DNA from: a virus | Strand: one strand, 5' to 3' | DNA length: 43,989 bases | Virus record (IMG/VR): IMGVR_UViG_3300036670_000255 | Coordinates: 1-43,989 of that record | Shown: positions 1 through 43,989 of the stretch, in pieces | How the letters are laid out: every line of letters begins with the position of its first letter | How positions within the stretch are numbered: position 1 is the first letter of the stretch | The notes under the pieces: generated by a model | What the model was told of the DNA's origin: nothing | What the model saw: the letters and a program-made list of their open reading frames with translations, nothing else | Database searches by the model: none | Made by a program: the position numbers and the translations under genes

Positions 1-1
1 T

Positions 2-106
2 GTTGCGCCCACTGATAGTTTCAGGATTCCTGAATCCTGGAAGTATGTGCCCAACTTCCGTCAGATTGATTTCAATCAGTTTGCCTCAGAAGCTGACCTA
101 GGTTAA
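2..106 (+). CDS. C-terminal end of an unknown protein (5' truncated)
   Basis: An open frame enters from the left edge and runs 34 codons to a TAA at 104-106; it contains the segment IPESWKYVPNFRQIDF. I do not recognise the protein. It converges on the minus-strand Nudix gene, and the two ends overlap by 9 bases. The frame has no internal stop, but it is short, so it could be chance. Confidence 0.45.
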   Translation, partial: VAPTDSFRIPESWKYVPNFRQIDFNQFASEADLG

Positions 107-523
107 TATACTTTCCGCAGTTTTTATCTTGTCCAAGATACTGCGGAAACTAAAGGATCTCCACACCCCAGGATGTAACGGCCTGGGGTGATCTTCTATG
201 TGCGTCCAGGCATACCCCTTGTGTTCCTGGTTCAGCGTGGGGATAAATTCATGCTCCACTGGTATCAGGTAAGTATGATATTCAAACCTGGAATCGTCAC
301 TGGTAAAATGCTCCAGTGGAATTACTTTCCCATACTCAGTGGGGCCAATCTCTTCTGATATTTCTCGACCCAGCGCAGCCATGATGGTTTCACCAGTTTC
401 CACCTTGCCGCCCACTAGTCCCCAGTGCCCACTGAGTCGGTGACCGGCACGCAGCAAAAACAAATAGCGATGTGTGGATTTGGAATAAAATAACGCCCCC
501 ACTCCTACAATATGATTGACCAT
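98..523 (-). CDS. Nudix hydrolase
   Basis: A 141-residue single-domain Nudix hydrolase. The Nudix box is complete at residues 39-60: G39, then E45, R53-E54 and E57-E58 followed by I-G, matching GX5EX7REUXEEXGU; the glutamates bind the catalytic metal. The family cleaves nucleoside diphosphates linked to another moiety (oxidised dNTPs, mRNA caps, ADP-ribose or NADH); the substrate cannot be read from sequence. Phages such as T4 (NudE) carry Nudix enzymes. The start ATG lies inside the 3' end of the gp15 gene, so the two overlap by 19 bases and are probably translationally coupled as the last gene of a gp14-gp15-Nudix operon. Confidence 0.88.
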   Translation of the reverse strand: MVNHIVGVGALFYSKSTHRYLFLLRAGHRLSGHWGLVGGKVETGETIMAALGREISEEIGPTEYGKVIPLEHFTSDDSRFEYHTYLIPVEHEFIPTLNQEHKGYAWTHIEDHPRPLHPGVWRSFSFRSILDKIKTAESILT

Positions 524-1890
524 GTTCCTTCCCGGTATAGTCCCTGAACAGATTTAACCCAGCCACCAGTCTGGTGATCCCATCGGTACTGTAGGTTACT
601 GTTCAGGTTAGTAACATATTCTACTTGGTCATGAGTTAGTGAGTCAAGCGAAACCTGCCAGGAAGTGCCATCCCATTCAATAATATCATTGGCGTGGGCA
701 ATCAGCTGCCCCCAAATTTCTGAACTGCTGCCCTGTTGCCCAATTGCTTCCAGGATCAGGTAGCGATCGCCCAGGGACGGATTAATAAATGCACTGGTTA
801 CCTTGATCTGCTGGGGTTCAATGATACCATTCACTGGTGTCGCTGTGTTAGCTGGCAGAGTGTCAGGGTCCACCGTAAACAGCAGCTGAGTATCATCTGA
901 TGGGTGATATGCCACTGTGCCAATTATTTCCAGTCTACTGGTGGTGCCAGATACTTCATCATACTGGGTATCCAGACTCAATCTGACCTGTGTCACACCT
1001 GCCACCAGATTACCATACAGGTCCAGCAGTGTGTGCCAATAATCCGGGGTACCAATTTTATTATCCAGTGAGTCAGTGAGTTCATTGCGCTTGACCAGAC
1101 TGAGTGCATTTCCAGAAAAGATAACACCATATCCCAGAGGGGTCAGCTGCTGTCTGGACATGAGATTATTTTCCAGGAATACATCCTCACTGAGCTGGCC
1201 ATTGCCATCAAACACACTGGCGATCATGCGCTGAACCACACCCAGTTGTTGTACCTTGGCCGGCGCACTGAGCCAGATGGGTAGTTCGAAAGTGAGTGTA
1301 AAAATATCTATACTCTCATCAGCGCCCATGGGCACAGTACGGCTGGTCCAACGAGTACTCATCAGCTCCACCCTGCTCAGACTGGTCCAGTCTATGTAGT
1401 TATCAGTGCTCTGGATCTCCAGACTGGGGTTGAACGGCAGAACAATTTGCTGTACAATCTGCAATTTTTGCTGGGTATTACTGCTCCACACGTCCAGGTT
1501 GATACCCAGTGTATAGGGCACTGGCATCATGCGTTCCACTGTGTATGCACTATCCTGAGTGGTACCATACGCCCCGGTGACTGGATCATAGCTTTTCTGT
1601 CTGAGGTTAAGCTTGCTCACATGGAATGGTTCCTGAATACGATTTCGGTCATATCGCAACTCAGTAATATAAAAAGCCATGGCTGGCACAGCTGACAGCG
1701 TATTTTCACTGTTACCCTTGAGTATGGCTGATGCCTGTCTGCTGCTGTCCCCGTAGTACACTGGTATACGCTGCATAGTGTAATCGCCATTGGCATCAGG
1801 CCCAAATTTTACCTGAAAGTTGGACATGAGTCTGGCAAACTGGTTCAAAAATCTACGTATCTGACCGTCGTCGTGAAATTGTTGTGACAT
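505..1890 (-). CDS. 15: Tail completion and sheath stabiliser protein, T4 gp15 family
   Basis: 461 residues, longer than T4 gp15 (272). The N-terminal 300 residues follow the marine T4-like gp15 pattern: QIRRFLNQFARLMSNF at 10-25, SENTLSAVPA near 61-70, TVERMMPVPYTLGINLDVW near 117-135 and QIVLPFNPSLEIQSTDN near 148-164. gp15 caps the tail tube and sheath and contacts the neck proteins gp13 and gp14 in the mature virion. The extra C-terminus (about 330-461) looks like an added module: GDRYLILEA followed by IIEWDGTSWQV resembles the glycine/tryptophan decoration repeat called DUF2793. The gene starts two bases after the gp14 stop, so it is co-transcribed. Confidence 0.75.
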   Translation of the reverse strand: MSQQFHDDGQIRRFLNQFARLMSNFQVKFGPDANGDYTMQRIPVYYGDSSRQASAILKGNSENTLSAVPAMAFYITELRYDRNRIQEPFHVSKLNLRQKSYDPVTGAYGTTQDSAYTVERMMPVPYTLGINLDVWSSNTQQKLQIVQQIVLPFNPSLEIQSTDNYIDWTSLSRVELMSTRWTSRTVPMGADESIDIFTLTFELPIWLSAPAKVQQLGVVQRMIASVFDGNGQLSEDVFLENNLMSRQQLTPLGYGVIFSGNALSLVKRNELTDSLDNKIGTPDYWHTLLDLYGNLVAGVTQVRLSLDTQYDEVSGTTSRLEIIGTVAYHPSDDTQLLFTVDPDTLPANTATPVNGIIEPQQIKVTSAFINPSLGDRYLILEAIGQQGSSSEIWGQLIAHANDIIEWDGTSWQVSLDSLTHDQVEYVTNLNSNLQYRWDHQTGGWVKSVQGLYREGTWSIIL

Positions 1891-1892
1891 GA

Positions 1893-2993
1893 TTAATCAG
1901 CCTTGGGACGCAATGCTTTGCTCAGTCCCTGTAGTGTGGGTAGGGTCTCGCCGCTCTTGTTGGTATATGTGTCAGTGTTGTTCGCGTATCCACTGCGCTG
2001 AGTACGATTGTCCGGTGCGCCGGGCGTGAGGTTGGTACGAACATTATCCTCAATTTTAACCCAGCGTTTTCCATCAAATCTGAACAGCCTGTTGGGCACA
2101 TAGTCCAGTCGTAAAAAATACTGACCCAGTGGTGGACTGCCGGGAAAGGTAATACCGGCTGCAATACTTTCGCTGGCAGCGGTGTTGGGTGGCAACCCGT
2201 CTCCTGTCATATAACCATGTATCTTATCCTCAGGGGTATTCTGCACCTGGTCTGGAGTCTTGGCACTTTTAATATAGATACCACTGGTATCATAACCAGA
2301 TTTAGGAACATCCACCTCAGCCTGCTGGATCACAGCGGAGTTGATGTCCTGGTATTTTTGTATGTTGCTGAGTATGTTGCCCACTGGCGAGTCCTCCTGA
2401 TCAGTGATGTTGTTGAGTATGCCCTTGTATTCCTGACTGTCGGTGAGAGGATTTAATTTGACCCTCCAGATATGCGGGAACCAGGTGGGTGTAAATCCCT
2501 CGGCACCAAATTGTGCATCGCTGCACACATAGAATCTCTTGAGGGCTATGGGCAGAGTGGTGTCCAGTGGATTATAGTCAATCAGGTGCATGAGCTCCAG
2601 CACATCTCCGTTCATGATCTTGCGTCCCAGCAGGTCCATCATATCATTCAGATGAAAGGTCATGAACAGTGTACCAGTCTGTAAAAACAATCCAAACTGG
2701 CTCAGATCAAAACTGTTGTCTGCCACCTGATATTGTCCTCGCATGGGGTACACATCTGGATCGTACACCCGGTCTCGATTTTCCAGGAACAGCAGATCCT
2801 GGATATTCATTTCGCTCTGATTAGCATAGCTGGGCTGGGTAGCATCTTCACTGCCAGTGGTGGTGACTGGGCCCAGATATTTGTGCAGTAGTATGCCAGT
2901 ACCACCAATGGTGAACATCTCGGATATTCTGCGATCCAGGAATCGGTAGTCCGCCGTGTGCTTGCCATCCCGCCATAAACTCAGTCTTGCCAT
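1893..2993 (-). CDS. 14: Neck protein, T4 gp14-like
   Basis: 366 residues. The segment FGLFLQTGTLFMTFHLNDM (100-118), then GDVLELMHL and WFPHIWRVKL near 171-180, parallels the T4 gp14 core in which FFSNFGMQVQDEVTLSIN is followed by a GDLIYFP strand. gp14 forms the neck ring joining the completed head to the tail. The C-terminal quarter is unlike T4: LGQYFLRLDYV followed by LFRFDGKRWVKIED is the same Gly/Trp module seen in gp15 and the sheath, then a low-complexity Asn/Thr tail. It leads the minus-strand operon gp14-gp15-Nudix. A late-type motif CTAAATAC lies about 20 bases upstream. The call rests on motif layout and the gp15 neighbour. Confidence 0.65.
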   Translation of the reverse strand: MARLSLWRDGKHTADYRFLDRRISEMFTIGGTGILLHKYLGPVTTTGSEDATQPSYANQSEMNIQDLLFLENRDRVYDPDVYPMRGQYQVADNSFDLSQFGLFLQTGTLFMTFHLNDMMDLLGRKIMNGDVLELMHLIDYNPLDTTLPIALKRFYVCSDAQFGAEGFTPTWFPHIWRVKLNPLTDSQEYKGILNNITDQEDSPVGNILSNIQKYQDINSAVIQQAEVDVPKSGYDTSGIYIKSAKTPDQVQNTPEDKIHGYMTGDGLPPNTAASESIAAGITFPGSPPLGQYFLRLDYVPNRLFRFDGKRWVKIEDNVRTNLTPGAPDNRTQRSGYANNTDTYTNKSGETLPTLQGLSKALRPKAD

Positions 2994-3011
2994 GATAATC
3001 CCTGTATTTGG

Positions 3012-3019
3012 GTATTTAG
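3012..3019 (-). promoter_or_regulatory. Late promoter variant for the gp14 operon
   Basis: On the minus strand the sequence reads CTAAATAC, close to the TATAAATA late -10 box found elsewhere in the window. It lies about 20 bases upstream of the gp14 start codon. Inferred from similarity only. Confidence 0.45.
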
Positions 3020-3026
3020 CCGCAAT

Positions 3027-3055
3027 TTGACAGTTAAATAGGCTTAATGTACACT
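3027..3055 (+). promoter_or_regulatory. Sigma70-type promoter
   Basis: TTGACA (3027-3032), a 17-base spacer, then TACACT (3050-3055). It shares the start of its spacer (GTTAAATA) with promoters in the tRNA region at 32433 and 32568. It points at the small zinc-ribbon gene at 3086. Confidence 0.65.
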
Positions 3056-3085
3056 GGTGGCTTAGTAAGTAAATGGAGTTGATGT

Positions 3086-3277
3086 ATGTCCAGCAAATAC
3101 AGTAAAAAGTTGCCTGCTCCCAATAACAATACGGCGCAGAAGTTTCACCGACCTTACATCACAGCTGTCCGTGGTAAACCCACTTGTACCAACTGTGGTA
3201 GCAGCACATCTCCCATCAGCAGCACACACTCAAAATGCTCATGCGGTGGAACCTACCAAACATTCAGCATCAAATAA
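3086..3277 (+). CDS. Small zinc-ribbon-like protein of unknown function
   Basis: 63 residues with a cysteine arrangement CTNCG ... CSCGG in the C-terminal half (C-x2-C ... C-x-C), suggesting a small zinc ribbon. The N-terminal half is basic (KYSKKLP). A GGAG-containing Shine-Dalgarno lies about 9 bases before the ATG, and a sigma70 promoter sits 30 bases upstream, which supports a real early gene. No specific family is recognised; small zinc-ribbon proteins in phages are often anti-host or transcription factors, but nothing here shows that. Confidence 0.55.
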   Translation: MSSKYSKKLPAPNNNTAQKFHRPYITAVRGKPTCTNCGSSTSPISSTHSKCSCGGTYQTFSIK

Positions 3278-3298
3278 GTTCAGTGAACCAGTGGCGAT

Positions 3299-3327
3299 TT
3301 GACACTCAAATTGGTTTAATATATAAT
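3299..3327 (+). promoter_or_regulatory. Sigma70-type promoter
   Basis: TTGACA (3299-3304), 17-base spacer, TATAAT (3322-3327): a full consensus early promoter. The gene at 3347 starts 19 bases further on, behind an AGGAG ribosome site. Confidence 0.75.
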
Positions 3328-3346
3328 TGTGTTTTAGGAGTAAGAT

Positions 3347-4534
3347 ATGGCAACAGTGGCTGGCGTAAAGATCAAGATCAAAGCACCCAAGGTGCGAAAC
3401 GCACTTTTCATGGATGAAAAATACACTGGCACTGAGCCATTGTGGGATACTGAGCAGGCACTGTGCTGGGACGATGCACGATTTGACCATCAGTTGCGTC
3501 AGAGTTTTTACTACTATGGTTATTATTATAATCAGAAGGATTCCAAGAAATTCATCACTGAGTGGATGCGAACTCGTGCAGAATTTACCAAGCCAGACTG
3601 CAAGGCATTTGAACATGCACCAGATAAGGCCATGCCCATGACAGCATGTAGTCTGGCGCGTGCATACAAACGTGGTATGCCCATGAAGCCACGTCACATT
3701 GAGTTCATGACACAGATGATCCGCAAGGCCATCAGTGCTGCGCCTGAATTATTGGAACAATCAGTGGATACCAGTGCACCGGTATCCAGCACCAGCCTGG
3801 AATCCGGCAAGCTGACTATTCAGGATCGGCTGAGCGAGCGAACCAGTGAGTTGCTGGGCGAGCTGGAGGGAATGTTTGATGAGGTGGTATTGAATAAAAA
3901 AATTGTGTTCAAGCCATATGACTTCCTAACCAACAACTCAGTAGTACAGGGCCAGCTGGGCAAATATGAAACGCTGTTCCTGCGTCATCGCACACAATTG
4001 GATCAGGCACTGAACAAAGTGGACGTACAGTTGGTGGAAGGATACAGTAATTTCAAATCAGCAGACTTCAAGCGGCTGATTGCCTGGATCGACACACTGC
4101 TGGCAGCAGTGGAGCAATATCGTGGTGTCAAGAAAGCCACCAAGAAAGCCAGCATCAAGAAAGTGCCCAGCAAGGAGAAGCTGATCAGCAAGGTCAAGTA
4201 TGCAAAAACCGATACTGCACTGAAGATCGTATCTATTAATCCTGCTGACATTCTGGGAGCTCAGGTACTCTGGGTGTATAATTCCAAGACCAGAAAATTG
4301 GGCAAGTACGTGGCAGCGGCACCACTGGCACTCAGTGTAAAAGGCACCAGTATCATCGGATTTGATACTGATAAAAGTGTGGCCAAGACTCTGCGCAAAC
4401 CTGAGGATCAGCTGAAAGCATTTGCCAAGTCAGGTAAAATAGCACTCAGGAGCTTTCTTAATGACATACGTGCATCAGAAGTAAAACTCAACGGTCGTAT
4501 CAGCGCCGATATACTGTTACTCAGAGTAGAGTGA
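3347..4534 (+). CDS. Conserved phage protein of unknown function
   Basis: 395 residues, soluble, with no signal peptide or membrane segment. The N-terminal half is aromatic (FYYYGYYYNQKD near 65-76) and the centre contains a lysine-rich stretch near 250-280 (KKATKKASIKKV). The C-terminal part has AQVLWVYNSKTRKLG, reminiscent of beta-rich nucleic-acid-binding folds, but I cannot name a family. AGGAG lies 8 bases before the ATG and a consensus sigma70 promoter is just upstream, so it looks like an early or middle gene placed among late genes. It is followed after 46 bases by gp13 with its own late promoter. Confidence 0.8.
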   Translation: MATVAGVKIKIKAPKVRNALFMDEKYTGTEPLWDTEQALCWDDARFDHQLRQSFYYYGYYYNQKDSKKFITEWMRTRAEFTKPDCKAFEHAPDKAMPMTACSLARAYKRGMPMKPRHIEFMTQMIRKAISAAPELLEQSVDTSAPVSSTSLESGKLTIQDRLSERTSELLGELEGMFDEVVLNKKIVFKPYDFLTNNSVVQGQLGKYETLFLRHRTQLDQALNKVDVQLVEGYSNFKSADFKRLIAWIDTLLAAVEQYRGVKKATKKASIKKVPSKEKLISKVKYAKTDTALKIVSINPADILGAQVLWVYNSKTRKLGKYVAAAPLALSVKGTSIIGFDTDKSVAKTLRKPEDQLKAFAKSGKIALRSFLNDIRASEVKLNGRISADILLLRVE

Positions 4535-4555
4535 TCTTTGATTCCTGGATCCAGA

Positions 4556-4563
4556 TATAAATA
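4556..4563 (+). promoter_or_regulatory. T4-type late promoter
   Basis: Exact TATAAATA, 17 bases before the gp13 ATG, with AAGGAAA as ribosome site in between. This is the normal spacing for a late promoter with a short leader. Confidence 0.75.
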
Positions 4564-4580
4564 CTGGATCAAGGAAATTT

Positions 4581-5483
4581 ATGGCCACTATTATTAAAGA
4601 CACCAGCATGTATGATGCTAACGGGAATCTGCTGTCAGGAAACCTGTACGATACCACAACCGGCACTGGCGCCGGACATATAGCAGATATTCCCGAGGAC
4701 TATGCCAGCGCAGATTCCAAGAGAGCAGAAATAATTGACTATATGATGATGCGATTAGCGGATGGTATAGTGGATGTGGAAATTGACCGAGCCCACTGTG
4801 AAATGGCCATCAAACAGTCCATGATCAAGTATCGTCAGCGCAGCAGCAATGGTGTAGAAGACAGCTATGCCTTTTTAAAATTACTACCTGAAACACAGGA
4901 ATATCTGCTGCCCAGAGAAATCATGGACATCAGGGCAGTGTACAGACGTGGTATCAGTTCACTGAGTGGTACCAGTGCCACACAGTTTGAGCCATTTTCG
5001 GCAGGGTATTTGAACACCTACATGTTGCAGGCTGGCCGTGTGGGTGGTTTGGTAAACTATGAATTGTATGCCAGCTATCAGAAACTGGCTGCCAAGATGT
5101 TTGGTGGTAACATGGATTATACCTGGAACAGAGCCACTAGAAAACTCACTGTGGTGCGCAAGATGCCCTTTCAGGGAGTGGGCCAGCAGGTAGTGGAAGA
5201 TGCCGAGTCCATACTAATCTGGTGCAAAAATTACAAACCGGATTGGATGCTGCTGAACGATCACATGATCTTTCCCTGGGTTCAGGAATACGCCTACAGC
5301 TTTGCCAAGCGTATTCTAGGAGAGGCCCGCAGTAAATTTGCCAGCATTGCTGGCCCCAGCGGCGGCACTCAGCTGAACGGTACTGCATTGATAGCAGAGG
5401 CCAAAGAGGAAATTGAACAGCTGGAAGAGGAAATCAAGAGATACATGGACGGTTCCATGCCATTATACTGGGTCACGGGTTAA
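4581..5483 (+). CDS. 13: Neck protein, T4 gp13 family (head-tail connector)
   Basis: 300 residues, close to T4 gp13 (309). Features typical of the marine gp13 family are a short start followed by KRAEIIDYMMMRLADGIVDVE near 49-69, an AIKQSMIKYRQRSSNGVEDS helix, QEYLLPREIMDIRAVYRRG near 109-128, and a C-terminal helical KEEIEQLEEEIKRYMDG. gp13 forms, with gp14, the ring that closes the portal after packaging and accepts the tail. In T4 genes 13, 14 and 15 are adjacent; here gp13 has been separated from gp14/gp15 and is on the opposite strand. A late promoter and a clear ribosome site precede the ATG. Confidence 0.8.
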   Translation: MATIIKDTSMYDANGNLLSGNLYDTTTGTGAGHIADIPEDYASADSKRAEIIDYMMMRLADGIVDVEIDRAHCEMAIKQSMIKYRQRSSNGVEDSYAFLKLLPETQEYLLPREIMDIRAVYRRGISSLSGTSATQFEPFSAGYLNTYMLQAGRVGGLVNYELYASYQKLAAKMFGGNMDYTWNRATRKLTVVRKMPFQGVGQQVVEDAESILIWCKNYKPDWMLLNDHMIFPWVQEYAYSFAKRILGEARSKFASIAGPSGGTQLNGTALIAEAKEEIEQLEEEIKRYMDGSMPLYWVTG

Positions 5484-5485
5484 TC

Positions 5486-6224
5486 ATGATAAAACACTTG
5501 ATCGTGGGCGGATGCTCATTTACTTCCAGGTATCAGATTACCTGGGCCAATCATGTAGCTGAACATTACGGAGTTCAATTACATAATGTCGGGATGCATG
5601 GGCAGGTAATGTTTTTATTTCAGCCGCACTGACTGATTATATAGATTCATCCAATCTAGACCCATGCGAAACAGCAGTAATGGTAATGTGGAGTGGTCCA
5701 TGCAGGATTGATATCCCAGTGGGCACTGAATTTTTTGATATGTTATCGGACTATGATTACAAGCAAAAAACTTCAGTTGAAAACTATGTGTTCAGTGGCG
5801 GGCTGGTTGGATCCTGGACACAGCACCCATTAACTAAACCCATGTTTTCCTCTTTGTATCGTACACATGATAAGATCAGTATATGCAACTCAAATTTGCT
5901 AGTCTTTAAAAAATTTCAAGAATACTGTAATGTTAAAAAATTACATGTAAGCTCCACCTGTTTTTCTAATTTTTTCAATGAGAACCAATCCGTATACGAT
6001 ACGGTGATTATTCATTGGGATTCTATTGCAAGGGTACACCAATTTACGATAACTTTGACTTTTCCAACTGGATTGGAATCCGGGATGATAATTGTTTATT
6101 TGAGTACCCCGCACGTCAGGGTATTTTTCAAAGTGATGGTTTTCATCCCAGCAGTATAACGCAGGAAAAATATGCAACGGACGTACTGATTCCGTCAATG
6201 CATGGTATACTTGCCAACAGCTAA
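5486..6224 (+). pseudogene. SGNH/GDSL-hydrolase-like gene split by two frameshifts
   Basis: Three fragments read as one protein if two single bases are restored. Frame 1 starts at ATG 5486 with a GGCSFT motif, the phage version of the GDS nucleophile block of SGNH hydrolases. Frame 2 (about 5606-6030) continues with WSGPCRIDIP. Frame 3 (about 6031-6224) ends with SDGFHPSS, matching the D-x-x-H catalytic block. The breaks fall at GG (5605) and at AAGGG (6031), each consistent with one missing base. Family members are esterases or lipases, in phages sometimes virion- or polysaccharide-associated. It starts 2 bases after gp13. Either a decayed gene or assembly indels. Confidence 0.65.
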
Positions 6225-6291
6225 TTGGCTGGATTGTGGTTGTATTTAACGACTGCATGTGTTATTATGCTCTATAACAGGAGCATTTTTC

Positions 6292-6912
6292 ATGGCTAAA
6301 ATTATCGGGGTAGTGGGACTGATTGGCAGTGGTAAGGACACAGTGGCGGAAATGTTGGTCGCTGATCACGGCTACCAGCGCGAGAGTTTCGCAGGGACCC
6401 TCAAGGACGCAGTGGCCATGGTTTTTGGATGGGATCGCAGCCAGCTGGAGGGTAGTTCTGCTCAGTCCCGTGACTGGCGTGAAACTGTGGATACCTGGTG
6501 GGCGCAGCGATTGGAGATTCCCAATCTAACCCCACGTTGGGTATTACAACAATGGGGTACTGAAGTGTGCAGGCGCTCATTCCATGACGATATCTGGATT
6601 GCCAGCTTACAGAATAAACTGCGCAACACCAACCGGGATATCGTAATTTCGGACTGTAGGTTCCCCAATGAGCTGGAATTGATCAAGAACGCAGGCGGTA
6701 AACTAATACAAGTATCACGTGGTACAGATCCTCAGTGGGTTGCACTGGCAGTCAGCGCCAATAATGGCGATGTCATGGCACAGGAACAACTGTCTGCAAT
6801 GGGAATCCATCCCAGTGAGAGCAGCTGGATAGGGTCCGCGGTAGATCAGATCATATACAACAATGGCAGTCTACTGGAATTGCGTGCCCAGGTTACTGAC
6901 CTGACCACCTGA
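6292..6912 (+). CDS. 1: Deoxynucleoside monophosphate kinase (T4 gp1-like)
   Basis: 206 residues from ATG 6292, chosen because AGGAG lies 8 bases upstream; an in-frame ATG at 6259 lacks a ribosome site. The P-loop is GLIGSGK at residues 9-15, followed by an aspartate as in the phage dNMP kinases. The segments RESFAGTLKDAV, WVLQQWGTEVCRR and VISDCRFPNEL are typical of the gp1 family. The enzyme phosphorylates dTMP, dGMP and 5-hydroxymethyl-dCMP to diphosphates in T4, supplying the replisome; substrate range here is inferred only. It lies alone between the broken SGNH gene and a terminator hairpin. Confidence 0.85.
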   Translation: MAKIIGVVGLIGSGKDTVAEMLVADHGYQRESFAGTLKDAVAMVFGWDRSQLEGSSAQSRDWRETVDTWWAQRLEIPNLTPRWVLQQWGTEVCRRSFHDDIWIASLQNKLRNTNRDIVISDCRFPNELELIKNAGGKLIQVSRGTDPQWVALAVSANNGDVMAQEQLSAMGIHPSESSWIGSAVDQIIYNNGSLLELRAQVTDLTT

Positions 6913-6935
6913 TAATTACCACCGCGTGATAATTG

Positions 6936-6956
6936 GCCACAGTAATTCACTGTGGC
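6936..6956 (+). terminator. Hairpin terminator after the dNMP kinase gene
   Basis: GCCACAGT and ACTGTGGC form a perfect 8-bp stem around AATTC, followed by TTTCC. The U-tract is weak. Confidence 0.6.
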
Positions 6957-7032
6957 TTTCCGTTGAGTAACTGTTAATCATGCAAAGTATATGTATATTA
7001 CTCACTGAATAAACGCATTTTATTGGCCTTGT

Positions 7033-7040
7033 TATAAATA
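7033..7040 (+). promoter_or_regulatory. T4-type late promoter for the tail sheath gene
   Basis: Exact TATAAATA, 27 bases before the sheath ATG; AAAGGA ribosome site lies between. Confidence 0.78.
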
Positions 7041-7067
7041 CCATTAACGTGTTTAAAGGAACAAATC

Positions 7068-10000
7068 ATGGCATTAGTCTCTCCCGGCCAATTAATTACA
7101 ATCACAGATGAGTCACAGTATGTATCAGGTGCAGTGGGCACAGTTCCGCTGATCATCATCGCCACAGAACAGGACAAGCTCAGTCCAGCCGGCACCACCG
7201 CCACAGGCACAACCAAGGCCAATGCTGGAAAATTACAAGCATATACCAGTCAACGAGAGTGGAGCAATGCATTTGGCTACCCCACCTTCAAGCAGAGCAG
7301 TGCAGGTACACCCCTGCATGGTGATGAACGCAACGAATATGGTGCGATGACTGGTTATAGCACACTGGGGGTGGCAAACTTAGTTTATGCTATTCGTGCT
7401 GATATTAACCTGGCAGATTTACGCCCAACCACAGTTAGACCAGTGGGAACAGTTGCCAATGGGACCTACTGGATGGACCTGGCCACCACTGATTTGGGAG
7501 TAACTGAATGGAATGCTACCACTGGCGAGTTTGTAAAGCAGCCTGTATTGTTTGTTACTGCCAGCACGGACATAACCACCGGTGCAGTTTCTGGCTATTC
7601 ATATCCAGTGCAAAGTGTGGGTGACGTGGGTTCTTACGCAGCAGTGGTGTCAGCTGGTGGGCAGTGGAATGTGTTTAGAAAATCCTCCAATAATTCCTGG
7701 GCTCCAGTGGGATCTACTCAGTGGAGTTCAGATATTCCCACAATCAAGGGCGTAGCTACTGCACAGAACATACTAGCTGATGCAACTGAATCAGTGATCA
7801 CCATTAATTCCATCCAAGTTCAATTGGCAAATACATCAGTGGATCGTACACTGTCAGATGTAGTTGGTGCTATTAATTTAGCAGCCATACCAGGCGTAAC
7901 TGCAAGAGCAGTCAATAGTCGTCTGGAACTACTAGCCACATCGCTGGCCACTGCCAAGCAACTGGTGATTGCCAGTAACGTACCCAACACATTATCTCGC
8001 CTGGGCATAACAGCTGGTGCATATAATATCCCGGCATCAGTATATGGTAATTATATACAAATCCCATCCTGGAGAAGCACTGATACTAGCCCACGTCCCA
8101 GCGGCAGTGTATATGTGAAAACCACGGCCACTGGCAATGGTGCCAATGTGGTAGTCAAGAAATTTAATGCCGGCACTGGCACATTTACCACAGTGGCAGC
8201 CCCGTTGTACCAGGGCATGCTGCATGCTACATATGGGTTGGATAGCAGCGGTGGGGGATTTAACATTCCAGTGGGCACGGTATGGGTGCAGTATGACAAT
8301 GATACCAATAACGATGATGTCACATATAAACTATTTTCTCGTAACAAAGCTGGTGCCACAAAGATTGTAGCCAATGCAGTGGGAACCACACCCTTTCAAA
8401 CTGGTAATAGTTTTAACATCACAGTAGGGTCCATTGGTACAGCAGCAGGTACAACTTATGCAGTGACACTCACTGGAACTAGTCGTGCCAGCTTTGTCAG
8501 TGCAGTGCTGGCCGCCGCTATACCTGAAGTCACTGCACTGGTGGAAAGTACAGGGGCCATCAGCCTCACCCACCGATATGGCGGAGTGATGTACTTGAAT
8601 AATACTTCCGGTACACCCACAGTGGATGCTGGATTTGTTTCTGGAGTTACTGGCATCACTGAATCGGGCAGTACACTGATATTATCCAACTTCTCTGCAC
8701 TGACCTATACCTATAGTATTGCTCAGCCCACACAAAATCCAGAAGACGGGAAATTGTGGTATTACAGCAGCGCCGCAGAAGTAGATGTGATGATCAATAC
8801 CACCAGCGGCTGGCAAGGTTACCAGAATGAATTGAGCGATGCTCGTGGATATGATCTGACCAAAACAGACCCCAAGGGTGTGATTGTCAGCGCAGGTACT
8901 CCGGTTACTCAGACGGATAACACGCCACTGGTTGCGGGTGATTTGTGGTTGGACACAGGGGATCTGGAAAACTGGCCAGCTATCAGCCGTTACACTGGAA
9001 CTCAGTGGAAAATGATTGATGGTACTGACCAGGTGGGACAGGGCGGCATATTATATGCTGACGCACGCTGGAGTGCCACTGGCACAGTGGACGTGGTTAA
9101 CAGCAGTATCCCAACCATTACCAGTCTGCTAACCAGTGATTATCTGGACAATGATGCACCAGACTATCGGTTGTACCCACGTGGTATGCTGATGTTCAAC
9201 ATGCGCCGCAGCGGATACAATGTGAAGAAGTTTTCCAAGGATGCACTGGGAATTGGTCAACATGCGTGGATCACTGCCAGTGGCCTCAAGGATGACGGTT
9301 CAATGAACGCAGGACATCAGGCACAACGTCACATGGTGGTATCTGCCATGAAGGGCGCAATTGATTCCAACACCTCCATACGTGAGGATCAGTTTGTGTT
9401 CAATTTACTGGTGGCACCGGGATATCCAGAACTCATACAAAACATGGTTGCATTAAATAATGATCGTGCTAACACTGGATTTGTTATCGGTGACACACCC
9501 ATGCGCCTGCTACCGGGTGCAGTGGATCTGGTGAACTGGAGTAATAACAGTGATAATACCACTGGACTTACCACCAATGACCCCTACCTGGCAGTGTACT
9601 ATCCTGGTGCAGCTTCTACGAACGACGTGCAGGGCAATCCAATTGTGGTACCACCCAGTCATATTGCTCTGCGCACCTACTTGCACAACGACAATGTGAG
9701 TTTTCCCTGGTTTGCACCGGCAGGAACTCGTCGCGGATTAGTGGACAACGCCAGCAGCGTGGGTTACATAGACCCAGACACTGGTGAGTATAATCCAATT
9801 GGTGTAAATCAGGGTTTGCGTGATGTATTGCAGCAGACCAACATCAACCCAATCACCAACTTGCCAGGTATTGGGCTGGTGATCTGGGGACAGAAAACGC
9901 GTAACCCAGTGGCCAGTGCACTGGATCGGGTGAATGTAGCCAGACTAGTAAATTATATACGAGCTATCCTGGCCACAGTGGGCAACGGATTCCTGTTCGA

Positions 10001-10247
10001 ACCAAACGACAAGATCACACGCGACCAGATCAAGGGTATCATCAGTGGTGCAATTAACGATCTGATCAGCAAGCGTGGTATATACGACTACGTGGTGGTA
10101 TGCGACGAAAGCAATAACACTCCCACACGTATTGCCCGCAATGAACTGTATGTGGACATTGCCATTGAGCCTATGAAGGATGTGGAATTTATTTACATCC
10201 CCATCAGACTGTATAATCCAGGTGCTATTGCCACACTGGGTGGATAA
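7068..10247 (+). CDS. 18: Contractile tail sheath protein (T4 gp18 family), enlarged
   Basis: 1059 residues against 659 in T4. The N-terminus (SPGQLITITDESQYVSGAVG, then a YSTLGVANLVYAIRAD strand) and the C-terminal 350 residues (HIALRTYLHNDNVSFPWFAP, GLVIWGQKTRNPVASALDRV, NELYVDIAIEPMKDVEFIY) are standard sheath. The sheath polymerises around the gp19 tube and contracts on infection. The extra mass lies between about 130 and 700 and contains repeated strands of the type GTYWMDL, GTVWVQY, GKLWYYS and GDLWLDT, each followed by an aromatic/Gly segment; these look like surface-exposed decoration modules inserted in the outer sheath domains. A late promoter and ribosome site precede it; a bidirectional terminator follows. 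Confidence 0.92.
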   Translation: MALVSPGQLITITDESQYVSGAVGTVPLIIIATEQDKLSPAGTTATGTTKANAGKLQAYTSQREWSNAFGYPTFKQSSAGTPLHGDERNEYGAMTGYSTLGVANLVYAIRADINLADLRPTTVRPVGTVANGTYWMDLATTDLGVTEWNATTGEFVKQPVLFVTASTDITTGAVSGYSYPVQSVGDVGSYAAVVSAGGQWNVFRKSSNNSWAPVGSTQWSSDIPTIKGVATAQNILADATESVITINSIQVQLANTSVDRTLSDVVGAINLAAIPGVTARAVNSRLELLATSLATAKQLVIASNVPNTLSRLGITAGAYNIPASVYGNYIQIPSWRSTDTSPRPSGSVYVKTTATGNGANVVVKKFNAGTGTFTTVAAPLYQGMLHATYGLDSSGGGFNIPVGTVWVQYDNDTNNDDVTYKLFSRNKAGATKIVANAVGTTPFQTGNSFNITVGSIGTAAGTTYAVTLTGTSRASFVSAVLAAAIPEVTALVESTGAISLTHRYGGVMYLNNTSGTPTVDAGFVSGVTGITESGSTLILSNFSALTYTYSIAQPTQNPEDGKLWYYSSAAEVDVMINTTSGWQGYQNELSDARGYDLTKTDPKGVIVSAGTPVTQTDNTPLVAGDLWLDTGDLENWPAISRYTGTQWKMIDGTDQVGQGGILYADARWSATGTVDVVNSSIPTITSLLTSDYLDNDAPDYRLYPRGMLMFNMRRSGYNVKKFSKDALGIGQHAWITASGLKDDGSMNAGHQAQRHMVVSAMKGAIDSNTSIREDQFVFNLLVAPGYPELIQNMVALNNDRANTGFVIGDTPMRLLPGAVDLVNWSNNSDNTTGLTTNDPYLAVYYPGAASTNDVQGNPIVVPPSHIALRTYLHNDNVSFPWFAPAGTRRGLVDNASSVGYIDPDTGEYNPIGVNQGLRDVLQQTNINPITNLPGIGLVIWGQKTRNPVASALDRVNVARLVNYIRAILATVGNGFLFEPNDKITRDQIKGIISGAINDLISKRGIYDYVVVCDESNNTPTRIARNELYVDIAIEPMKDVEFIYIPIRLYNPGAIATLGG

Positions 10248-10251
10248 AAAT

Positions 10252-10271
10252 AAAAGGGCGCAAGCCCTTTT
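10252..10271. terminator. Bidirectional terminator between sheath and the minus-strand endonuclease
   Basis: AAAAGGGC-GCAA-GCCCTTTT, an 8-bp stem with a GCAA tetraloop and A/T tails on both sides, between convergent genes. It overlaps the endonuclease stop codon. Confidence 0.85.
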
Positions 10272-11805
10272 ATTTTGAGTTCCATTCCCATTTGCTACTA
10301 CCCGAATCCCAGATCTTGTTATATCCCTGTAGATACCGGTTCTGCGACTCAGATAACAAGGGATCATCCAATTTATTTTTTCTTAGATTAAATCTATGTA
10401 TCCTGCTGGTGGTGTTTTGCGGGATATACCAATAATTTGGAGTTCCACTGGAAGTTTTGGCGAATCCCAGAGTTGAATATATACCACCGACACTCCAGCG
10501 ATTGTCAGAATATGATACAACCTGAGTTGGTGCATGCAATTGTATGAATTTTTTAAATAATCTACTGGCACCACCCACCACTTGAATATTAATTTTGGAA
10601 CAAAATCTATTCAATTCCCATCCAACTATTTTTCTTGACAAATTAGATTTGGAAAAAGTCATCACTGAAATCAATTGATTATCAAAGTAGAGTCCCAGGC
10701 GCTCGTTGCTGCGGCCGCTGCCCATGATATGATTTTGATTGCAAAACTCTGCTGCCTGGCGACTGGTCACCAGCTGGATCACACATTTTCTAGCATATAC
10801 TACTGTTTGAGTTTTTGCCAATAAATTTGTTATTCGACTTTTGACTATATCCTGTGCAGTAGCCCATTCGTCTTCGAAAATTTGTATGAGTCGTATACCA
10901 TGAGTCTGGGCCTGCTGCTGTTTGATAAAATCCTTGGTCTTGGGTTGATTATTGGCCAGCAGCACCTGTTCAGAATGCCAGTACAATCCATTAAATTCCA
11001 GTCCCAGTTTTAGTCTGGGAATGAATATATCAATTTCTTTGCTATGGTATCTGGGACGATATGATTGAATTGCAGTGGGTTCCAATGATTGAACAAACTC
11101 AAACAACTCTGTTTCAGGCTTACTCACTGTGTATGTCCGTGGAAAACAAGTGGGGCACATGGAAGTTTTAAATTTACTGGGCTGAAAATATTGTTTAGTA
11201 AACGAAAACTCAGTACTGCATTTGTTGCACTGTAATTGAAAATTAGCGTCAGTGACTGAGTTGATGAGTGTGAGCCCCAGCTGGTGAATTTTAGCTATTA
11301 TTTCAAAATTTGTTGCAGTGGATTTCTTTAAGTTAGTACTACGGATAGTTTCGCTACTTTTTTGCTTGGACACAGTGGTCTGTGACTTACCACGCATGGG
11401 TGATCCAAAATCATAACCAGCCGCTGTTTTGGTGGCCACTGCTTTTTTAGTACGTGCACGCATGGCTTCAGGATTAGCCGCTGTGTATGCCAGCTGCTGC
11501 GCCCGTAGCACTGCCCGTTGCTCTTCTGTTTTGGCCTGACCGCGACTGAACTCACCGCTTTGATAGCGAGCCTCGCGACGCTGGATTCTCTGGTGCAGTT
11601 TGGCCAGCTGCACTGGGTCTGTCAGTTTGATTCCCTTGTTGTGTGGTACCCTATCAGTGAATTTTTTCAGAGTCTCCTCACTGTACACTGTACCGTGTGC
11701 TGCTCGGTAGTCAGCACCAGATATACCATGGGTTCTCAGATGTTGCCAGGGTATGATTTTGGGAAAAGTTAAGTTGCATATCTTGCAGGTAATTGACATC
11801 GCCAT
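10270..11805 (-). CDS. Vsr-like (EDxHD-type) homing endonuclease with zinc fingers
   Basis: 511 residues. A C2H2 finger opens the protein (C7, C10, H22, H26), followed by basic NUMOD-like helices (KGKSQTT-type repeats, 60-165), a CxxC...CxxC ribbon (C193, C196, C217, C220) and a Vsr/very-short-patch-like nuclease core: KEIDIFIPRLKLGLEFNG (256-273), W276-H277 and LIQIFEDEW (306-314). This layout is known for phage free-standing homing endonucleases that cut conserved genes. It is inserted between gp18 and gp19 on the opposite strand, an exact place where T4-like genomes usually have nothing. Its start has an AAAGGAT ribosome site and a late-type GTAAATAC upstream. It contains many CAGTG/CACTG words like its neighbours, so it is probably an old resident. 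Confidence 0.75.
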   Translation of the reverse strand: MAMSITCKICNLTFPKIIPWQHLRTHGISGADYRAAHGTVYSEETLKKFTDRVPHNKGIKLTDPVQLAKLHQRIQRREARYQSGEFSRGQAKTEEQRAVLRAQQLAYTAANPEAMRARTKKAVATKTAAGYDFGSPMRGKSQTTVSKQKSSETIRSTNLKKSTATNFEIIAKIHQLGLTLINSVTDANFQLQCNKCSTEFSFTKQYFQPSKFKTSMCPTCFPRTYTVSKPETELFEFVQSLEPTAIQSYRPRYHSKEIDIFIPRLKLGLEFNGLYWHSEQVLLANNQPKTKDFIKQQQAQTHGIRLIQIFEDEWATAQDIVKSRITNLLAKTQTVVYARKCVIQLVTSRQAAEFCNQNHIMGSGRSNERLGLYFDNQLISVMTFSKSNLSRKIVGWELNRFCSKINIQVVGGASRLFKKFIQLHAPTQVVSYSDNRWSVGGIYSTLGFAKTSSGTPNYWYIPQNTTSRIHRFNLRKNKLDDPLLSESQNRYLQGYNKIWDSGSSKWEWNSK

Positions 11806-11897
11806 TGATCCTTTATAAAGTATTTACGCATATCAATTGATGGTTAACTACTATTATAATACAACTATATAAGTAGTCAATTTTTAAGTTGGATTGA

Positions 11898-11905
11898 CTA
11901 AATAT
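11898..11905 (+). promoter_or_regulatory. Late promoter variant for gp19
   Basis: CTAAATAT about 28 bases before the tail-tube ATG, with TAGGAGA as ribosome site. One or two mismatches to TATAAATA. Confidence 0.5.
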
Positions 11906-11932
11906 CATTATGCTACCAAATAGGAGAACAAG

Positions 11933-12553
11933 ATGGCAATTTCATCGCTAACCAGATTCACAGTACCACTGGCCACTAATCAGAGTGCCAGTACGCAGGG
12001 CCTATTAATGCCCAAACTAAAATATCGTTTTCGTGCCACTTTTGAAAATTTTGGTGTGAGCAGCGACAAGACCGAGCTGACCAAGCAGGTTGCTGATATC
12101 AAGAGACCCAGTGTTAACTTCAATCCCTTTGTGATTGATGTGTACAACAGCAAGGTGAACCTGGTGGGTAAACCAGAGTGGGAAGCCACCACAGTGAATC
12201 TACGCGATGATGCTGGCGGTAATGTGTCGCGCCTGGTGGGCGAACAGATGCAGAAGCAATTTGACTTTGCTGAGCAGGCCAGCGCCGCGTCAGGCATTGA
12301 CTATAAATTTTTACTCAGATACCAGGTGCTGGACGGCGGCAACGGTGCCAATCAGCCCAACATTCTGGAAGAGTGGGAACTATACGGATGCCTGCTGTCT
12401 TCAGTGGATTATGGTGAATTAAACTATTCATCCAATGGTGAACCAGCTATGATTGCACTGACCATTAAATTTGATAATGCAATTCAGGTACCAGCTGGAT
12501 CTGGAGTGGGCACAGCAGTGGGACGTACCCTGGGTACACTGACCACAGGTTAA
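11933..12553 (+). CDS. 19: Tail tube protein (T4 gp19)
   Basis: 206 residues against 163 in T4. The segments LLMPKLKYRFRATFENFGV (24-42), TKQVADIKRPSVNFNPFVIDVYNSKV and WELYGCLLSSVDYGELNYSSN follow the T4-family tube subunit. It polymerises into the inner tube on which gp18 assembles and through which DNA passes. It directly follows the sheath in order except for the inserted endonuclease gene, as in T4 (18-19). A strong ribosome site (TAGGAGA) precedes the ATG. Confidence 0.9.
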   Translation: MAISSLTRFTVPLATNQSASTQGLLMPKLKYRFRATFENFGVSSDKTELTKQVADIKRPSVNFNPFVIDVYNSKVNLVGKPEWEATTVNLRDDAGGNVSRLVGEQMQKQFDFAEQASAASGIDYKFLLRYQVLDGGNGANQPNILEEWELYGCLLSSVDYGELNYSSNGEPAMIALTIKFDNAIQVPAGSGVGTAVGRTLGTLTTG

Positions 12554-12634
12554 TGCTAGCATAAATAATCAGCTGGGGAGTACAATTCCCCACAACTGGT
12601 TATCCAGACGACTAACAGTATAATAATAGAGTAG

Positions 12635-12652
12635 CCCGCAATTGCGGGTTTT
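12635..12652 (+). terminator. Terminator after gp19
   Basis: CCCGC-AATT-GCGGG followed by TTTTC. Small but GC-rich stem. Confidence 0.65.
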
Positions 12653-12660
12653 CTCATGGG

Positions 12661-12668
12661 TATAAATA
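12661..12668 (+). promoter_or_regulatory. Late promoter 4 nt before a start codon
   Basis: Exact TATAAATA; only 4 bases separate it from ATG 12673 and there is no Shine-Dalgarno. With T4 late spacing the transcript would begin at or next to the ATG. Confidence 0.65.
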
Positions 12669-12672
12669 CTTT

Positions 12673-14220
12673 ATGTCAATTAATTCATTTCTTAAAGAGT
12701 TGGGCACTGGCGACACTGTAAAAGACTACACGCATGCCAGTAAACTATTTGTGGGCGACAACTATCGTCTGGCACCCAAGACTGGATGGATATATCATGT
12801 ATACTTTGATTTAGAGGACGGATATTCTGCCAGCCTGGGTCCCAATGGACGCATAGAAGCAGGCATGCTGGTCAAGAGTGTGGATCTTCCAAAATTCAGT
12901 GTGGAAACCAAAACTCACAACAGCTACAACCGCCCCAATGTAGTACAAAATAAAATTAAATATGAACCCTGTAATATGGTGTTTCATGACGATCATGCTG
13001 ACGTGGTGCGTGCCCTGTGGTTTAAATATTATAATCACTACTACCGCGATGCTGATTTGGGGTATGCTGATGGCAACGGTACTCCCAATGCCGGATACGA
13101 TCTGAATACAAAATACAGTGATAGGTCAGTTAACTCCTGGGGATTTACTCCCAAACATAACAGGCGCATGATCAAGAGTATCAGCATATACAGTATGAGT
13201 CAGAAGAGATTTGCACAATATACACTGATAAATCCCGTGATTACTGCCTTTAGACATGGGCAGCACAGCAGTGCCGGAACAGACACCATGCAGCATGAGA
13301 TGACGGTGAGTTATGAGTCAGTGATATATGGTTCAGGCTGGGTTAGCAAGGACACTGTGCGTGGATTTGCTGATATTCATTATGACACCACGCCCAGTAC
13401 ACTGACTCCAGCCAATGGTACCCGTAGTATACTGGGCCCCGGTGGACTGCTCAACACTGCTGATAGCATTGTGACTGACCTGGGCAAGGGCAACATTGTG
13501 GGTAGTGCATTCAGCACTTTCCGTGGATACCAGACACTAAAAAATACAAATCTGGTACAGGCTGCCAAGTCGGAACTAACCCAATTGGGCACGGACTGGC
13601 TGCGTAATGATGGCAATGCACTGAGTAGAATATTTGTCCCTAATCTGGGCAACAGTGTGGCCGGGACTCCAACATATGCATTTAACTATGGTAGGATTGC
13701 TGCTGCTGGAGATACTCGGCTGAACAGCGCCAATCCAGCTACCACCAGCGATCCCAACTCCAGACTGACCAGTCCCAGTTTACTGGGTGGGATCATCAAC
13801 ATAGGACTTGGAGCCCTCAGTGGGGGTCTGGCAGCAATCACCGGGGCAGTTACCAGCAACGGGTCAGGGCAGGGAATCGCCAGCCTCATGGGTAGTGCAG
13901 GTACTGCACTGAGCCAATTTGGTTCTTCCATCAGTGATGCAGCTGGAAGCATTGTTACTGGTGCTGGGTCATTATCCAAGATTATAAACATAGGCACTGA
14001 TGGCACAGTATTGTCCATTGGTGATGCCAGCACAGTGGGCCCTGATCAGGCACGCATAGATAAAATAAGAACAGATTCAGGAACACCGTCTGATGTTACT
14101 CCAGAGTCAGTACCAGCTGCGGCAGCTCAGCTGATTGATCAACAGGCGCAAGCACATGCCGATCAGGTAAATCGCAATGCCGAATACAGCGGCGGCGCAC
14201 AATTTAATTCACAAACATGA
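12673..14220 (+). CDS. 54: gp19-fold baseplate tail-tube initiator (T4 gp54-like)
   Basis: 515 residues. The N-terminal 270 residues have the tube fold pattern seen in marine T4-like phages: KDYTHASKLFVGDNYRLAPK (17-36), LVKSVDLPKFSVETKTHNSYNRPN, DDHADVVRALWFKYYNHYYRD and YTLINPVITAFRHGQHSSAG. The C-terminal half is Gly/Ala/Ser-rich and of low complexity (GALSGGLAAITGAVTSNG), probably flexible. gp54 docks on the baseplate hub and nucleates tube assembly. The gene follows gp19, overlaps the next start (ATGA) and begins immediately after a late promoter. The assignment to gp54 over a second tube-like protein is an inference from fold and length. Confidence 0.6.
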   Translation: MSINSFLKELGTGDTVKDYTHASKLFVGDNYRLAPKTGWIYHVYFDLEDGYSASLGPNGRIEAGMLVKSVDLPKFSVETKTHNSYNRPNVVQNKIKYEPCNMVFHDDHADVVRALWFKYYNHYYRDADLGYADGNGTPNAGYDLNTKYSDRSVNSWGFTPKHNRRMIKSISIYSMSQKRFAQYTLINPVITAFRHGQHSSAGTDTMQHEMTVSYESVIYGSGWVSKDTVRGFADIHYDTTPSTLTPANGTRSILGPGGLLNTADSIVTDLGKGNIVGSAFSTFRGYQTLKNTNLVQAAKSELTQLGTDWLRNDGNALSRIFVPNLGNSVAGTPTYAFNYGRIAAAGDTRLNSANPATTSDPNSRLTSPSLLGGIINIGLGALSGGLAAITGAVTSNGSGQGIASLMGSAGTALSQFGSSISDAAGSIVTGAGSLSKIINIGTDGTVLSIGDASTVGPDQARIDKIRTDSGTPSDVTPESVPAAAAQLIDQQAQAHADQVNRNAEYSGGAQFNSQT

Positions 14221-14606
14221 CCACCACAGCAAACCAAAATTACAATCTGAAGCCTATTGATCTATCAGTCAATGACAACACTGATCCCAATAGGTACTTT
14301 AACAATTATTCTGATGCTAAGGTATCAGTGAGCCCCAATGTGGATGCGGCGGTGCTGGGATATTTTGAGGAAGTCAGTGATAATCCAGAAACTGCCAAGG
14401 CACTGGCCAGTGCAGTGATATACACTGCACAAAGTCAGGGACTGGATGTGATGACCACCTTACAACAGTTCATGGAACTGGACCAGGGTGAACTTAGTGC
14501 CTATTTGGTAATGTTTTTGAATTTACAGCGCAAGGGTACCAGTTATTTGGGAATAAACAATCAGCCCATAACCAACAAATATATTACCAGAGCTATACTA
14601 GCATGA
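14217..14606 (+). CDS. Conserved T4-like virion-cluster protein of unknown function
   Basis: 129 residues starting in an ATGA overlap with the preceding stop. The pattern NYNLKPIDLSVNDNTDPNRYFNNY, AKALASAVIYTAQSQGLD and AYLVMFLNLQRKGTSYLGI is one I recall from marine T4-like phages in the same neighbourhood, where it is annotated hypothetical. It ends in an ATGA overlap with gp4, so the three genes are translationally coupled. Soluble, mostly helical; a small virion or assembly protein is likely but not shown. Confidence 0.75.
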   Translation: MTTTANQNYNLKPIDLSVNDNTDPNRYFNNYSDAKVSVSPNVDAAVLGYFEEVSDNPETAKALASAVIYTAQSQGLDVMTTLQQFMELDQGELSAYLVMFLNLQRKGTSYLGINNQPITNKYITRAILA

Positions 14607-15037
14607 GTAAATATGCTCAGGGGAAATTCCAGATTAAAAATACAGAAAAGTATGTGGGAAATAAAAGTCCCACCTTTCGTAGCTCCTGGGAATTCATGTT
14701 CATGACATTTTGTGATAATAACCCAGCCATACTACAATGGTCCAGTGAGTCCATACATATAAATTATAGAAACCCACTGACTGGGAAAAATACAATCTAT
14801 GTACCAGACTTTCTAATAGTATACGCAGATGCACGCGGCAAACAACATGTGGAACTGATAGAGATCAAGCCCAGCAAGGAGATGTCCATGGAGGCAGCCA
14901 AAAGTATTCGTGACAAGGCAGCTGTGGTGTTGAACATGGCCAAATGGGAAGCTGCCAGAGCGTTTTGCAGAGCACATAACATGGTATTTCGGGTGATCAA
15001 TGAAAAGGACATTTTCCATCAGGGAAAATCCAAATAA
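14603..15037 (+). CDS. 4: Head completion protein (T4 gp4)
   Basis: 144 residues, as in T4 gp4 (150). Diagnostic segments are YAQGKFQIKNTEKYVGNKSP (4-23), FRSSWEFMFMTFCDNNPAI, QWSSESIHINY, PDFLIV, ELIEIKPSKEM and AKWEAARAFCRAHNMVFRV. The PDF...E-I-K pattern (D near 72, E-x-K near 88-90) is a restriction-endonuclease-like active site, in keeping with the family. gp4/gp50 complete the head after packaging so the tail can attach. It overlaps the upstream gene by ATGA and its stop lies within the late-promoter motif of the next gene. Confidence 0.88.
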   Translation: MSKYAQGKFQIKNTEKYVGNKSPTFRSSWEFMFMTFCDNNPAILQWSSESIHINYRNPLTGKNTIYVPDFLIVYADARGKQHVELIEIKPSKEMSMEAAKSIRDKAAVVLNMAKWEAARAFCRAHNMVFRVINEKDIFHQGKSK

Positions 15038-15040
15038 ATA
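15033..15040 (+). promoter_or_regulatory. Late promoter variant 5 nt before a start codon
   Basis: AATAAATA overlapping the gp4 stop, five bases before ATG 15046, no Shine-Dalgarno. Same unusual spacing as at 12661. Confidence 0.55.
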
Positions 15041-15045
15041 TCATT

Positions 15046-15591
15046 ATGACAAAAAAGCTTTCTGAATTATTTGATCTTCCTGACTTCACTGATGATGTGA
15101 CACCTGAACAGGCAGTATATGCAGCACAGCATGCATTACCAGCCACAGATGATATTGATCGTACTCGTGAACTTATCAGTGAGGCCGCAGCGGCCATGGA
15201 CAAGATAGATGCGGCGCTGCCTGGTGTGAAGAACCTGGATTATGGTGACGGTGAGTTGGATGAGCTGGCCGACTTCGCCAAACGACATGCTGATGATCTA
15301 CTGGCACTGGGAATGAATATGGATCCCCGTTTCAGCGGGCCAGTGTTTCAAACAGCCAGTGTGATGATTGGACACGCAATCACCGCCAAAACAGCCAAGT
15401 TGGACAAAAAATTAAAAATGATACAGTTGCAGCTGACCAAGGCAAAGTTAGATCATCAGATTGCCAAGGATAATAAATCCCCAGTGGGTGACTCTGCTAC
15501 TGCAATCACTGGTCAGGCCACTGTGGTTGACCGTAATGAACTGCTACTACAAATCATTGAAATGAATAAAATGAATAAAATGAATAAATAA
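15046..15591 (+). CDS. 16: Probable small terminase subunit (T4 gp16-like)
   Basis: 181 residues (T4 gp16 is 164). The layout matches gp16: an acidic start with LSELFDLPDF, a central helical pair (ADDLLALGMNMDPRFSGPVF, QTASVMIGHAITAKTAKLDK, KLKMIQLQLTKAKLDHQ) predicted to form the oligomerising coiled coil, and a C-terminal ATVVDRNELLLQIIEM resembling T4 ATVFMGSPTELMDEI. gp16 rings recognise DNA and regulate gp17. Here it is 4 kb from gp17 rather than next to it. The gene ends in three tandem ATGAATAAA units giving MNKMNKMNK. Sequence identity is low, so the call rests on layout. Confidence 0.6.
   Translation: MTKKLSELFDLPDFTDDVTPEQAVYAAQHALPATDDIDRTRELISEAAAAMDKIDAALPGVKNLDYGDGELDELADFAKRHADDLLALGMNMDPRFSGPVFQTASVMIGHAITAKTAKLDKKLKMIQLQLTKAKLDHQIAKDNKSPVGDSATAITGQATVVDRNELLLQIIEMNKMNKMNK
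15562..15588 (+). repeat. ATGAATAAA x3 tandem repeat at the 3' end of the gp16-like gene
   Basis: Three perfect 9-base units just before the stop codon, encoding MNK three times; a slippage-prone microsatellite that can change C-terminal length without frameshift. Confidence 0.9.
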
Positions 15592-15609
15592 GACATATAG
15601 GAATAATCA

Positions 15610-16191
15610 ATGAAACCCTTCCAACAGTACATTGCAGAATTAAATAAAAAGTATGACTTCAGGGTCAAAATCTGTGGCGACAACCCAAAAGATCATATGG
15701 CTCGTATCAAGGACGCCATTGACACATATGAGCTGGAAAGTATCAGTGCACTAAAAAGTATGCCAGTGCAGGAACATGGGGATTTCCCCAAATACGGCCC
15801 TTGCGAGTGCTGGACGTTTGAAGTTACAGTGAACTATCCAGTTACCACTGCTCAGTTGCGCCAGGTAATCAGGGAACGCTGTGCCCTGCCACCGGATTGT
15901 ATTTGTGTGTATTATACTCACGAAGACGATTTCAAGCAGGCTGCTGAGAACCTAGGACAGGATCATCAGGGCGCTTATCTGTCAGAACCAGAACTGGTGG
16001 CTGATGCAGACGCACAGCAGCTGGTTGGGCAGGCACGAACTGACAGCTTTCTCAAACAACTGATTTCACTCAAGCATGAATTTGCCGCTCCAGCTACATC
16101 AATGGTTAAGGTATCTGCTCCCAGTAAAGACACGCAGGGTCCAATGACTCAACAAAATAAAATAACTTCCCCCTTTAAAGGTAAAAAATAA
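15610..16191 (+). CDS. Conserved phage protein with capsid-targeting-like N-terminus
   Basis: 193 residues. The start MKPFQQYIAEL closely resembles the T4 capsid targeting sequence (MKTYQEFIAEA-type) that directs internal proteins into the prohead and is cut after Glu by gp21. The body (SMPVQEHGDFPKYGPCECWTF, VNYPVTTAQLRQVIRERCAL, CICVYYTHEDDF) is conserved in marine T4-like phages without assigned function. The C-terminal 60 residues are polar and low complexity. It lies 18 bases after the gp16-like gene and directly before a 720-residue head-cluster protein. A role as prohead core or internal head protein is an inference. Confidence 0.7.
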   Translation: MKPFQQYIAELNKKYDFRVKICGDNPKDHMARIKDAIDTYELESISALKSMPVQEHGDFPKYGPCECWTFEVTVNYPVTTAQLRQVIRERCALPPDCICVYYTHEDDFKQAAENLGQDHQGAYLSEPELVADADAQQLVGQARTDSFLKQLISLKHEFAAPATSMVKVSAPSKDTQGPMTQQNKITSPFKGKK

Positions 16192-16192
16192 A

Positions 16193-18355
16193 ATGGATAA
16201 TAGTTTTCACAACATTCGCAATGCATTTACTGCAATCAACAACAAGCATGCTGAGCAGGATACTGTAAAAAGTAAATCAGCAGCCAAAACCATATACGAA
16301 AATGTAGAGTCACGTGGTAGTATTGTCACAGGAGTCAAAAGAGTGCATCGGCGCCTGAATGAGTTCTACGACTCCTACGCTAAAACCGATGACGGTGATG
16401 AGCAGTCGGGCGAGTTTTATGTGGTTGTCATGAATCCTGAAACTGGTCCATTCATTGGTATGCTCACTGTTGATAATGGTAAATGGCGTGAGGAACAAAT
16501 CAGCGGAAGGGAGCCCTACAAATGGGGCACCAATTATTCAAGCAAATTGACCCCGGAGGATGTGATGTCACGCATGCCTGCGGATTACGGTAATAACTCC
16601 AAGGTGGATGGTCCGTTTGGTACGCAGGATGCTGCTGAGGAATTTATACGGGCAAACGCCGGGAATGATAGTGATACCCCCATGTCCGAAGAACTGGATA
16701 ATTCCAGTGGTAATACTGGCCAGGCAGTGCAAATACACCATTATGGATCTGATGATACAGTGGGATTCACTGTCAACGGTGCAGATGTGTACGACGCGGT
16801 GGTGGATCGTTTTGGTGAGTATATTACTCGCGACGAGAAATCTGGTATCATGTATGTGCCGGAACACATGTGGCCTGAGGTGCGACAGGTTGCACTTAAT
16901 GCAGATGCCAGCGATGACACTGATCTCGACAACGGTTATGACACTGAGCTGGACGAGGTCGCATCCGACACTGCCACTGGACGTATAAACCGTGGCAGCT
17001 ATGGTACCAGCTATGTGGATAATGTCAAGGGCAGCGGCGCCAACCAGGCTGCGCCTGCTAACCAGATTACACGTGGCCGCGGCCGTCCCAAGAAGGCTGG
17101 CTATGATGAGCGACAGGCCAAGATTTCAGCAAACAAAGCAGCAGGCGTGGGCCGTGGGCGTCCTAAAAAGGACAACAAGGTCAGTAACGCTGACGGTTAT
17201 GGCAACAAGCCAGAATGGGCACACTTTGGTGTTCCCAGCAGTGATATCAAATTACCAGCCTGGAAGGGTAAAGTAACCAAGAATCGTCTGAGCGACAAGG
17301 GTACTGAAGCTGAGAGAGTGAACAAGATCAAATCAAACGAAGGCAGCCACGCCAGTGCATTACGTTCACTCAAAGACTACATTGGTGAAGGCATGACACT
17401 GGAAGCCGGACAGCATAATCTGGAATCCATTATCCAGAAGTTCAAGCATGAAGTAAAGAACTTCATGTCCACTGGTGAGCTGGATCAGGATCTGTATCAG
17501 ATGCTACATGAATTTTACATGGACAACGGCGAGATGCCCTATGGTATAGCCAGAGCACGAACTGGTGACCCCTACAAATGGGTATGTGAAAAATTTGGCC
17601 AAGATCTTCCAGCAGTACTTGGCGGCAATACACCAGCCAAGGAAATGGATGAAAGCCCAGTGAACCCTATGGATGTTCCGGCAGTTCAGCGACGCGCAGC
17701 TGGTGCAGCTCCGCTTACAGTGGCACAGGTTACTGGCCCACGATCAGATAGTATGAGCGACCTGCGTAACATGGGCGGGAATAGTGCAAAATTAGCAGCA
17801 CGTAGTAGCTCAGATAGAGAACTGGCCAAGTTACGTGAACTGGCCGGCATGGGATCAACACATGCCATGGAAGGCAGGGATCTGTCTGAAGACATGAGTG
17901 TGTTAGGTTCTGATCAGGAGCAGGATGGGGTTAGCATCAACACCAACTATAACAGCCGTGATGGTAAAAAGTCAGTGAGTATCACTGCTGATGGTGCGGC
18001 TGCTGAGAGCCTGTTGCAGATGCTTAAAATGGCAGGGATGGGACAAAGTCAGTCTGCCGAACGAGCTCAGGGTACAATAATCATGGCTCGCGGCGGATCA
18101 GGTGACGATTCAGACATGGCCTGCATGGGTGATGATGAAGATTATATGGGCGAGGCTGACGAGAACTATGCCAATGAGCCAGCTCCGGTAACCCAGACCA
18201 TGGGTACACAGTTTATGCAGGGCGATGATATGAATCGCCGCAAGCATCAGGACCCACGCACTTCAAATCGTGCAGCCAACCCCATGGCTGAGGATATGGA
18301 TGCCATGGGCCGCAAGCTCATGCAGCAGTACAGCTCAATGAAAATTAAAAAATGA
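16193..18355 (+). CDS. Large acidic/low-complexity protein with two AT-hook motifs
   Basis: 720 residues, mostly disordered and acidic in appearance (DDTDLDNGYDTELDE), with two AT-hook cores: RGRGRPKKAG at about 294-303 and VGRGRPKKDN at about 318-327. AT-hooks bind the minor groove of AT-rich DNA. A segment around 505-610 (LRNMGGNSAKLAARS, LAKLRELAGMGS) is helical, and the end is Met/Gly/Asp-rich (GDDSDMACMGDDEDYMG). It overlaps the next gene by ATGA. I recall long variable proteins in this position in marine T4-like phages but no function. Possible roles are scaffold or DNA-organising internal head protein; neither is shown. Confidence 0.75.
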   Translation: MDNSFHNIRNAFTAINNKHAEQDTVKSKSAAKTIYENVESRGSIVTGVKRVHRRLNEFYDSYAKTDDGDEQSGEFYVVVMNPETGPFIGMLTVDNGKWREEQISGREPYKWGTNYSSKLTPEDVMSRMPADYGNNSKVDGPFGTQDAAEEFIRANAGNDSDTPMSEELDNSSGNTGQAVQIHHYGSDDTVGFTVNGADVYDAVVDRFGEYITRDEKSGIMYVPEHMWPEVRQVALNADASDDTDLDNGYDTELDEVASDTATGRINRGSYGTSYVDNVKGSGANQAAPANQITRGRGRPKKAGYDERQAKISANKAAGVGRGRPKKDNKVSNADGYGNKPEWAHFGVPSSDIKLPAWKGKVTKNRLSDKGTEAERVNKIKSNEGSHASALRSLKDYIGEGMTLEAGQHNLESIIQKFKHEVKNFMSTGELDQDLYQMLHEFYMDNGEMPYGIARARTGDPYKWVCEKFGQDLPAVLGGNTPAKEMDESPVNPMDVPAVQRRAAGAAPLTVAQVTGPRSDSMSDLRNMGGNSAKLAARSSSDRELAKLRELAGMGSTHAMEGRDLSEDMSVLGSDQEQDGVSINTNYNSRDGKKSVSITADGAAAESLLQMLKMAGMGQSQSAERAQGTIIMARGGSGDDSDMACMGDDEDYMGEADENYANEPAPVTQTMGTQFMQGDDMNRRKHQDPRTSNRAANPMAEDMDAMGRKLMQQYSSMKIKK

Positions 18356-18735
18356 AAATAAATGAGATCATTTCAGAGGGCGTTGGGGTCATGCGCCCTG
18401 AGCATCTGGCAACTCAGCCTGGCGGGATAGTAATCTCCCGCGACGTTGGTGGATATGATCGCTTTTATCATATGAACCGTATGTGGATGGCCACTGCCAT
18501 GGCAGATGGTAATGGCAATGGGCCAGTGGATATGGATTCTGCCAGCTGGGTGGAAAAGTATAATGTTCAGCATCCATATACTGAGGCAGAATATAATATG
18601 TTCCGTCAGGCTGAAGCAACTATCCCCACTGAATCCAAAGAAATCTCTCCCTGGTCCAAGAGTCAGGAGCATACTGATATATACAAACAGAGTCCCATGC
18701 AGCCCAAGGGCCCAGTCAAACGGAAAAATAAATGA
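18352..18735 (+). CDS. Small protein with MKINEIISEG N-terminus
   Basis: 127 residues, starting in an ATGA overlap with the gene upstream and ending in one with the next. The N-terminal MKINEIISEG is nearly identical to the MKTIEIISEG start of the ADP-ribosyltransferase-like protein at 42129 and fits the T4 head-targeting pattern (short amphipathic leader, cleavage after Glu). The rest contains GGIVISRDVGGYDRFYHMNR and a hydrophilic C-terminus ending in KRKNK. Function unknown; an internal head protein is the inference. Confidence 0.7.
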   Translation: MKINEIISEGVGVMRPEHLATQPGGIVISRDVGGYDRFYHMNRMWMATAMADGNGNGPVDMDSASWVEKYNVQHPYTEAEYNMFRQAEATIPTESKEISPWSKSQEHTDIYKQSPMQPKGPVKRKNK

Positions 18736-19019
18736 AGCAATACAGATACACCACTGAAAACTTTGTTATATCCGGTGACGATGGCGCCACTGATGATGCA
18801 GTGATGGATACAGCTGACTTATCACGCATACGTAAGCTGGCAGGTATAGTTGAGTCTTCAATGAATTCCAGTGAGCAAAGTGACGGTTCTACCAGCCCAC
18901 TGACTTCCAACTTTAACCAGCAACGTAAATTGGAACGTGATAATAACATACAGCCAGGCACTGATGAATGGTTTGCGTTATGGGCCAGGCGAGATATGCC
19001 AGGACTGCCCAATAATTAA
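18732..19019 (+). CDS. Small hypothetical protein, last gene of the head operon
   Basis: 95 residues, coupled to the upstream gene by ATGA and followed five bases later by a strong bidirectional terminator, so it closes the operon that begins at 12673. Contains LSRIRKLAGIVESS, a helix similar to the LAKLRELAGM segment of the 720-residue protein two genes upstream, and a Ser/Asn-rich middle. Soluble, no recognisable domain. Confidence 0.65.
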   Translation: MKQYRYTTENFVISGDDGATDDAVMDTADLSRIRKLAGIVESSMNSSEQSDGSTSPLTSNFNQQRKLERDNNIQPGTDEWFALWARRDMPGLPNN

Positions 19020-19024
19020 TCAAT

Positions 19025-19047
19025 AAAAAACCCCAAATTGGGGTTTT
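19025..19047. terminator. Bidirectional rho-independent terminator
   Basis: AAAAACCCCAA-A-TTGGGGTTTTT, an 11-bp symmetrical stem between convergent genes, with A and T tracts serving both strands. Confidence 0.88.
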
Positions 19048-19070
19048 TCTTAGACAGTGACTATGCTGGG

Positions 19071-19586
19071 TTATAACCCCAGATATATATTCCAGCTGGG
19101 ATGATTTATATGCACTGACCTGATTTTCCATTTTTTTACCAGATTATAGTAATCTGGCTTGCATGGTACATTCAGTGGCTTCCATAATTTATGTCCTTTT
19201 TTACCATTGCAGGCAATGCATGAACTTGCACAATTTTCCCAATTGGTCACACCACCATCCTTGCGCGGTACCACGTGATCAATGGTCAGCAGTTTGTGGT
19301 CAAAGGTACCACCGCAGTACTGGCACTGGTACATGTCTCGTAGATACAAATTGGCTCTGCTGAACTTTACTGCCTTTTTATGACTAAAATAATCCTTGGT
19401 CACTGCCACGGCTGGCGCGTACATGGTAATATGCTCGCTGCGCAGTGGTATATTATCGTAAACCTCCAGGATTTCGATTTTCTTCAAAAAGAACAGCTTC
19501 ATTGCATGTTGCCAATCTATCACACTCAGTGGGAGTATGGATATGGGTAGCATATCACGATTTAGGAGAAGAGTGCCGGTGCTCAT
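19071..19586 (-). CDS. HNH endonuclease (McrA-like family)
   Basis: 171 residues from ATG 19586, chosen because the conserved family begins LLLNRDMLPISILPLSVIDW; the open frame extends 22 codons further without conservation. The HNH core is CQYCGGTF (C88, C91), DHVVPRKDGG (D103-H104), NWEN and CIAC (C123, C126) binding zinc. This family is widespread in bacteria and phages. It lies tail to tail with the head operon and back to back with the terminase gene; its sigma70 promoter overlaps the gp17 start region. It may be a homing nuclease acting near the intein-bearing terminase, or a packaging-associated HNH as in other phages. Confidence 0.82.
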   Translation of the reverse strand: MSTGTLLLNRDMLPISILPLSVIDWQHAMKLFFLKKIEILEVYDNIPLRSEHITMYAPAVAVTKDYFSHKKAVKFSRANLYLRDMYQCQYCGGTFDHKLLTIDHVVPRKDGGVTNWENCASSCIACNGKKGHKLWKPLNVPCKPDYYNLVKKWKIRSVHINHPSWNIYLGL

Positions 19587-19623
19587 GATATTAGTATAGG
19601 AATAATTGACTGATGAATGTATA

Positions 19624-19652
19624 AGTATACAATACCTGGAACAATAAGTCAA
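19624..19652 (-). promoter_or_regulatory. Sigma70-type promoter for the HNH gene
   Basis: On the minus strand TTGACT (19652-19647), a 17-base spacer and TATACT (19629-19624). It lies 38 bases upstream of the HNH start, abutting the gp17 ATG on the other strand. Confidence 0.65.
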
Positions 19653-19654
19653 AT

Positions 19655-20056
19655 ATGAGCGATAATGAATTTATAAGACGTGCCCATCAGAATATCAGCA
19701 TGACTGATGAGCAGACCGTGGAGTTTGTGAAATGCTGTGACCCAGTGGATGGTTATCGATACTTCATGACCACTTACTTTTATATACAGCATCCCACCAA
19801 GGGCAAGCTGTTATACGACCCATATGAATTCCAGGATAGGCTGATTGACAATTACCATGCCAACCGATTTAGTATCTCAATGATGCCTCGTCAAACGGGG
19901 AAATGTCTTACAGAAAGTATAACTATAACTATACGCAATAACATCACTGGCAAGCAGTATAGTTTACCCATAGGACTATTTTATGAATTTAACCAAGCAA
20001 AAAGAGACGGGACTACTATGCCAGAAATCTCAGGATATGAAATTAAAAGCATATAA
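19655..20056 (+). CDS. 17: Large terminase gp17, N-terminal part fused to intein N-fragment
   Basis: 133 residues. Residues 1-83 are the start of gp17, ending in MPRQTGK, the first part of the Walker A motif. Residue 84 is Cys, beginning an intein N-terminal block (CLTESITITIRNN), which continues 50 residues to a TAA. Removing the intein joins RQTGK to TTSAGG at 20546, giving an uninterrupted Walker A, so the insertion site is exact. The gp17 ATPase packages DNA through the portal; without splicing it has no P-loop. Whether this is a genuine split-gene half or the front of a frameshifted single gene is discussed in findings. Confidence 0.85.
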   Translation: MSDNEFIRRAHQNISMTDEQTVEFVKCCDPVDGYRYFMTTYFYIQHPTKGKLLYDPYEFQDRLIDNYHANRFSISMMPRQTGKCLTESITITIRNNITGKQYSLPIGLFYEFNQAKRDGTTMPEISGYEIKSI

Positions 20057-20545
20057 GCAGCTAATATGCAGATGTGGTACAGAGTTCCATGCGACCGGGT
20101 CAACTAGCAAGTTTTGCTCAGTTCTCACAGTGTGGGAAACTGACTATAAACAAAATAAAGAAAAAGTGATTCAAGAATGCATAAACTTTCTGACCAAATA
20201 GAACGGAAGTTCACTGATGTGATTCCATTAAATGAATGGGACATTTTGACTGATACCGGTTGGGCTCCATTGGTGGACATAAAACAAACCATCAAATATG
20301 AAGTCTATGACCTGGAGTTGGCCAACGGTTATAAATTATCAGGGGCAGACACACATATTATGTTTGATGCCAATCTAGACGAGGTATTTATTAAGGATCT
20401 CATCATTGGGTCAGTGGTTATAACAGATGCAGGCCCAGTCAATGTATCGATGATTAGACAGACTGGTGAATCACAGCATATGTACGATGTAGGGGTTGAT
20501 TCCGAGAATCATAGATTCTACTCCAATGGTATACTCAGCCACAAT
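19904..20545 (+). mobile_element. Intein in the gp17 Walker A motif, in non-continuous reading frames
   Basis: Starts with Cys1 (19904) and ends with SHN (20545) before Thr+1. Block A is in the first frame; a zinc-ribbon-like piece (CRCGTEF...SKFC, 20064-20117) lies in another frame (19983-20201); then the first frame again carries KYEVYDLELANG, block B ADTHIMFD (near 20351) and the C-terminal blocks DSENHRFYSNGILSHN. The protein reads through if one A is removed near 20045-20048 and one is added near 20173-20177. The break between blocks A and B is the same position at which the known AceL-TerL and related atypical split inteins are divided. No LAGLIDADG or HNH domain is visible inside. Confidence 0.8.
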
Positions 20546-21859
20546 ACCACCAGTGCTGGTGGCTATTTACTATGGTATGCCATGTTTGTTCCTGACAGTA
20601 CTATTCTAATTGCAGCGCACCAGTACAGCGGCGCCCAGGAAATCATGCAGCGTATCAGATACGCATACGAAATGTGCCCCATGTGGCTTAAAGCTGGTAC
20701 AGAGGCGTACAATCAGGGAAATATTGACTTTGACAACAAGAGTCGTATAGTAGCACGTGCCACCACTGAAAAAACTGGCCGTGGTATGTCATTATCACTG
20801 TTATATCTGGATGAATTTGCCTTTGTTAGGCCCACTATTGCCAAGGAATTTTGGGCTGCCATCAGTCCCACACTCAGCACTGGTGGTAAATGCATTATTA
20901 CCAGTACACCCAATAGCGACGAAGATCAATTTTCCCTGCTGTGGAAGGGGGCAAATAAAAAAATTGATGAATTTGGCATGCCAACTGAGTTGGGGGTAAA
21001 TGGATTCAGCCCATTCATATCACACTGGGCAGAGCACCCAGATCGGGATGAGACCTGGGCAACAGCAGAGCGTGGTAGAATTGGGGATGAACGATTCAGG
21101 CGTGAGCATGGGTTGGAGTTCTTAATTTTTGATGAGACACTGATATCACCCACTACGCTGATTGAAATGGCAGGGATCGACCCAGTGGAAAAACAGGGAC
21201 AGGTCAGATGGTTCAAGCGCCCAGCACGTGGTAACACCTATATGGTGGGACTGGACCCCAGCATGGGCACTGGTGGTGACCCTGCTGCCATACAGATACT
21301 GGAATTACCATCACTAATGCAAGTGGGTGAGTGGCAGCATAACAAAACTCCCATACAGCGGCAGGTCATTATTCTCAAAGAAGTCACTGAATACATCTAT
21401 AATTTAGTTGGTGCAGATACTGACATATACTATAGTGTGGAAAATAACTCTCTGGGCGAGGCGGCGCTGGTTACCATACAGCAAATTGGGGAAGAGAATA
21501 TACACGGAGTTTTTCTGTCAGAACCCAGTAAACCTGGCCAGCCTCGCAGGGGACGCAAGGGATTCAATACCACGCAGCGAACCAAGCTGGCAGTGTGCGC
21601 CAAGGCCAAGAGTTTAATAGAGCATAAAAAACTTAGAATAGCCAGTAAGAATTTAATCAGTGAACTCAAGAATTTTGTGGCCAGCGGTGGTAGCTATGCT
21701 GCAAAAATTGGTGAAACTGATGATCTGGTGATGTCGCTGATGCTGGTAATACGTATGACTCAGGCACTACAAGCATACGATGCCAACCTAGATGAGTTGA
21801 TGAAGGACAGTGAGCAGGATTATTTACAGCCCATGCCTTTTATTATGTCATCTTACTAG
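20177..21859 (+). CDS. 17: Intein C-fragment fused to large terminase gp17, main part
   Basis: 560 residues. Residues 1-123 are intein (block B, and C-terminal HN). From 20546 the gp17 ATPase resumes: TTSAGGYLLWYAM, LIAAHQYSGAQEIMQRI, the Walker B strand SLLYLDEFAF, the coupling motif ITSTPN, and the nuclease domain with GLDPSMGTGGDPAA (metal-binding Asp), a central VENNSLGEAAL and C-terminal DDLVMSLML. gp17 powers headful packaging and cuts concatemers. The ATG at 20177 has only a weak purine-rich stretch upstream (AAGAAAAAG), so independent translation of this half is possible but not compelling. It ends 50 bases before the next small late gene. Confidence 0.9.
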   Translation: MHKLSDQIERKFTDVIPLNEWDILTDTGWAPLVDIKQTIKYEVYDLELANGYKLSGADTHIMFDANLDEVFIKDLIIGSVVITDAGPVNVSMIRQTGESQHMYDVGVDSENHRFYSNGILSHNTTSAGGYLLWYAMFVPDSTILIAAHQYSGAQEIMQRIRYAYEMCPMWLKAGTEAYNQGNIDFDNKSRIVARATTEKTGRGMSLSLLYLDEFAFVRPTIAKEFWAAISPTLSTGGKCIITSTPNSDEDQFSLLWKGANKKIDEFGMPTELGVNGFSPFISHWAEHPDRDETWATAERGRIGDERFRREHGLEFLIFDETLISPTTLIEMAGIDPVEKQGQVRWFKRPARGNTYMVGLDPSMGTGGDPAAIQILELPSLMQVGEWQHNKTPIQRQVIILKEVTEYIYNLVGADTDIYYSVENNSLGEAALVTIQQIGEENIHGVFLSEPSKPGQPRRGRKGFNTTQRTKLAVCAKAKSLIEHKKLRIASKNLISELKNFVASGGSYAAKIGETDDLVMSLMLVIRMTQALQAYDANLDELMKDSEQDYLQPMPFIMSSY

Positions 21860-21878
21860 TGCCCGTCCCGCCACACGG

Positions 21879-21886
21879 AATAAATA
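21879..21886 (+). promoter_or_regulatory. Late promoter variant
   Basis: AATAAATA followed by C, 20 bases before ATG 21907, with AGGAA as ribosome site between. Confidence 0.55.
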
Positions 21887-21906
21887 CTGCTAACCAGGAA
21901 TATTCA

Positions 21907-22308
21907 ATGGCAACTCATCTTGTAACACCATCAGGCAGCAGCAACACCATCACCTCCAGTACCTATGGCACTCAGACTCCCAGTACTCTCACACAGATTG
22001 TGGATTATATGGAACGACCTCGTTTGGAGAGCACACGGCCAGTGTCCACTGACACTGTGACCAAATATCAGTTCCGTCAGCTGTTTACTCTGCAGGAAAG
22101 AATCAGCATAGACAATGCACAATACAACATCACGCTCAGTGGGTCTCAAAAGGCTGCTGTGGTAACTATTCTCAAGGATCTGACAGTGGCTGATGAGATT
22201 CAGTTGTCCAATCCCGAGGTGGCAGCCAGTTTACTATTCATGTCAGTGATTGGACTAGTAACTGAAGCCAGGGTGGATCGTATACTAATCAATGCCCCGC
22301 CCTACTAG
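21907..22308 (+). CDS. Small conserved phage protein of unknown function
   Basis: 133 residues from ATG 21907, chosen over an in-frame GTG at 21859 because AGGAA and a late promoter lie just upstream of the ATG. Contains KYQFRQLFTLQERISIDNAQ and a C-terminal LLFMSVIGLVTEARVDRIL; short proteins with an FRxLFTxxERxxID pattern are common in phage virion clusters without known function. The N-terminal 45 residues are Ser/Thr-rich. It follows gp17 directly. Confidence 0.72.
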   Translation: MATHLVTPSGSSNTITSSTYGTQTPSTLTQIVDYMERPRLESTRPVSTDTVTKYQFRQLFTLQERISIDNAQYNITLSGSQKAAVVTILKDLTVADEIQLSNPEVAASLLFMSVIGLVTEARVDRILINAPPY

Positions 22309-22354
22309 ACATCAGTGGCCAATCCACTAAATACACATATATACTGGATTAAAC

Positions 22355-23803
22355 ATGAGAGAACTTGACCAAATTGCCACTGGATTATTTGACAAAATCC
22401 GCAGCCGCTTTGAAGACATCAACCTGGGCGACGAAACTGCCAAACGTACCAGTGATCCCGCAGTGGCGCGCTTTTTTAACTTTGACTATGTGAGCCGCCT
22501 GGGGAAAAACTATGGTAATGTTACCATCAACATAGCTGATAATCACGGGTTCAAGATCTATTACAGCAAAAACATCACTGATGGTTTGGAAGAATCAGAC
22601 CAGGATGAATGGTTCAACTTTCTACGTGATTTAAGAAAATTTGCCAAGTCTAATTTCATGACATTTGATGCTCGTGATATAAACAAATCCGGACTGGATC
22701 TCAGAGACATACAACAGCAGGCCAAATCAGACGGTACCTTTGTCAGTGATGAAGTAGCCATGACCGAGAGCTGGGACCGTATGAGTGGATCTGCCAGGTA
22801 TAGCTTTCAAAATTGCGGTCCAGTGCGCATACGCATCAAGCACAGCGCCAATGTTGACGAGGACAAGCGCGGTGACCGCAGTCGAAATATAGAAGCCATA
22901 TACATTGAGCATGAAAATGGTGAGCGCAGACTGCTGCCGCACTGTAGTCTTTCAGGAGCCAGGGCCATGGCACAACATTGTGCAGCTGGTGGCACTGTGG
23001 ACGATGCACTGGGTAGCAGTATCACTGAACTGGTCACTGAGATGGGCAGCATGGTGCATTTTGTCAGAGCGGCCAAGCACCGGCAATTTGAGGATGCGGA
23101 CACTGGTAGCATGGCCCGCTCAGCTGTAAAACATTACCATGAAGTCAGGAAACAATTACACAAGATTGGGCACCCACGTGGGTATCGCGGATATTCAGAA
23201 TCATTTGTGCCGGCGCCAGACATGGATGAGTCAGTGGATGTGGGTGCACTGCGAGAAAGATTTTCGCGCCGCACATATGATGATCGCCTTGATGCAGCTC
23301 TGCCCTATGTGTACCGCGCATATCAGCGTGATTGTGATAGAAACCGTGAATCTGATGAGCTGTCGGAAGAATTTGAATCCTGGGCCAATGCCCTCACTGA
23401 GAGTGAGTACGAGCAGGGACAGAAAGAAGATGCCATACGTGAGCTGATGTCAGCACCCATAGAGGTGGGCATTGATGCCATAGATGCCAGGGGCGCAATC
23501 TCCCCCATGTTTGACAGCGGCGACCTCATGGACAAGTTAACTATTCTAGCTGACCTGGAAGGGCCAGGCGCTGACGCCAGACAATTGATCATCAACTGGA
23601 TGCAGCACAATGGCATGGCACAGCTGGCTGCTGAAATTCAGGATCAGGCAGTCAGTGATCAGGAACAACAGTTACCCAGTGTACCAGACACTGAACCTCA
23701 GGAGCAACCAGCAGCTGAAACTGCCAGCGCACCACCTATACCTCAGATGGAAAATACTGACCCAGTGGTCTGGATGCAGCGGTTCAGTAAGTTACTCCGG
23801 TGA
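22355..23803 (+). CDS. Conserved T4-like protein of unknown function
   Basis: 482 residues. The start MRELDQIATGLFDKIRSRF, followed by ARFFNFDYVSRLGKNYGNVT, IYYSKNITDGL and FLRDLRKFAKSNFMTFDARD, is a family I recall in marine T4-like phages between terminase and replication genes, annotated hypothetical. The C-terminal third is acidic and low complexity with a Pro/Gln/Ala-rich stretch. No catalytic motif is visible. A TAAATA-type motif (22326-22333) lies upstream. Confidence 0.75.
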   Translation: MRELDQIATGLFDKIRSRFEDINLGDETAKRTSDPAVARFFNFDYVSRLGKNYGNVTINIADNHGFKIYYSKNITDGLEESDQDEWFNFLRDLRKFAKSNFMTFDARDINKSGLDLRDIQQQAKSDGTFVSDEVAMTESWDRMSGSARYSFQNCGPVRIRIKHSANVDEDKRGDRSRNIEAIYIEHENGERRLLPHCSLSGARAMAQHCAAGGTVDDALGSSITELVTEMGSMVHFVRAAKHRQFEDADTGSMARSAVKHYHEVRKQLHKIGHPRGYRGYSESFVPAPDMDESVDVGALRERFSRRTYDDRLDAALPYVYRAYQRDCDRNRESDELSEEFESWANALTESEYEQGQKEDAIRELMSAPIEVGIDAIDARGAISPMFDSGDLMDKLTILADLEGPGADARQLIINWMQHNGMAQLAAEIQDQAVSDQEQQLPSVPDTEPQEQPAAETASAPPIPQMENTDPVVWMQRFSKLLR

Positions 23804-23808
23804 CTCCA

Positions 23809-24858
23809 ATGATCGACCAGTGGACGGCCAAGACCCTCCGCAAGTCTGACCCTGATGCCATGGCAATTAATTGTCCAATCAGTGGGTGGTTGTTGGTAAA
23901 TATGGATCAGGTTTGTGATAGAAATCACAACTCCGTACCAGTGAGTGTTATGATTTATGAATTTTCTAAACTGTATCAGGGCAGGAGTATTTGTTTCATA
24001 TTTGAGGATGGAGTAAATTTTGAATTGTCTGGCTGTAGATCATTGATTGAGGCAATGATTCAGCAGCTATCGCTGACAGCAGGTACCTGCCTGGTAATAG
24101 TTAACTCTGATCGGCTGATTGAAATTAACAATGCCACAGTGTCAGTGAATAATTTATGGGCAGTTTGGGCAAATATGACTGCCAATGTACTACGGGAATA
24201 TCCACTGGCGCAGGGGGCTGTGGATACACACTTTTTGGCCATGTGTTCACGAGCCACTCCCAACCGTCTGCGGGTGATGAAGTTCATGCACGAACAAATG
24301 CGTGGAGTATCCAGGTTGTCATTTAATTATGACCCAGCGGATATATTACCTTGTCTATCAGGCTGTACCTTTGGTGGTAAGTTTGTTTTGACAGCACTGG
24401 CTGATGAGATTATCTGGGCCACTGCCACCCTGCCCATCACATTGAATTTACCCATGAGTGCAAATCCGGCGGAAAAAAATTGTACATATTGGGAGCATAG
24501 TTTGAGTAATATGCAAGAGTTGCACGGTGGATATTTCATGGAAATTGTCACCGAGACTGATTCCAACTCCAACCATTTCTTTACCGAGAAGACCATGAGA
24601 AATTTCGCGCTGGGTACACCCTTTATACTGGCTGGCGCCGCTGGCAGTTTGGGGTTCCTACGCAGCCAGGGATTCAAAACATTCTCTCCCTATATAGATG
24701 AATCATATGATCTGATCCAGAACGATTATTTGAGACTCAGAGCAGTTCAGGAGGAAATTAGAAGAATATCTCTGCTGAGCCTGTCTGATCTGACAGAATT
24801 ACGCAGCAGCATGCGGCCAGTGTTGCAGTGGAATTATGATAGAATACGGGAGATATAA
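23809..24858 (+). CDS. Glycosyltransferase-like phage protein
   Basis: 349 residues from ATG 23809; a GTG at 23800 overlapping the previous stop is the alternative. The C-terminal region has FFTEKTMRNFALGTPFILAG, GSLGFLRSQGFKTFSPYIDE and SYDLIQN, the pattern (TEK...G-PF...GF-TF...DESYD) of a phage family distantly resembling GT10/exostosin-type glycosyltransferases, where the TEK segment lies in the nucleotide-sugar site. The N-terminal half is not recognised. If correct it would modify a virion or host surface glycan. The family name is inferred from motif memory; direct evidence is only the conserved pattern. Confidence 0.5.
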   Translation: MIDQWTAKTLRKSDPDAMAINCPISGWLLVNMDQVCDRNHNSVPVSVMIYEFSKLYQGRSICFIFEDGVNFELSGCRSLIEAMIQQLSLTAGTCLVIVNSDRLIEINNATVSVNNLWAVWANMTANVLREYPLAQGAVDTHFLAMCSRATPNRLRVMKFMHEQMRGVSRLSFNYDPADILPCLSGCTFGGKFVLTALADEIIWATATLPITLNLPMSANPAEKNCTYWEHSLSNMQELHGGYFMEIVTETDSNSNHFFTEKTMRNFALGTPFILAGAAGSLGFLRSQGFKTFSPYIDESYDLIQNDYLRLRAVQEEIRRISLLSLSDLTELRSSMRPVLQWNYDRIREI

Positions 24859-24878
24859 TTTACCATTTCTCTTGTGTT

Positions 24879-24925
24879 GGATAAATAATCATGTTAGACT
24901 GTAGACAAGTTATTACAGTTTATCC
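24879..24925 (+). promoter_or_regulatory. Nested hairpin in the gp32 leader, possible autoregulatory operator
   Basis: GGATAAA (24879-24885) pairs with TTTATCC (24919-24925), enclosing CTGTA/TACAG. It lies 44 bases before the gp32 ATG and overlaps a GATAAATA late-type motif. T4 gp32 represses its own mRNA through a structured leader; the same role here is an inference. Confidence 0.4.
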
Positions 24926-24968
24926 AGGTAAAAACTAAAGACCATCTTCATACACAAGGGAAATTATC

Positions 24969-25994
24969 ATGGCCATGACATTAGCAGAAATTCGCGCAAA
25001 ACTTTTAGCGCAGGACTCCAACAAGGGAGGCAACAAGGGAAGTTTTTCCGGTGACAATGCAATCTATGCACACTGGAATATCGCAGAGGGCAGCAGTGCC
25101 AAACTACGCTTTGCACCAGACGGTGACACTAAAAACAGTTACTTTTGGGTTGAAAAAGCCATGATCAGGTTGCCATTCGCTGGCATTAAAGGTCAGTCAG
25201 ATAGTAAGACCACACTAGTACAGGTTCCCTGCGTGGAAATGTACAATGATGGGTCAGCATGTCCTATTCTTGCAGAAGTACGCACATGGTTCAAAGATCC
25301 TGGCATGGAAGAACAGGGCCGCAAATACTGGAAAAAACGTTCATACCTCATGCAAGGATTTGTTCACGCCAATCCCATGGCTGACGACAAAGCTCCAGAG
25401 AATCCAATCCGTCGATTCGTGATCAGTCCGCAGATCTACAATCTGATCAAGGCTGCACTCATGGATCCAGAATTGGAAAATATGCCCACTGACTTTGAGT
25501 CGGGCCTGGACTTTATTGTAAATAAAACCAGCAAGGGCGGTTACAGTGATTATGGTACGTCAGTATGGTCTCGCAAGGAAACGGCATTGAATGATGCTGA
25601 AATGGCAGCCATTGACCAGTATGGTTTATTTGATCTCAAGAGCTTTTTGCCCAAGAAACCTGGTGAAGTGGAACTAGCTATCCTCAAGGAAATGTTTGAG
25701 GCATCAGTGGATGGTAAACCATATGATGGTGACAAGTGGGGTCAGTACTACAAACCTAGCGGTTTTAAGAATGACAATGAGGCGGCAGCGTCAGATGAGA
25801 ATAAAGGAACATCAGTGCGGGTATCAGTGCCAGTGCGTGCACCAGCGCCAGCACCCGTTGCTGTCGCCCCAGCCGCATCATCTCCGTTTGCTGACACAGC
25901 AGCTGAACCAGCACCAGCAGCCACAGCGGCACCAGCGGCTAGTGGTAAACGTGCCGAAGACATCCTTGCAATGATTCGAAATCGCAATAAGTAA
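24969..25994 (+). CDS. 32: Single-stranded DNA-binding protein gp32
   Basis: 341 residues (T4: 301). The N-terminus carries the cooperativity-type helix LAEIRAKLLAQ; the OB-fold core has AIYAHWNIAEGSSAKLRFAP (31-50), SYFWVEKAMIRLPF and KYWKKRSYLMQGFV. T4 gp32 binds zinc through Cys77-x9-Cys87-x2-Cys90; here Cys88-x9-Cys98 is present but the third Cys is absent, so the zinc site is altered. The C-terminus is Ala/Pro-rich and ends in a basic helix rather than the acidic tail of T4. gp32 coats ssDNA in replication and recombination and works with UvsX and UvsY, which follow. AAGGG precedes the ATG. Confidence 0.9.
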   Translation: MAMTLAEIRAKLLAQDSNKGGNKGSFSGDNAIYAHWNIAEGSSAKLRFAPDGDTKNSYFWVEKAMIRLPFAGIKGQSDSKTTLVQVPCVEMYNDGSACPILAEVRTWFKDPGMEEQGRKYWKKRSYLMQGFVHANPMADDKAPENPIRRFVISPQIYNLIKAALMDPELENMPTDFESGLDFIVNKTSKGGYSDYGTSVWSRKETALNDAEMAAIDQYGLFDLKSFLPKKPGEVELAILKEMFEASVDGKPYDGDKWGQYYKPSGFKNDNEAAASDENKGTSVRVSVPVRAPAPAPVAVAPAASSPFADTAAEPAPAATAAPAASGKRAEDILAMIRNRNK

Positions 25995-26027
25995 TATGAT
26001 AGGGGAGTTTAATTCCCCCTATCATAT
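25994..26027 (+). terminator. Strong hairpin after gp32
   Basis: ATATGATAGGGG and CCCCTATCATAT form a perfect 12-bp stem with a 10-base loop directly after the gp32 stop (overlapping it by one base). U-tract is poor. Confidence 0.7.
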
Positions 26028-26045
26028 GACTAACCCCTTTGTTTT

Positions 26046-26053
26046 TATAAATA
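26046..26053 (+). promoter_or_regulatory. T4-type late promoter for the GIY-YIG gene
   Basis: Exact TATAAATA, 19 bases before ATG 26073. Late promoters before free-standing homing endonucleases are known in T4. Confidence 0.65.
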
Positions 26054-26072
26054 AATGGTATGGACATAAACT

Positions 26073-26696
26073 ATGTATCAATCCTATGTATATAAATTAA
26101 CAAACAAAGTAACTGGGCAATTTTACTTTGGGTCAAGAACTGGGAATGTTCGAAAATGCCGTAATCCAGAGGACGATTTGTGGATTTATTATTTCTCTTC
26201 GTCACGCAAAGTCAAAGAATTGATAGAAGAACACGGGATTAATATGTTTGTAGTCGAGATATTATCTAGACACGATGATTATGAAAGTTGTTTTTGGGCT
26301 GAACAACATTTAATATTACTTCACAAATTTAATTCTTTAAGATTAAACAAAGCTTATGTCGACCCAGTTACTGGTAAAAAAGTTCTAACAACACATGGAG
26401 AATCAGTGGAGCAAAAGGAAACCCGAATAAGTAAAATGAGTAAAACGAAAAAAGGCAAGTTTAACTCCAATGGCCATTTCGGAATGAAACACACTGCAGA
26501 AACTAAAGAGAAAATAGCAAAACAAGCCGGGTGGAAACATTCGGACGAAGCTAAAGAAAAAATGAAGGCGTATGTGAGAACGCCAGATCACGCTGCAAAA
26601 CTTGGAAATTCACTTAAAGGCAAACCTTGGTCTGAAGCAAGAAGAGCAGTACAACTTAATAAAAAGGAAAATAATCATGGCCGGACGCCCATTTGA
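26073..26696 (+). CDS. GIY-YIG homing endonuclease (Seg-like)
   Basis: 207 residues. The GIY-YIG domain opens the protein with YVYKLTNKVTGQFYFGSRTG (5-24; here VYK and YFG), then the catalytic Glu context WAEQHLI. The C-terminus is a basic NUMOD-type DNA-binding region with two KHTAETKEKIAK/KHSDEAKEKMKA repeats, as in T4 Seg proteins. It sits between gp32 and uvsX and its last 20 bases overlap the uvsX start, so the insertion left uvsX with a new upstream. It has few CAGTG words compared with its neighbours, suggesting recent arrival. Confidence 0.85.
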   Translation: MYQSYVYKLTNKVTGQFYFGSRTGNVRKCRNPEDDLWIYYFSSSRKVKELIEEHGINMFVVEILSRHDDYESCFWAEQHLILLHKFNSLRLNKAYVDPVTGKKVLTTHGESVEQKETRISKMSKTKKGKFNSNGHFGMKHTAETKEKIAKQAGWKHSDEAKEKMKAYVRTPDHAAKLGNSLKGKPWSEARRAVQLNKKENNHGRTPI

Positions 26697-27768
26697 CGTA
26701 TCAAAATTTCGCAAGACAATCACCAAGAGCATTGAAGGGTTATCAGCTGGATTCAGTGATCCTACTGACTGGATCAGCACCAACAACTATGCATTGAACT
26801 ATCTGATCAGTGGATCATTTACCAAAGGTGTCCCGCTGGGCAAAGTAACTGTATTTGCTGGAGAGTCAGGTGCAGGCAAGAGTTATATTTGTTCTGGTAA
26901 TCTGGTAAAAAATGCGCAGGCCAATGATATCTTTCCAATCCTGATCGATACTGAAAATGCACTGGATGAGAAATGGCTGCATGCACTGGGGGTGGACACC
27001 AGTGAGGAGAAGTTGCTTAAACTGAATTTGGCCATGATCGATGATGTGGCTAAATTAATCAGTGAATTTGTCAAAGAGTACAAGACCATGCCCGAGGATA
27101 GCCGCCCCAAGGTGTTGTTCATTATTGACAGTCTGGGTATGTTACTTACTCCCACTGATGTTAAACAATTTGAGGCTGGCGATATGAAGGGTGATATGGG
27201 TCGTAAGCCCAAGGCACTGACCAGCCTGGTGCGTAACTGTGTAAACATGTTTGGCAGTTTGAACCTGGGCATGGTGGTAACCAATCACACATATGCCAGC
27301 CAGGATATGTTTGATCCTGATGACAAGATCAGTGGTGGACAGGGATTTATCTATGCCAGCAGCATCGTGGTGGCCATGCGCAAGCTTAAATTAAAAACTG
27401 ACGCAGACGGTAACAAGACCACCACTGTCAATGGTATTCGTGCATCCTGCAAGATCATGAAGACGCGATACGCCAAGCCTTTTGAGAGTGTGCAGGTCGA
27501 AATTCCATACGAGACAGGTATGAGTCCTTACTCAGGGCTCACTGATATGTTTGAGTCCAAGAAACTGTTGGCCAAGGAAGGTAATAGCCTGGTATTCAGC
27601 TTTGCAGATGGCACCAGTATCAAGAAGTTCCGCAAAGGTTGGGAACAAAATGATGATGGCTGCTTGGATCGTGCCATGGCTGAATACACGGCTCGTCCAC
27701 CAGTGGAACGTGCACCATTGGCCATGGCTGATGTAGTTGTTGACTCAATTGAAGAAACAGTAGAGTAA
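26677..27768 (+). CDS. uvsX: UvsX recombinase (RecA family)
   Basis: 363 residues from ATG 26677, chosen because AAAAGGAAA precedes it and the protein then begins MAGRPFDVSKFRKTI; the open frame continues upstream only through the GIY-YIG gene. Walker A is GESGAGKS (62-69), Walker B LFIIDSLGML with D151, and the L2/DNA-binding region VTNHTYASQ...ISGGQGF follows. It forms the presynaptic filament for strand exchange and recombination-dependent replication, with gp32 and UvsY. T4 UvsX is 391 residues. A hairpin follows the gene. Confidence 0.95.
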   Translation: MAGRPFDVSKFRKTITKSIEGLSAGFSDPTDWISTNNYALNYLISGSFTKGVPLGKVTVFAGESGAGKSYICSGNLVKNAQANDIFPILIDTENALDEKWLHALGVDTSEEKLLKLNLAMIDDVAKLISEFVKEYKTMPEDSRPKVLFIIDSLGMLLTPTDVKQFEAGDMKGDMGRKPKALTSLVRNCVNMFGSLNLGMVVTNHTYASQDMFDPDDKISGGQGFIYASSIVVAMRKLKLKTDADGNKTTTVNGIRASCKIMKTRYAKPFESVQVEIPYETGMSPYSGLTDMFESKKLLAKEGNSLVFSFADGTSIKKFRKGWEQNDDGCLDRAMAEYTARPPVERAPLAMADVVVDSIEETVE

Positions 27769-27785
27769 GTACACATAATTGTAGG

Positions 27786-27817
27786 AAAGGTCAACTGGGT
27801 CACACTGGTTGACCTTT
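27786..27817 (+). terminator. Hairpin terminator after uvsX
   Basis: AAAGGTCAAC and GTTGACCTTT form a perfect 10-bp stem with a 12-base loop. Confidence 0.68.
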
Positions 27818-27866
27818 CGTCAGTATTACTGCATAATAGTAAAATAATCAGAACACAGGACATCAG

Positions 27867-28100
27867 ATGAACATTGAAATTGAGACCATGATAGAGGCTT
27901 ACACCATTCTAAAGCAATATATACCCGGCAAGGACCGGCAGGAGGCAGCAGACAATCTGATCAGTATCATGGTTGAAATACTGGAGGATGATGATATCAA
28001 AACACTGGCTAGTACTGACGCATACCTGGGCAGGGCCTATCGTGAGTACGCTCCTGAGGATGACGTCGACGAAGATTTGGACTCAGGATACGAGGACTAA
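27867..28100 (+). CDS. Small acidic conserved protein
   Basis: 77 residues. AYTILKQYIPGKDRQEAADNLISIMVEIL followed by an acidic tail (EDDVDEDLDSGYED) is a compact helical family seen beside uvsX/uvsY in marine T4-like phages, function unknown. The next gene begins two bases after its stop, so the two are co-translated. ACAGGACATCAG before the ATG is a weak ribosome site. Confidence 0.75.
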   Translation: MNIEIETMIEAYTILKQYIPGKDRQEAADNLISIMVEILEDDDIKTLASTDAYLGRAYREYAPEDDVDEDLDSGYED

Positions 28101-28102
28101 TC

Positions 28103-28555
28103 ATGTGGTACAATAAAGTTACTGCTGACCTCACATGTTTGCCGGATTTTATCAATTATTACGAGAATGAACTTCAGGACGCCAAACACGAGTTGTCGGT
28201 CAATGGAAATCTGGAGAGAAATGCATCCAGGCTGCCAGGTATCACTGAACACAGGTTCAATCAGTTGCAGGAAGTGGAGGCAGTGCTCAACTACATGAAC
28301 ATTCAGCTGCGGCGCATCAGACGCAAACATTTCAAGACCTACCTGGAAGGGTATGCTCGGGCACTGAGTAGCAGGGACGCTGAAAAGTATGTGGATGGCG
28401 AAGACGAAGTAGTTGATTACGAGACACTGATAAATGAAGTAGCTCTGGTTCGCAACAAGTGGATGGGGGTGCTCAAGGGGCTGGAATCCAAGAACTTCAT
28501 GCTAGGGCATGTGGTTAGATTACGTACTGCGGGCATGTCTGACGTATCTATTTAA
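28103..28555 (+). CDS. uvsY: UvsY-like recombination mediator
   Basis: 150 residues (T4 UvsY 137), all helical. The order resembles UvsY: an N-terminal helical half, a central basic segment RRIRRKHFKTYLEGYARALSS, then DAEKYVDG and a C-terminal coiled segment VALVRNKWMGVLKGLESKNF ending LGHVVRLRTAGM, comparable to the T4 end QYWGILLDFCSGALDAIKSRGFAIKHIQDMRAF. UvsY loads UvsX onto gp32-coated ssDNA. The position right after uvsX supports it. Similarity is weak, so it could be a different helical protein of the cluster. Confidence 0.5.
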   Translation: MWYNKVTADLTCLPDFINYYENELQDAKHELSVNGNLERNASRLPGITEHRFNQLQEVEAVLNYMNIQLRRIRRKHFKTYLEGYARALSSRDAEKYVDGEDEVVDYETLINEVALVRNKWMGVLKGLESKNFMLGHVVRLRTAGMSDVSI

Positions 28556-28596
28556 CATGTTTGACTATATGATCCTTCCACTGATAAAACTAGTTT

Positions 28597-28604
28597 TATA
28601 AATA
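28597..28604 (+). promoter_or_regulatory. Late promoter 2-5 nt before tandem ATGs
   Basis: Exact TATAAATA followed by ATG at 28607 and 28610 (the second with a 5-base gap). Confidence 0.6.
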
Positions 28605-28668
28605 ATATGATGAATATTGCTATCTATAATTTTTGTGTTGGAGATATCTGCATGATCAGAGCGACTTC

Positions 28669-28929
28669 ATGACTCTGGCTTCAGCCAGACGCAGGGCCAG
28701 CATCATGTTGCTGGAGTATTACACCTGTGCTGATGCTGCATTAAACAAACCGGGTCTGAGCCTGGCACTGGTACGTGCCCGGTGTCGTACTTTTGCTGTA
28801 AAACTAAATACGCTAAGAGACTGGAGTGACAGCTACACGGACATCATTGATGCCTGTGATCAGTTGTCACCTCACCTCAAACAACTAAAAGAAAATACCA
28901 CTATGGAGATATTAACACATGGCATTTAA
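28669..28929 (+). CDS. Small helical protein, possibly 5' frameshifted
   Basis: 86 residues from ATG 28669; the open frame reaches back to a TTG at 28633. A better start may be ATG 28610, set by the late promoter, in another frame that reads MNIAIYNFCVGDI and meets this frame if one base is missing near 28640-28651. The body (ARRRASIMLLEYYTCADAAL, LVRARCRTFAVKLNTLRDW) is helical and unrecognised. It overlaps the next start by 11 bases, so it is coupled to the methyltransferase gene. Confidence 0.6.
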   Translation: MTLASARRRASIMLLEYYTCADAALNKPGLSLALVRARCRTFAVKLNTLRDWSDSYTDIIDACDQLSPHLKQLKENTTMEILTHGI

Positions 28930-29671
28930 AAACGCTTACGACAGTCACGATCATAGCAGACAAATACTGGATCTATTGTATGGATATGATAGTTTTTTAG
29001 ATAGTATCAGTGTAGTGGCTGATATGGGATGCGGTGCAGGGCAGGATGTGGAATGGTGGGCCACCCTGCGCACCAGGGACGACCCGCCTGAAGACCGGGA
29101 CTTTACTGTATATGGTCTGGATCAGAACATCAGCGGTATAGATAAATTCGTCACTGACCTGCCCAATGTAAAATTCATTCAGGGTGATTTTGAGCAGCCA
29201 GGACTGCTGCCGCGCAAGGTGGATCTGATGTGGAGTCATGATTCCTTTAATTATGCCATTAATCCCCTGCAGACACTGGCTACCTGGAATCGTCAGATGA
29301 ACACCAACGGTATGCTGATACTGAGTATTCCGCAGAACATGCACTATCAGTACAACAGATTCCAGAATAATTCCTACAGTGGGGTATATTACAACCATAA
29401 CATAGCCACACTGATTTACATGCTGGCCACCAGCGGTTTTGACTGTAAAGATGCCTATTTCTACAAGAATGCCAATGATCCCTGGCTGTATGCGGCAGTT
29501 TATAAAAGCTCGGAACCTCTGGACCCAAAGACCACCAGCTGGTTTGATCTGGCTGATAAAAATCTGATCAATGACTCCATGAAAAACAGCATCAACAAAC
29601 ACAGCTATGTCAGGCAGGAGGATATAATTACCACTTGGCTGGACAAGGACTTCTACCGTATCAGGGAATAA
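28919..29671 (+). CDS. Class I SAM-dependent methyltransferase
   Basis: 250 residues. Motif I is VVADMGCGAGQD (32-43), motif II region VYGLDQN, then a VKFIQGDF strand and the post-motif VDLMWSHDSFNYA and NTNGMLILSIPQ. These define a Rossmann-fold methyltransferase that uses S-adenosylmethionine. The C-terminal 80 residues (DPWLYAAVYKSSEPL) are seen in related phage and bacterial enzymes acting on small molecules or sugars; the target is unknown. Its stop codon lies inside the late-promoter motif of the following gene. Confidence 0.8.
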   Translation: MAFKNAYDSHDHSRQILDLLYGYDSFLDSISVVADMGCGAGQDVEWWATLRTRDDPPEDRDFTVYGLDQNISGIDKFVTDLPNVKFIQGDFEQPGLLPRKVDLMWSHDSFNYAINPLQTLATWNRQMNTNGMLILSIPQNMHYQYNRFQNNSYSGVYYNHNIATLIYMLATSGFDCKDAYFYKNANDPWLYAAVYKSSEPLDPKTTSWFDLADKNLINDSMKNSINKHSYVRQEDIITTWLDKDFYRIRE

Positions 29672-29674
29672 ATA
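29667..29674 (+). promoter_or_regulatory. Late promoter variant 4 nt before a start codon
   Basis: AATAAATA containing the upstream stop codon, four bases (CCAC) before ATG 29679; no Shine-Dalgarno. Confidence 0.55.
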
Positions 29675-29678
29675 CCAC

Positions 29679-30974
29679 ATGCGCGATATACTAAACAAAC
29701 TCACACTACTGGAGGCCAGCTTAGCAGCAGGGCCTGCGGAATTCTTAGAACTCAAAACTCTACTGGCGGCCAAAATCAAGAAGCTACCAGCTGGAGACAA
29801 CACCGCACGGGCACTGGCTGAAATTGAAGATCTACTCTCCAATGTGAATGCTGGCGGAAAGATTGGCATCATCAATGGTGAGTTACAGAAGATTAATGAT
29901 CCCACTGTGACAGCAGCGCACAAGGAGATTTCCAGATACCTGTTGAGTATAGAGATGACCCCAGCTGATCGTGCAGAACTATTTCAGCTCTGGCGAGAGG
30001 ATAAACTGGTCAAGCAGGAGATTCTGTTGGGGCAGGGAAAAAATGACTTTGGTGATGTGATTACCAGCTACAAGACCAATCCTGCCATCAAGGAATTCGT
30101 GGACGATATGATGCGTATTTCTGCGCTGGGACAGGGCAAAGGTGAGTTTGGTCTCAGTGTGCTCAGCAAGTCCATAACCAAACAGGTGGGCAAGGGCGAT
30201 CTGGATATCAGCGGCCGGGCAATTGAGGTCAAGACAACTGATGGCGGTGCTGGTAGATTTACTGATCAGGAAGTGGGCGCTGGTCCTGGATTTGAACAAG
30301 CCGCTCGCGATGTAAATCAGCTGCTCAAAAGCAATGGATTTGATGTGGTAAAAAGCGGGGTGAGTATCCAGGGCGCTATTGCATTTTATTTAACCATGCA
30401 GGAGGAAAACCGCCCAGTAGCTGAGGAGTTCATCAAGCAGATACAGAATCTAATCACCATTATATTTGGTGGTACTAATTCCGGTGGCTTCAGCGCAGCC
30501 AGTGCTGGTGAAGGTATTGCTGCCGCCATGAAATCTGGTAATGTAAACGAGGCACTACAGCAGTATGCCCAGGCTAGTTTTAATTATTACATGAGTAAGA
30601 AAAAAGACGAGGGAGTACTGTACATTGGTATCAAGCCCAGCAGTATCATGAGCGTGTATTTTAAAGAAGCTGACGAGCTGCTGGCATCTGGATTACGATT
30701 GCATGCCAGCACAGTGTATCTGACCAGTATCGCAGACAAGAGACTACCCTACCCTCAGATTGAAATTATTGACACCACTGGTGGAGCAAATGCCGCCGCT
30801 GCCGCTGACAAGTCCATGGCCAAGGATGCTGCGGCCAGAGAAAAAGCCATACCCAAGTCACTCACTGGTGGCAGTGTGACTGGTGACGACGTGCAGAGCA
30901 AGGCTGGTAAACTGGCCAAGTCCAATTTCAAGGGCGGTGATCAGAAACCCACAGTGGGCCGGGCCGCCAGGTAA
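29679..30974 (+). CDS. PD-(D/E)XK-nuclease-like phage protein
   Basis: 431 residues. The central segment GQGKGEFGLSVLSKSI (151-166) followed by GKGDLDISGRAIEVKTT (171-187) fits the PD-(D/E)XK layout: E156, D174 and E183-x-K185. Such cores are found in phage terminase-like, resolvase-like and head-completion nucleases. Residues 205-345 are helical and the end is Ala/Lys/Gly-rich. The start MRDILNKLTLLEASL has the look of a processed head-targeting leader (E followed by A). No functional assignment is possible beyond a nuclease fold; the first ATG directly follows a late promoter, implying a virion or late role. Confidence 0.6.
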   Translation: MRDILNKLTLLEASLAAGPAEFLELKTLLAAKIKKLPAGDNTARALAEIEDLLSNVNAGGKIGIINGELQKINDPTVTAAHKEISRYLLSIEMTPADRAELFQLWREDKLVKQEILLGQGKNDFGDVITSYKTNPAIKEFVDDMMRISALGQGKGEFGLSVLSKSITKQVGKGDLDISGRAIEVKTTDGGAGRFTDQEVGAGPGFEQAARDVNQLLKSNGFDVVKSGVSIQGAIAFYLTMQEENRPVAEEFIKQIQNLITIIFGGTNSGGFSAASAGEGIAAAMKSGNVNEALQQYAQASFNYYMSKKKDEGVLYIGIKPSSIMSVYFKEADELLASGLRLHASTVYLTSIADKRLPYPQIEIIDTTGGANAAAAADKSMAKDAAAREKAIPKSLTGGSVTGDDVQSKAGKLAKSNFKGGDQKPTVGRAAR

Positions 30975-30983
30975 TATTTACTC

Positions 30984-32210
30984 ATGCAGAAAAAAAACGT
31001 ATATCTGTTCTATCCGCCAGGCTATCATGGTTCTTATATAACCTGGGCATTATCCATATCTGATTATCATAGTGCTGGCACCACAGTGAAAAATCCAGTG
31101 AATACCACCAATTCCATATCACATGGAGGAGTTGGGACCAGTCATTTACATGTACGTGCACCCACTCATCAGGGACTGGATGAAAACTTCATATGGCAAC
31201 ACTATAATCAGCTGGGAATTGATGATCGCCGGTGCTATGTATGCAACATGAGTGATGAACCGTCAAATATCAAGGATTTTATCAGTGTGTGGTCCAGGGA
31301 CCCAACTGCTGTGTGTATCGTGTTGCATGCGAACAATGACCCAATTTTGGAGTCGTATCTAAATATTAATTGCGTGACCAAATGGCCAACTTTTTTAGCT
31401 GCCACACTGAATCTCAAGTATGGATCACAGGTTCGGTTATCTGATCAGGACCGTGATGACATCAAATCAATAGATTTTTTCAACTGTACTCACAGCCTAC
31501 TACTGAGAAATTTAATTGTGCGACATGCGAATCTACTAGGATTAAAAACCCCAGTGGCACTGGATCAATTACAGGATAGGTTGGACCATCGGACTGCATG
31601 GGTTAACCTGCGACATGAATGCCAGCCGCACGAGGTGGACACCAGCACATATGCAGACAGTCACTCAGTGGATCTCAAACATTCGTTTATACAACTATCT
31701 GCGTTGGATGTGGTGTCTTCAAACTTTCCGGATATTCTACAGCAATTACTGGACACCACTGGCATCAGCGATAACTTTAATTTGGATCAATTGAGAAAAA
31801 TACATCCAGAATACATGGCCGCTCAACCAAATTTACAGTGGTTTACTTCCTTTGCCCACTGGGAGTTGACTGGGCAGTTGGATACTTTTTTAACTGGGCA
31901 CATGGCAGTTCAGGCACAACTGATCAAGCATATATTTAAAAATTCTGGGATGGGCACACTGGATACAAACTGGGTTAACTCATACCGTGCAGTACGGGCA
32001 GCACACTGGCCAGAGGTAATTGATTCATACGACTTCCATGGTCTAGAAGAATACATGAAAGAAAATCTAATGGTCAGGGGTGTGCAACCCCCGGCGGGCA
32101 AACCACCAGAGCCCAACATGCTGCAAATGTACAGAGATCACAGCTGGCAAGCCATGTCACTGGACGAAATAAATTTAGTGTATCAAACCAATAAAACCAT
32201 TGACACATAA
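30984..32210 (+). CDS. Hypothetical protein, sulfotransferase-like N-terminus
   Basis: 408 residues. It opens with VYLFYPPGYHGSYITWALS, a strand followed by a Gly/His/Ser turn that resembles the PAPS-binding loop of sulfotransferase-like P-loop proteins, but the remaining family motifs are not clear. The C-terminal half contains many His/Trp residues (HWELTGQLDTFL, AVRAAHWPEVI). The stop lies 51 bases upstream of the first tRNA. No domain is assigned with confidence; it may act on a virion or surface glycan like the putative glycosyltransferase at 23809. Confidence 0.65.
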   Translation: MQKKNVYLFYPPGYHGSYITWALSISDYHSAGTTVKNPVNTTNSISHGGVGTSHLHVRAPTHQGLDENFIWQHYNQLGIDDRRCYVCNMSDEPSNIKDFISVWSRDPTAVCIVLHANNDPILESYLNINCVTKWPTFLAATLNLKYGSQVRLSDQDRDDIKSIDFFNCTHSLLLRNLIVRHANLLGLKTPVALDQLQDRLDHRTAWVNLRHECQPHEVDTSTYADSHSVDLKHSFIQLSALDVVSSNFPDILQQLLDTTGISDNFNLDQLRKIHPEYMAAQPNLQWFTSFAHWELTGQLDTFLTGHMAVQAQLIKHIFKNSGMGTLDTNWVNSYRAVRAAHWPEVIDSYDFHGLEEYMKENLMVRGVQPPAGKPPEPNMLQMYRDHSWQAMSLDEINLVYQTNKTIDT

Positions 32211-32260
32211 TGCAATTTCATATAGAATAAACACATGGACAGAAAAAACAACTGTTATAT

Positions 32261-32335
32261 CCGGTGTTCGTTCAATGGACAGGACAGCTTTCTCCTAAAG
32301 AGCCAATGTAGGTTCGATTCCTATACACCGGACCA
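32261..32335 (+). tRNA. tRNA-Arg(CCT)
   Basis: Acceptor CCGGTGT/ACACCGG, D-stem GTTC/GGAC, anticodon stem GCTTT/AGAGC with loop CTCCTAA (anticodon CCT), T-loop TTCGATT; CCA encoded. First gene of the array. Confidence 0.9.
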
Positions 32336-32361
32336 GGGCTTAAATATAATTACTGGATAGT

Positions 32362-32390
32362 TTGACTAATAATTATATTTAAACTATACT
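32362..32390 (+). promoter_or_regulatory. Sigma70-type promoter
   Basis: TTGACT, 17-base AT-rich spacer, TATACT. Confidence 0.6.
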
Positions 32391-32432
32391 GATATTCAAT
32401 TGTTTTTAACATTTATACAAGCTAATAAATAT

Positions 32433-32461
32433 TTGACAGTTAAATAAATTTAACTTATAAT
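32433..32461 (+). promoter_or_regulatory. Consensus sigma70 promoter of the tRNA region
   Basis: TTGACA, 17-base spacer, TATAAT. The spacer GTTAAATAAATTTAACT is shared almost base for base with the promoters at 32568 and 35325. A short frame MQQLEGWDD (32524-32553) lies downstream. Confidence 0.8.
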
Positions 32462-32523
32462 ATAGAATAAATAATTAGGTATTAACGCAAGTAAGTACAA
32501 AATAATTTTTGATTGGTAAATAT

Positions 32524-32553
32524 ATGCAACAATTAGAAGGATGGGATGATTAA
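32524..32553 (+). other. Nine-codon ORF ending in the EGWD motif
   Basis: Reads MQQLEGWDD then TAA. Its last 14 bases (AGAAGGATGGGATG) and following TTAAA recur at the end of the 54-residue ORF at 32681, which ends EGWDG. No clear ribosome site. The surrounding stretch 32336-32680 holds no larger gene, only three promoters. Confidence 0.35.
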
Positions 32554-32567
32554 AGGTCACCAGCAAG

Positions 32568-32596
32568 TTGACAGTTAATTAAATTTAACTTATACT
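32568..32596 (+). promoter_or_regulatory. Consensus sigma70 promoter
   Basis: TTGACA, 17-base spacer (GTTAATTAAATTTAACT), TATACT. Drives the 54-residue ORF at 32681. Confidence 0.78.
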
Positions 32597-32680
32597 AATG
32601 ATAACAGTGAATAACACGGCAATTTTGCTGTATATTCATAGATATTTAAAAGAAAAGATAAATAAATATAGTAACACATT

Positions 32681-32845
32681 ATGAAAAACTTTACAGTCAT
32701 TAAGAATTCACAGCAACCACATGCATGCATGCCGTTATGGCAATCAGAAGGTATGGGTCTTGCGGCGGAATCTACCCCGGTAATTGATAATACCATTAAT
32801 GGCAGAAGTTATAGTGTCAGGGTTCGAGAAGGATGGGATGGTTAA
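32681..32845 (+). CDS. Small protein of unknown function ending EGWDG
   Basis: 54 residues (starts MKNFTVIKNSQQ, ends VRVREGWDG). It is flanked by a consensus promoter 85 bases upstream and a terminator 20 bases downstream, so it forms its own transcription unit inside the tRNA array. Small phage early proteins with a conserved acidic/Trp C-terminus often bind a host factor, but no family is recognised. The C-terminal EGWD motif is repeated in the mini-ORF at 32524. Confidence 0.6.
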   Translation: MKNFTVIKNSQQPHACMPLWQSEGMGLAAESTPVIDNTINGRSYSVRVREGWDG

Positions 32846-32865
32846 ACATTTCCATAAACTTTAAG

Positions 32866-32898
32866 AACCCTAGCACTAAACAAGTCCTAGGGTTTTTT
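32866..32898 (+). terminator. Rho-independent terminator
   Basis: AACCCTAG pairs with CTAGGGTT across 13 bases, followed by TTTT. Confidence 0.85.
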
Positions 32899-32899
32899 C

Positions 32900-33073
32900 A
32901 TGTGTTCCACAAGGAATAACAAGATTAGTAAGAAAATTAAACAGCAAGAGCAATGGACTTCACAGTTCACGCTAACACAGGAACAGCTTAACCGCATGTT
33001 ACAGGAAAAGTTAGATCGGACGAAGCAGTACAGTTTGGGCGCCCAGCGTCTGGAAAATTTGCGTCTTGCATGA
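32900..33073 (+). CDS. Small basic hypothetical protein
   Basis: 57 residues, rich in Gln, Lys and Arg (KISKKIKQQEQW, LTQEQLNRMLQEKLDR), likely a helical hairpin. The ATG lies within the U-tract of the preceding terminator and there is no good ribosome site, so the start or the gene itself is uncertain. Confidence 0.4.
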   Translation: MCSTRNNKISKKIKQQEQWTSQFTLTQEQLNRMLQEKLDRTKQYSLGAQRLENLRLA

Positions 33074-33216
33074 AGTGAAAAAGTGCGTGGGTAACGAGGA
33101 CCATCCCCAGGGATAACACCGCACTCTAAATATGTTGTAAACGGGCGTATCTGGGGCATAAAATTCATGCTGATAACATGAAGAGTCAGAACCAGGTTAG
33201 GGTAAAACCCTAACAT

Positions 33217-33245
33217 AATCAGTTGCTGCTTCACAGCGACTGGTT
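33217..33245 (+). other. 12-bp hairpin upstream of the second tRNA block
   Basis: AATCAGTTGCTG and CAGCGACTGGTT pair over 12 positions (three G-T) around CTTCA, followed by ATTTTAAAAC; a second inverted repeat (ATTTTAAAACA / TGTTTTAAAAT) follows at 33246-33281. Terminator or processing signal. The stretch 33074-33216 contains no gene I can support. Confidence 0.5.
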
Positions 33246-33284
33246 ATTTTAAAACATATTTGTATCAGTGTGTTTTAAAATAAT

Positions 33285-33361
33285 GGTCAGGTAGTATTAT
33301 GGGAAATACGCTATCTTCATAAGATAGAAAGAAGAGAGTTCGAATCTCCCCCAGACCACCA
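33285..33361 (+). tRNA. tRNA-Met(CAT), elongator or Ile2
   Basis: Anticodon stem CTATC/GATAG with loop TTCATAA; D-stem GTAT/ATAC; T-loop TTCGAAT; CCA encoded. Acceptor GGTCAGG/CCAGACC has one A-A mismatch. CAT could be Met or lysidine-modified Ile. Confidence 0.82.
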
Positions 33362-33370
33362 AAGTTTATT

Positions 33371-33455
33371 GGAGATGGAAAGCTGATGGCTTCAGCAACG
33401 AGTCTGTAAAACTCGTCTTTTATCGGGAGTGGATCGAAACCACACATCTCCACCA
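33371..33455 (+). tRNA. tRNA-Tyr(GTA)
   Basis: Acceptor GGAGATG/CATCTCC, anticodon stem CGAGT/ACTCG, loop CTGTAAA (GTA), long class II variable arm, CCA encoded. Confidence 0.88.
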
Positions 33456-33457
33456 GT

Positions 33458-33531
33458 GCATCTGTAGTTTAATGGTCAAACAGCGGATTTCCAATCCTCA
33501 GTTGAGAGTTCGATTCTCTCCAGATGCTCCA
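33458..33531 (+). tRNA. tRNA-Gly(TCC)
   Basis: Acceptor GCATCTG/CAGATGC, anticodon loop TTTCCAA (TCC), T-stem GAGAG/CTCTC, CCA encoded. A second Gly(TCC) lies at 37555. Confidence 0.88.
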
Positions 33532-33537
33532 TATATT

Positions 33538-33612
33538 GCATTCTTAGCTCAGAGGCGGAGCAGCGCCGTTACATGGCGAAGGTCGAGATTTCAAAATTCT
33601 CAGAATGCACCA
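33538..33612 (+). tRNA. tRNA-Val(TAC)
   Basis: Acceptor GCATTCT/AGAATGC, D-stem GCTC/GAGC, anticodon loop GTTACAT (TAC) on CGCC/GGCG, CCA encoded; T-arm is degenerate (T-T at its last pair). Confidence 0.82.
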
Positions 33613-33617
33613 GTTAT

Positions 33618-33691
33618 CTCCGTGTAGTGAAATGACATCACTCTGCGTTTGGGACGCAGTAGCGCAGGTTTGATTCCTGCCACGGAGACCA
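33618..33691 (+). tRNA. tRNA-Pro(TGG)
   Basis: Acceptor CTCCGTG/CACGGAG, D-stem GTGA/TCAC, anticodon CTGCG/CGCAG with loop TTTGGGA (TGG), CCA encoded. Confidence 0.88.
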
Positions 33692-33697
33692 GGATCA

Positions 33698-33771
33698 GCG
33701 TGGTTAGTTTAATGGTAAAATATCACATTGCCAATGTGATGTCAGGAGCTCGATTCTCCTACCCCGCACCA
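33698..33771 (+). tRNA. tRNA-Gly(GCC)
   Basis: Anticodon stem TCACA/TGTGA, loop TTGCCAA (GCC); acceptor GCGTGGT/ACCCCGC with one mismatch; CCA encoded. Confidence 0.87.
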
Positions 33772-33781
33772 AATATTATCA

Positions 33782-33866
33782 GTGGGTATGGAGAAATTGG
33801 TTAGACCCAGTAGACTTAAAATCTACCGCCTGGTGCATGCTGGTTCGAGTCCAGTTACCCACACCA
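33782..33866 (+). tRNA. tRNA-Leu(TAA)
   Basis: Acceptor GTGGGTA/TACCCAC, anticodon GTAGA/TCTAC with loop CTTAAAA (TAA), class II variable arm, CCA encoded. Confidence 0.88.
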
Positions 33867-33875
33867 GTTTTATAC

Positions 33876-33947
33876 ACCGTGATAGCTCTCTGGGAGAGCC
33901 ACACACTGTCCATGTGTTGTAGGCGGGTTCGATTCCCGTTCACGGTG
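33876..33947 (+). tRNA. tRNA-Asp(GTC)
   Basis: Acceptor ACCGTGA/TCACGGT with discriminator G, D-stem GCTC/GAGC, anticodon ACACA/TGTGT with loop CTGTCCA (GTC). No CCA encoded (CCC follows). Confidence 0.87.
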
Positions 33948-33978
33948 CCCTTGAGTTTGCGCTTTTAGCGTCGAACTA

Positions 33979-33986
33979 TATAAATA
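33979..33986 (+). promoter_or_regulatory. T4-type late promoter for the GIY-YIG gene in the array
   Basis: Exact TATAAATA, 27 bases before ATG 34014, with AAGAAG between. Confidence 0.65.
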
Positions 33987-34013
33987 AACATAAGAAGAAC
34001 TATTAAGATACTT

Positions 34014-34736
34014 ATGTTTTATTTAATTTACAAAATAACCAATATTGTTAACAACAAAATTTATATAGGTTCCCATAGGACCAAAAATAAAAATGACAAG
34101 TATATGGGGTCTGGTAAATATCTAAATTATGCTATTAAAAAGCACGGCTTAGATAAGTTTACAAAAGAAATTCTATTTGAATTTGACAACGCTAAAGATA
34201 TGTATAGTAAAGAAGCAGAAATCGTAAATGACGATTTTTTATCTGATGAAAATACATATAATTTAAAGAGAGGTGGCTCTGGCGGATTTGATTACATTAA
34301 CTCAAGAGGGCTAGCAATGAACTCTGAGCACGGCAAATTAGGAGCAATCAGAACTAATGAGTTAAGAAAATCTGACCCAATTCTAGATAAAAAATTAAAA
34401 GATGTTTCTGCTGCAAATCTCAAAGCAGCACACAAGGCTGGTCTTATCAAATACGATACTTTTACTGGTAAGAATCATTCTCCCGAATCTAAGAAAAAAA
34501 TAGGAGAAGCAAACAGTAATAATCGAGGTATTAAAAATTCTCAATTTGGTACTATATGGATTACAAATGGTATTGAAAATAAAAAAATAAAATCAGATCT
34601 TTCCATCCCAGATGGGTGGTATAAAGGTCGCAAGTTTCGGGGAATTAGCTCATTTGGGAGAGCGACGGATTTGCAATTCGTAGGTGATCAGTTCGAAACT
34701 GATATTCTCCACCAAGTCATTACCGGACCGGCGTAA
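34014..34736 (+). CDS. GIY-YIG homing endonuclease overlapping a tRNA gene
   Basis: 240 residues. GIY-YIG domain at the start (FYLIYKITNIVNNKIYIGSH, 2-21), GSGKYLNYAIKKHG, catalytic Glu context SKEAEIV, then basic NUMOD-like helices (NHSPESKKKIGEAN). From about residue 209 on the frame runs through the tRNA-Ala gene at 34639-34714, so the C-terminal 30 or so residues are tRNA sequence read as protein. AT-rich and free of the CAGTG word that fills the phage genes, which suggests recent entry. Free-standing nucleases of this type usually cut in or beside the tRNA genes they flank. Confidence 0.82.
   Translation: MFYLIYKITNIVNNKIYIGSHRTKNKNDKYMGSGKYLNYAIKKHGLDKFTKEILFEFDNAKDMYSKEAEIVNDDFLSDENTYNLKRGGSGGFDYINSRGLAMNSEHGKLGAIRTNELRKSDPILDKKLKDVSAANLKAAHKAGLIKYDTFTGKNHSPESKKKIGEANSNNRGIKNSQFGTIWITNGIENKKIKSDLSIPDGWYKGRKFRGISSFGRATDLQFVGDQFETDILHQVITGPA
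34639..34714 (+). tRNA. tRNA-Ala(TGC), inside the 3' end of the GIY-YIG ORF
   Basis: Acceptor GGGGAAT/ATTCTCC, D-stem GCTC/GAGC, anticodon ACGGA/TTCGT with loop TTTGCAA (TGC), T-stem ATCAG/CTGAT, CCA encoded. Fully overlapped by the nuclease reading frame. The stretch 34715-34836 that follows has no gene I can support. Confidence 0.87.
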
Positions 34737-34836
34737 CCCGGGATGTATTGCAGACGAAATGATCAGTGTACTGCGGTATGCCTGCATAGGCTGGAGTGGA
34801 AGGACCACAATGCAACAGGTTTTTTAAGCATTATAC

Positions 34837-34910
34837 TGGGGGTTAGTTAAATGGTATAACCGCGGATTTTGATTCCGCTGTTGCAAGTTCGATTCTTGCA
34901 CCCTCTGCCA
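34837..34910 (+). tRNA. tRNA-Gln(TTG)
   Basis: Anticodon GCGGA/TCCGC with loop TTTTGAT (TTG), discriminator G, CCA encoded; acceptor TGGGGGT/ACCCTCT with T-T at the end, in line with the weak first pair of tRNA-Gln. Confidence 0.85.
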
Positions 34911-35039
34911 ATTTTTACGTGGGCTGTGGATCCTGTCAAGAACTGGGTTCACACCTGTCGCAGTATTAATCTAGGTTGATTACCACTGACATGAATTAAA
35001 AATAATCATTGCTCAGTGGACCAAACTAAATACTACAAT

Positions 35040-35124
35040 GGAAGACTCCCGTAACAGTATTGAAGTGACTTGCTGGGCCCTTGGTCAGTTAAATGACTTT
35101 GCGGTTTGAGTCAGTGGTCTTCCG
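35040..35124 (+). pseudogene. Degenerate tRNA-like relic (class II)
   Basis: GGAAGAC at 35040 pairs perfectly with GTCTTCC at 35117; TGACT/GGTCA could be an anticodon stem but with a 12-base loop, and the T-arm does not close. Looks like a decayed Ser- or Leu-type tRNA. The flanking 34911-35039 has no other gene. Confidence 0.4.
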
Positions 35125-35133
35125 ACAAATACA

Positions 35134-35207
35134 GCCCCTCTAGTTAAATGGTATAACTCCTGTTTAGTAATCAGGCATCGGCAGTTCGATTCTGTCGAGG
35201 GGCACCA
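35134..35207 (+). tRNA. tRNA-Thr(AGT)
   Basis: Acceptor GCCCCTC/GAGGGGC, D-stem GTTA/TAAC, anticodon loop TTAGTAA (AGT), T-loop TTCGATT, CCA encoded. Clearly a paralogue of the Thr(TGT) gene at 36145; the first anticodon base differs (A for T). Confidence 0.85.
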
Positions 35208-35226
35208 ACGTGATGAGAACTTGGGT

Positions 35227-35297
35227 GTGGCCATAACTTAATGGCAAAGTCGTGGATTGTGATTCCGCTTATCTGAGTTCAATTCTCAGTGGCCACC
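35227..35297 (+). tRNA. tRNA-His(GTG)
   Basis: Acceptor GTGGCCA/TGGCCAC, discriminator C (typical of His), anticodon GTGGA/TCCGC with loop TTGTGAT (GTG), T-stem CTGAG/CTCAG. No CCA. Flanks AACTTGGG and CCCAAGTT extend the acceptor helix. Confidence 0.87.
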
Positions 35298-35324
35298 CCC
35301 AAGTTTTCCACCAGGGCACTGTAT

Positions 35325-35353
35325 TCGACAGTTAATTAAATTTAAGTTATAAT
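35325..35353 (+). promoter_or_regulatory. Sigma70 promoter of a short RNA
   Basis: TCGACA, 17-base spacer GTTAATTAAATTTAAGT, TATAAT; nearly identical to the promoters at 32433 and 32568. Confidence 0.75.
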
Positions 35354-35359
35354 AAACAC

Positions 35360-35437
35360 ATGGCAGCAGGAAAGCAACACGATAAGTAACCAACAGGTAT
35401 TTGAACTAATCAATTTGAGGATCCCCCAAATTGTTTT
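35360..35437 (+). ncRNA. Putative small RNA with own promoter and terminator
   Basis: Expected start about 7 bases after the -10 box at 35348-35353; ends in the terminator at 35411. About 78 nt. Its only reading frame is a nine-codon MAAGKQHDK that begins at the transcription start. Function unknown. Confidence 0.45.
35411..35437 (+). terminator. Terminator of the short RNA
   Basis: CAATTTG pairs with CAAATTG, extended by GG/CC, followed by TTTT. Confidence 0.75.
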
Positions 35438-35446
35438 AAATAATGC

Positions 35447-35475
35447 TTTACTTATATTAGGTTTAATGCTATAAT
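35447..35475 (+). promoter_or_regulatory. Sigma70-type promoter before the three-hairpin RNA
   Basis: TTTACT, 17-base spacer, TATAAT, preceding the hairpin block by about 60 bases. Confidence 0.6.
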
Positions 35476-35536
35476 GTATGCATACCAACTAACCATCGTG
35501 TTATTTGGCAGGTTCTTTAACAACTAATAGTAACTA

Positions 35537-35648
35537 CCTTGTATGGTACAAGGGGTTATATTCAACGCCATTGGCCGTCGGACCCTGAAACTGTCCCACG
35601 CCATCAGTGCAGCGTTGAATATAATTACCAGAATTAATAACTCTGGTA
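35537..35648 (+). ncRNA. Three-stem structured RNA
   Basis: Three adjacent hairpins: CCTTGTA-TGG-TACAAGG (35537-35553); a 13-bp stem TTATATTCAACGC/GCGTTGAATATAA (35556-35568 with 35612-35624) enclosing a second irregular stem with GGAC/GTCC; and TACCAGA/TCTGGTA (35626-35648). It is not a tRNA and encodes no protein. T4 has two stable non-tRNA RNAs (species 1 and 2) in its tRNA cluster; this could be an analogue. Confidence 0.6.
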
Positions 35649-35675
35649 TTATTTGCGGGAGTCATGACCCGTGGA

Positions 35676-35750
35676 ACTCGGGTGGTCCAATAGTCAAGAC
35701 ATATCCTCTAGTAGGGATAGATGGTAGTTGCAAATCTACCCCCAATGAGT
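35676..35750 (+). pseudogene. Cloverleaf-like relic
   Basis: Four arms can be drawn: ACTCGGG with CCC(AAT)GAGT, D-like GTC/GAC, TATCC/GGATA with an 8-base loop TCTAGTAG, and GGTAG/CTACC with loop TTGCAAAT. The bulged acceptor and 8-base loops make a working tRNA doubtful. Confidence 0.35.
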
Positions 35751-35884
35751 TCGCATGTTAACGTATATTTCCTGAGTCGGTATCACTACTGGCATGTCAC
35801 GCACCATGGAGTTTGATTCATGGGAATAACAGTATATTTTAACATGCTAAATGAAATATTGATAATGCAAGTTAAAAGGATAAG

Positions 35885-35940
35885 AGCAGATACTGGTATT
35901 TGATCCCAGGTGGGAAGAAGTATCGCCGTTAGTATCTGCT
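35885..35940 (+). other. 10-bp stem with inner hairpin before tRNA-Ser
   Basis: AGCAGATACT (35885-35894) pairs perfectly with AGTATCTGCT (35931-35940); the 36-base interior contains CCCA/TGGG. Possibly a processing signal or relic. Confidence 0.45.
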
Positions 35941-35949
35941 GCGTTTTAT

Positions 35950-36036
35950 GGAGAGTTGGCCGAGCGGCAAGGCAATGGATTGCTAATCCATCACTGGGCA
36001 ACCGGTGGATAGGTTCGACTCCTATACTCTCCACCA
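35950..36036 (+). tRNA. tRNA-Ser(GCT)
   Basis: Acceptor GGAGAGT/ACTCTCC, anticodon ATGGA/TCCAT with loop TTGCTAA (GCT), long variable arm, T-loop TTCGACT, CCA encoded. Confidence 0.9.
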
Positions 36037-36061
36037 TATTTAAGATACATACTGTTATTTG

Positions 36062-36137
36062 ATCTCTATACGTCAATGGATCAGACTACCCGTCTTCGAA
36101 ACCGGTAATCCAGGTTCGAGTCCTGGTAGAGATACCA
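36062..36137 (+). tRNA. tRNA-Arg(TCG)
   Basis: Acceptor ATCTCTA/TAGAGAT, D-stem GTC/GAC, anticodon loop CTTCGAA (TCG) on CCCGT/ACCGG, T-stem CCAGG/CCTGG, CCA encoded. Confidence 0.85.
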
Positions 36138-36144
36138 CATTTTT

Positions 36145-36218
36145 GCCCCTCTAGTTAAGTGATATAACACCTGTTTTGTAATCAGGTATCGGCAGTTTGA
36201 TTCTGTCGAGGGGCACCA
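36145..36218 (+). tRNA. tRNA-Thr(TGT)
   Basis: Acceptor GCCCCTC/GAGGGGC, anticodon loop TTTGTAA (TGT), T-loop TTTGATT, CCA encoded. Paralogue of Thr(AGT) at 35134. Confidence 0.87.
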
Positions 36219-36238
36219 CAATCATCGTGACACATATA

Positions 36239-36309
36239 GTTGGCCTGACGGAGAAGTTAGGCACTAGTCTGCAAAACTGGCAAGATGGGAGCGTTACCCG
36301 TGGCCAACT
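36239..36309 (+). tRNA. tRNA-Cys(GCA)
   Basis: Acceptor GTTGGCC/GGCCAAC, anticodon CTAGT/ACTGG with loop CTGCAAA (GCA), no CCA. D- and T-arms are weak. Flanking CACATATA/TACATGTG lengthen the acceptor helix with one mismatch. Confidence 0.75.
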
Positions 36310-36340
36310 ACATGTGACCTATGATCCAGCAAAAGAAAAA

Positions 36341-36414
36341 ATCTCTATAGTTTAAAGGAAGAACACCGGCCTTTCACGTCGGCGATGCGATGTCAGGATT
36401 CGCTAGAGATACCA
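36341..36414 (+). tRNA. tRNA-Glu(TTC)
   Basis: Acceptor ATCTCTA/TAGAGAT, D-stem GTTT/GAAC, anticodon CCGGC/GTCGG with loop CTTTCAC (TTC), CCA encoded; T-loop atypical (GTCAGGA). Confidence 0.78.
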
Positions 36415-36421
36415 AATTTAT

Positions 36422-36451
36422 TCCCTTGTAGCTCAGTTGGTAGAGCACACC
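36422..36451 (+). pseudogene. 5' half of a broken tRNA (Asn-like)
   Basis: Acceptor TCCCTTG, TA, D-arm GCTC-AGTTGGTA-GAGC identical to the D-arm of tRNA-Asn(ATT) at 38301, then it breaks off at the anticodon stem. The matching acceptor strand CAAGGGA-G-CCA is 840 bases away at 37292-37302. Confidence 0.6.
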
Positions 36452-36467
36452 ATAAATTTAGTTTTAT

Positions 36468-36550
36468 TCCACGAGAGCCGCCGGGTGTGGCAGCAGACTG
36501 TTAATCTGTGTCGAAAGACTAGCTGGGTTCGAGTCCTAGTCGTGGAGCCA
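36468..36550 (+). tRNA. tRNA-Asn(GTT) with a long variable arm
   Basis: Acceptor TCCACGA/TCGTGGA, discriminator G, anticodon GCAGA/TCTGT with loop CTGTTAA (GTT), CCA encoded. The variable arm holds a GTC-GAAA-GAC hairpin, unusual for Asn. Nested between two halves of a broken tRNA. Confidence 0.78.
36512..36533 (+). repeat. Direct repeat, copy 1 (22 identical bases; copy 2 at 37264-37285)
   Basis: Covers the variable arm and T-loop start of tRNA-Asn. The ACTGTT anticodon segment lies exactly 15 bases upstream in both copies, and GGAGCCATTGA follows in both. Confidence 0.9.
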
Positions 36551-36552
36551 TT

Positions 36553-36560
36553 GATAAATA
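36553..36560 (+). promoter_or_regulatory. Late promoter variant 5 nt before a start codon
   Basis: GATAAATA, five bases before ATG 36566 of the HNH gene, no Shine-Dalgarno. Confidence 0.5.
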
Positions 36561-36565
36561 TCTAT

Positions 36566-37195
36566 ATGTATAAATGTATAGAATGTAGTAAATCTTTTGC
36601 CAGTATTATGGCACTAACTGGGCACAAAAGGATGCACGGAGGATCACAGGGCAAATCTAAAAAAATAGTTTGTTCTTGTTTGATTACTAGAAAAATAATG
36701 CCGTACCAGTATTTGGATCAATATCAATCAAAGTTAATTGGATGTAAACAATGTAGTAAGTTGTTTAATCCGACCGTAAATAGAACAACTTTTTGTTCTC
36801 AATCTTGTTCTGCTACTTGTAACAATACGATTCGACCCAAACGATTGAAGAAGGAAAAGCCTCCTAAAATTGTAAAAGAAAAGAAAGTGTATACTGAGCA
36901 GGAGAAGAAAGCGAAAAATGTTTCGGCAGTACAAGCATATAGGGCTAGGAAATATAGTGCAACTTTACCTAGTACTGATCGTAAACTTATTAACAAGATA
37001 TACGAAAGATGTCCTAAAGGATATGAAGTTGATCATATAATTGCACTAGCCGAAGGCGGTGCTCATCACCAAGACAATTTGCAATATCTTCCTGCTATGG
37101 AAAATAGAAGAAAGAATAGAACACAGAATTATAATAAAGATCTTGCAATACGTTGGGAAATCAGTTCTATTGGGGAATTGCCTAGTCCGGTCTAA
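36566..37195 (+). CDS. HNH homing endonuclease with C2H2 zinc finger
   Basis: 209 residues from ATG 36566; the open frame extends upstream only through the tRNA. An N-terminal C2H2 finger (C4, C7, H20, H24), a second CKQCSKLF...FCSQSC zinc element, a basic linker, and a C-terminal HNH: CPKGYEVDHIIALAEGGAHH, DNLQYL, ENRRKN. AT-rich with essentially none of the CAGTG words typical of the phage. It lies between the halves of a broken tRNA-Asn and follows an intact tRNA-Asn. Confidence 0.82.
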   Translation: MYKCIECSKSFASIMALTGHKRMHGGSQGKSKKIVCSCLITRKIMPYQYLDQYQSKLIGCKQCSKLFNPTVNRTTFCSQSCSATCNNTIRPKRLKKEKPPKIVKEKKVYTEQEKKAKNVSAVQAYRARKYSATLPSTDRKLINKIYERCPKGYEVDHIIALAEGGAHHQDNLQYLPAMENRRKNRTQNYNKDLAIRWEISSIGELPSPV

Positions 37196-37248
37196 GGCAA
37201 CGGTCTTAGGCGGACCCTTAAACCTCCCTGCCTACATAGTAGGTGGAA

Positions 37249-37302
37249 ACTGTTGGAACTACACGAAAGACTAGCTGGGTTCGAGCCGAGTCAAGGGAGC
37301 CA
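37249..37302 (+). pseudogene. 3' half of a broken tRNA-Asn, with repeat copy 2
   Basis: Begins ACTGTT (anticodon GTT), contains repeat copy 2 (37264-37285) and ends CAAGGGA-G-CCA, which pairs over 7 bp with TCCCTTG at 36422-36428. The T-stem no longer pairs. The rest of 37196-37474 holds no gene. Confidence 0.6.
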
Positions 37303-37474
37303 TTGAATCATGGAGCAACACGGTGTAATACCTGTGTTCCCAATCAAGTTTTGTATATGAGCCCGAAGATTGAGGGAGCCTTACGTGGGCGACAGACGAT
37401 TGAAATGATCTCCATATGCGCCAATTTTGTTATTTTGCACATTGTGCCAGGAGATAGAGTGCTACAATAATATT

Positions 37475-37548
37475 ACCAGTGTAATTCAATGATAGAATAA
37501 TCGACTGATAATCGATCTACGAAAGTTTGATTCTTTCCACTGGTACCA
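37475..37548 (+). tRNA. tRNA-Ile(GAT)
   Basis: Acceptor ACCAGTG/CACTGGT, D-stem ATTC/GAAT, anticodon ATCGA/TCGAT with loop CTGATAA (GAT), T-stem GAAAG/CTTTC, CCA encoded. Confidence 0.88.
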
Positions 37549-37554
37549 GGTTAT

Positions 37555-37626
37555 GCGGACTGTCAAAGGAGTACATCTGGCCTTCCAAGCCGGAACAGAG
37601 GATTTCGATCATCCTAGTCCGCTCCA
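37555..37626 (+). tRNA. tRNA-Gly(TCC), second copy
   Basis: Acceptor GCGGACT/AGTCCGC, anticodon CTGGC/GCCGG with loop CTTCCAA (TCC), T-stem AGGAT/ATCCT, CCA encoded. D-arm is short (TGT/ACA). Confidence 0.78.
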
Positions 37627-37632
37627 GTTTTT

Positions 37633-37706
37633 AGGCTTGACATGAACTGTGTTCATGCTGTTATGACATGACAGTTTAGGCAGTTAGATTCTGCACTAGC
37701 CCACCA
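37633..37706 (+). tRNA. tRNA-Val(GAC), degenerate
   Basis: Anticodon CTGTT/GACAG with loop ATGACAT (GAC), D-hairpin ATGAA/TTCAT, CCA encoded; the acceptor AGGCTTG/CTAGCCC has two mismatches and the T-loop is TTAGATT. May be inactive. Confidence 0.5.
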
Positions 37707-37797
37707 AGTTTTGTTAGCCCTAACAAATTTAGTTTATTCTCAGATCTAGATATTTTGATCAGCATGCACCAGCTGCATAAACACGTTGGATTACCAT

Positions 37798-38310
37798 ATG
37801 AAAATTTGCCCTAAGTGCAATGCGGGACACGAAAAGTCTGGAAAATACTGTTGTAGAAGTTGTGCCAATAGCAGAATATTTACCACGGAGGCCAAAGAAA
37901 AAAAACGAAATAAATCGTTATCATTTTGGTCACAGTATAATGCAGATGAAAGAAAAGAACTCCATAAAGAAAAGATGGGGTTATACGACTTTGATCATCA
38001 TCAAAAACAAGTACAACAGGCAAATAGGATGAGGGAGTGGAGTAAGCCCTACGAGGAAATGAGTCATCCGTCAGTTCGTAAAAGACTATTGCATGAACGA
38101 AACTACATCTGCGAAGAATGTGGTACAGGTAATACATATAACGGAAAGCCGCTAAGTCTAGAACTAGACCACAAAGACGGAAATAGTAAGAATAACAAAA
38201 TTGAAAATTTAAGAATACTTTGCCCTAACTGTCATTCACAAACTCCGACACATAGAGGAAAGAATATTAAATACAAAAGGTTGTTATTAGATAAGAATAT
38301 TGGCACATAG
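37798..38310 (+). CDS. HNH endonuclease ending inside tRNA-Asn(ATT)
   Basis: 170 residues from ATG 37798. An N-terminal CPKCNAGHEKSGKYCCRSC zinc ribbon, a basic helical middle, and a C-terminal zinc HNH: CEECGTG, LELDHKDGNSKNNKIENL, RILCPNCHSQTP. The stop codon TAG is the T8-A9-G10 of the following tRNA-Asn(ATT), so the gene abuts its likely target. AT-rich and lacking the CAGTG word, hence probably a recent arrival. Confidence 0.85.
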   Translation: MKICPKCNAGHEKSGKYCCRSCANSRIFTTEAKEKKRNKSLSFWSQYNADERKELHKEKMGLYDFDHHQKQVQQANRMREWSKPYEEMSHPSVRKRLLHERNYICEECGTGNTYNGKPLSLELDHKDGNSKNNKIENLRILCPNCHSQTPTHRGKNIKYKRLLLDKNIGT

Positions 38311-38376
38311 CTCAGTTGGTAGAGCGTTCGGTTATTAACCGAAATGTCCCTGGTTCGAGCCCAGGTTTGCCAGCCA
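38301..38376 (+). tRNA. tRNA-Asn(ATT)
   Basis: D-arm GCTC-AGTTGGTA-GAGC, anticodon TTCGG/CCGAA with loop TTATTAA (ATT), T-stem CCTGG/CCAGG, discriminator G, CCA encoded; acceptor TGGCACA/TTTGCCA with one mismatch. A34 is rare for Asn. Confidence 0.82.
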
Positions 38377-38459
38377 AATATATTACTCATGGGCCAGGTT
38401 CAGTGTAACCAGTCAGCAGAGGTCCTGGCACCAGGACTCCTGGAAAGTATTTAAAATTA

Positions 38460-38533
38460 CGCGGGTAGTGTGGCCAACAATCCAGTCTCATAAGCTAGGA
38501 TCATCGGGGGTTCGAATCCCTCACCCGCAACCA
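38460..38533 (+). tRNA. tRNA-Met(CAT), initiator-like
   Basis: Acceptor CGCGGGT/ACCCGCA with an unpaired C1-A72 as in bacterial initiator tRNA, loop CTCATAA (CAT), CCA encoded. It lacks the three G-C pairs in the anticodon stem that initiators have, so role is uncertain. Two hairpins without gene lie at 38385-38445. Confidence 0.75.
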
Positions 38534-38538
38534 TATAT

Positions 38539-38622
38539 GGAATATAGCAACGCTGGGCGTTAGACGGCTTTGAATACCGTGCCACTGGTGAAACGGTGAT
38601 AGTTCGATTCTATTATATTCCT
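38539..38622 (+). tRNA. tRNA-Ser(TGA)
   Basis: Acceptor GGAATAT/ATATTCC, D-hairpin AACGC-TGG-GCGTT, loop TTTGAAT (TGA), long variable arm, T-loop TTCGATT. No CCA; next tRNA starts two bases later. Confidence 0.82.
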
Positions 38623-38624
38623 CC

Positions 38625-38711
38625 GAAAGATAGAGAGCCTGGGGCTCCGGCAACTTGGAAAGTTGTTCCACTCTGCAAGGGGTGATGGTTCGATTCCATT
38701 ATTTTTCACCA
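38625..38711 (+). tRNA. tRNA-Ser(GGA)
   Basis: Acceptor GAAAGAT/ATTTTTC, D-hairpin GAGCC-TGG-GGCTC, anticodon GCAAC/GTTGT with loop TTGGAAA (GGA), long variable arm, CCA encoded. Confidence 0.83.
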
Positions 38712-38718
38712 AACTTCA

Positions 38719-38793
38719 GGGTGATTCATCTAATTGGCAGGATCACGGTCTCCAACACCGTTTGTCTGGGTTCAAGTCCCAGGTCGCCCGCCA
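38719..38793 (+). tRNA. tRNA-Trp(CCA)
   Basis: Acceptor GGGTGAT/GTCGCCC, anticodon ACGGT/ACCGT with loop CTCCAAC (CCA), T-stem CTGGG/CCCAG, discriminator G, CCA encoded. Confidence 0.88.
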
Positions 38794-38838
38794 GTACATG
38801 CACAATTTAGTGCAATTGCGCAGTGATTATACAGTTAG

Positions 38839-38846
38839 TATAAATA
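38839..38846 (+). promoter_or_regulatory. T4-type late promoter for the lipoprotein gene
   Basis: Exact TATAAATA, 42 bases before ATG 38889; AAGGA ribosome site lies 7 bases before the ATG. Confidence 0.68.
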
Positions 38847-38888
38847 CTGATAGCATGTTACATACATGCGTTTAAACAAGGAAAAATT

Positions 38889-39065
38889 ATGTACAAAGCA
38901 ATTATCGTCGCAGTCATGGCCACGGCCACCCTGGGTTTAGCAGCATGCTCGGGTTTCAATGAATCACCAGAACAGGTGCAGTTTAAAAAATTCCAGGCAG
39001 AATGCAAAGCCAATCCATCCAGTGCTGCATGTGTTGAATACGCAAATAGCAAAAAAGAGCATTAA
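38889..39065 (+). CDS. Small phage lipoprotein
   Basis: 58 residues. A typical lipoprotein signal: MYK, a hydrophobic stretch (AIIVAVMATATLG), then lipobox LAAC with Cys20, cleaved by signal peptidase II. The mature part is 39 residues and polar with two further Cys. Late promoter and a good ribosome site precede it. Candidates are an o-spanin (Rz1-like), though it lacks the proline richness of Rz1, or a superinfection-blocking lipoprotein like T5 Llp. It would sit in the host outer or inner membrane. Followed by a strong hairpin. Confidence 0.72.
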   Translation: MYKAIIVAVMATATLGLAACSGFNESPEQVQFKKFQAECKANPSSAACVEYANSKKEH

Positions 39066-39084
39066 TCACTGGCGTAGGTCATGA

Positions 39085-39109
39085 AATTGCTGCAAATTTT
39101 GCAGCAATT
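39085..39109. terminator. Hairpin between convergent genes
   Basis: AATTGCTGCAA-ATT-TTGCAGCAATT, an 11-bp perfect stem separating the lipoprotein and radical SAM genes. U-tract is short. Confidence 0.7.
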
Positions 39110-39126
39110 CCTACCTGTGCAGTGTA

Positions 39127-40209
39127 TTAGTTGAATATTAATTGATATAATACTGGGTCAACATCAATTAATTTAATTGGTCGAATCTCTTGTAATGGGG
39201 CAATATACTCTGCTAATTTTTGCTTGGATCCGGGAATTACATTGGAACCATAGGCCGCAAACACTGCTCCCATGCCGCATGCATCATAACTGGCCTTGTC
39301 TCCGAAAATAGCAGTATCTCCGTCCCAGTGTACTGGTGACATATATGCTGGGTATTCGAGTATTGAATAACTAATCTTAATATCCTGCCCGGCAAAGTAT
39401 TGAACAATGTCAGGAAAATACATGGAATTAAATACACTTATTGTAATATGTGCCTGCAGGTAGTTAATCACTGTTTTGTAAAAATTTAAATTTTTAACTG
39501 CATTTCCCCAATCAGCACCGTACCTGGTCCAAGAAATTTTCTCATCCACCTGGTCCAGGCTGGCAATCAATGACAGGTGACCCCATTTATAATCAGTGAG
39601 TAATTTTTTAAATTCTTTGCTTATAGTATGGCAATTGGTTGTGACCTCTAACCAAGTACGCTGATGTAGTCCCAACTCCACTAGTTCATACAAAAAAGAA
39701 ATAATTTTCTTGTTGATAGTGGGTTCGCCGCCCAGTAGACCTAACAGTATGGTATCATGATGATTATAACTTTCAATTATTGTTTCTCTCAGTGCCAGTA
39801 ATGGGTCAGTGGTGTCCAGTGGGTATACACTGATATTAATTCTCTTTTTGTCATCCTGAATCCTGGAGCTACGACTCTCGTCACAACTCCAGCAGGCTAA
39901 ATTGCATAAATTACTCAAATTCAGCTGATATCTATCAGGAAATTTACTAATAGGTGCAGGTAATATATCCATACGATAACTATGACCCTGTAGTTTTTCG
40001 TTATTTGTACATGATATACACTGTGAGGGCAACTTGTCTCCACTAAGATCTGATCGTAAATTAGTCATTTCTGGGCCAGACCACCAATCATTAAATGTAT
40101 CATACCGGTAACTTTTAAATGGCTTGAATGCGCAACATGCTCGATACCCCCCGTCTGGGGTAGTGAATACTTGCCTATAGGGTACATAACAGAGAGTTTT
40201 TATGGTCAT
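39127..40209 (-). CDS. Radical SAM protein (twitch-type)
   Basis: 360 residues from ATG 40209, chosen because GATAAATA sits 4 bases upstream in the pattern seen elsewhere; an in-frame ATG at 40245 is the alternative. The radical SAM cluster motif is C102-x3-C106-x2-C109 (NLCNLACWSC), with GGEPT at 160-164 for SAM binding. Before it, RACCAF (C25-C26) and QCISC (C64, C67) form a Cys-rich N-terminal region that may bind an auxiliary Fe-S cluster. Phages carry such twitch-domain radical SAM enzymes without known substrates. It lies between tRNA genes and shares the region with an oxygenase and a cysteine desulfurase that could feed its clusters. Confidence 0.8.
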   Translation of the reverse strand: MTIKTLCYVPYRQVFTTPDGGYRACCAFKPFKSYRYDTFNDWWSGPEMTNLRSDLSGDKLPSQCISCTNNEKLQGHSYRMDILPAPISKFPDRYQLNLSNLCNLACWSCDESRSSRIQDDKKRINISVYPLDTTDPLLALRETIIESYNHHDTILLGLLGGEPTINKKIISFLYELVELGLHQRTWLEVTTNCHTISKEFKKLLTDYKWGHLSLIASLDQVDEKISWTRYGADWGNAVKNLNFYKTVINYLQAHITISVFNSMYFPDIVQYFAGQDIKISYSILEYPAYMSPVHWDGDTAIFGDKASYDACGMGAVFAAYGSNVIPGSKQKLAEYIAPLQEIRPIKLIDVDPVLYQLIFN

Positions 40210-40213
40210 GTTG

Positions 40214-40221
40214 TATTTATC
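40214..40221 (-). promoter_or_regulatory. Late promoter variant 4 nt before a start codon
   Basis: Minus strand GATAAATA, four bases (CAAC) before ATG 40209. Confidence 0.5.
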
Positions 40222-40272
40222 ACTATAAATTAATGTCGTGCGCATGGTGTAGTTTGTTCCAATATAATTTTA

Positions 40273-40350
40273 GCCCTCGTAACCCAATTGGTATGAGGTA
40301 CTTCGCTTAGAACGAAGGTCGTGCAGGTTCGAATCCAGCCGAGGGCACCA
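40273..40350 (+). tRNA. tRNA with anticodon TAG (Leu), short variable arm
   Basis: Acceptor GCCCTCG/CGAGGGC, anticodon CTTCG/CGAAG with loop CTTAGAA (TAG), T-loop TTCGAAT, CCA encoded. Leu tRNAs normally have a long variable arm; this one is short, so identity by anticodon alone. Separated from the main array. Confidence 0.78.
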
Positions 40351-40442
40351 TATTATGGTAAATAATATAATTCTGGATTTATCAACATAAATACGTACAG
40401 TGGCTAGTACTAACCATCACATATATTCAAATCGGAAATTCA

Positions 40443-41117
40443 ATGAAACAACACCTGCTATGGAGCACAATTGAGCTAGCTAGTCCACCAGAATGGTTAG
40501 CTGCTGAGGCATTACAAACTTTTAGTAGTCGCGATCAGGGAGTATATCAAGGAGTGCACGAAACAAATAATTGGAAAAAATCCAGCACACACCGTCAACT
40601 AACAATGAAGGATGGCAGTGTGGAAAAATGTGCATTTATACATACTTCTATTCTTAGTCACCACAGTAGTAATTGGGCTAGACTTGCATTGTCACTTGAC
40701 AATCATGTGGAAATTGATGTACGATCAGCAGTCACAGTACCAGGGAATAATAACGGTGGCCCGCACCGTGACTATTCCAGGAACTATATACTAATTTATG
40801 TATTCAATGCAGGAAGTGATGATCAGCGTACTGTATTTTATCGGGATTCACGTGGTGCCCCCATATCAGTCCCATTGGCTGAATCGGTGGACCGATACTC
40901 AAAGGGGACAGTGGAGGGGACACACTTTTTCAATGATTTTGGGCCACTTGACATAATTGAAGAAGCCAAATTTCCAGTGGGACAATGGGTAATAATGAAC
41001 GGGACAGTATTACATAGCATTACCAATGTGATGCAAGGTAGAAAGACATTGCAGATCAGTTTAGATTATTTGCCCGATTCCCTAAAACTGCTGAATCCGA
41101 TCTATTATACAGAGTAA
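40443..41117 (+). CDS. 2OG-Fe(II) oxygenase-like protein
   Basis: 224 residues. The Fe(II) facial triad is visible: H108-R-D110 in GGPHRDYSRNY, H191 in GTVLHSITNV, and R200 (GRKTLQIS) placed to bind 2-oxoglutarate. The double-stranded beta-helix strands around them fit (YILIYVFNAG, GQWVIMNGTVL). Phages have many such enzymes, acting on DNA, proteins or metabolites; the substrate is not evident. A CATAAATA late-type motif lies 50 bases upstream. It is followed by a short gap and the convergent ADP-ribosyltransferase-like gene. Confidence 0.72.
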   Translation: MKQHLLWSTIELASPPEWLAAEALQTFSSRDQGVYQGVHETNNWKKSSTHRQLTMKDGSVEKCAFIHTSILSHHSSNWARLALSLDNHVEIDVRSAVTVPGNNNGGPHRDYSRNYILIYVFNAGSDDQRTVFYRDSRGAPISVPLAESVDRYSKGTVEGTHFFNDFGPLDIIEEAKFPVGQWVIMNGTVLHSITNVMQGRKTLQISLDYLPDSLKLLNPIYYTE

Positions 41118-41169
41118 ACATTTGTATATAGCATAATGTGAACACTAACGGGCGGGCAGAAATAATCAA

Positions 41170-42129
41170 CTATTTTGGTTGATTATCCACTGGATTCCAT
41201 TTATTGGTAATCCATTGTGCCAGCATTGTGGTATTGGATAATTTGTTTTTCTGCATAAACGCATTTATTCTAGCAGCCTGGTCGTATTCTTGATTATTAT
41301 TAGGCTTGCGGGCATTGGCTAGGTCGTTACCCAGACCTGAATCATCACTTGGGCTATATGCTCTGTTCAGCTTGGTCAGCAAGTTCTTGGCTGCCTGACT
41401 CAGTCTACTTCGATCAGTCATGATGATCAAATCCAGCCAGGCTTTTAACCCTCTTTGAGTTTTGTAATTGGTATATTCCCTATACCTATCCTTTGAGGTA
41501 GTGGAATTCAGTGCATCCTTGTAATAGGAAAGGTCAGGAGTATAGGGCACATTCGCTGGTTTGTTTCCTCGAATAGGGGCTTGCGATAGGGGAACTGCCC
41601 TGCGCGTATCTTGTAATTTCCATGCCGATTCATCAGTATAAGCATATACATTGATCCCACGTTTTTTCGCTGCTAGTAGTATTGATCGTGCAGCGGCACT
41701 CTTGGATACCTCACTGCTGGCGCCAGAGGGGATCAGTACATGCACTGCGGTTACGCTATCCAGTGGTATGGCAGGGGTCTTGCTAAGCACACGATCTTCC
41801 TGTTCACTGCCACGTGTGGGGTCGTTTAACCAGGCGCGGTCCCAGTAATCCACTGGCTTAACTGGGTATCTGGCACCCAGCCACCGACCATCCAGGTTGA
41901 ACATCACTGCCCCACCATACGGTCGCATGGCAAAATCAGCAGTTTTATTTCTGGCAGTGCTTAGGAAGTAGGGATACCCACGCACCGCATACAATTCTTC
42001 TGACTTGTTGCCAGTGGAACTACTGAGCAAAAACTGACCGGACTCGAAAATAGCCACAGCACTATTTAGGCTAGTATAGTGATACAGCACACTGGATGCA
42101 CCTTCTGATATAATTTCAATGGTTTTCAT
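41170..42129 (-). CDS. ADP-ribosyltransferase-like protein with head-targeting-like N-terminus
   Basis: 319 residues. Residues 1-10 (MKTIEIISEG) match the short leader of T4 internal head proteins (cleavage expected after E9) and the start of the protein at 18352. The next 120 residues have an ART layout: SVLYHYTSLNSAV (H17), GYPYFLSTARNK (54-62) and SEQEDRVLSK (108-117), that is H ... [ST] ... E. T4 Alt is an ADP-ribosyltransferase packaged in the head with such a leader and injected to modify RNA polymerase. The C-terminal 150 residues are polar and unrecognised. The ATG lies 5 bases after a CATAAATA late motif, in line with a virion protein. Confidence 0.6.
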   Translation of the reverse strand: MKTIEIISEGASSVLYHYTSLNSAVAIFESGQFLLSSSTGNKSEELYAVRGYPYFLSTARNKTADFAMRPYGGAVMFNLDGRWLGARYPVKPVDYWDRAWLNDPTRGSEQEDRVLSKTPAIPLDSVTAVHVLIPSGASSEVSKSAAARSILLAAKKRGINVYAYTDESAWKLQDTRRAVPLSQAPIRGNKPANVPYTPDLSYYKDALNSTTSKDRYREYTNYKTQRGLKAWLDLIIMTDRSRLSQAAKNLLTKLNRAYSPSDDSGLGNDLANARKPNNNQEYDQAARINAFMQKNKLSNTTMLAQWITNKWNPVDNQPK

Positions 42130-42134
42130 AAATT

Positions 42135-42142
42135 TATTTATG
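42135..42142 (-). promoter_or_regulatory. Late promoter variant 5 nt before a start codon
   Basis: Minus strand CATAAATA, five bases before ATG 42129; no Shine-Dalgarno. Confidence 0.55.
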
Positions 42143-42264
42143 ATGGTAACTCAGGTACCGTCTGGTCATATAATAATTATTCACATGGATATAACCGTTA
42201 TGCTGGATACTTTGGCTAAATATTATCTCAGGGCAGTGCAGTGCTCTGCAACTCAAGAAACTCA

Positions 42265-43527
42265 ATGACATCTGAAATACCCACCACAAGTTCTAATCCA
42301 GTGGCCCTTGACAGCGCCACCCAATTTCCAGTGTACCTGGATTATTCTTCCACCACCCCCATAGACCCAAGAGCCGTTGACCGAATGATTCCTTTTTTAC
42401 GTGAGCAATACGGTAATGCGGCCAGTCGCAGCCATGCCTACGGCTGGGCAGCTGATGCAGCAGTAGAGGCAGCCCGAGGTCAGGTGGCACAACTGGTACA
42501 TGCCGACTCCCGGGAAATCGTATTCACCAGTGGTGCCACTGAAAGTATCAATTTAGCCATCAAGGGAGCAGCGCACTTCTATCGGTCGCGCGGAAATCAT
42601 ATCATTACCGTACGCACTGAGCACAAGGCCACCCTGGATTCCTGCCGCGAATTGGAGCGTGAGGGATATTTGGTAACCTATTTGGAGGTATTGCCCAATG
42701 GTCTTATTGACTTTGCACAGCTGGAATCAGCAGTAACCACCAATACCATAATAGTGTCAGTGATGCATGTGAACAACGAAATTGGGGTGATTCAGGATAT
42801 ACATCGTATAGGGCAACTATGCCGCAAACACGGTATTATTTTCCATGTGGACGCTGCACAATCCACTGGCAAGGTGGAAATTGATCTCAGCCAGCTACCA
42901 GTGGATCTGATGAGTTTCAGTGCACATAAAACATATGGGCCCAAGGGTATAGGCGCATTGTATGTGTGCCGGAAACCGCGTGTGCGTGTACAATCCCAAA
43001 TGCATGGTGGCGGCCATGAGCACGGAATGAGGTCAGGTACGCTGGCAGTGCATCAAATTGTGGGAATGGGTGAAGCATTTGCTATTGCCCAGGAAGAAAT
43101 GGCAGTGGAAACAGTGCGTATACGTGAACTACGGGATCGTCTGCTGGCTGGGCTGGGCGATATTGAAGAATTATATGTGAATGGTGATATGACCCACAGG
43201 GTTCCGCATAATTTGAATATAAGTTTTAATTATGTGGAAGGTGAAAGCATGATCATGGCGCTCAAGGATTTGGCTATATCTTCTGGGTCGGCTTGTACAT
43301 CTGCCAGTTTGGAACCCAGCTACGTACTACGTGCACTGGGAAGGAATGACGAACTTGCTCACAGCAGCATTCGATTTACACTGGGTAGATTTACAACCCA
43401 GGCAGAGGTGGACTTTACCATACAGCTGGTAAAGTCCAAGATTGCCAGATTGCGTGAATTATCCCCATTATGGGAAATGTACCAGGATGGTGTGGATATC
43501 AGCAGTATCCAGTGGGCAGCCCACTAG
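42265..43527 (+). CDS. iscS: Cysteine desulfurase IscS
   Basis: 420 residues from ATG 42265 (E. coli IscS 404). All functional residues are present: PLP Lys222 in [14 protein letters not shown], His120, [12 protein letters not shown] phosphate loop, and catalytic Cys344 in [14 protein letters not shown]; the C-terminus [21 protein letters not shown] follows the bacterial housekeeping enzyme. It takes sulfur from cysteine for Fe-S clusters, tRNA thiolation and other uses. A GCTAAATA late-type motif lies at 42215 but no iscR or iscU accompanies it. The gene is rich in the CAGTG/CACTG word of the phage, arguing for long residence in this genome rather than assembly error. Confidence 0.92.
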
Positions 43528-43536
43528 CAAACATCA

Positions 43537-43565
43537 TTGCACCTGAATGACATCTGTGTTATAAT
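43537..43565 (+). promoter_or_regulatory. Sigma70 promoter for cyoB
   Basis: TTGCAC, 17-base spacer, TATAAT, ending 56 bases before the cyoB ATG and directly after iscS. Confidence 0.7.
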
Positions 43566-43620
43566 AAATTATTAGCATAACACTCAGTAATTCATGTGCT
43601 AACTATGAAATAAACATAAT

Positions 43621-43989
43621 ATGAACAATACATTTGATCCAGCCACATTTATATTTGGCAAACTCAGCTGGGATGCATTGCCATTCCACGACCCCATACT
43701 ACTGGCTACTTTTATCATGGTGGCATTGGGTGGTTCGTCATTGCTAGCAGCCATGACCTATTACAAGGTCTGGGGAACACTATGGACAGACTGGATCACC
43801 AGTGTTGACCACAAAAAAATCGGCATCATGTATTGCGTGCTTGGCTTAGTAATGCTGTTGCGTGGCTTTTCTGACGCGCTGATGATGCGTGCCCAGCAGG
43901 CCATGGCCTTTAATGGTTCGGGTGGCTTTTTGCCACCGCACCACTACGATCAGCTGTTCACAGTGCATGGCGTGATCATGATCTTCTTC
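43621..43989 (+). CDS. cyoB: Cytochrome bo3 quinol oxidase subunit I (CyoB), 3' truncated by window
   Basis: First 123 codons, open to the window edge. The segments [15 protein letters not shown], a first membrane helix ([20 protein letters not shown]), [31 protein letters not shown] and [22 protein letters not shown] match CyoB closely from its N-terminus. CyoB (about 660 residues) is the haem-copper catalytic subunit of the proton-pumping bo3 oxidase, reducing oxygen with quinol in the host inner membrane. In bacteria it follows cyoA; here it follows iscS with its own sigma70 promoter. Whether the gene is complete, and whether cyoA, C and D follow, is outside the window. Confidence 0.92.

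What the first reader, a model, noticed from the sequence alone, without database searches (positions are those of the whole stretch)
19655..21859. Terminase gene split at Walker A by an intein fragmented between blocks A and B
The intein interrupts gp17 exactly between GK and TT of the P-loop, so the packaging motor has no ATP site until splicing. The coding sequence is not continuous: gp17-N plus block A stops at 20056; block B to the end plus gp17-C runs from ATG 20177. The break falls between blocks A and B, the rare position used by atypically split TerL inteins such as AceL-TerL. A zinc-ribbon-like piece (CRCG...KFC) lies in between in a third frame. Either this is a natural split intein joining two separately translated halves, or one intein with two single-base indels in A-runs near 20045 and 20175. 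Both are interesting: the first would be a new A/B-split intein carrying an extra zinc domain.
Basis: partly seen in the sequence, partly recalled or inferred. Interest (0 to 1): 0.9.

Follow-up and report, generated by a model that had tools for sequence, protein, structure and literature searches.

The report
Split terminase intein with endonuclease relic
The phage's DNA-packaging gene is cut in two by a self-splicing protein element made as two separate pieces, and the odd zinc-finger scrap between them is the leftover of a homing-endonuclease gene that once sat there, so this is a late stage in the life of a mobile element rather than a sequencing error.

Summary
TerL is interrupted between GK and TT of its P-loop; the N-half with 50 intein residues stops at 20056, and the C-half with 123 intein residues starts at ATG 20177. 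The indel alternative and the "extra zinc domain" reading are wrong. In 113 related lineages (209 loci) the same intein is mostly split at this place, and the gap usually holds a free-standing VSR-like (DUF559/EDxHD) homing endonuclease gene (HEG). The HEG starts inside the intein-N codons, and in 43 lineages it stops exactly 25 nt past the intein-C start codon. The window's third-frame piece (ATG 19983 to stop 20201) keeps that start, stop and overlap: it is a HEG with about 300 internal residues deleted, a zinc-ribbon head joined to the nuclease's last 26 residues. Best reading: a natural A/B-split, trans-splicing TerL intein, acquired horizontally, whose HEG has decayed. It is a new variant of the known "fractured gene" arrangement. 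The larger surprise lies in the relatives: in three clades the intein is one continuous ORF while the intact HEG is read in another frame of the same DNA. Trans-splicing itself is inferred, not shown.

The parts
19655..19903 (+). TerL (gp17-like) N-extein, 83 aa, ending in the first half of the P-loop, MMPRQTGK
   Evidence: aligns to inteinless TerLs up to K, whose next residues are TT with gap 0
19904..20056 (+). Intein-N fragment, 50 aa from Cys1 (block A), stop TAA 20054-20056
   Evidence: intein-N profile E 6e-16; extension (A)KRDGTxxPxISxYE shared with L139, L147, L138
19983..20201 (+). Remnant of the free-standing homing endonuclease gene: 72 codons from its conserved start (inside the FYE codons of intein-N) to its conserved stop
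20067..20120 (+). Zinc-ribbon head of the endonuclease (CRCG...SKFCS), in the remnant's frame
   Evidence: 50% over 22 aa to the HEG N-terminus in L153, 10/10 to the L147 remnant
20121..20201 (+). C-terminal tail of the VSR-like endonuclease (VLTVWETDYKQNKEKVIQECINFLTK, stop); deletion junction near 20117-20123
   Evidence: HEG profile columns 350-376, E 7e-11 and 4e-10; 57-71% identity to many full HEGs
20177..20201 (+). 25-nt overlap between the intein-C start codon and the HEG stop
   Evidence: same overlap in 43 distinct split lineages that keep a HEG
20177..20545 (+). Intein-C fragment, 123 aa: block B ADTH, block F VDSENHRFY, block G ILSHN
   Evidence: HINT fold
20546..21859 (+). TerL C-extein (Thr+1, rest of P-loop, ATPase and nuclease domains) and stop
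   Evidence: Terminase_6N and Terminase_6C; up to 73% identity over its length and 86% over its first 190 aa to inteinless TerLs

Best explanation
This is a natural, atypically (A/B) split intein in the phage terminase large subunit. Two polypeptides are made: TerL-N with a 50-aa intein-N, and a 123-aa intein-C with TerL-C. They assemble into a HINT fold and trans-splice (Cys1, Asn123, Thr+1) to give TerL with an intact P-loop, RQTGKTT. The gap once held a free-standing VSR-like homing endonuclease gene overlapping both halves in another frame. In this phage an internal deletion of about 300 codons, in frame with the endonuclease, removed most of it and left a 72-codon ORF that still ends 25 nt inside intein-C. 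That ORF probably serves, if anything, to couple translation of the C-half to upstream translation. Shown by sequence: the split, the homology of all pieces, the conserved overlaps, the relic and the patchy distribution. Inferred: trans-splicing, translational coupling, and past homing by the lost endonuclease.
For: Coordinates and joins. The same split intein at the same P-loop site in other phages, e.g. L038, and 113 distinct lineages. Invariant His60, Asp104, His112, His122 and Asn123 in the closest set; Cys1 in all intein-N rows aligned. HEG profile match of the third frame, E 7e-11, and zinc-ribbon match to a HEG head. Exact 25-nt HEG/intein-C overlap in 43 distinct split lineages and in the window. 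HEG start embedded in the FY codons, offset 4 or 7 nt, in 30 lineages. HEG catalytic end matches DUF559 and, as a fold, VSR and I-Bth0305I. A read-through model of the window's own two parts folds as an intein with both parts mostly above pLDDT 90 and the stretch between below 50; best PDB hits are VidaL and gp41-1, and the atypically split Cat is also matched. The window TerL is 86% identical to inteinless L048 while the nearest intein-bearing TerL is 71%: recent horizontal gain.
Against: There is no expression or splicing data. The window is one metagenomic contig; no second contig carries the same deletion scar, so read-level support is absent. Block B has Ala where many inteins have Thr (ADTH), although this is family-wide. 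The bias to in-frame deletions among decayed split members is only suggestive (8 of 14 that keep the overlap stop, P 0.058), so coupling is not proven. C-part starts have only weak Shine-Dalgarno-like sequences (31 of 79).
Confidence: 0.92

Rival explanations
1. One continuous intein broken on paper by two single-base sequencing or assembly indels.
For: The three frames can be joined by one shift on each side, and the flanking runs are A-rich.
Against: The same N-stop / other-frame ORF / C-start geometry occurs in dozens of lineages from many assemblies. The third frame ends as an endonuclease tail, not as intein.
Confidence: 0.02
2. Programmed double ribosomal frameshifting yields a contiguous intein with a zinc ribbon inside.
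For: The three frames overlap, so shifts are geometrically possible.
Against: Two shifts would be needed. The overlaps exist because a separate gene (the HEG) begins and ends there in relatives. No sign was found that any member reads N to HEG to C as one protein.
Confidence: 0.02
3. A dead element: intein and terminase are both broken in a defective phage.
For: The endonuclease is decayed.
Against: Both halves keep every catalytic residue, the conserved split start and intact extein frames; terminase is essential (established knowledge); related inteins lost the endonuclease independently and keep intact halves.
Confidence: 0.04

Closest known systems
Fractured genes (Dassa et al. 2009, NAR 37:2560; text not held, known from citations and from memory)
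   Same: Split intein dividing a phage gene, free-standing EDxHD/VSR-like homing endonuclease gene between the halves
   Different: Split between blocks A and B; P-loop GK|T insertion site; conserved 25-nt overlap; the window has only a relic of the endonuclease
AceL-TerL, GOS-TerL and the Cat consensus (atypically split TerL inteins)
   Same: Split close to the N-terminus, in TerL, short intein-N, predicted fold matches Cat 6dsl
   Different: Cys+1 and 25-37 aa intein-N (PMC11766414) against Thr+1 and 50 aa here; sequences not aligned directly
Contiguous TerL mini-inteins of Ackermannviridae (VAP7, Kuja, Magnus, CRW-SP2)
   Same: Same insertion site GK|TT and homologous intein, about 34-43% identity to the window
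   Different: One polypeptide, no endonuclease relic
VidaL intein (6vgv)
   Same: Closest solved fold and among the closest by sequence (E 0.005); from memory, atypically split
   Different: From memory: much shorter intein-N; about 26% identity
ShiLan out-of-frame HNH insertion (PMC11855218)
   Same: Endonuclease hidden in another frame of a stop-free insertion, as in the window's relatives L164, L171, L241
   Different: ShiLan has no splicing domain; here the host of the overlap is an intein

Membership tests
Naturally split class 1 intein | Two separate ORFs carrying intein-N and intein-C with exteins | tested here: met
Naturally split class 1 intein | Cys/Ser1, block B His, block F Asp/His, His-Asn end, C/S/T at +1 | tested here: met
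   C1, H60, D104, H112, H122, N123, T+1; block B Thr replaced by Ala
Naturally split class 1 intein | HINT fold formed by the two parts | tested here: met
   predicted from a read-through translation; a model, not a structure
Naturally split class 1 intein | Trans-splicing activity | not testable with these tools
   needs expression
Fractured gene (split intein plus free-standing HEG) | Endonuclease ORF between the halves | tested here: inconclusive
   met in 57 split lineages with at least 200 HEG profile columns; in the window itself only a 72-codon relic remains, so it is a decayed member
Fractured gene (split intein plus free-standing HEG) | EDxHD/VSR-like nuclease fold | tested here: met
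   in relatives: DUF559; VSR 1vsr probability 1.00 and I-Bth0305I 3r3p probability 0.97 for the HEG of L178, though E-values are 0.04-0.2; the window keeps only the end of this domain
AceL/GOS-type TerL intein | Split between blocks A and B | tested here: met
AceL/GOS-type TerL intein | Cys at +1 | tested here: not met
   Thr+1 here; Cys+1 reported in PMC11766414

The most novel reading that the evidence does not exclude
This intein family cycles between states with a homing endonuclease read in another frame of the same DNA. In some clades the intein stays one stop-free ORF across an intact out-of-frame endonuclease (cis-splicing through a meaningless linker of about 270 aa). In most, stops split it and the endonuclease's overlap drives translation of the C-half. 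Endonuclease loss then leaves either a split intein with a relic, as in the window, or a fused mini-intein. A/B-split inteins would thus arise, and be reversed, as by-products of overlapping-gene geometry.
Probability: 0.45. Interest if true: 0.82.

Novelty: new variant of a known kind. Interest (0 to 1): 0.62.

Why it matters
How and why inteins become split is open. This family shows full endonuclease, truncated endonuclease, relic, no endonuclease and fused states, mostly at one insertion site, with conserved frame geometry that makes the path testable. It also supplies dozens of new A/B-split inteins for protein engineering, and shows an essential motor gene whose ATP site exists only after splicing.

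Tried and rejected
A single-protein scan with the window's intein-C found nothing; the alignment scan did. My first idea, that the zinc ribbon was part of a contiguous intein with three one-base shifts (a frame reading FSQCGK after KFC), was dropped when the full endonucleases showed the true frame. The adjacent HNH gene (19071-19652, minus strand) was considered as a partner in collaborative homing and rejected: it sits in the same place in more than 35 relatives without the intein. No group I or II intron family was found by Rfam. A degenerate pattern across the deletion scar found no second contig. Pfam alone gave only a weak intein match.

Full report
WHAT IS THERE. The window is a 43,989-base IMG/VR virus contig of a T4-like phage: tail sheath, tail tube, UvsX, UvsY. 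TerL is interrupted exactly between GK and TT of the P-loop. The N-half (19655-20056) carries 50 intein residues from Cys1; the C-half (20177-21859) begins with a 123-residue intein-C ending LSHN followed by TT. In nearly all related TerLs with both flanks the two exteins join directly. Both halves lie in the same frame, but five in-frame stops separate them, so this is not a continuous gene read wrongly.

IT BELONGS TO A FAMILY OF SPLIT INTEINS. L038 showed a second phage with the intein split at the same place, its C-part starting MNLSEKTNRKF against MHKLSDQIERKF in the window. Three alignment scans plus phage records gave 209 loci, reduced to 113 distinct lineages. Most of their C-parts begin M-x-x-[LI]-S...RKF. 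Hosts are mainly TerL and an SbcC/Rad50-like ATPase, at a P-loop GK|S/T; L331 and L334 look like a helicase and a Clp-like ATPase (the non-TerL host names are my reading of the extein starts). Known phages with a contiguous version at the TerL site are Ackermannviridae.

THE GAP HOLDS AN ENDONUCLEASE. In 57 split lineages the gap, mostly about 0.8-1.4 kb, holds an ORF in another frame. Its head often carries zinc ribbons or a ROS/MUCR-like finger, its end matches DUF559/MTES_1575, and a predicted fold of one (L178, pLDDT 88) matches VSR and the homing endonuclease I-Bth0305I, with high probability but modest E-values. A few have a GIY-YIG end instead. Its start codon lies in the FY codons of intein-N at a fixed offset (4 or 7 nt in 30 lineages), and its stop lies 25 nt beyond the first base of the intein-C start in 43 distinct lineages.

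THE WINDOW'S ZINC PIECE IS THE RELIC OF THAT GENE. ORF 19983-20201 begins at the conserved start, ends at the conserved stop with the same 25-nt overlap, carries a zinc-ribbon head like that of L153 and L147, then jumps at about 20120 to the last 26 residues of the nuclease (HEG columns 350-376, E 7e-11). About 300 residues are missing and the frame is kept. Other decays occur in the family: L139, L142, L147, L146, L208, L221, L326, L203, L201, and cases where the N-half's stop now overlaps the C-half's ATG by 8 nt (L152, L158, L283). Of 14 decayed split lineages that keep the overlap stop, 8 are in frame (P 0.058): suggestive of selection for translation across the relic, not proof.

FOLD AND RESIDUES. 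Cys1, block-B His60, block-F Asp104 and His112, His122, Asn123 and Thr+1 are present; the named residues of intein-C are invariant in the closest set. The window's two parts, read through the intervening stops only as a modelling device, fold as a HINT domain with most of both parts above pLDDT 90 and the intervening stretch below 50. Top PDB matches are VidaL and gp41-1; the atypically split Cat is also matched.

MOBILITY. The window's TerL is 86% identical over 190 C-extein residues to inteinless L048 and nests among inteinless genes; the nearest intein-bearing TerL is 71%. Intein-C identities to the closest relatives are about 55%. The insertion is therefore sporadic and probably horizontally acquired. 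The adjacent HNH gene is not linked to it.

OVERPRINTED RELATIVES. In three separate clades (L151/L163/L164/L171; L241/L244/L248; L327) the terminase-intein ORF runs without a stop through an intact endonuclease read in another frame: 0 stops where synonymous permutation of the endonuclease codons gives 15-19 on average and never fewer than 5 in the full-length cases; the partial L151 gives P 0.0003. Between L164 and L171 the endonuclease is 62% identical and the alternate frame 31%, so only its openness seems selected. Each clade also holds fused inteins that lost the endonuclease (L170; L243 and L246; L169 and L177). A published parallel without a splicing domain is the ShiLan insertion (PMC11855218).

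KNOWN OR NEW. Split inteins with a free-standing endonuclease between the halves are the fractured genes of Dassa et al. 2009, which I could not read here. [quoted passage not shown] A/B splits such as AceL-TerL and GOS-TerL are listed as atypical. The window is thus a new variant: A/B split, P-loop site, Thr+1, overlap geometry and a decayed endonuclease. Splicing, coupling and homing remain inferences.

Noticed in passing
L164:1813-4662, L171:1783-4656, L241, L244, L248, L327, L151: One stop-free terminase-intein ORF with an intact homing endonuclease in another frame of the same DNA; 0 stops against 15-19 expected in the full-length cases, in three clades.
   Followed up: partly
L170, L243, L246, L169, L177: Fused mini-inteins whose linker is out-of-frame endonuclease DNA left after deletion; L246 carries the linker of the L170 lineage on another intein, so a recombinant or an assembly chimera.
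   Followed up: partly
L136:654-3616 (Serratia phage 92A1) and L135:1372-3658 (Vibrio phage EniLVp02): Isolated phages with TerL split by an intein at another site, before a C-extein Cys (CAEF, CSFN): 92A1 has an ORF between the halves, EniLVp02 overlapping halves with none. Convenient for bench tests.
   Followed up: no
L087:3800-4900, L125:2500-3050: TerLs with no intein at the P-loop but one at a downstream ...SN|CEF site; the L087 insert also holds an HNH-like ORF in another frame.
   Followed up: no
window 19071-19652 (minus): HNH gene divergent from terL, present at the same place in more than 35 inteinless relatives, so a stable neighbour.
   Followed up: yes
window 32261-40350: 22 predicted tRNA genes interspersed with endonuclease-like ORFs (34014-34736, 36437-37195, 37786-38310), including unusual anticodons AGT (Thr) and ATT (Asn).
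   Followed up: no
window 26073-26696 and 26602-27768: A homing-endonuclease-like ORF overlaps the start of the UvsX-like recombinase ORF.
   Followed up: no
window 10270-11805 (minus): A 511-aa homing endonuclease (PHROG 3339/559) between the tail sheath and tail tube genes.
   Followed up: no
L331, L334: The same intein family at apparent P-loops of a helicase-like and a Clp-like protein, suggesting that the family repeatedly lands at GK|S/T motifs.
   Followed up: no

What the first reader, a model, noticed from the sequence alone, without database searches (positions are those of the whole stretch)
35447..35648. Promoter-driven three-hairpin RNA in the tRNA array
A sigma70-like promoter is followed by three consecutive stems, the middle one 13 bp perfect with a further inner stem. 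It codes for nothing and is not a tRNA. The order (small hairpin, long stem, hairpin) suggests a stable RNA, comparable in position to the unexplained T4 species 1 and 2 RNAs.
Basis: partly seen in the sequence, partly recalled or inferred. Interest (0 to 1): 0.7.

Follow-up and report, generated by a model that had tools for sequence, protein, structure and literature searches.

The report
Stem-clamped RNAs between phage tRNAs

Summary
The anatomy is real, but "a three-hairpin RNA" is the wrong unit. The middle hairpin (E3, 35554-35626) is the significant part (MFE z -5.2); promoter and small-hairpin counts match chance. E3 has no Rfam, INPHARED or protein match. Tracing its architecture through related phages exposed a family: an 18-bp clamp (typically CCATAT..AAACACAUU/AGUGUGUUU..AUAUGG) around a variable interior, on the tRNA strand, starting at the CCA of one tRNA and ending at the 5' end of the next. 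In 9 loci it is the intervening sequence of a permuted tmRNA. The clamp covaries (14 of 18 pairs change on both sides); 158 interiors form 103 clusters. A cultured cyanophage, BUCT-ZZ01, carries four copies. The window has an empty copy (33244-33283, E 1.9e-6), a probable member (35753-35847, E 0.011) and E3 (model E 0.58, inconclusive). An E3-arm pattern nevertheless retrieved 10 family members among 11 hits. Most likely these RNAs are released by tRNA end-processing; what the interiors do is unknown. Ro60/Y-RNA and T4 species 1/2 membership were tested and not met.

The parts
35447..35475 (+). sigma70-like promoter with TG (TTTACT-17-TATAAT); could start a transcript near 35482; use unproven
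   Evidence: 10/12; 13 sites found vs 10.4 expected; 28-nt stretch 92.9% identical to a Krischvirus stretch annotated as promoter in GEC-3S, E 0.2, not significant
35537..35553 (+). small hairpin CCTTGTATGGTACAAGG, probably incidental
35554..35626 (+). 5' arm GGTTATATTCAACGC + core CATT (35569-35572); 3' core AGTG (35606-35609) + 2-nt bulge + GCGTTGAATATAATT; interior 35573-35605
   Evidence: z -5.2; R2 15.3 bits, E 0.58 over 44 kb; core at that place in 14 of 200000 interior shuffles; E3-arm pattern retrieves 10 family members among 11 hits
35626..35648 (+). small hairpin TACCAGA..TCTGGTA, probably incidental
35753..35847 (+). E5: probable member (GCATGTTAACGTATATT..AGTATATTTTAACATGC), with an interior containing GTTTGATTC (T-arm-like by eye)
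   Evidence: R2 22.7 bits, E 0.011 over 44 kb, filters off; R1 16.0 bits; z -3.4
33244..33283 (+). empty member: full clamp with a 6-nt loop, ending 1 nt before tRNA-Met 33285
   Evidence: R2 38.8 bits, E 1.9e-6 over 44 kb; R1 35.9 bits, E 1.9e-5 over 869 kb; z -6.2
35885..35940 (+). E6: 13-bp stem AGCAGATACTGGT..GTTAGTATCTGCT, 9 nt before tRNA-Ser; the family models do not match it
36231..36316 (+). E7: 15-bp stem with a tRNA-like interior (anticodon-arm-like CTAGT CTGCAAA ACTGG by eye); not matched by the family models
   Evidence: score 32 vs shuffle max 29 of 40; best tRNA alignment 35 vs shuffled max 34, hardly above chance

Best explanation
E3 is a diverged copy of a phage RNA element made of a near-constant 18-bp clamp stem around an exchangeable structured insert. 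The family sits between the mature 3' CCA of one tRNA (or permuted tmRNA piece) and the mature 5' end of the next. It is transcribed with the tRNAs; the enzymes that make tRNA ends cut at its two borders, and the clamp holds the released ends together, giving a stable small RNA. Shown here: the family, its covariation, strand, position, its identity with permuted-tmRNA intervening sequences, and structure conserved inside some inserts. Inferred: E3's membership (about 0.8); transcription and excision (about 0.6); that the insert acts in trans, for example as a decoy, rather than being a passenger of a processing stem (about 0.4).
For: Family: 166 merged places from model R1; 152 on the strand of tRNAs within 400 nt, 0 opposite, 14 without such tRNAs; start at tRNA end -2 (the CCA) in 74, end at next tRNA -1 in 30. 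Covariation: 95.9% of cells paired vs 76.8% shuffled; 159 double changes vs 40.6; sliding the partner drops pairing to 30-55%. RNA rather than DNA: 43 G-U against 7 A-C on the sense strand. Nine permuted tmRNAs have the element as intervening sequence, 1-2 nt after CCA. Relatives chosen without the motif: 10 of 12 arrays carry it, 8 of 10 leaving out two used to build R1. Isolate BUCT-ZZ01, in neither model: 4 copies. Insert structure: mean z -0.51, n 154, and covarying inner helices within clusters. E3.
Against: No transcript data. E3's model score is not significant (E 0.58); it carries a 2-nt bulge, does not abut a tRNA (254 nt from tRNA-His, 323 from tRNA-Ser), and its interior has no detected relative. 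The E3-arm pattern was written after seeing the family. Two of 12 relatives' arrays gave no hit. An empty copy exists, so the insert may be dispensable. No nuclease or binding partner is identified.
Confidence: 0.55

Rival explanations
1. The clamp alone is the function: a processing stem (for example an RNase III-type substrate of about 18-20 bp) that separates neighbouring tRNAs or the two pieces of a permuted tmRNA; inserts are passengers.
For: Clamp conserved in sequence, orientation and register while inserts differ (103 clusters of 158); empty copies in the window and L386; place in tmRNA intervening sequences.
Against: Inserts within clusters keep covarying helices and fold slightly better than shuffles; many tRNA neighbours in the same arrays are 5-10 nt apart and have no such stem.
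Confidence: 0.25
2. A DNA-level inverted repeat: a mobile or recombination element, or homing site, that merely lies among tRNAs.
For: Same insert at non-equivalent sites (L279 between tRNAs, L323 in a tmRNA); near-palindromic arms; homing endonuclease genes in the array.
Against: Always on the tRNA strand (152 vs 0) and G-U far above A-C on that strand; precise register with mature RNA ends.
Confidence: 0.08
3. A Y RNA: clamp bound by a phage or host Ro60/Rsr, insert acting as the tRNA-like effector.
For: 13 of 113 elements hold a T-arm against 1.65 expected; in three (L258, L304, L315) it lies at the 5' side, and in L258 and L304 a D-arm-like stretch follows it (by eye); a TROVE gene lies in the tRNA array of Rhizobium phage RHph_TM30.
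Against: TROVE PF05731 in 0 of 49 element-carrying contigs, including records of 364, 261, 172, 168, 162 and 160 kb; RHph_TM30 itself rang as control but has no element.
Confidence: 0.05
4. E3 is an unrelated chance hairpin or tRNA relic in decaying spacer DNA, whatever the family is elsewhere.
For: R2 E 0.58; the best stem in this 650-nt gap is within the shuffle range; a neighbouring stretch (35038-35124) is a degenerate tRNA-Ser.
Against: z -5.2; core pairs at the family position in 14 of 200000 shuffles; E3-arm pattern pulls out the family; E5 close by and an empty copy in the same array.
Confidence: 0.15

Closest known systems
Intervening sequence of permuted (two-piece) tmRNA, Rfam RF04321/RF01849/RF01850
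   Same: In 9 loci the element is that intervening sequence, between CCA and the tmRNA 5' end
   Different: The same clamp also separates ordinary tRNAs; RF04321 describes only the tRNA-like domain (PMC11915505, passages seen), and no Rfam family covers the element where it lies between tRNAs. In BUCT-ZZ01 the element lies just upstream of the tmRNA, not in its intervening sequence
T4 species 1 and 2 RNAs (rnaC, rnaD)
   Same: Stable non-tRNA RNAs in a T4 tRNA cluster; rnaD is 1 nt from tRNA-Arg
   Different: 119-139 nt, no long terminal stem, no model hit
GOLLD and ROOL RNAs
   Same: Structured RNAs of phages near tRNA islands, function unknown (PMC12286853, passages seen); GOLLD lies in L323 13 nt upstream of an element
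   Different: Hundreds of nt, no clamp-and-insert design; no hit in the window
Bacterial Y RNAs (YrlA) with Ro60/Rsr
   Same: End-to-end stem with a tRNA-like module (recalled)
   Different: No TROVE protein in 49 carrier contigs; most inserts show no T-arm

Membership tests
Clamp family defined here (models R1, R2) | 18-bp clamp with core CAUU/AGUG (U.G wobble) matched by the covariance model | tested here: inconclusive
   E3: R2 15.3 bits, E 0.58 over 44 kb; E5: E 0.011; 33244-33283: E 1.9e-6
Clamp family defined here (models R1, R2) | Core pairs YAUU/AGUR directly inside the stem | tested here: met
   E3 has CATTG/CAGTG, with a 2-nt bulge on the 3' side; 14 of 200000 shuffles; folded so
Clamp family defined here (models R1, R2) | Arms start at a tRNA CCA and end at the next tRNA | tested here: not met
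   E3 is 254 and 323 nt from the nearest tRNAs; the position is not universal in the family either (74 of 166 start at a CCA)
Clamp family defined here (models R1, R2) | Same strand as the tRNAs | tested here: met
   All window tRNAs are +; E3 scores higher on + by only 0.6 bits, so weak
T4 species 1/2 RNA | Terminal structure of rnaC/rnaD shared with the element | tested here: not met
Y RNA | Partner Ro60/TROVE protein in the genome | tested here: not met
   0 of 49 carrier contigs, most of them fragments; window itself not tested
Y RNA | Binding of the stem by Ro60 | not testable with these tools
   none
GOLLD / ROOL / any Rfam 15 family | Covariance-model match at E3 | tested here: not met
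   (E up to 10 over 32000-41000)

The most novel reading that the evidence does not exclude
Phages use the joints between tRNAs, and the gap of permuted tmRNAs, as docking sites for a modular RNA system: a conserved clamp recognised in the precursor releases interchangeable structured RNAs, many of them distinct, some built from tRNA parts in normal or permuted order, which act against host defences or in translation control. The clamp would be to these RNAs roughly what an integron site is to gene cassettes.
Probability: 0.3. Interest if true: 0.9.

Novelty: categorically new. Interest (0 to 1): 0.78.

Why it matters
Phage tRNA arrays are usually read as lists of tRNAs. A widespread, covarying element placed with base precision between mature tRNA ends, and inside permuted tmRNAs, means that part of these arrays codes for another class of RNA. 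No Rfam 15 family matched it in the stretches scanned, apart from the permuted tmRNAs that contain it, and it was not found in ten full-text searches of the open-licence library. Because a cultured phage on a laboratory cyanobacterium carries four copies, it can be tested at once.

Tried and rejected
Rejected: Rfam family; tRNA or pseudo-tRNA reading of E3's interior (best 20 vs shuffled max 27); protein-coding; nucleotide relatives in INPHARED; Ro60/Y RNA; T4 species 1/2; a general bacterial processing motif: 7 stretches among about 85,000 genomes, where chance alone would give a handful (my estimate), of which L383 (8 places) and L385 match the model well.

Led nowhere: proteins 40443-41117 and 30984-32210 found no viral relatives; the first stem pattern TTCAACGC..GCGTTGAA was too loose; named jumbo phages Atu_ph07, Phosso, CBB, GAP32, XbC2 and XaC1 gave no model hit (stricter filters). 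E1 (34715-34836) aligned weakly to an L344 spacer RNA (28 vs shuffled max 25) but does not share its closing stem.

Choices that affect counts: pattern scans stopped at 120 rows, so family size is a lower bound. A1 holds 60 of the 71 representatives; A3 holds 49 of the 52 references (L323:871-973, L296:3761-3862 and L260:4852-4927 left out because their arms are in a shifted register). Outer pairing was partly selected for; the inner N-N' pair (84 of 97 paired) was not. The strand of each place is that of the better model score.

Full report
What is in the window. The record is a 43,989-base virus fragment with a T4-type terminase, tail sheath and RecA-like recombinase. A tRNA array runs from 32261 to 40350, all on the + strand: 22 tRNAs by ARAGORN, and two more by Rfam only, at 36341 and 37475. 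Only the middle element stands out clearly (z -5.2, 0 of 200). Promoter-like and terminator-like site counts in the neighbourhood match shuffles, and the best stem in the 650-nt gap is within the shuffle range, so the case had to be made by comparison.

How the family came up. E3 has no nucleotide relative in INPHARED. Relatives of the window's UvsX led to contigs with tRNA arrays. Scanning them for long stems showed elements of 87-123 nt with 18-20-bp closing stems beside tRNAs, several sharing CACAU..AGUGUG. Of 98 distinct elements with at least 6 further outer pairs, 53 have the motif exactly 6 nt after a tRNA 3' end; the upstream tRNA is Lys(ttt) in 29 of the 55 lying within 8 nt of a tRNA. 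Among 202 spacers of 45-180 nt, all 39 with the motif beat 20 of 20 shuffles, and so do 36 of 163 without it (about 8 expected). The latter include clamps of other sequence in the same register.

Covariation. On 60 elements, one per insert cluster (A1), 95.3% of stem cells pair against 85.3% in shuffles. On 49 elements chosen for different arms (A3) it is 95.9% against 76.8%, with 14 of 18 pairs changed on both sides and 159 double changes against 40.6; sliding the partner by 1-3 columns gives 30-55%. These sets were picked with pairing in view, so the least biased number is the pair just inside the motif: 84 of 97 paired, as AT 43, TA 15, GC 12, CG 9 and 5 wobbles. A U.G wobble is kept in 37 of 49. 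On the sense strand G-U exceeds A-C 43 to 7, leaving out columns 8 and 16, as expected for RNA read on the tRNA strand.

Position. Of 166 merged places, 152 lie on the strand of tRNAs within 400 nt, 0 on the other, and 14 have none that near; 74 begin at the tRNA's own CCA and 30 end at the first bases of the next tRNA. Some stand in tandem 3-4 nt apart. In nine loci (L277, L288, L296, L323, L324, L361, L362, L364, L367) the element is the intervening sequence of a permuted tmRNA, starting 1-2 nt after its CCA. I gave eleven loci; 8 had a permuted tmRNA, and L323 came. In L288 the pattern matched the other strand, but the arms also read as a clamp on the tmRNA strand. ARAGORN spans in L268 and L315 also cover elements.

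Unselected relatives. Contigs chosen by proteins, not by motif, with at least three tRNAs: L135/L203, L142/L204, L151/L202, L161/L205, L167/L206, L192/L208, L403, L412, L423, L424, L426, L427. Ten of 12 have an R1 hit at E<=0.01; L203 and L206 do not. L202 and L205 contributed to R1; without them it is 8 of 10. The isolate BUCT-ZZ01 contributed to no model and has four places (E 4e-6 to 1e-3 over its 156 kb). Two of them fill the gap between tRNA-Lys(ttt) and tRNA-Met; one precedes tRNA-Tyr; one lies just 5' of a permuted tmRNA.

The inserts. 158 distinct inserts fall into 103 clusters; the largest has 7 members. Within clusters inner helices covary, visible in the alignments. MFE z averages -0.51 (n 154, t -5.9). 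13 of 113 hold a tRNA T-arm against 1.65 in shuffles. Two of those, L258 and L304, have a T-arm before a D-arm-like stretch (read by eye). Inserts can be absent: window 33244-33283 is a full clamp with a 6-nt loop one base before tRNA-Met.

Is E3 a member? By model R2 it is inconclusive: 15.3 bits, E 0.58 over the window, only the outer 10 pairs aligned. In the same search 33244-33283 scores E 1.9e-6 and 35753-35847 E 0.011; the three best places in 44 kb all lie in the array, E3 third. For E3: outer pairs AUAUUCAA/UUGAAUAU, then three G-C pairs, a 2-nt bulge, and the core CAUUG/CAGUG with the U.G wobble, folded so by energy alone. Such a core at that place arises in 14 of 200000 shuffles of the interior. 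A pattern made of E3's outer arms and core, with the middle three bases free, hit 11 IMG/VR stretches. Ten have a middle triplet that pairs and lie in contigs with tRNAs; 7 start right after a tRNA and end 5 nt before the next. The pattern was written with the family in view, but its fixed letters are all E3's. Against: E3 abuts no tRNA, and its insert has no relative.

How it may work. The register with mature ends makes release by tRNA end-processing the simplest reading, and permuted tmRNA transcripts are known to be cleaved by tRNA processing enzymes (PMC11915505, passages seen). Whether the insert or the clamp is the point is open. Covarying inserts argue for the former, empty copies for the latter. 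Passages of PMC12282133 report very abundant unannotated RNAs next to the tRNA genes of a Listeria phage and a putative Rsr protein there; this shows that RNAs of such regions can be abundant, not that they are of this family.

Ro60 test. Rhizobium phage RHph_TM30 has a TROVE gene in its tRNA array, which made Y RNA worth testing. PF05731 rang in 0 of 49 carrier contigs and only in RHph_TM30, given as control. Many contigs are fragments; a host Ro60 is not excluded.

Novelty. Judged for the family, not for E3 alone: no Rfam match in the stretches scanned other than the tmRNAs that contain it, no description in ten searches of the open-licence library (listed under Why it matters). Subscription journals and preprints were not searched, so an existing description is possible.

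Noticed in passing
window 35038-35124: Degenerate tRNA-Ser(gct) missed by ARAGORN and Rfam: local score 71 against tRNA-Ser of L282, shuffled max 29; anticodon and T stems look broken.
   Followed up: partly
window 35215-35308: tRNA-His sits on a further stem of about 12 bp beyond its acceptor and encodes no CCA; its sequence is close to the L339 tRNA-His (score 118).
   Followed up: partly
L287 5857-6009, L335 6658-6807, L344 2848-3000: A second, longer spacer RNA (about 150 nt) between tRNA-Glu and tRNA-Lys or tRNA-Leu, with its own long stem (GTTTAGTGTTATC/GATAACACTAAAC) and a covarying inner hairpin.
   Followed up: partly
window 36341-36411 and 37475-37545: Two tRNAs found by Rfam (44.3 and 65.4 bits) but not by ARAGORN; 37264-37306 also resembles the 3' part of tRNA-Asn 36468-36550.
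   Followed up: no
window 34014-34736, 36437-37195, 37786-38310: GIY-YIG and HNH endonuclease genes inside the tRNA array.
   Followed up: no
window 42241-43527 and 39127-40245: A cysteine-desulfurase-like aminotransferase (Aminotran_5, 285 bits) and a radical SAM/SPASM protein beside the array.
   Followed up: no
window 19655-21859: Terminase large subunit in two frames with an intein-like boundary (SHNT), read by eye.
   Followed up: no
L444 10970-12538: TROVE/Ro60-domain gene between two tRNA-Leu genes in Rhizobium phage RHph_TM30.
   Followed up: partly
L323 2633-3098: GOLLD RNA (202 bits) in the same phage tRNA array, 13 nt upstream of an element at 3111-3182.
   Followed up: no
L383: A 4.9-kb contig binned as Planctomycetia carries 8 model places, partly in tandem; probably phage DNA.
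   Followed up: no

What the first reader, a model, noticed from the sequence alone, without database searches (positions are those of the whole stretch)
36422..37302. tRNA-Asn split by an element that carries a replacement tRNA-Asn and an HNH nuclease
TCCCTTG-TA-D-arm at 36422 and a 3' half ending CAAGGGA-G-CCA at 37302 are the two ends of one tRNA; the 3' half begins at the anticodon GTT. Between them sit an intact tRNA-Asn(GTT) and an HNH gene. The 22-base direct repeat plus matching spacing shows that the two 3' ends are duplicates. This looks like a homing element that breaks its target tRNA at the anticodon arm but supplies a working copy.
Basis: partly seen in the sequence, partly recalled or inferred. 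Interest (0 to 1): 0.8.

Follow-up and report, generated by a model that had tools for sequence, protein, structure and literature searches.

The report
Homing nuclease cassette with replacement tRNA
In this phage a mobile DNA-cutting gene travelling with its own asparagine tRNA has landed inside the phage's resident asparagine tRNA gene and broken it, and the same arrangement turns up with other tRNAs and other nucleases in other phages, including named Salmonella and E. coli phages.

Summary
In detail: the tRNA pieces at 36422 and 37302 are ends of one tRNA-Asn (X), and an intact allele with both ends identical exists (L098). X keeps nt 1-26 and resumes at the T-loop; its anticodon arm is gone. 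The 22-bp repeat is a fragment of the inserted tRNA-Asn (Y), and a tRNA-Gln half also lies there. No intron model matches. Y plus an HNH gene, ATG 16 nt after Y, is a cassette shared by phages with different neighbours. Contigs L194 and L163 are an empty/filled pair: about 98% identical flanks, intact tRNA-Asn versus one broken at nt 28 by the same cassette. The pattern (broken tRNA, nuclease gene, complete but 56-66% identical tRNA of the same isotype) recurs with Phe, Ile, Ser and Met. Named phages show it exactly: LPEK22 has an intact tRNA-Met; in PhaxI, with 96-98% identical flanks, 808 bp carrying a nuclease gene and a different tRNA-Met(CAT) replace its nt 28-70. Best explanation: homing cassettes that break a tRNA gene and bring a divergent working replacement. 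Cleavage and tRNA function are inferred, not shown. My ten literature searches found no description of this arrangement.

The parts
36422..36447 (+). 5' part of broken resident tRNA-Asn X (acceptor, D arm, nt 26)
   Evidence: identical to nt 1-26 of intact tRNA-Asn in L098
36448..36467 (+). left edge of the insert, CACCA plus spacer; looks like the tail of a tRNA that preceded Y in a donor
   Evidence: same edge in L151/L153/L154/L163; Y follows ...CACCA plus a short spacer in L040, L159 and L168
36468..36550 (+). complete replacement tRNA-Asn(GTT) Y, with GAAA-capped variable arm
   Evidence: 24 pairs, 100% paired in 16 distinct sequences, 5 pairs with changes on both sides
36566..37195 (+). 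HNH endonuclease gene with N-terminal C2H2 finger; stop codon lies in the tRNA-Gln half
   Evidence: (zf-C2H2_6 above cut-off, HNH below it); dN/dS about 0.06-0.1
37171..37207 (+). 5' half of a tRNA-Gln(TTG), broken within the anticodon
   Evidence: 36 of 37 nt identical to L188 tRNA-Gln
37208..37263 (+). 56 nt of unknown origin
   Evidence: no informative match in the loci then held
37264..37285 (+). 22-nt fragment of Y (variable arm to T-loop), second copy of the direct repeat
   Evidence: (D19)
37279..37302 (+). 3' end of broken tRNA-Asn X, from the T-loop to CCA (first 7 nt shared with the Y fragment)
   Evidence: identical to the last 24 nt of L098 tRNA-Asn

Best explanation
A mobile cassette made of a free-standing HNH homing endonuclease gene and a linked, divergent tRNA-Asn(GTT) (Y) entered the resident tRNA-Asn gene (X) of this phage. 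The likely steps: the nuclease cuts X in or near its anticodon arm; the broken end carrying the D arm pairs with or joins the donor; cassette DNA is copied in; part of X is lost. X is dead, and Y decodes the same codons. Shown by sequence: the broken X with intact alleles, the Y-HNH linkage across genomes, the same left junction in two X alleles, an empty/filled pair for tRNA-Asn, and the same architecture with other nucleases and tRNAs including an exact empty/filled pair in named phages. Inferred: that the HNH does the cutting, that Y lacks its site, and that Y is charged and used. The right end in this window was remodelled by further recombination at short tRNA homologies.
For: Intact X alleles. 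L194 (intact) versus L163 (broken by the cassette): identical for 28 nt from tRNA nt 1, then diverging; 97.8% over 3171 bp left and 97.6% over 3800 bp further right. Y-HNH spacing of 16 nt in window, L104, L105, L151 (and the same place in L159, HNH frameshifted) with different neighbours. HNH under purifying selection. Y pairs compensate. LPEK22 versus PhaxI: 27 nt shared from tRNA-Met nt 1, 808 bp replace 43 bp, match resumes at nt 71; flanks 96.3% and 98.2%. The same Met cassette sits in a different tRNA-Met allele in SW16-7 (Agtrevirus) and an 85% version in cp19 (Taipeivirus). 9 of 29 matching records hold at least 80% of the cassette query (8 phages, PhaxI deposited twice); 132 of 223 matching records hold at least 80% of the 251-bp empty-site query. 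Phe cassette in L189, L021, L157; Ile L015 and Ser L163, whose 5' halves still carry anticodons GAT and TGA. Resident and incoming tRNA 56-66% identical.
Against: No biochemical evidence of cleavage. L163's right flank is mosaic, with exchange reaching tRNA-Asp, so it is not a minimal insertion. In the window the right end holds a tRNA-Gln half, 56 unknown nt and a Y fragment, more than simple homing gives. Most Y genes (15 of 22 non-duplicate Y rows) have no related HNH nearby, so Y also lives alone. In L104, L105 and L159 the cassette sits in the array with no broken tRNA seen beside it. The window and L163 left junctions are in register and may trace to one event plus recombination. The cassette order differs: tRNA before nuclease here, nuclease before tRNA in the other cases.
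Confidence: 0.74

Rival explanations
1. Generic shuffling of phage tRNA arrays: recombination at short homologies inside tRNA genes (D arm, anticodon arm, T-loop) broke X and brought in Y and HNH by chance; the nuclease is a passenger.
For: tRNA-Gln half cut in its anticodon; L163's exchange ends inside tRNA-Asp; other tRNA fragments exist in these arrays; junctions at GCA and GTTCGAG microhomologies.
Against: 10 of 12 ORFs of at least 100 aa that start within 130 nt of an unpaired 5' half are nuclease-like, by profile, by similarity to the L189 nuclease or by eye, and the following or enclosed complete tRNA has the same isotype in every lineage where the broken one could be typed independently (Asn, Met, Ser, Ile, Phe). 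The Met cassette has the same left junction in three genera.
Confidence: 0.2
2. An intron or trans-spliced tRNA: X is split but its transcript is spliced, with HNH as intron-encoded endonuclease.
For: Split tRNA with an internal endonuclease gene; group I introns occur in tRNAs of similar phages.
Against: No intron model in 36300-37500 at E<=10; X lacks its anticodon arm and T-stem 5' strand altogether; a full tRNA-Asn lies inside.
Confidence: 0.02
3. Site-specific integration into a tRNA gene as by an integrase, which rebuilds the tRNA from an attachment site copy.
For: Direct repeat; tRNA target; a functional-looking tRNA remains.
Against: No integrase-sized second ORF in the insert; the repeat is not at both outer edges of X and one copy lies inside Y; both X parts are left useless; the new tRNA differs along its whole length.
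Confidence: 0.02
4. Assembly artefact of a metagenome contig.
For: Single contig for the right end; uncultivated virus.
Against: Left junction recurs in other contigs (L151, L153, L154; L152 starts inside it); the same architecture occurs in eight named phages.
Confidence: 0.02

Closest known systems
SegB of T4/T6 (free-standing GIY-YIG homing endonuclease in the tRNA region)
   Same: Free-standing nuclease inside a phage tRNA array, reported to cleave tRNA-containing DNA and to drive inheritance and amplification of tRNA genes (PMC13096335, passages read; PMC2988022, passages read).
   Different: SegB sits between tRNA-Arg and tRNA-Ile and targets a tRNA intergenic region (PMC2988022 table); no broken target tRNA with a replacement of the same isotype appears in the passages read. 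Different nuclease families here.
Group I introns with homing endonucleases in tRNA genes
   Same: Nuclease gene placed in the anticodon arm of a tRNA gene; homing by break repair.
   Different: No ribozyme; the target is not repaired by splicing but replaced by a second tRNA.
Transposition-like insertions of phage nuclease genes (mobE in nrdA of Aeh1, mobA in gene 60 of T4)
   Same: Nuclease gene inserted in a phage gene (PMC2988022, passages).
   Different: Those are protein genes; here a complete replacement of the broken gene travels with the nuclease.
Cleave-and-Rescue gene drives (engineered)
   Same: Nuclease against a gene plus a recoded rescue copy in one element (PMC7951863, abstract start in search listing; the rest recalled).
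   Different: Engineered CRISPR elements in insects; here a natural phage element with a tRNA as rescue. The analogy is functional only and untested.
Fungal mitochondrial endonuclease elements that bring a replacement gene end (recalled; PMC3630166 seen only as a listing row and abstract start)
   Same: Nuclease gene inserted in a gene together with a substitute for the displaced part (recalled).
   Different: Protein genes in mitochondria, partial replacement; recalled, not tested.

Membership tests
Free-standing phage homing endonuclease (intronless homing) | Nuclease domain of a homing endonuclease type | tested here: met
   HNH motif and C2H2 finger in the window protein; the Pfam HNH score is below the curated cut-off, PHROG HNH/endonuclease VII families match
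Free-standing phage homing endonuclease (intronless homing) | Present/absent polymorphism at one locus with high identity of both flanks | tested here: met
   L194/L163 and LPEK22/PhaxI; not available for the window's own flanks
Free-standing phage homing endonuclease (intronless homing) | Cuts the allele that lacks it | not testable with these tools
   needs biochemistry
Free-standing phage homing endonuclease (intronless homing) | Biased inheritance in mixed infection | not testable with these tools
   needs crosses
Group I or II intron | Intron RNA core between the exons | tested here: not met
   no Rfam intron at 36300-37500 up to E=10; controls found in L159, L019
Group I or II intron | Exons that together make the whole RNA | tested here: not met
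   X nt 27-52 absent
tRNA-targeting integrative element | Integrase gene and att repeats at both ends | tested here: not met
   the insert's only long ORF is the HNH gene; one repeat copy lies within Y
Cleave-and-Rescue type element | Linked functional rescue of the broken gene, diverged enough to escape the nuclease | tested here: inconclusive
   same anticodon and only 56-66% identity; escape from cutting and function not tested

The most novel reading that the evidence does not exclude
Phage tRNA arrays carry a general class of natural cleave-and-rescue elements: a homing endonuclease of one of several families plus a complete, divergent tRNA of the isotype it destroys. They insert in the anticodon arm, swap one tRNA lineage for another, and leave the new tRNA behind when the nuclease decays (L163 has a truncated HNH; phage KE27 keeps the incoming tRNA-Met and the right junction without the nuclease). 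They may descend from tRNA group I intron endonucleases that exchanged splicing for a spare tRNA.
Probability: 0.5. Interest if true: 0.9.

Novelty: new variant of a known kind. Interest (0 to 1): 0.8.

Why it matters
It gives a concrete mechanism for why phage tRNA sets turn over and why arrays are full of tRNA halves and nuclease genes: selfish elements that replace a tRNA rather than merely sit beside it. If cutting is confirmed, it is a natural cleave-and-rescue system in culturable phages, testable at once with PhaxI-type and LPEK22-type phages. It also warns that many annotated phage tRNAs may be recent arrivals brought by nucleases, which matters for ideas about codon use and escape from tRNA-cutting defences.

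Tried and rejected
Intron reading: rejected. 3' half from the anticodon: rejected. Y as a remoulded tRNA-Tyr: not supported; mean similarity is highest to Asn, and the single best hit is an odd Phe. Fold of 37150-37306 as a structured RNA: no better than shuffles, z -0.22. Syntenic empty site for the window itself: the 408-aa neighbour gave no relative; 80 UvsX loci gave no X allele. HNH relatives in bacterial genomes: none. Origin of 37208-37263: unresolved. The isotype agreement is not given a formal p-value because neighbours are not independent. The isotype of the broken 5' half could not be fixed for L021, L030 (position 2258) and L032; L060 is probably Thr; L177 is consistent with Met. 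L127 is irregular: nuclease on the other strand, chimaeric tRNA-Pro. Rows dropped: collapse or mark duplicates; one search kept 5' halves with at least 17 of 19 matches in the D arm; one search kept those with 1.2 kb downstream, which drops L189 and L177. Of the 12 ORFs, L178 and L108 are not nucleases; L163-Ser and L060 are nuclease-like by eye only (L163-Ser gave only a weak finger match; L060 was not scanned); L015 and L032 rest on 25-30% similarity to the L189 nuclease; L030 is an HNH_3 match below the cut-off. The Y covariation test is biased: the search pattern fixed the D and anticodon arms.

Full report
WHAT IS THERE. The window is an uncultivated virus record (G000) with T4-type genes and 22 tRNA genes called by ARAGORN. 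At 36422-36447 lies the 5' part of a tRNA: acceptor TCCCTTG, D arm and nt 26. At 37279-37302 lies a 3' end: T-loop, CGAGT, CAAGGGA, G, CCA. Between them are a complete tRNA-Asn(GTT) (Y, 36468-36550), an HNH gene (36566-37195), the 5' half of a tRNA-Gln cut inside its anticodon (37171-37207; 36 of 37 nt as in L188), 56 nt of unknown origin, and a 22-nt fragment of Y that overlaps the X 3' end by GTTCGAG. The HNH stop codon lies within the tRNA-Gln half.

X IS ONE BROKEN tRNA-Asn. A search of viral contigs for the 5' half plus a matching 3' acceptor gave two intact tRNA-Asn genes (L098, L181). L098 has the same 26 nt at its 5' end and the same 24 nt at its 3' end as the window pieces. In the window nt 27-52 of X are missing, so the anticodon arm is gone, and the Y fragment cannot replace the lost T-stem strand. 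In a scan of the loci then held plus the window, 317 candidate half pairs gave 4 with complementary acceptors against a shuffled mean of 0.034. Two of those four are clean (window, L189), one is irregular (L127) and one looks spurious (L159).

NOT AN INTRON. Rfam finds no intron at 36300-37500 up to E=10, but does find group I introns in a split tRNA-Leu (L159) and a split tRNA-Arg (L019), so the test can detect them.

THE CASSETTE. Y is a stand-alone tRNA in many phages: 25 stretches match a 36-nt Y pattern, and 16 distinct sequences form all 24 pairs with five pairs changed on both sides (the pattern fixed the D and anticodon arms, so only the other helices are informative). In the window, L104, L105 and L151 the HNH ATG lies exactly 16 nt after Y, and in L159 the HNH sequence starts at the same place with a frameshift later on; the genes on either side differ, except that the window and L151 share the left edge. 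The HNH is conserved by selection: dN 0.12-0.16, dS 1.4-2.4. Of 22 non-duplicate Y rows, 15 have no related HNH nearby.

EMPTY AND FILLED SITES FOR tRNA-Asn. L194 and L163 are the same locus: 97.8% identity over 3171 bp to the left and 97.6% over 3800 bp further right. L194 has an intact tRNA-Asn. In L163 the sequence is identical for its first 28 nt and then changes to the cassette (CCATAAATTTAG-spacer-Y-HNH, HNH cut after 20 codons). The exchange extends to tRNA-Asp, so it is not minimal. The window has the same insert edge behind a different X allele (TCCCTTG rather than TCCTCAG), so the cassette has moved between tRNA-Asn alleles. Whether this was two events or one event plus recombination in the D arm cannot be told.

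THE SAME PATTERN ELSEWHERE. L189: tRNA-Phe 5' half ending in the anticodon loop, a 203-aa nuclease (Phage_endo_I and NUMOD3 above their cut-offs), a complete tRNA-Phe(GAA), then the 3' half with acceptor AGGTAGC matching GCTACTT. L021 carries a 61% identical nuclease and a related tRNA-Phe behind another 5' half; L157 carries the tail of the cassette in front of another tRNA-Phe 3' end. L015 and L163 (at 4644) have 5' halves cut just after the anticodons GAT and TGA, followed by an ORF and a complete tRNA-Ile(GAT) or tRNA-Ser(TGA). Of 41 distinct unpaired 5' halves with 1.2 kb downstream, 12 are followed within 130 nt by an ORF of at least 100 aa; 10 of these are nuclease-like, two of them by eye only. 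Resident and incoming tRNA are only 56-66% identical where compared (six comparisons, three of them over the 5' part alone).

NAMED PHAGES. Relatives of the L189 nuclease led to Escherichia phage PhaxI. Against Escherichia phage LPEK22, PhaxI is 96.3% identical over 513 bp up to tRNA-Met nt 27, then has 808 bp in place of nt 28-70, and matches again from nt 71 at 98.2% over 494 bp. The 808 bp hold a nuclease gene (F371_gp006) and a different tRNA-Met with the same CAT anticodon. The cassette is in 9 of 29 matching records at 80% coverage or more (PhaxI twice), among them SW16-7 (Agtrevirus) with another tRNA-Met allele and cp19 (Taipeivirus, 84.8%), with the left junction at the same place. 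The uninterrupted site is in 132 of 223 matching records at 80% coverage or more. The nuclease has dN 0.07, dS 0.84 between PhaxI and cp19. Salmonella phage KE27 keeps the incoming tRNA-Met, the following stretch and the right junction but no nuclease and no 5' half, as expected if the tRNA outlives the nuclease.

MECHANISM. Shown: broken targets, linked replacement tRNA, movement of the cassette between genomes and alleles. Inferred: the nuclease makes the break; the break falls in the anticodon arm; the incoming tRNA escapes cutting and is functional. A sequence like the phage late promoter (TATAAATA, recalled) precedes the nuclease start in 7 of 11 places looked at.

COMPARISON. It works like free-standing phage homing endonucleases such as SegB in the T4/T6 tRNA region (PMC2988022 and PMC13096335, passages; the original SegB paper is not held). 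I found no description of a nuclease that carries a replacement for the tRNA it breaks in ten searches of the open library; I read passages of four papers and saw only listings of the rest, and most subscription journals are not held.

Noticed in passing
window 37786-38310 and 38301-38376: A second HNH gene whose stop codon TAG is nt 8-10 of a tRNA-Asn with the unusual anticodon ATT. Of 39 ORFs of at least 110 aa ending in the first 30 nt or so of a same-strand tRNA, 15 have their stop at tRNA nt 8.
   Followed up: partly
window 34014-34736: GIY-YIG gene whose reading frame runs right through tRNA-Ala (34639-34714).
   Followed up: no
window 19655-21859: Large terminase gene split in two ORFs (19655-20056, 20177-21859) at intein-like sequence; an HNH-like gene lies just upstream on the other strand (19071-19652) (intein and HNH by eye).
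   Followed up: no
window 32430, 32565, 35322: Three copies of a 33-nt repeat with TTGACA-like and TATAAT-like boxes, probably promoters for the tRNA array.
   Followed up: no
window 36341-36411, 37475-37545: tRNA genes found by Rfam but not by ARAGORN.
   Followed up: no
window 36468-36550: tRNA-Asn class with a GAAA-capped variable arm, unusual for Asn; its origin could not be resolved.
   Followed up: partly
L127:3944-4507: Nuclease gene on the opposite strand inside a tRNA-Pro whose 5' acceptor pairs with a 3' end beyond the nuclease; the tRNA body carries a foreign acceptor.
   Followed up: partly
L159:6439-6638, L019:10004-10198: Group I introns in tRNA-Leu and tRNA-Arg of other phage arrays; L178 and L161 look alike by eye.
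   Followed up: partly
L287:2455-2495 and L294: The start of the Met cassette is a hairpin (AAGTAATACC...GGTATTACTT) whose loop is inverted between PhaxI and SW16-7, just before the nuclease start codon.
   Followed up: no

What the first reader, a model, noticed from the sequence alone, without database searches (positions are those of the whole stretch)
41170..42129. Candidate Alt-like injected ADP-ribosyltransferase
An ART-type H ... FLSTAR ... EQEDR layout is joined to a MKTIEIISEG leader like those that target T4 internal proteins, including Alt, into the head. The sequence is otherwise unlike Alt, so it may be an independent solution to the same task.
Basis: partly seen in the sequence, partly recalled or inferred. 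Interest (0 to 1): 0.7.

Follow-up and report, generated by a model that had tools for sequence, protein, structure and literature searches.

The report
Virus-head-packed ADP-ribosyltransferase of large phages
The gene encodes a member of an undescribed, so far phage-only family of NAD-using ADP-ribosyltransferases that carries a short, predicted cut-off address tag, so large phages probably pack it in their heads and inject it with their DNA to modify a host molecule at once.

Summary
About 65 viral loci and 10+ named large phages carry homologues, all unannotated. The alignment leaves H17, S57, R60, E109, E111 invariant (T19, R113 nearly). AlphaFold2 (pLDDT 86) gives an ART fold nearest to DarT and Tpt1/KptA, not T4 Alt; no Pfam, NCBIfam or PADLOC family covers it. 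The leader MKTIEIISE|G is unstructured and ends in the L/I-x-E motif cut by the T4 prohead protease. An x-E site lies exactly 8 residues before the catalytic His in 34 of 38 comparable relatives, including copies inside polyproteins. Unrelated neighbouring proteins share each phage's leader (40/451 ORF starts versus 6/1757 internal Met), among them a Nudix/Alt-type ART, an ART-PolyVal and a GNAT-like protein. All 11 relatives with a T4-type prohead protease have the x-E leader; the four named genomes without one do not. Best reading: a capsid-packaged, injected ART of a new family, not an Alt orthologue. Fold, conservation and leader pattern are shown; packaging, cleavage, activity and target are inferred. 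Target (protein or nucleic acid) is open.

The parts
41170..42129 (-). ORF, 319 aa: leader + ART domain + C-terminal helical domain
   Evidence: full-length homologues in viral contigs
42103..42129 (-). leader, residues 1-9 MKTIEIISE, predicted to be removed after E9 (I-S-E|G, the L/I-x-E motif of T4 gp21)
   Evidence: low confidence in the model (residues 1-10 mean pLDDT 55); x-E at this place in 34 of 38 relatives; motif from PMC9026906
41602..42102 (-). ART domain, about residues 10-176, DarT/Tpt1-like fold
42079..42081 (-). H17 of the H-x-T motif (strand 1), predicted NAD contact
   Evidence: invariant in 42 homologues; DarT1 H17/T19 bind the adenine-side ribose (PMC11543638)
41959..41961 (-). 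S57 in FLSTAR (the Y/S position of the ART triad); R60 follows at 41950-41952
   Evidence: invariant
41791..41805 (-). E109-Q-E111-D-R113, predicted ExE catalytic motif
   Evidence: E109 and E111 invariant, R113 90% or more
41173..41562 (-). C-terminal helical domain (residues 190-319), conserved in most relatives, no match among solved structures
42135..42142 (-). CATAAATA, one mismatch from the T4-type late promoter box TATAAATA, 5 nt upstream of the ATG
   Evidence: TATAAATA 7 times in the window against 2.05 expected
18352..18735 (+). unrelated 127-aa protein with the same leader (MKINEIISEG)
   Evidence: no family or phage homologue found

Best explanation
The gene encodes an ADP-ribosyltransferase of a family not described in the libraries searched. 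It is probably made late in infection and drawn into the prohead by its first nine residues; the phage's prohead protease cuts after E9; the mature enzyme is ejected with the DNA, and in the new host it transfers ADP-ribose from NAD+ to a host macromolecule. Shown by computation: ART fold, invariant H-S-R-ExE(D/E)R site, phage-only distribution at the sensitivity used, shared leaders, fixed L/I-x-E site, co-variation with protease type. Inferred: late expression, packaging, cleavage, catalysis and target. The fold points to the DarT/KptA side (nucleic-acid enzymes), whereas the ExE motif also occurs in arginine-specific protein ARTs, so the target class is undecided.
For: Fold: AF2 model pLDDT 85.7, pTM 0.84; Foldseek top hits are DarT (E 2e-4) and Tpt1; VIA Z 10.6 for Tpt1 7yw4, 10.1 for DarTG 7yk3, 9.3 for DarT 7omw, above ART toxins at 5-6. 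Active site. Weak sequence link to KptA at the YHxT motif: hhalign E 0.0013. Leader: 40 of 451 dereplicated neighbouring ORFs share the local leader against 6 of 1757 internal methionines (undereplicated 55/740 against 5/2912); Lu11 10/352 ORFs against 0/1680, nine of the ten between 154 and 170 kb; Slickus01 7/185 against 0/910. Site: x-E 8 residues before H17 in 34/38, 30 of them strictly L/I-x-E, background 1%. Internal copies keep the site: INE|RATDIVYH in L020, LTE|LATDVLYH in L024, LKE|GITDEVYHFT three times in L071. Leader-tagged neighbours are known effector types: Nudix + ADPrib_exo_Tox (L040), ART-PolyVal (L004), Nudix (L055), GNAT-like (L015). Protease: 11/11 records with Peptidase_S77 have the leader; Lu11, HRDY3, Sen-NF and JA13 have neither. 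T4 IPII has a 10-residue leader MKTYQEFIAE annotated as removed.
Against: No virion proteomics or activity data for any member was found. The window is a fragment without its own head protease or capsid gene. Leaderless members exist in Salmondvirus-type phages, so packaging may not be general. DarT's catalytic Arg (before the Y/S position) has no obvious counterpart at the same place. Loci are related, so the P values are not independent tests.
Confidence: 0.74

Rival explanations
1. A DarT-like nucleic-acid ART made and used inside the cell (for example against superinfecting DNA), with the N-terminus irrelevant to packaging.
For: Closest folds are DarT and Tpt1; leaderless relatives in Dickeya JA13 and Salmonella Sen-NF phages.
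Against: The leader is phage-specific, shared with unrelated genes, ends in the prohead protease motif and tracks the protease type; no macro/NADAR-type neutralising gene beside it in the window.
Confidence: 0.12
2. A Tpt1/KptA-type RNA 2'-phosphotransferase for tRNA repair (the window carries 22 tRNAs).
For: Top VIA match is Tpt1; profile similarity at YHxT.
Against: Tpt1's N-terminal lobe with its invariant R-H and R residues (R21, H22, R69 of KptA) is absent: only 16 residues precede H17. Dickeya phage JA11 carries a separate KptA.
Confidence: 0.04
3. A catalytically dead ART-fold internal head protein with a structural role.
For: T4 internal proteins IPII and IPIII have no known enzyme activity (PMC9026906).
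Against: Catalytic-type residues are invariant at about 21% mean column identity; paralogues within one phage diverge in body but keep them.
Confidence: 0.06
4. A diverged orthologue of T4 Alt.
For: Same predicted delivery route.
Against: No ADPrib_exo_Tox match in the window; H instead of R in strand 1; three relatives carry an Alt-type ART as a separate gene.
Confidence: 0.02

Closest known systems
T4 Alt (head-packaged R-S-E ART)
   Same: ART superfamily; short leader cut by the prohead protease; predicted injection
   Different: H-S-ExE site, DarT/KptA-side fold, different size and C-terminal domain; no Pfam Alt-type match
DarT1/DarT2 (DarTG toxin, PF14487)
   Same: closest fold; H-x-T motif; DarT1 also has Ser at the triad's middle position and a [Q/E]-x-E motif
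   Different: no sequence match to PF14487 in the records tested; no antitoxin partner in the window; leader; phage gene
Tpt1/KptA RNA 2'-phosphotransferase (PF01885)
   Same: C-lobe fold; YHxT motif
   Different: lacks the N-lobe with R-H...R
ART-PolyVal / Tox-ART-HYD2 of polyvalent proteins (Iyer et al. 2017, PMC5512222)
   Same: phage ARTs in multi-domain, predicted virion-delivered proteins, sometimes repeated; one sits beside five family paralogues in Slickus01 with the same leader
   Different: H-Y-D site, separate Pfam family that does not match this one
T4 internal proteins IPII/IPIII capsid targeting sequence
   Same: MKT...E leader of about 10 residues ending in the L/I-x-E motif
   Different: unrelated bodies; leaders here differ from phage to phage

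Membership tests
ART superfamily | split-sheet ART fold | tested here: met
ART superfamily | conserved [H/R]-[Y/S]-[E] active site | tested here: met
   H17, S57, E109/E111 invariant in 42 sequences; positions assigned by strand order, no coordinates at hand
ART superfamily | NAD+-dependent transferase activity | not testable with these tools
   needs purified protein
DarT (PF14487) | match to the family profile | tested here: not met
   0 of 4 records, among them the window, at E<=1; no Pfam match
DarT (PF14487) | catalytic Arg in the NAD loop (R51/R52) | tested here: inconclusive
   no conserved Arg between H17 and S57; R60 may substitute
DarT (PF14487) | adjacent DarG or NADAR antitoxin gene | tested here: not met
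   neighbours in the window have no such Pfam match
Tpt1/KptA (PF01885) | N-lobe with R-H and R catalytic residues | tested here: not met
   invariant in KptA upstream of YHGT; only 16 residues precede H17 here
T4 Alt/VIP2 (PF03496) | R-S-E site and profile match | tested here: not met
ART-PolyVal (PF18760) | H-Y-D site and profile match | tested here: not met
   S57 and E109/E111 instead; no match
T4-type capsid-targeting leader | short N-terminal peptide ending in L/I-x-E | tested here: met
   I-S-E at 7-9; 34/38 relatives x-E, 30 strict
T4-type capsid-targeting leader | same leader on unrelated proteins of the phage | tested here: met
T4-type capsid-targeting leader | phage encodes a gp21-type protease | tested here: inconclusive
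   window is a fragment (0 hits); 11 relatives with the leader have it
T4-type capsid-targeting leader | protein present and cleaved in the virion | not testable with these tools
   needs virion mass spectrometry

The most novel reading that the evidence does not exclude
Large phages deliver from the capsid a DarT/KptA-type enzyme that ADP-ribosylates host nucleic acid, turning the fold bacteria use against phages into an injected weapon, and they cut it out of multi-effector polyproteins with the prohead protease, using the same address tag for a whole cassette of effectors.
Probability: 0.3. Interest if true: 0.85.

Novelty: new variant of a known kind. Interest (0 to 1): 0.66.

Why it matters
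Head-packaged ARTs are so far argued mostly from T4 Alt and from gene neighbourhoods. Here a whole family, unannotated in public records, links an ART catalytic site to a readable, probably cleavable address tag. The tag would make injected effectors findable by sequence: phage by phage, every gene with the local leader and an L/I-x-E site becomes a candidate injected protein, and mass spectrometry of one cultured relative would test the rule. Tandem arrays of up to seven paralogues suggest an arms race with host targets or defences.

Tried and rejected
Single-sequence scan of viral contigs found nothing; alignment A1 was too diverse to scan with. Profile search of the PDB by sequence: no hit at E<=10. 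Two genome-contig scans and plasmids gave no homologue, but the scans rest on one or two short patterns and are insensitive. A DarT profile could not be obtained for a profile-profile test, because the genome search takes no such locus as a centre; KptA was used instead. The C-terminal domain alone gave no fold match, which does not exclude a known fold. Late-promoter box upstream of family genes: 20 of 79 with at most one mismatch against 5.4% background, suggestive only, loci related. Considered that the shared leader is a DNA or RNA element: rejected, codons differ synonymously. Considered a Sec signal: no hydrophobic stretch of sufficient length. Virion data for relatives were searched in the literature without a hit for a family member.

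Full report
Observation. The ORF 41170-42129 lies on the minus strand, is 319 aa long and starts MKTIEIISEGASSVLYHYTS. The window is a 43,989-base IMG/VR record with T4-type genes (tail sheath, sheath stabiliser, terminase with an intein-like interruption, UvsX-like and gp32-like proteins, partly by inspection) and 22 tRNAs. The terminase is nearest to Agrobacterium phage Atu_ph07 and the Pseudomonas Callisto/Paride group (48-53%).

Family. The protein has no Pfam, NCBIfam or PADLOC family and only a weak match to PHROG 13493. tblastn finds 33 phage records: Salicola SCTP-2, Pseudomonas Lu11 (three paralogues) and HRDY3, Alishewanella Slickus01 (five), Dickeya JA13 and Salmonella Sen-NF (two each), Vibrio K566 and D484 groups, Microcystis Mel-JY01 and others, all 'hypothetical protein' or unannotated. 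Degenerate scans of viral contigs brought about 65 more loci, the closest 40-44% identical over the full length. A profile finds 100 ORFs in the loci held, some of them duplicates. One locus (L072) has seven tandem paralogues and one (L071) a 1659-aa protein with three ART repeats.

Fold and active site. In a 42-sequence alignment H17, S57, R60, E109 and E111 are invariant, and T19, I27, G81, D94 and R113 reach 90% or more. The AlphaFold2 model (pLDDT 85.7, pTM 0.84) is an ART domain (about residues 10-176) plus a C-terminal helical domain; residues 1-10 are of low confidence. The best solved matches are DarT (Foldseek E 2e-4) and Tpt1; VIA Z 10.6 (Tpt1 7yw4, 112 aligned, rmsd 2.5) and 10.1 (DarTG 7yk3, 148 aligned, rmsd 4.1), with other ART toxins at Z 5-6. 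A KptA profile gives hhalign E 0.0013 over the YHxT motif. DarT1 uses H17 and T19 of an H-F-T motif for NAD+, has Ser at the middle triad position and Q150-x-E152 (PMC11543638); the window protein has H17-Y-T19, S57 and E109-x-E111. This correspondence rests on motif order, not superposed coordinates.

Leader. T4 gp21 cuts after L/I-x-E, and the first ten residues of IPIII suffice for head targeting (PMC9026906); T4 IPII begins MKTYQEFIAE, annotated as a removed peptide of 10 residues. The window protein begins MKTIEIISE|G. In the family alignment an x-E site lies exactly eight residues before H17 in 34 of 38 members that have residues there, 30 strictly L/I-x-E; the background rate of L/I-x-E is 1%. 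The site is kept where the domain is internal: L017 IIE|R, L020 INE|R, L024 LTE|L, L071 LKE|G three times. Polyprotein partners of the domain include a cytidylyltransferase-like domain, Cu/Zn superoxide dismutase, ParB_N and an amidoligase-like domain.

The leader is an address shared by unrelated genes. In L016/L019 it is MRATEFIAE on the ART and MRAQEFIVE, MRATEFIVE, MRASEFINE on other ORFs; in L044 MKYIKIYEQFLNE on several; in Slickus01 MKIDxLYESLLEE; in Lu11 MKIQLAVA; in HRDY3 MEMxLALA. Dereplicated, 40 of 451 neighbouring non-ART ORFs carry the local leader against 6 of 1757 internal methionine contexts (odds ratio 28). In nearly the whole Lu11 genome 10 of 352 ORFs and 0 of 1680 internal methionines match, nine of the ten between 154 and 170 kb. 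The shared peptides use different synonymous codons, so selection acts on the peptide. Leader-bearing neighbours include a Nudix + ADPrib_exo_Tox fusion (L040), an ART-PolyVal (L004), a Nudix (L055), a GNAT-like and a weak Kinase-PolyVal-like protein, the effector types proposed to be head-packaged (PMC5512222; PMC9503650).

Protease co-variation. Of 20 records searched, 11 hold a T4-type prohead protease (PF03420) and the same 11 hold gp23; every one has the x-E leader on its family member. The four named genomes without either (Lu11, HRDY3, Sen-NF, JA13) have an LAxA leader or none. The other five are contigs without end repeats, among them the window, and say nothing. Taken as independent, 11/11 against 0/4 gives P 7e-4; shared descent makes the real evidence weaker than that.

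Interpretation. Fold, conserved site and leader pattern are computed results. That the protein is packaged, cut and injected follows from analogy with T4 and is not shown for any member. Whether the target is protein (the ExE motif is common in arginine-specific ARTs; general knowledge) or nucleic acid (fold neighbours DarT and Tpt1) is open; I give the two about equal weight. It is not Alt, not KptA, and by the sequence profile not a DarT family member.

Caveat on the contig. From about 42.2 kb the window carries an IscS-like cysteine desulfurase and the start of cyoB. Their relatives in the phage collection look like bacterial sequence filed under phage names, and no viral contig matched the cyoB fragment, though the desulfurase does match PHROG 12787. 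The right end may be chimeric or host-derived. The ART gene is assigned to the phage because every homologue found is in phage or viral contigs.

Noticed in passing
window 42241-43989: IscS-like cysteine desulfurase followed by the 5' part of cyoB (cytochrome o oxidase subunit I): bacterial-type genes at the end of a T4-type phage contig, either a chimeric assembly or unusual phage cargo.
   Followed up: partly
L020:2763-6185: 1140-aa predicted polyprotein joining a cytidylyltransferase-like domain, DUF5661, a full Cu/Zn superoxide dismutase and the ART domain, with x-E sites between parts.
   Followed up: partly
L071:1701-6680: 1659-aa protein with three ART repeats and several ESKSLLKE|-type linkers, possibly a prohead-processed polyprotein.
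   Followed up: partly
L072:4513-9624: seven tandem, overlapping paralogues of the ART family, with x-E leaders.
   Followed up: partly
L040:3694-5004: Nudix + Alt-type ADPrib_exo_Tox fusion directly upstream of the family ART, leader MRLLELKE.
   Followed up: partly
window 19655-21859: terminase large subunit gene interrupted by an intein-like segment (start in 19655-20056, continuation 20177-21859).
   Followed up: no
window 34014-38310: GIY-YIG and HNH homing-endonuclease-like ORFs scattered in a cluster of 22 tRNA genes.
   Followed up: no
window 39127-40245 and 40443-41117: radical SAM/SPASM protein and an unassigned 224-aa protein beside the ART gene; a radical SAM relative also lies in L048, near its ART gene.
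   Followed up: no
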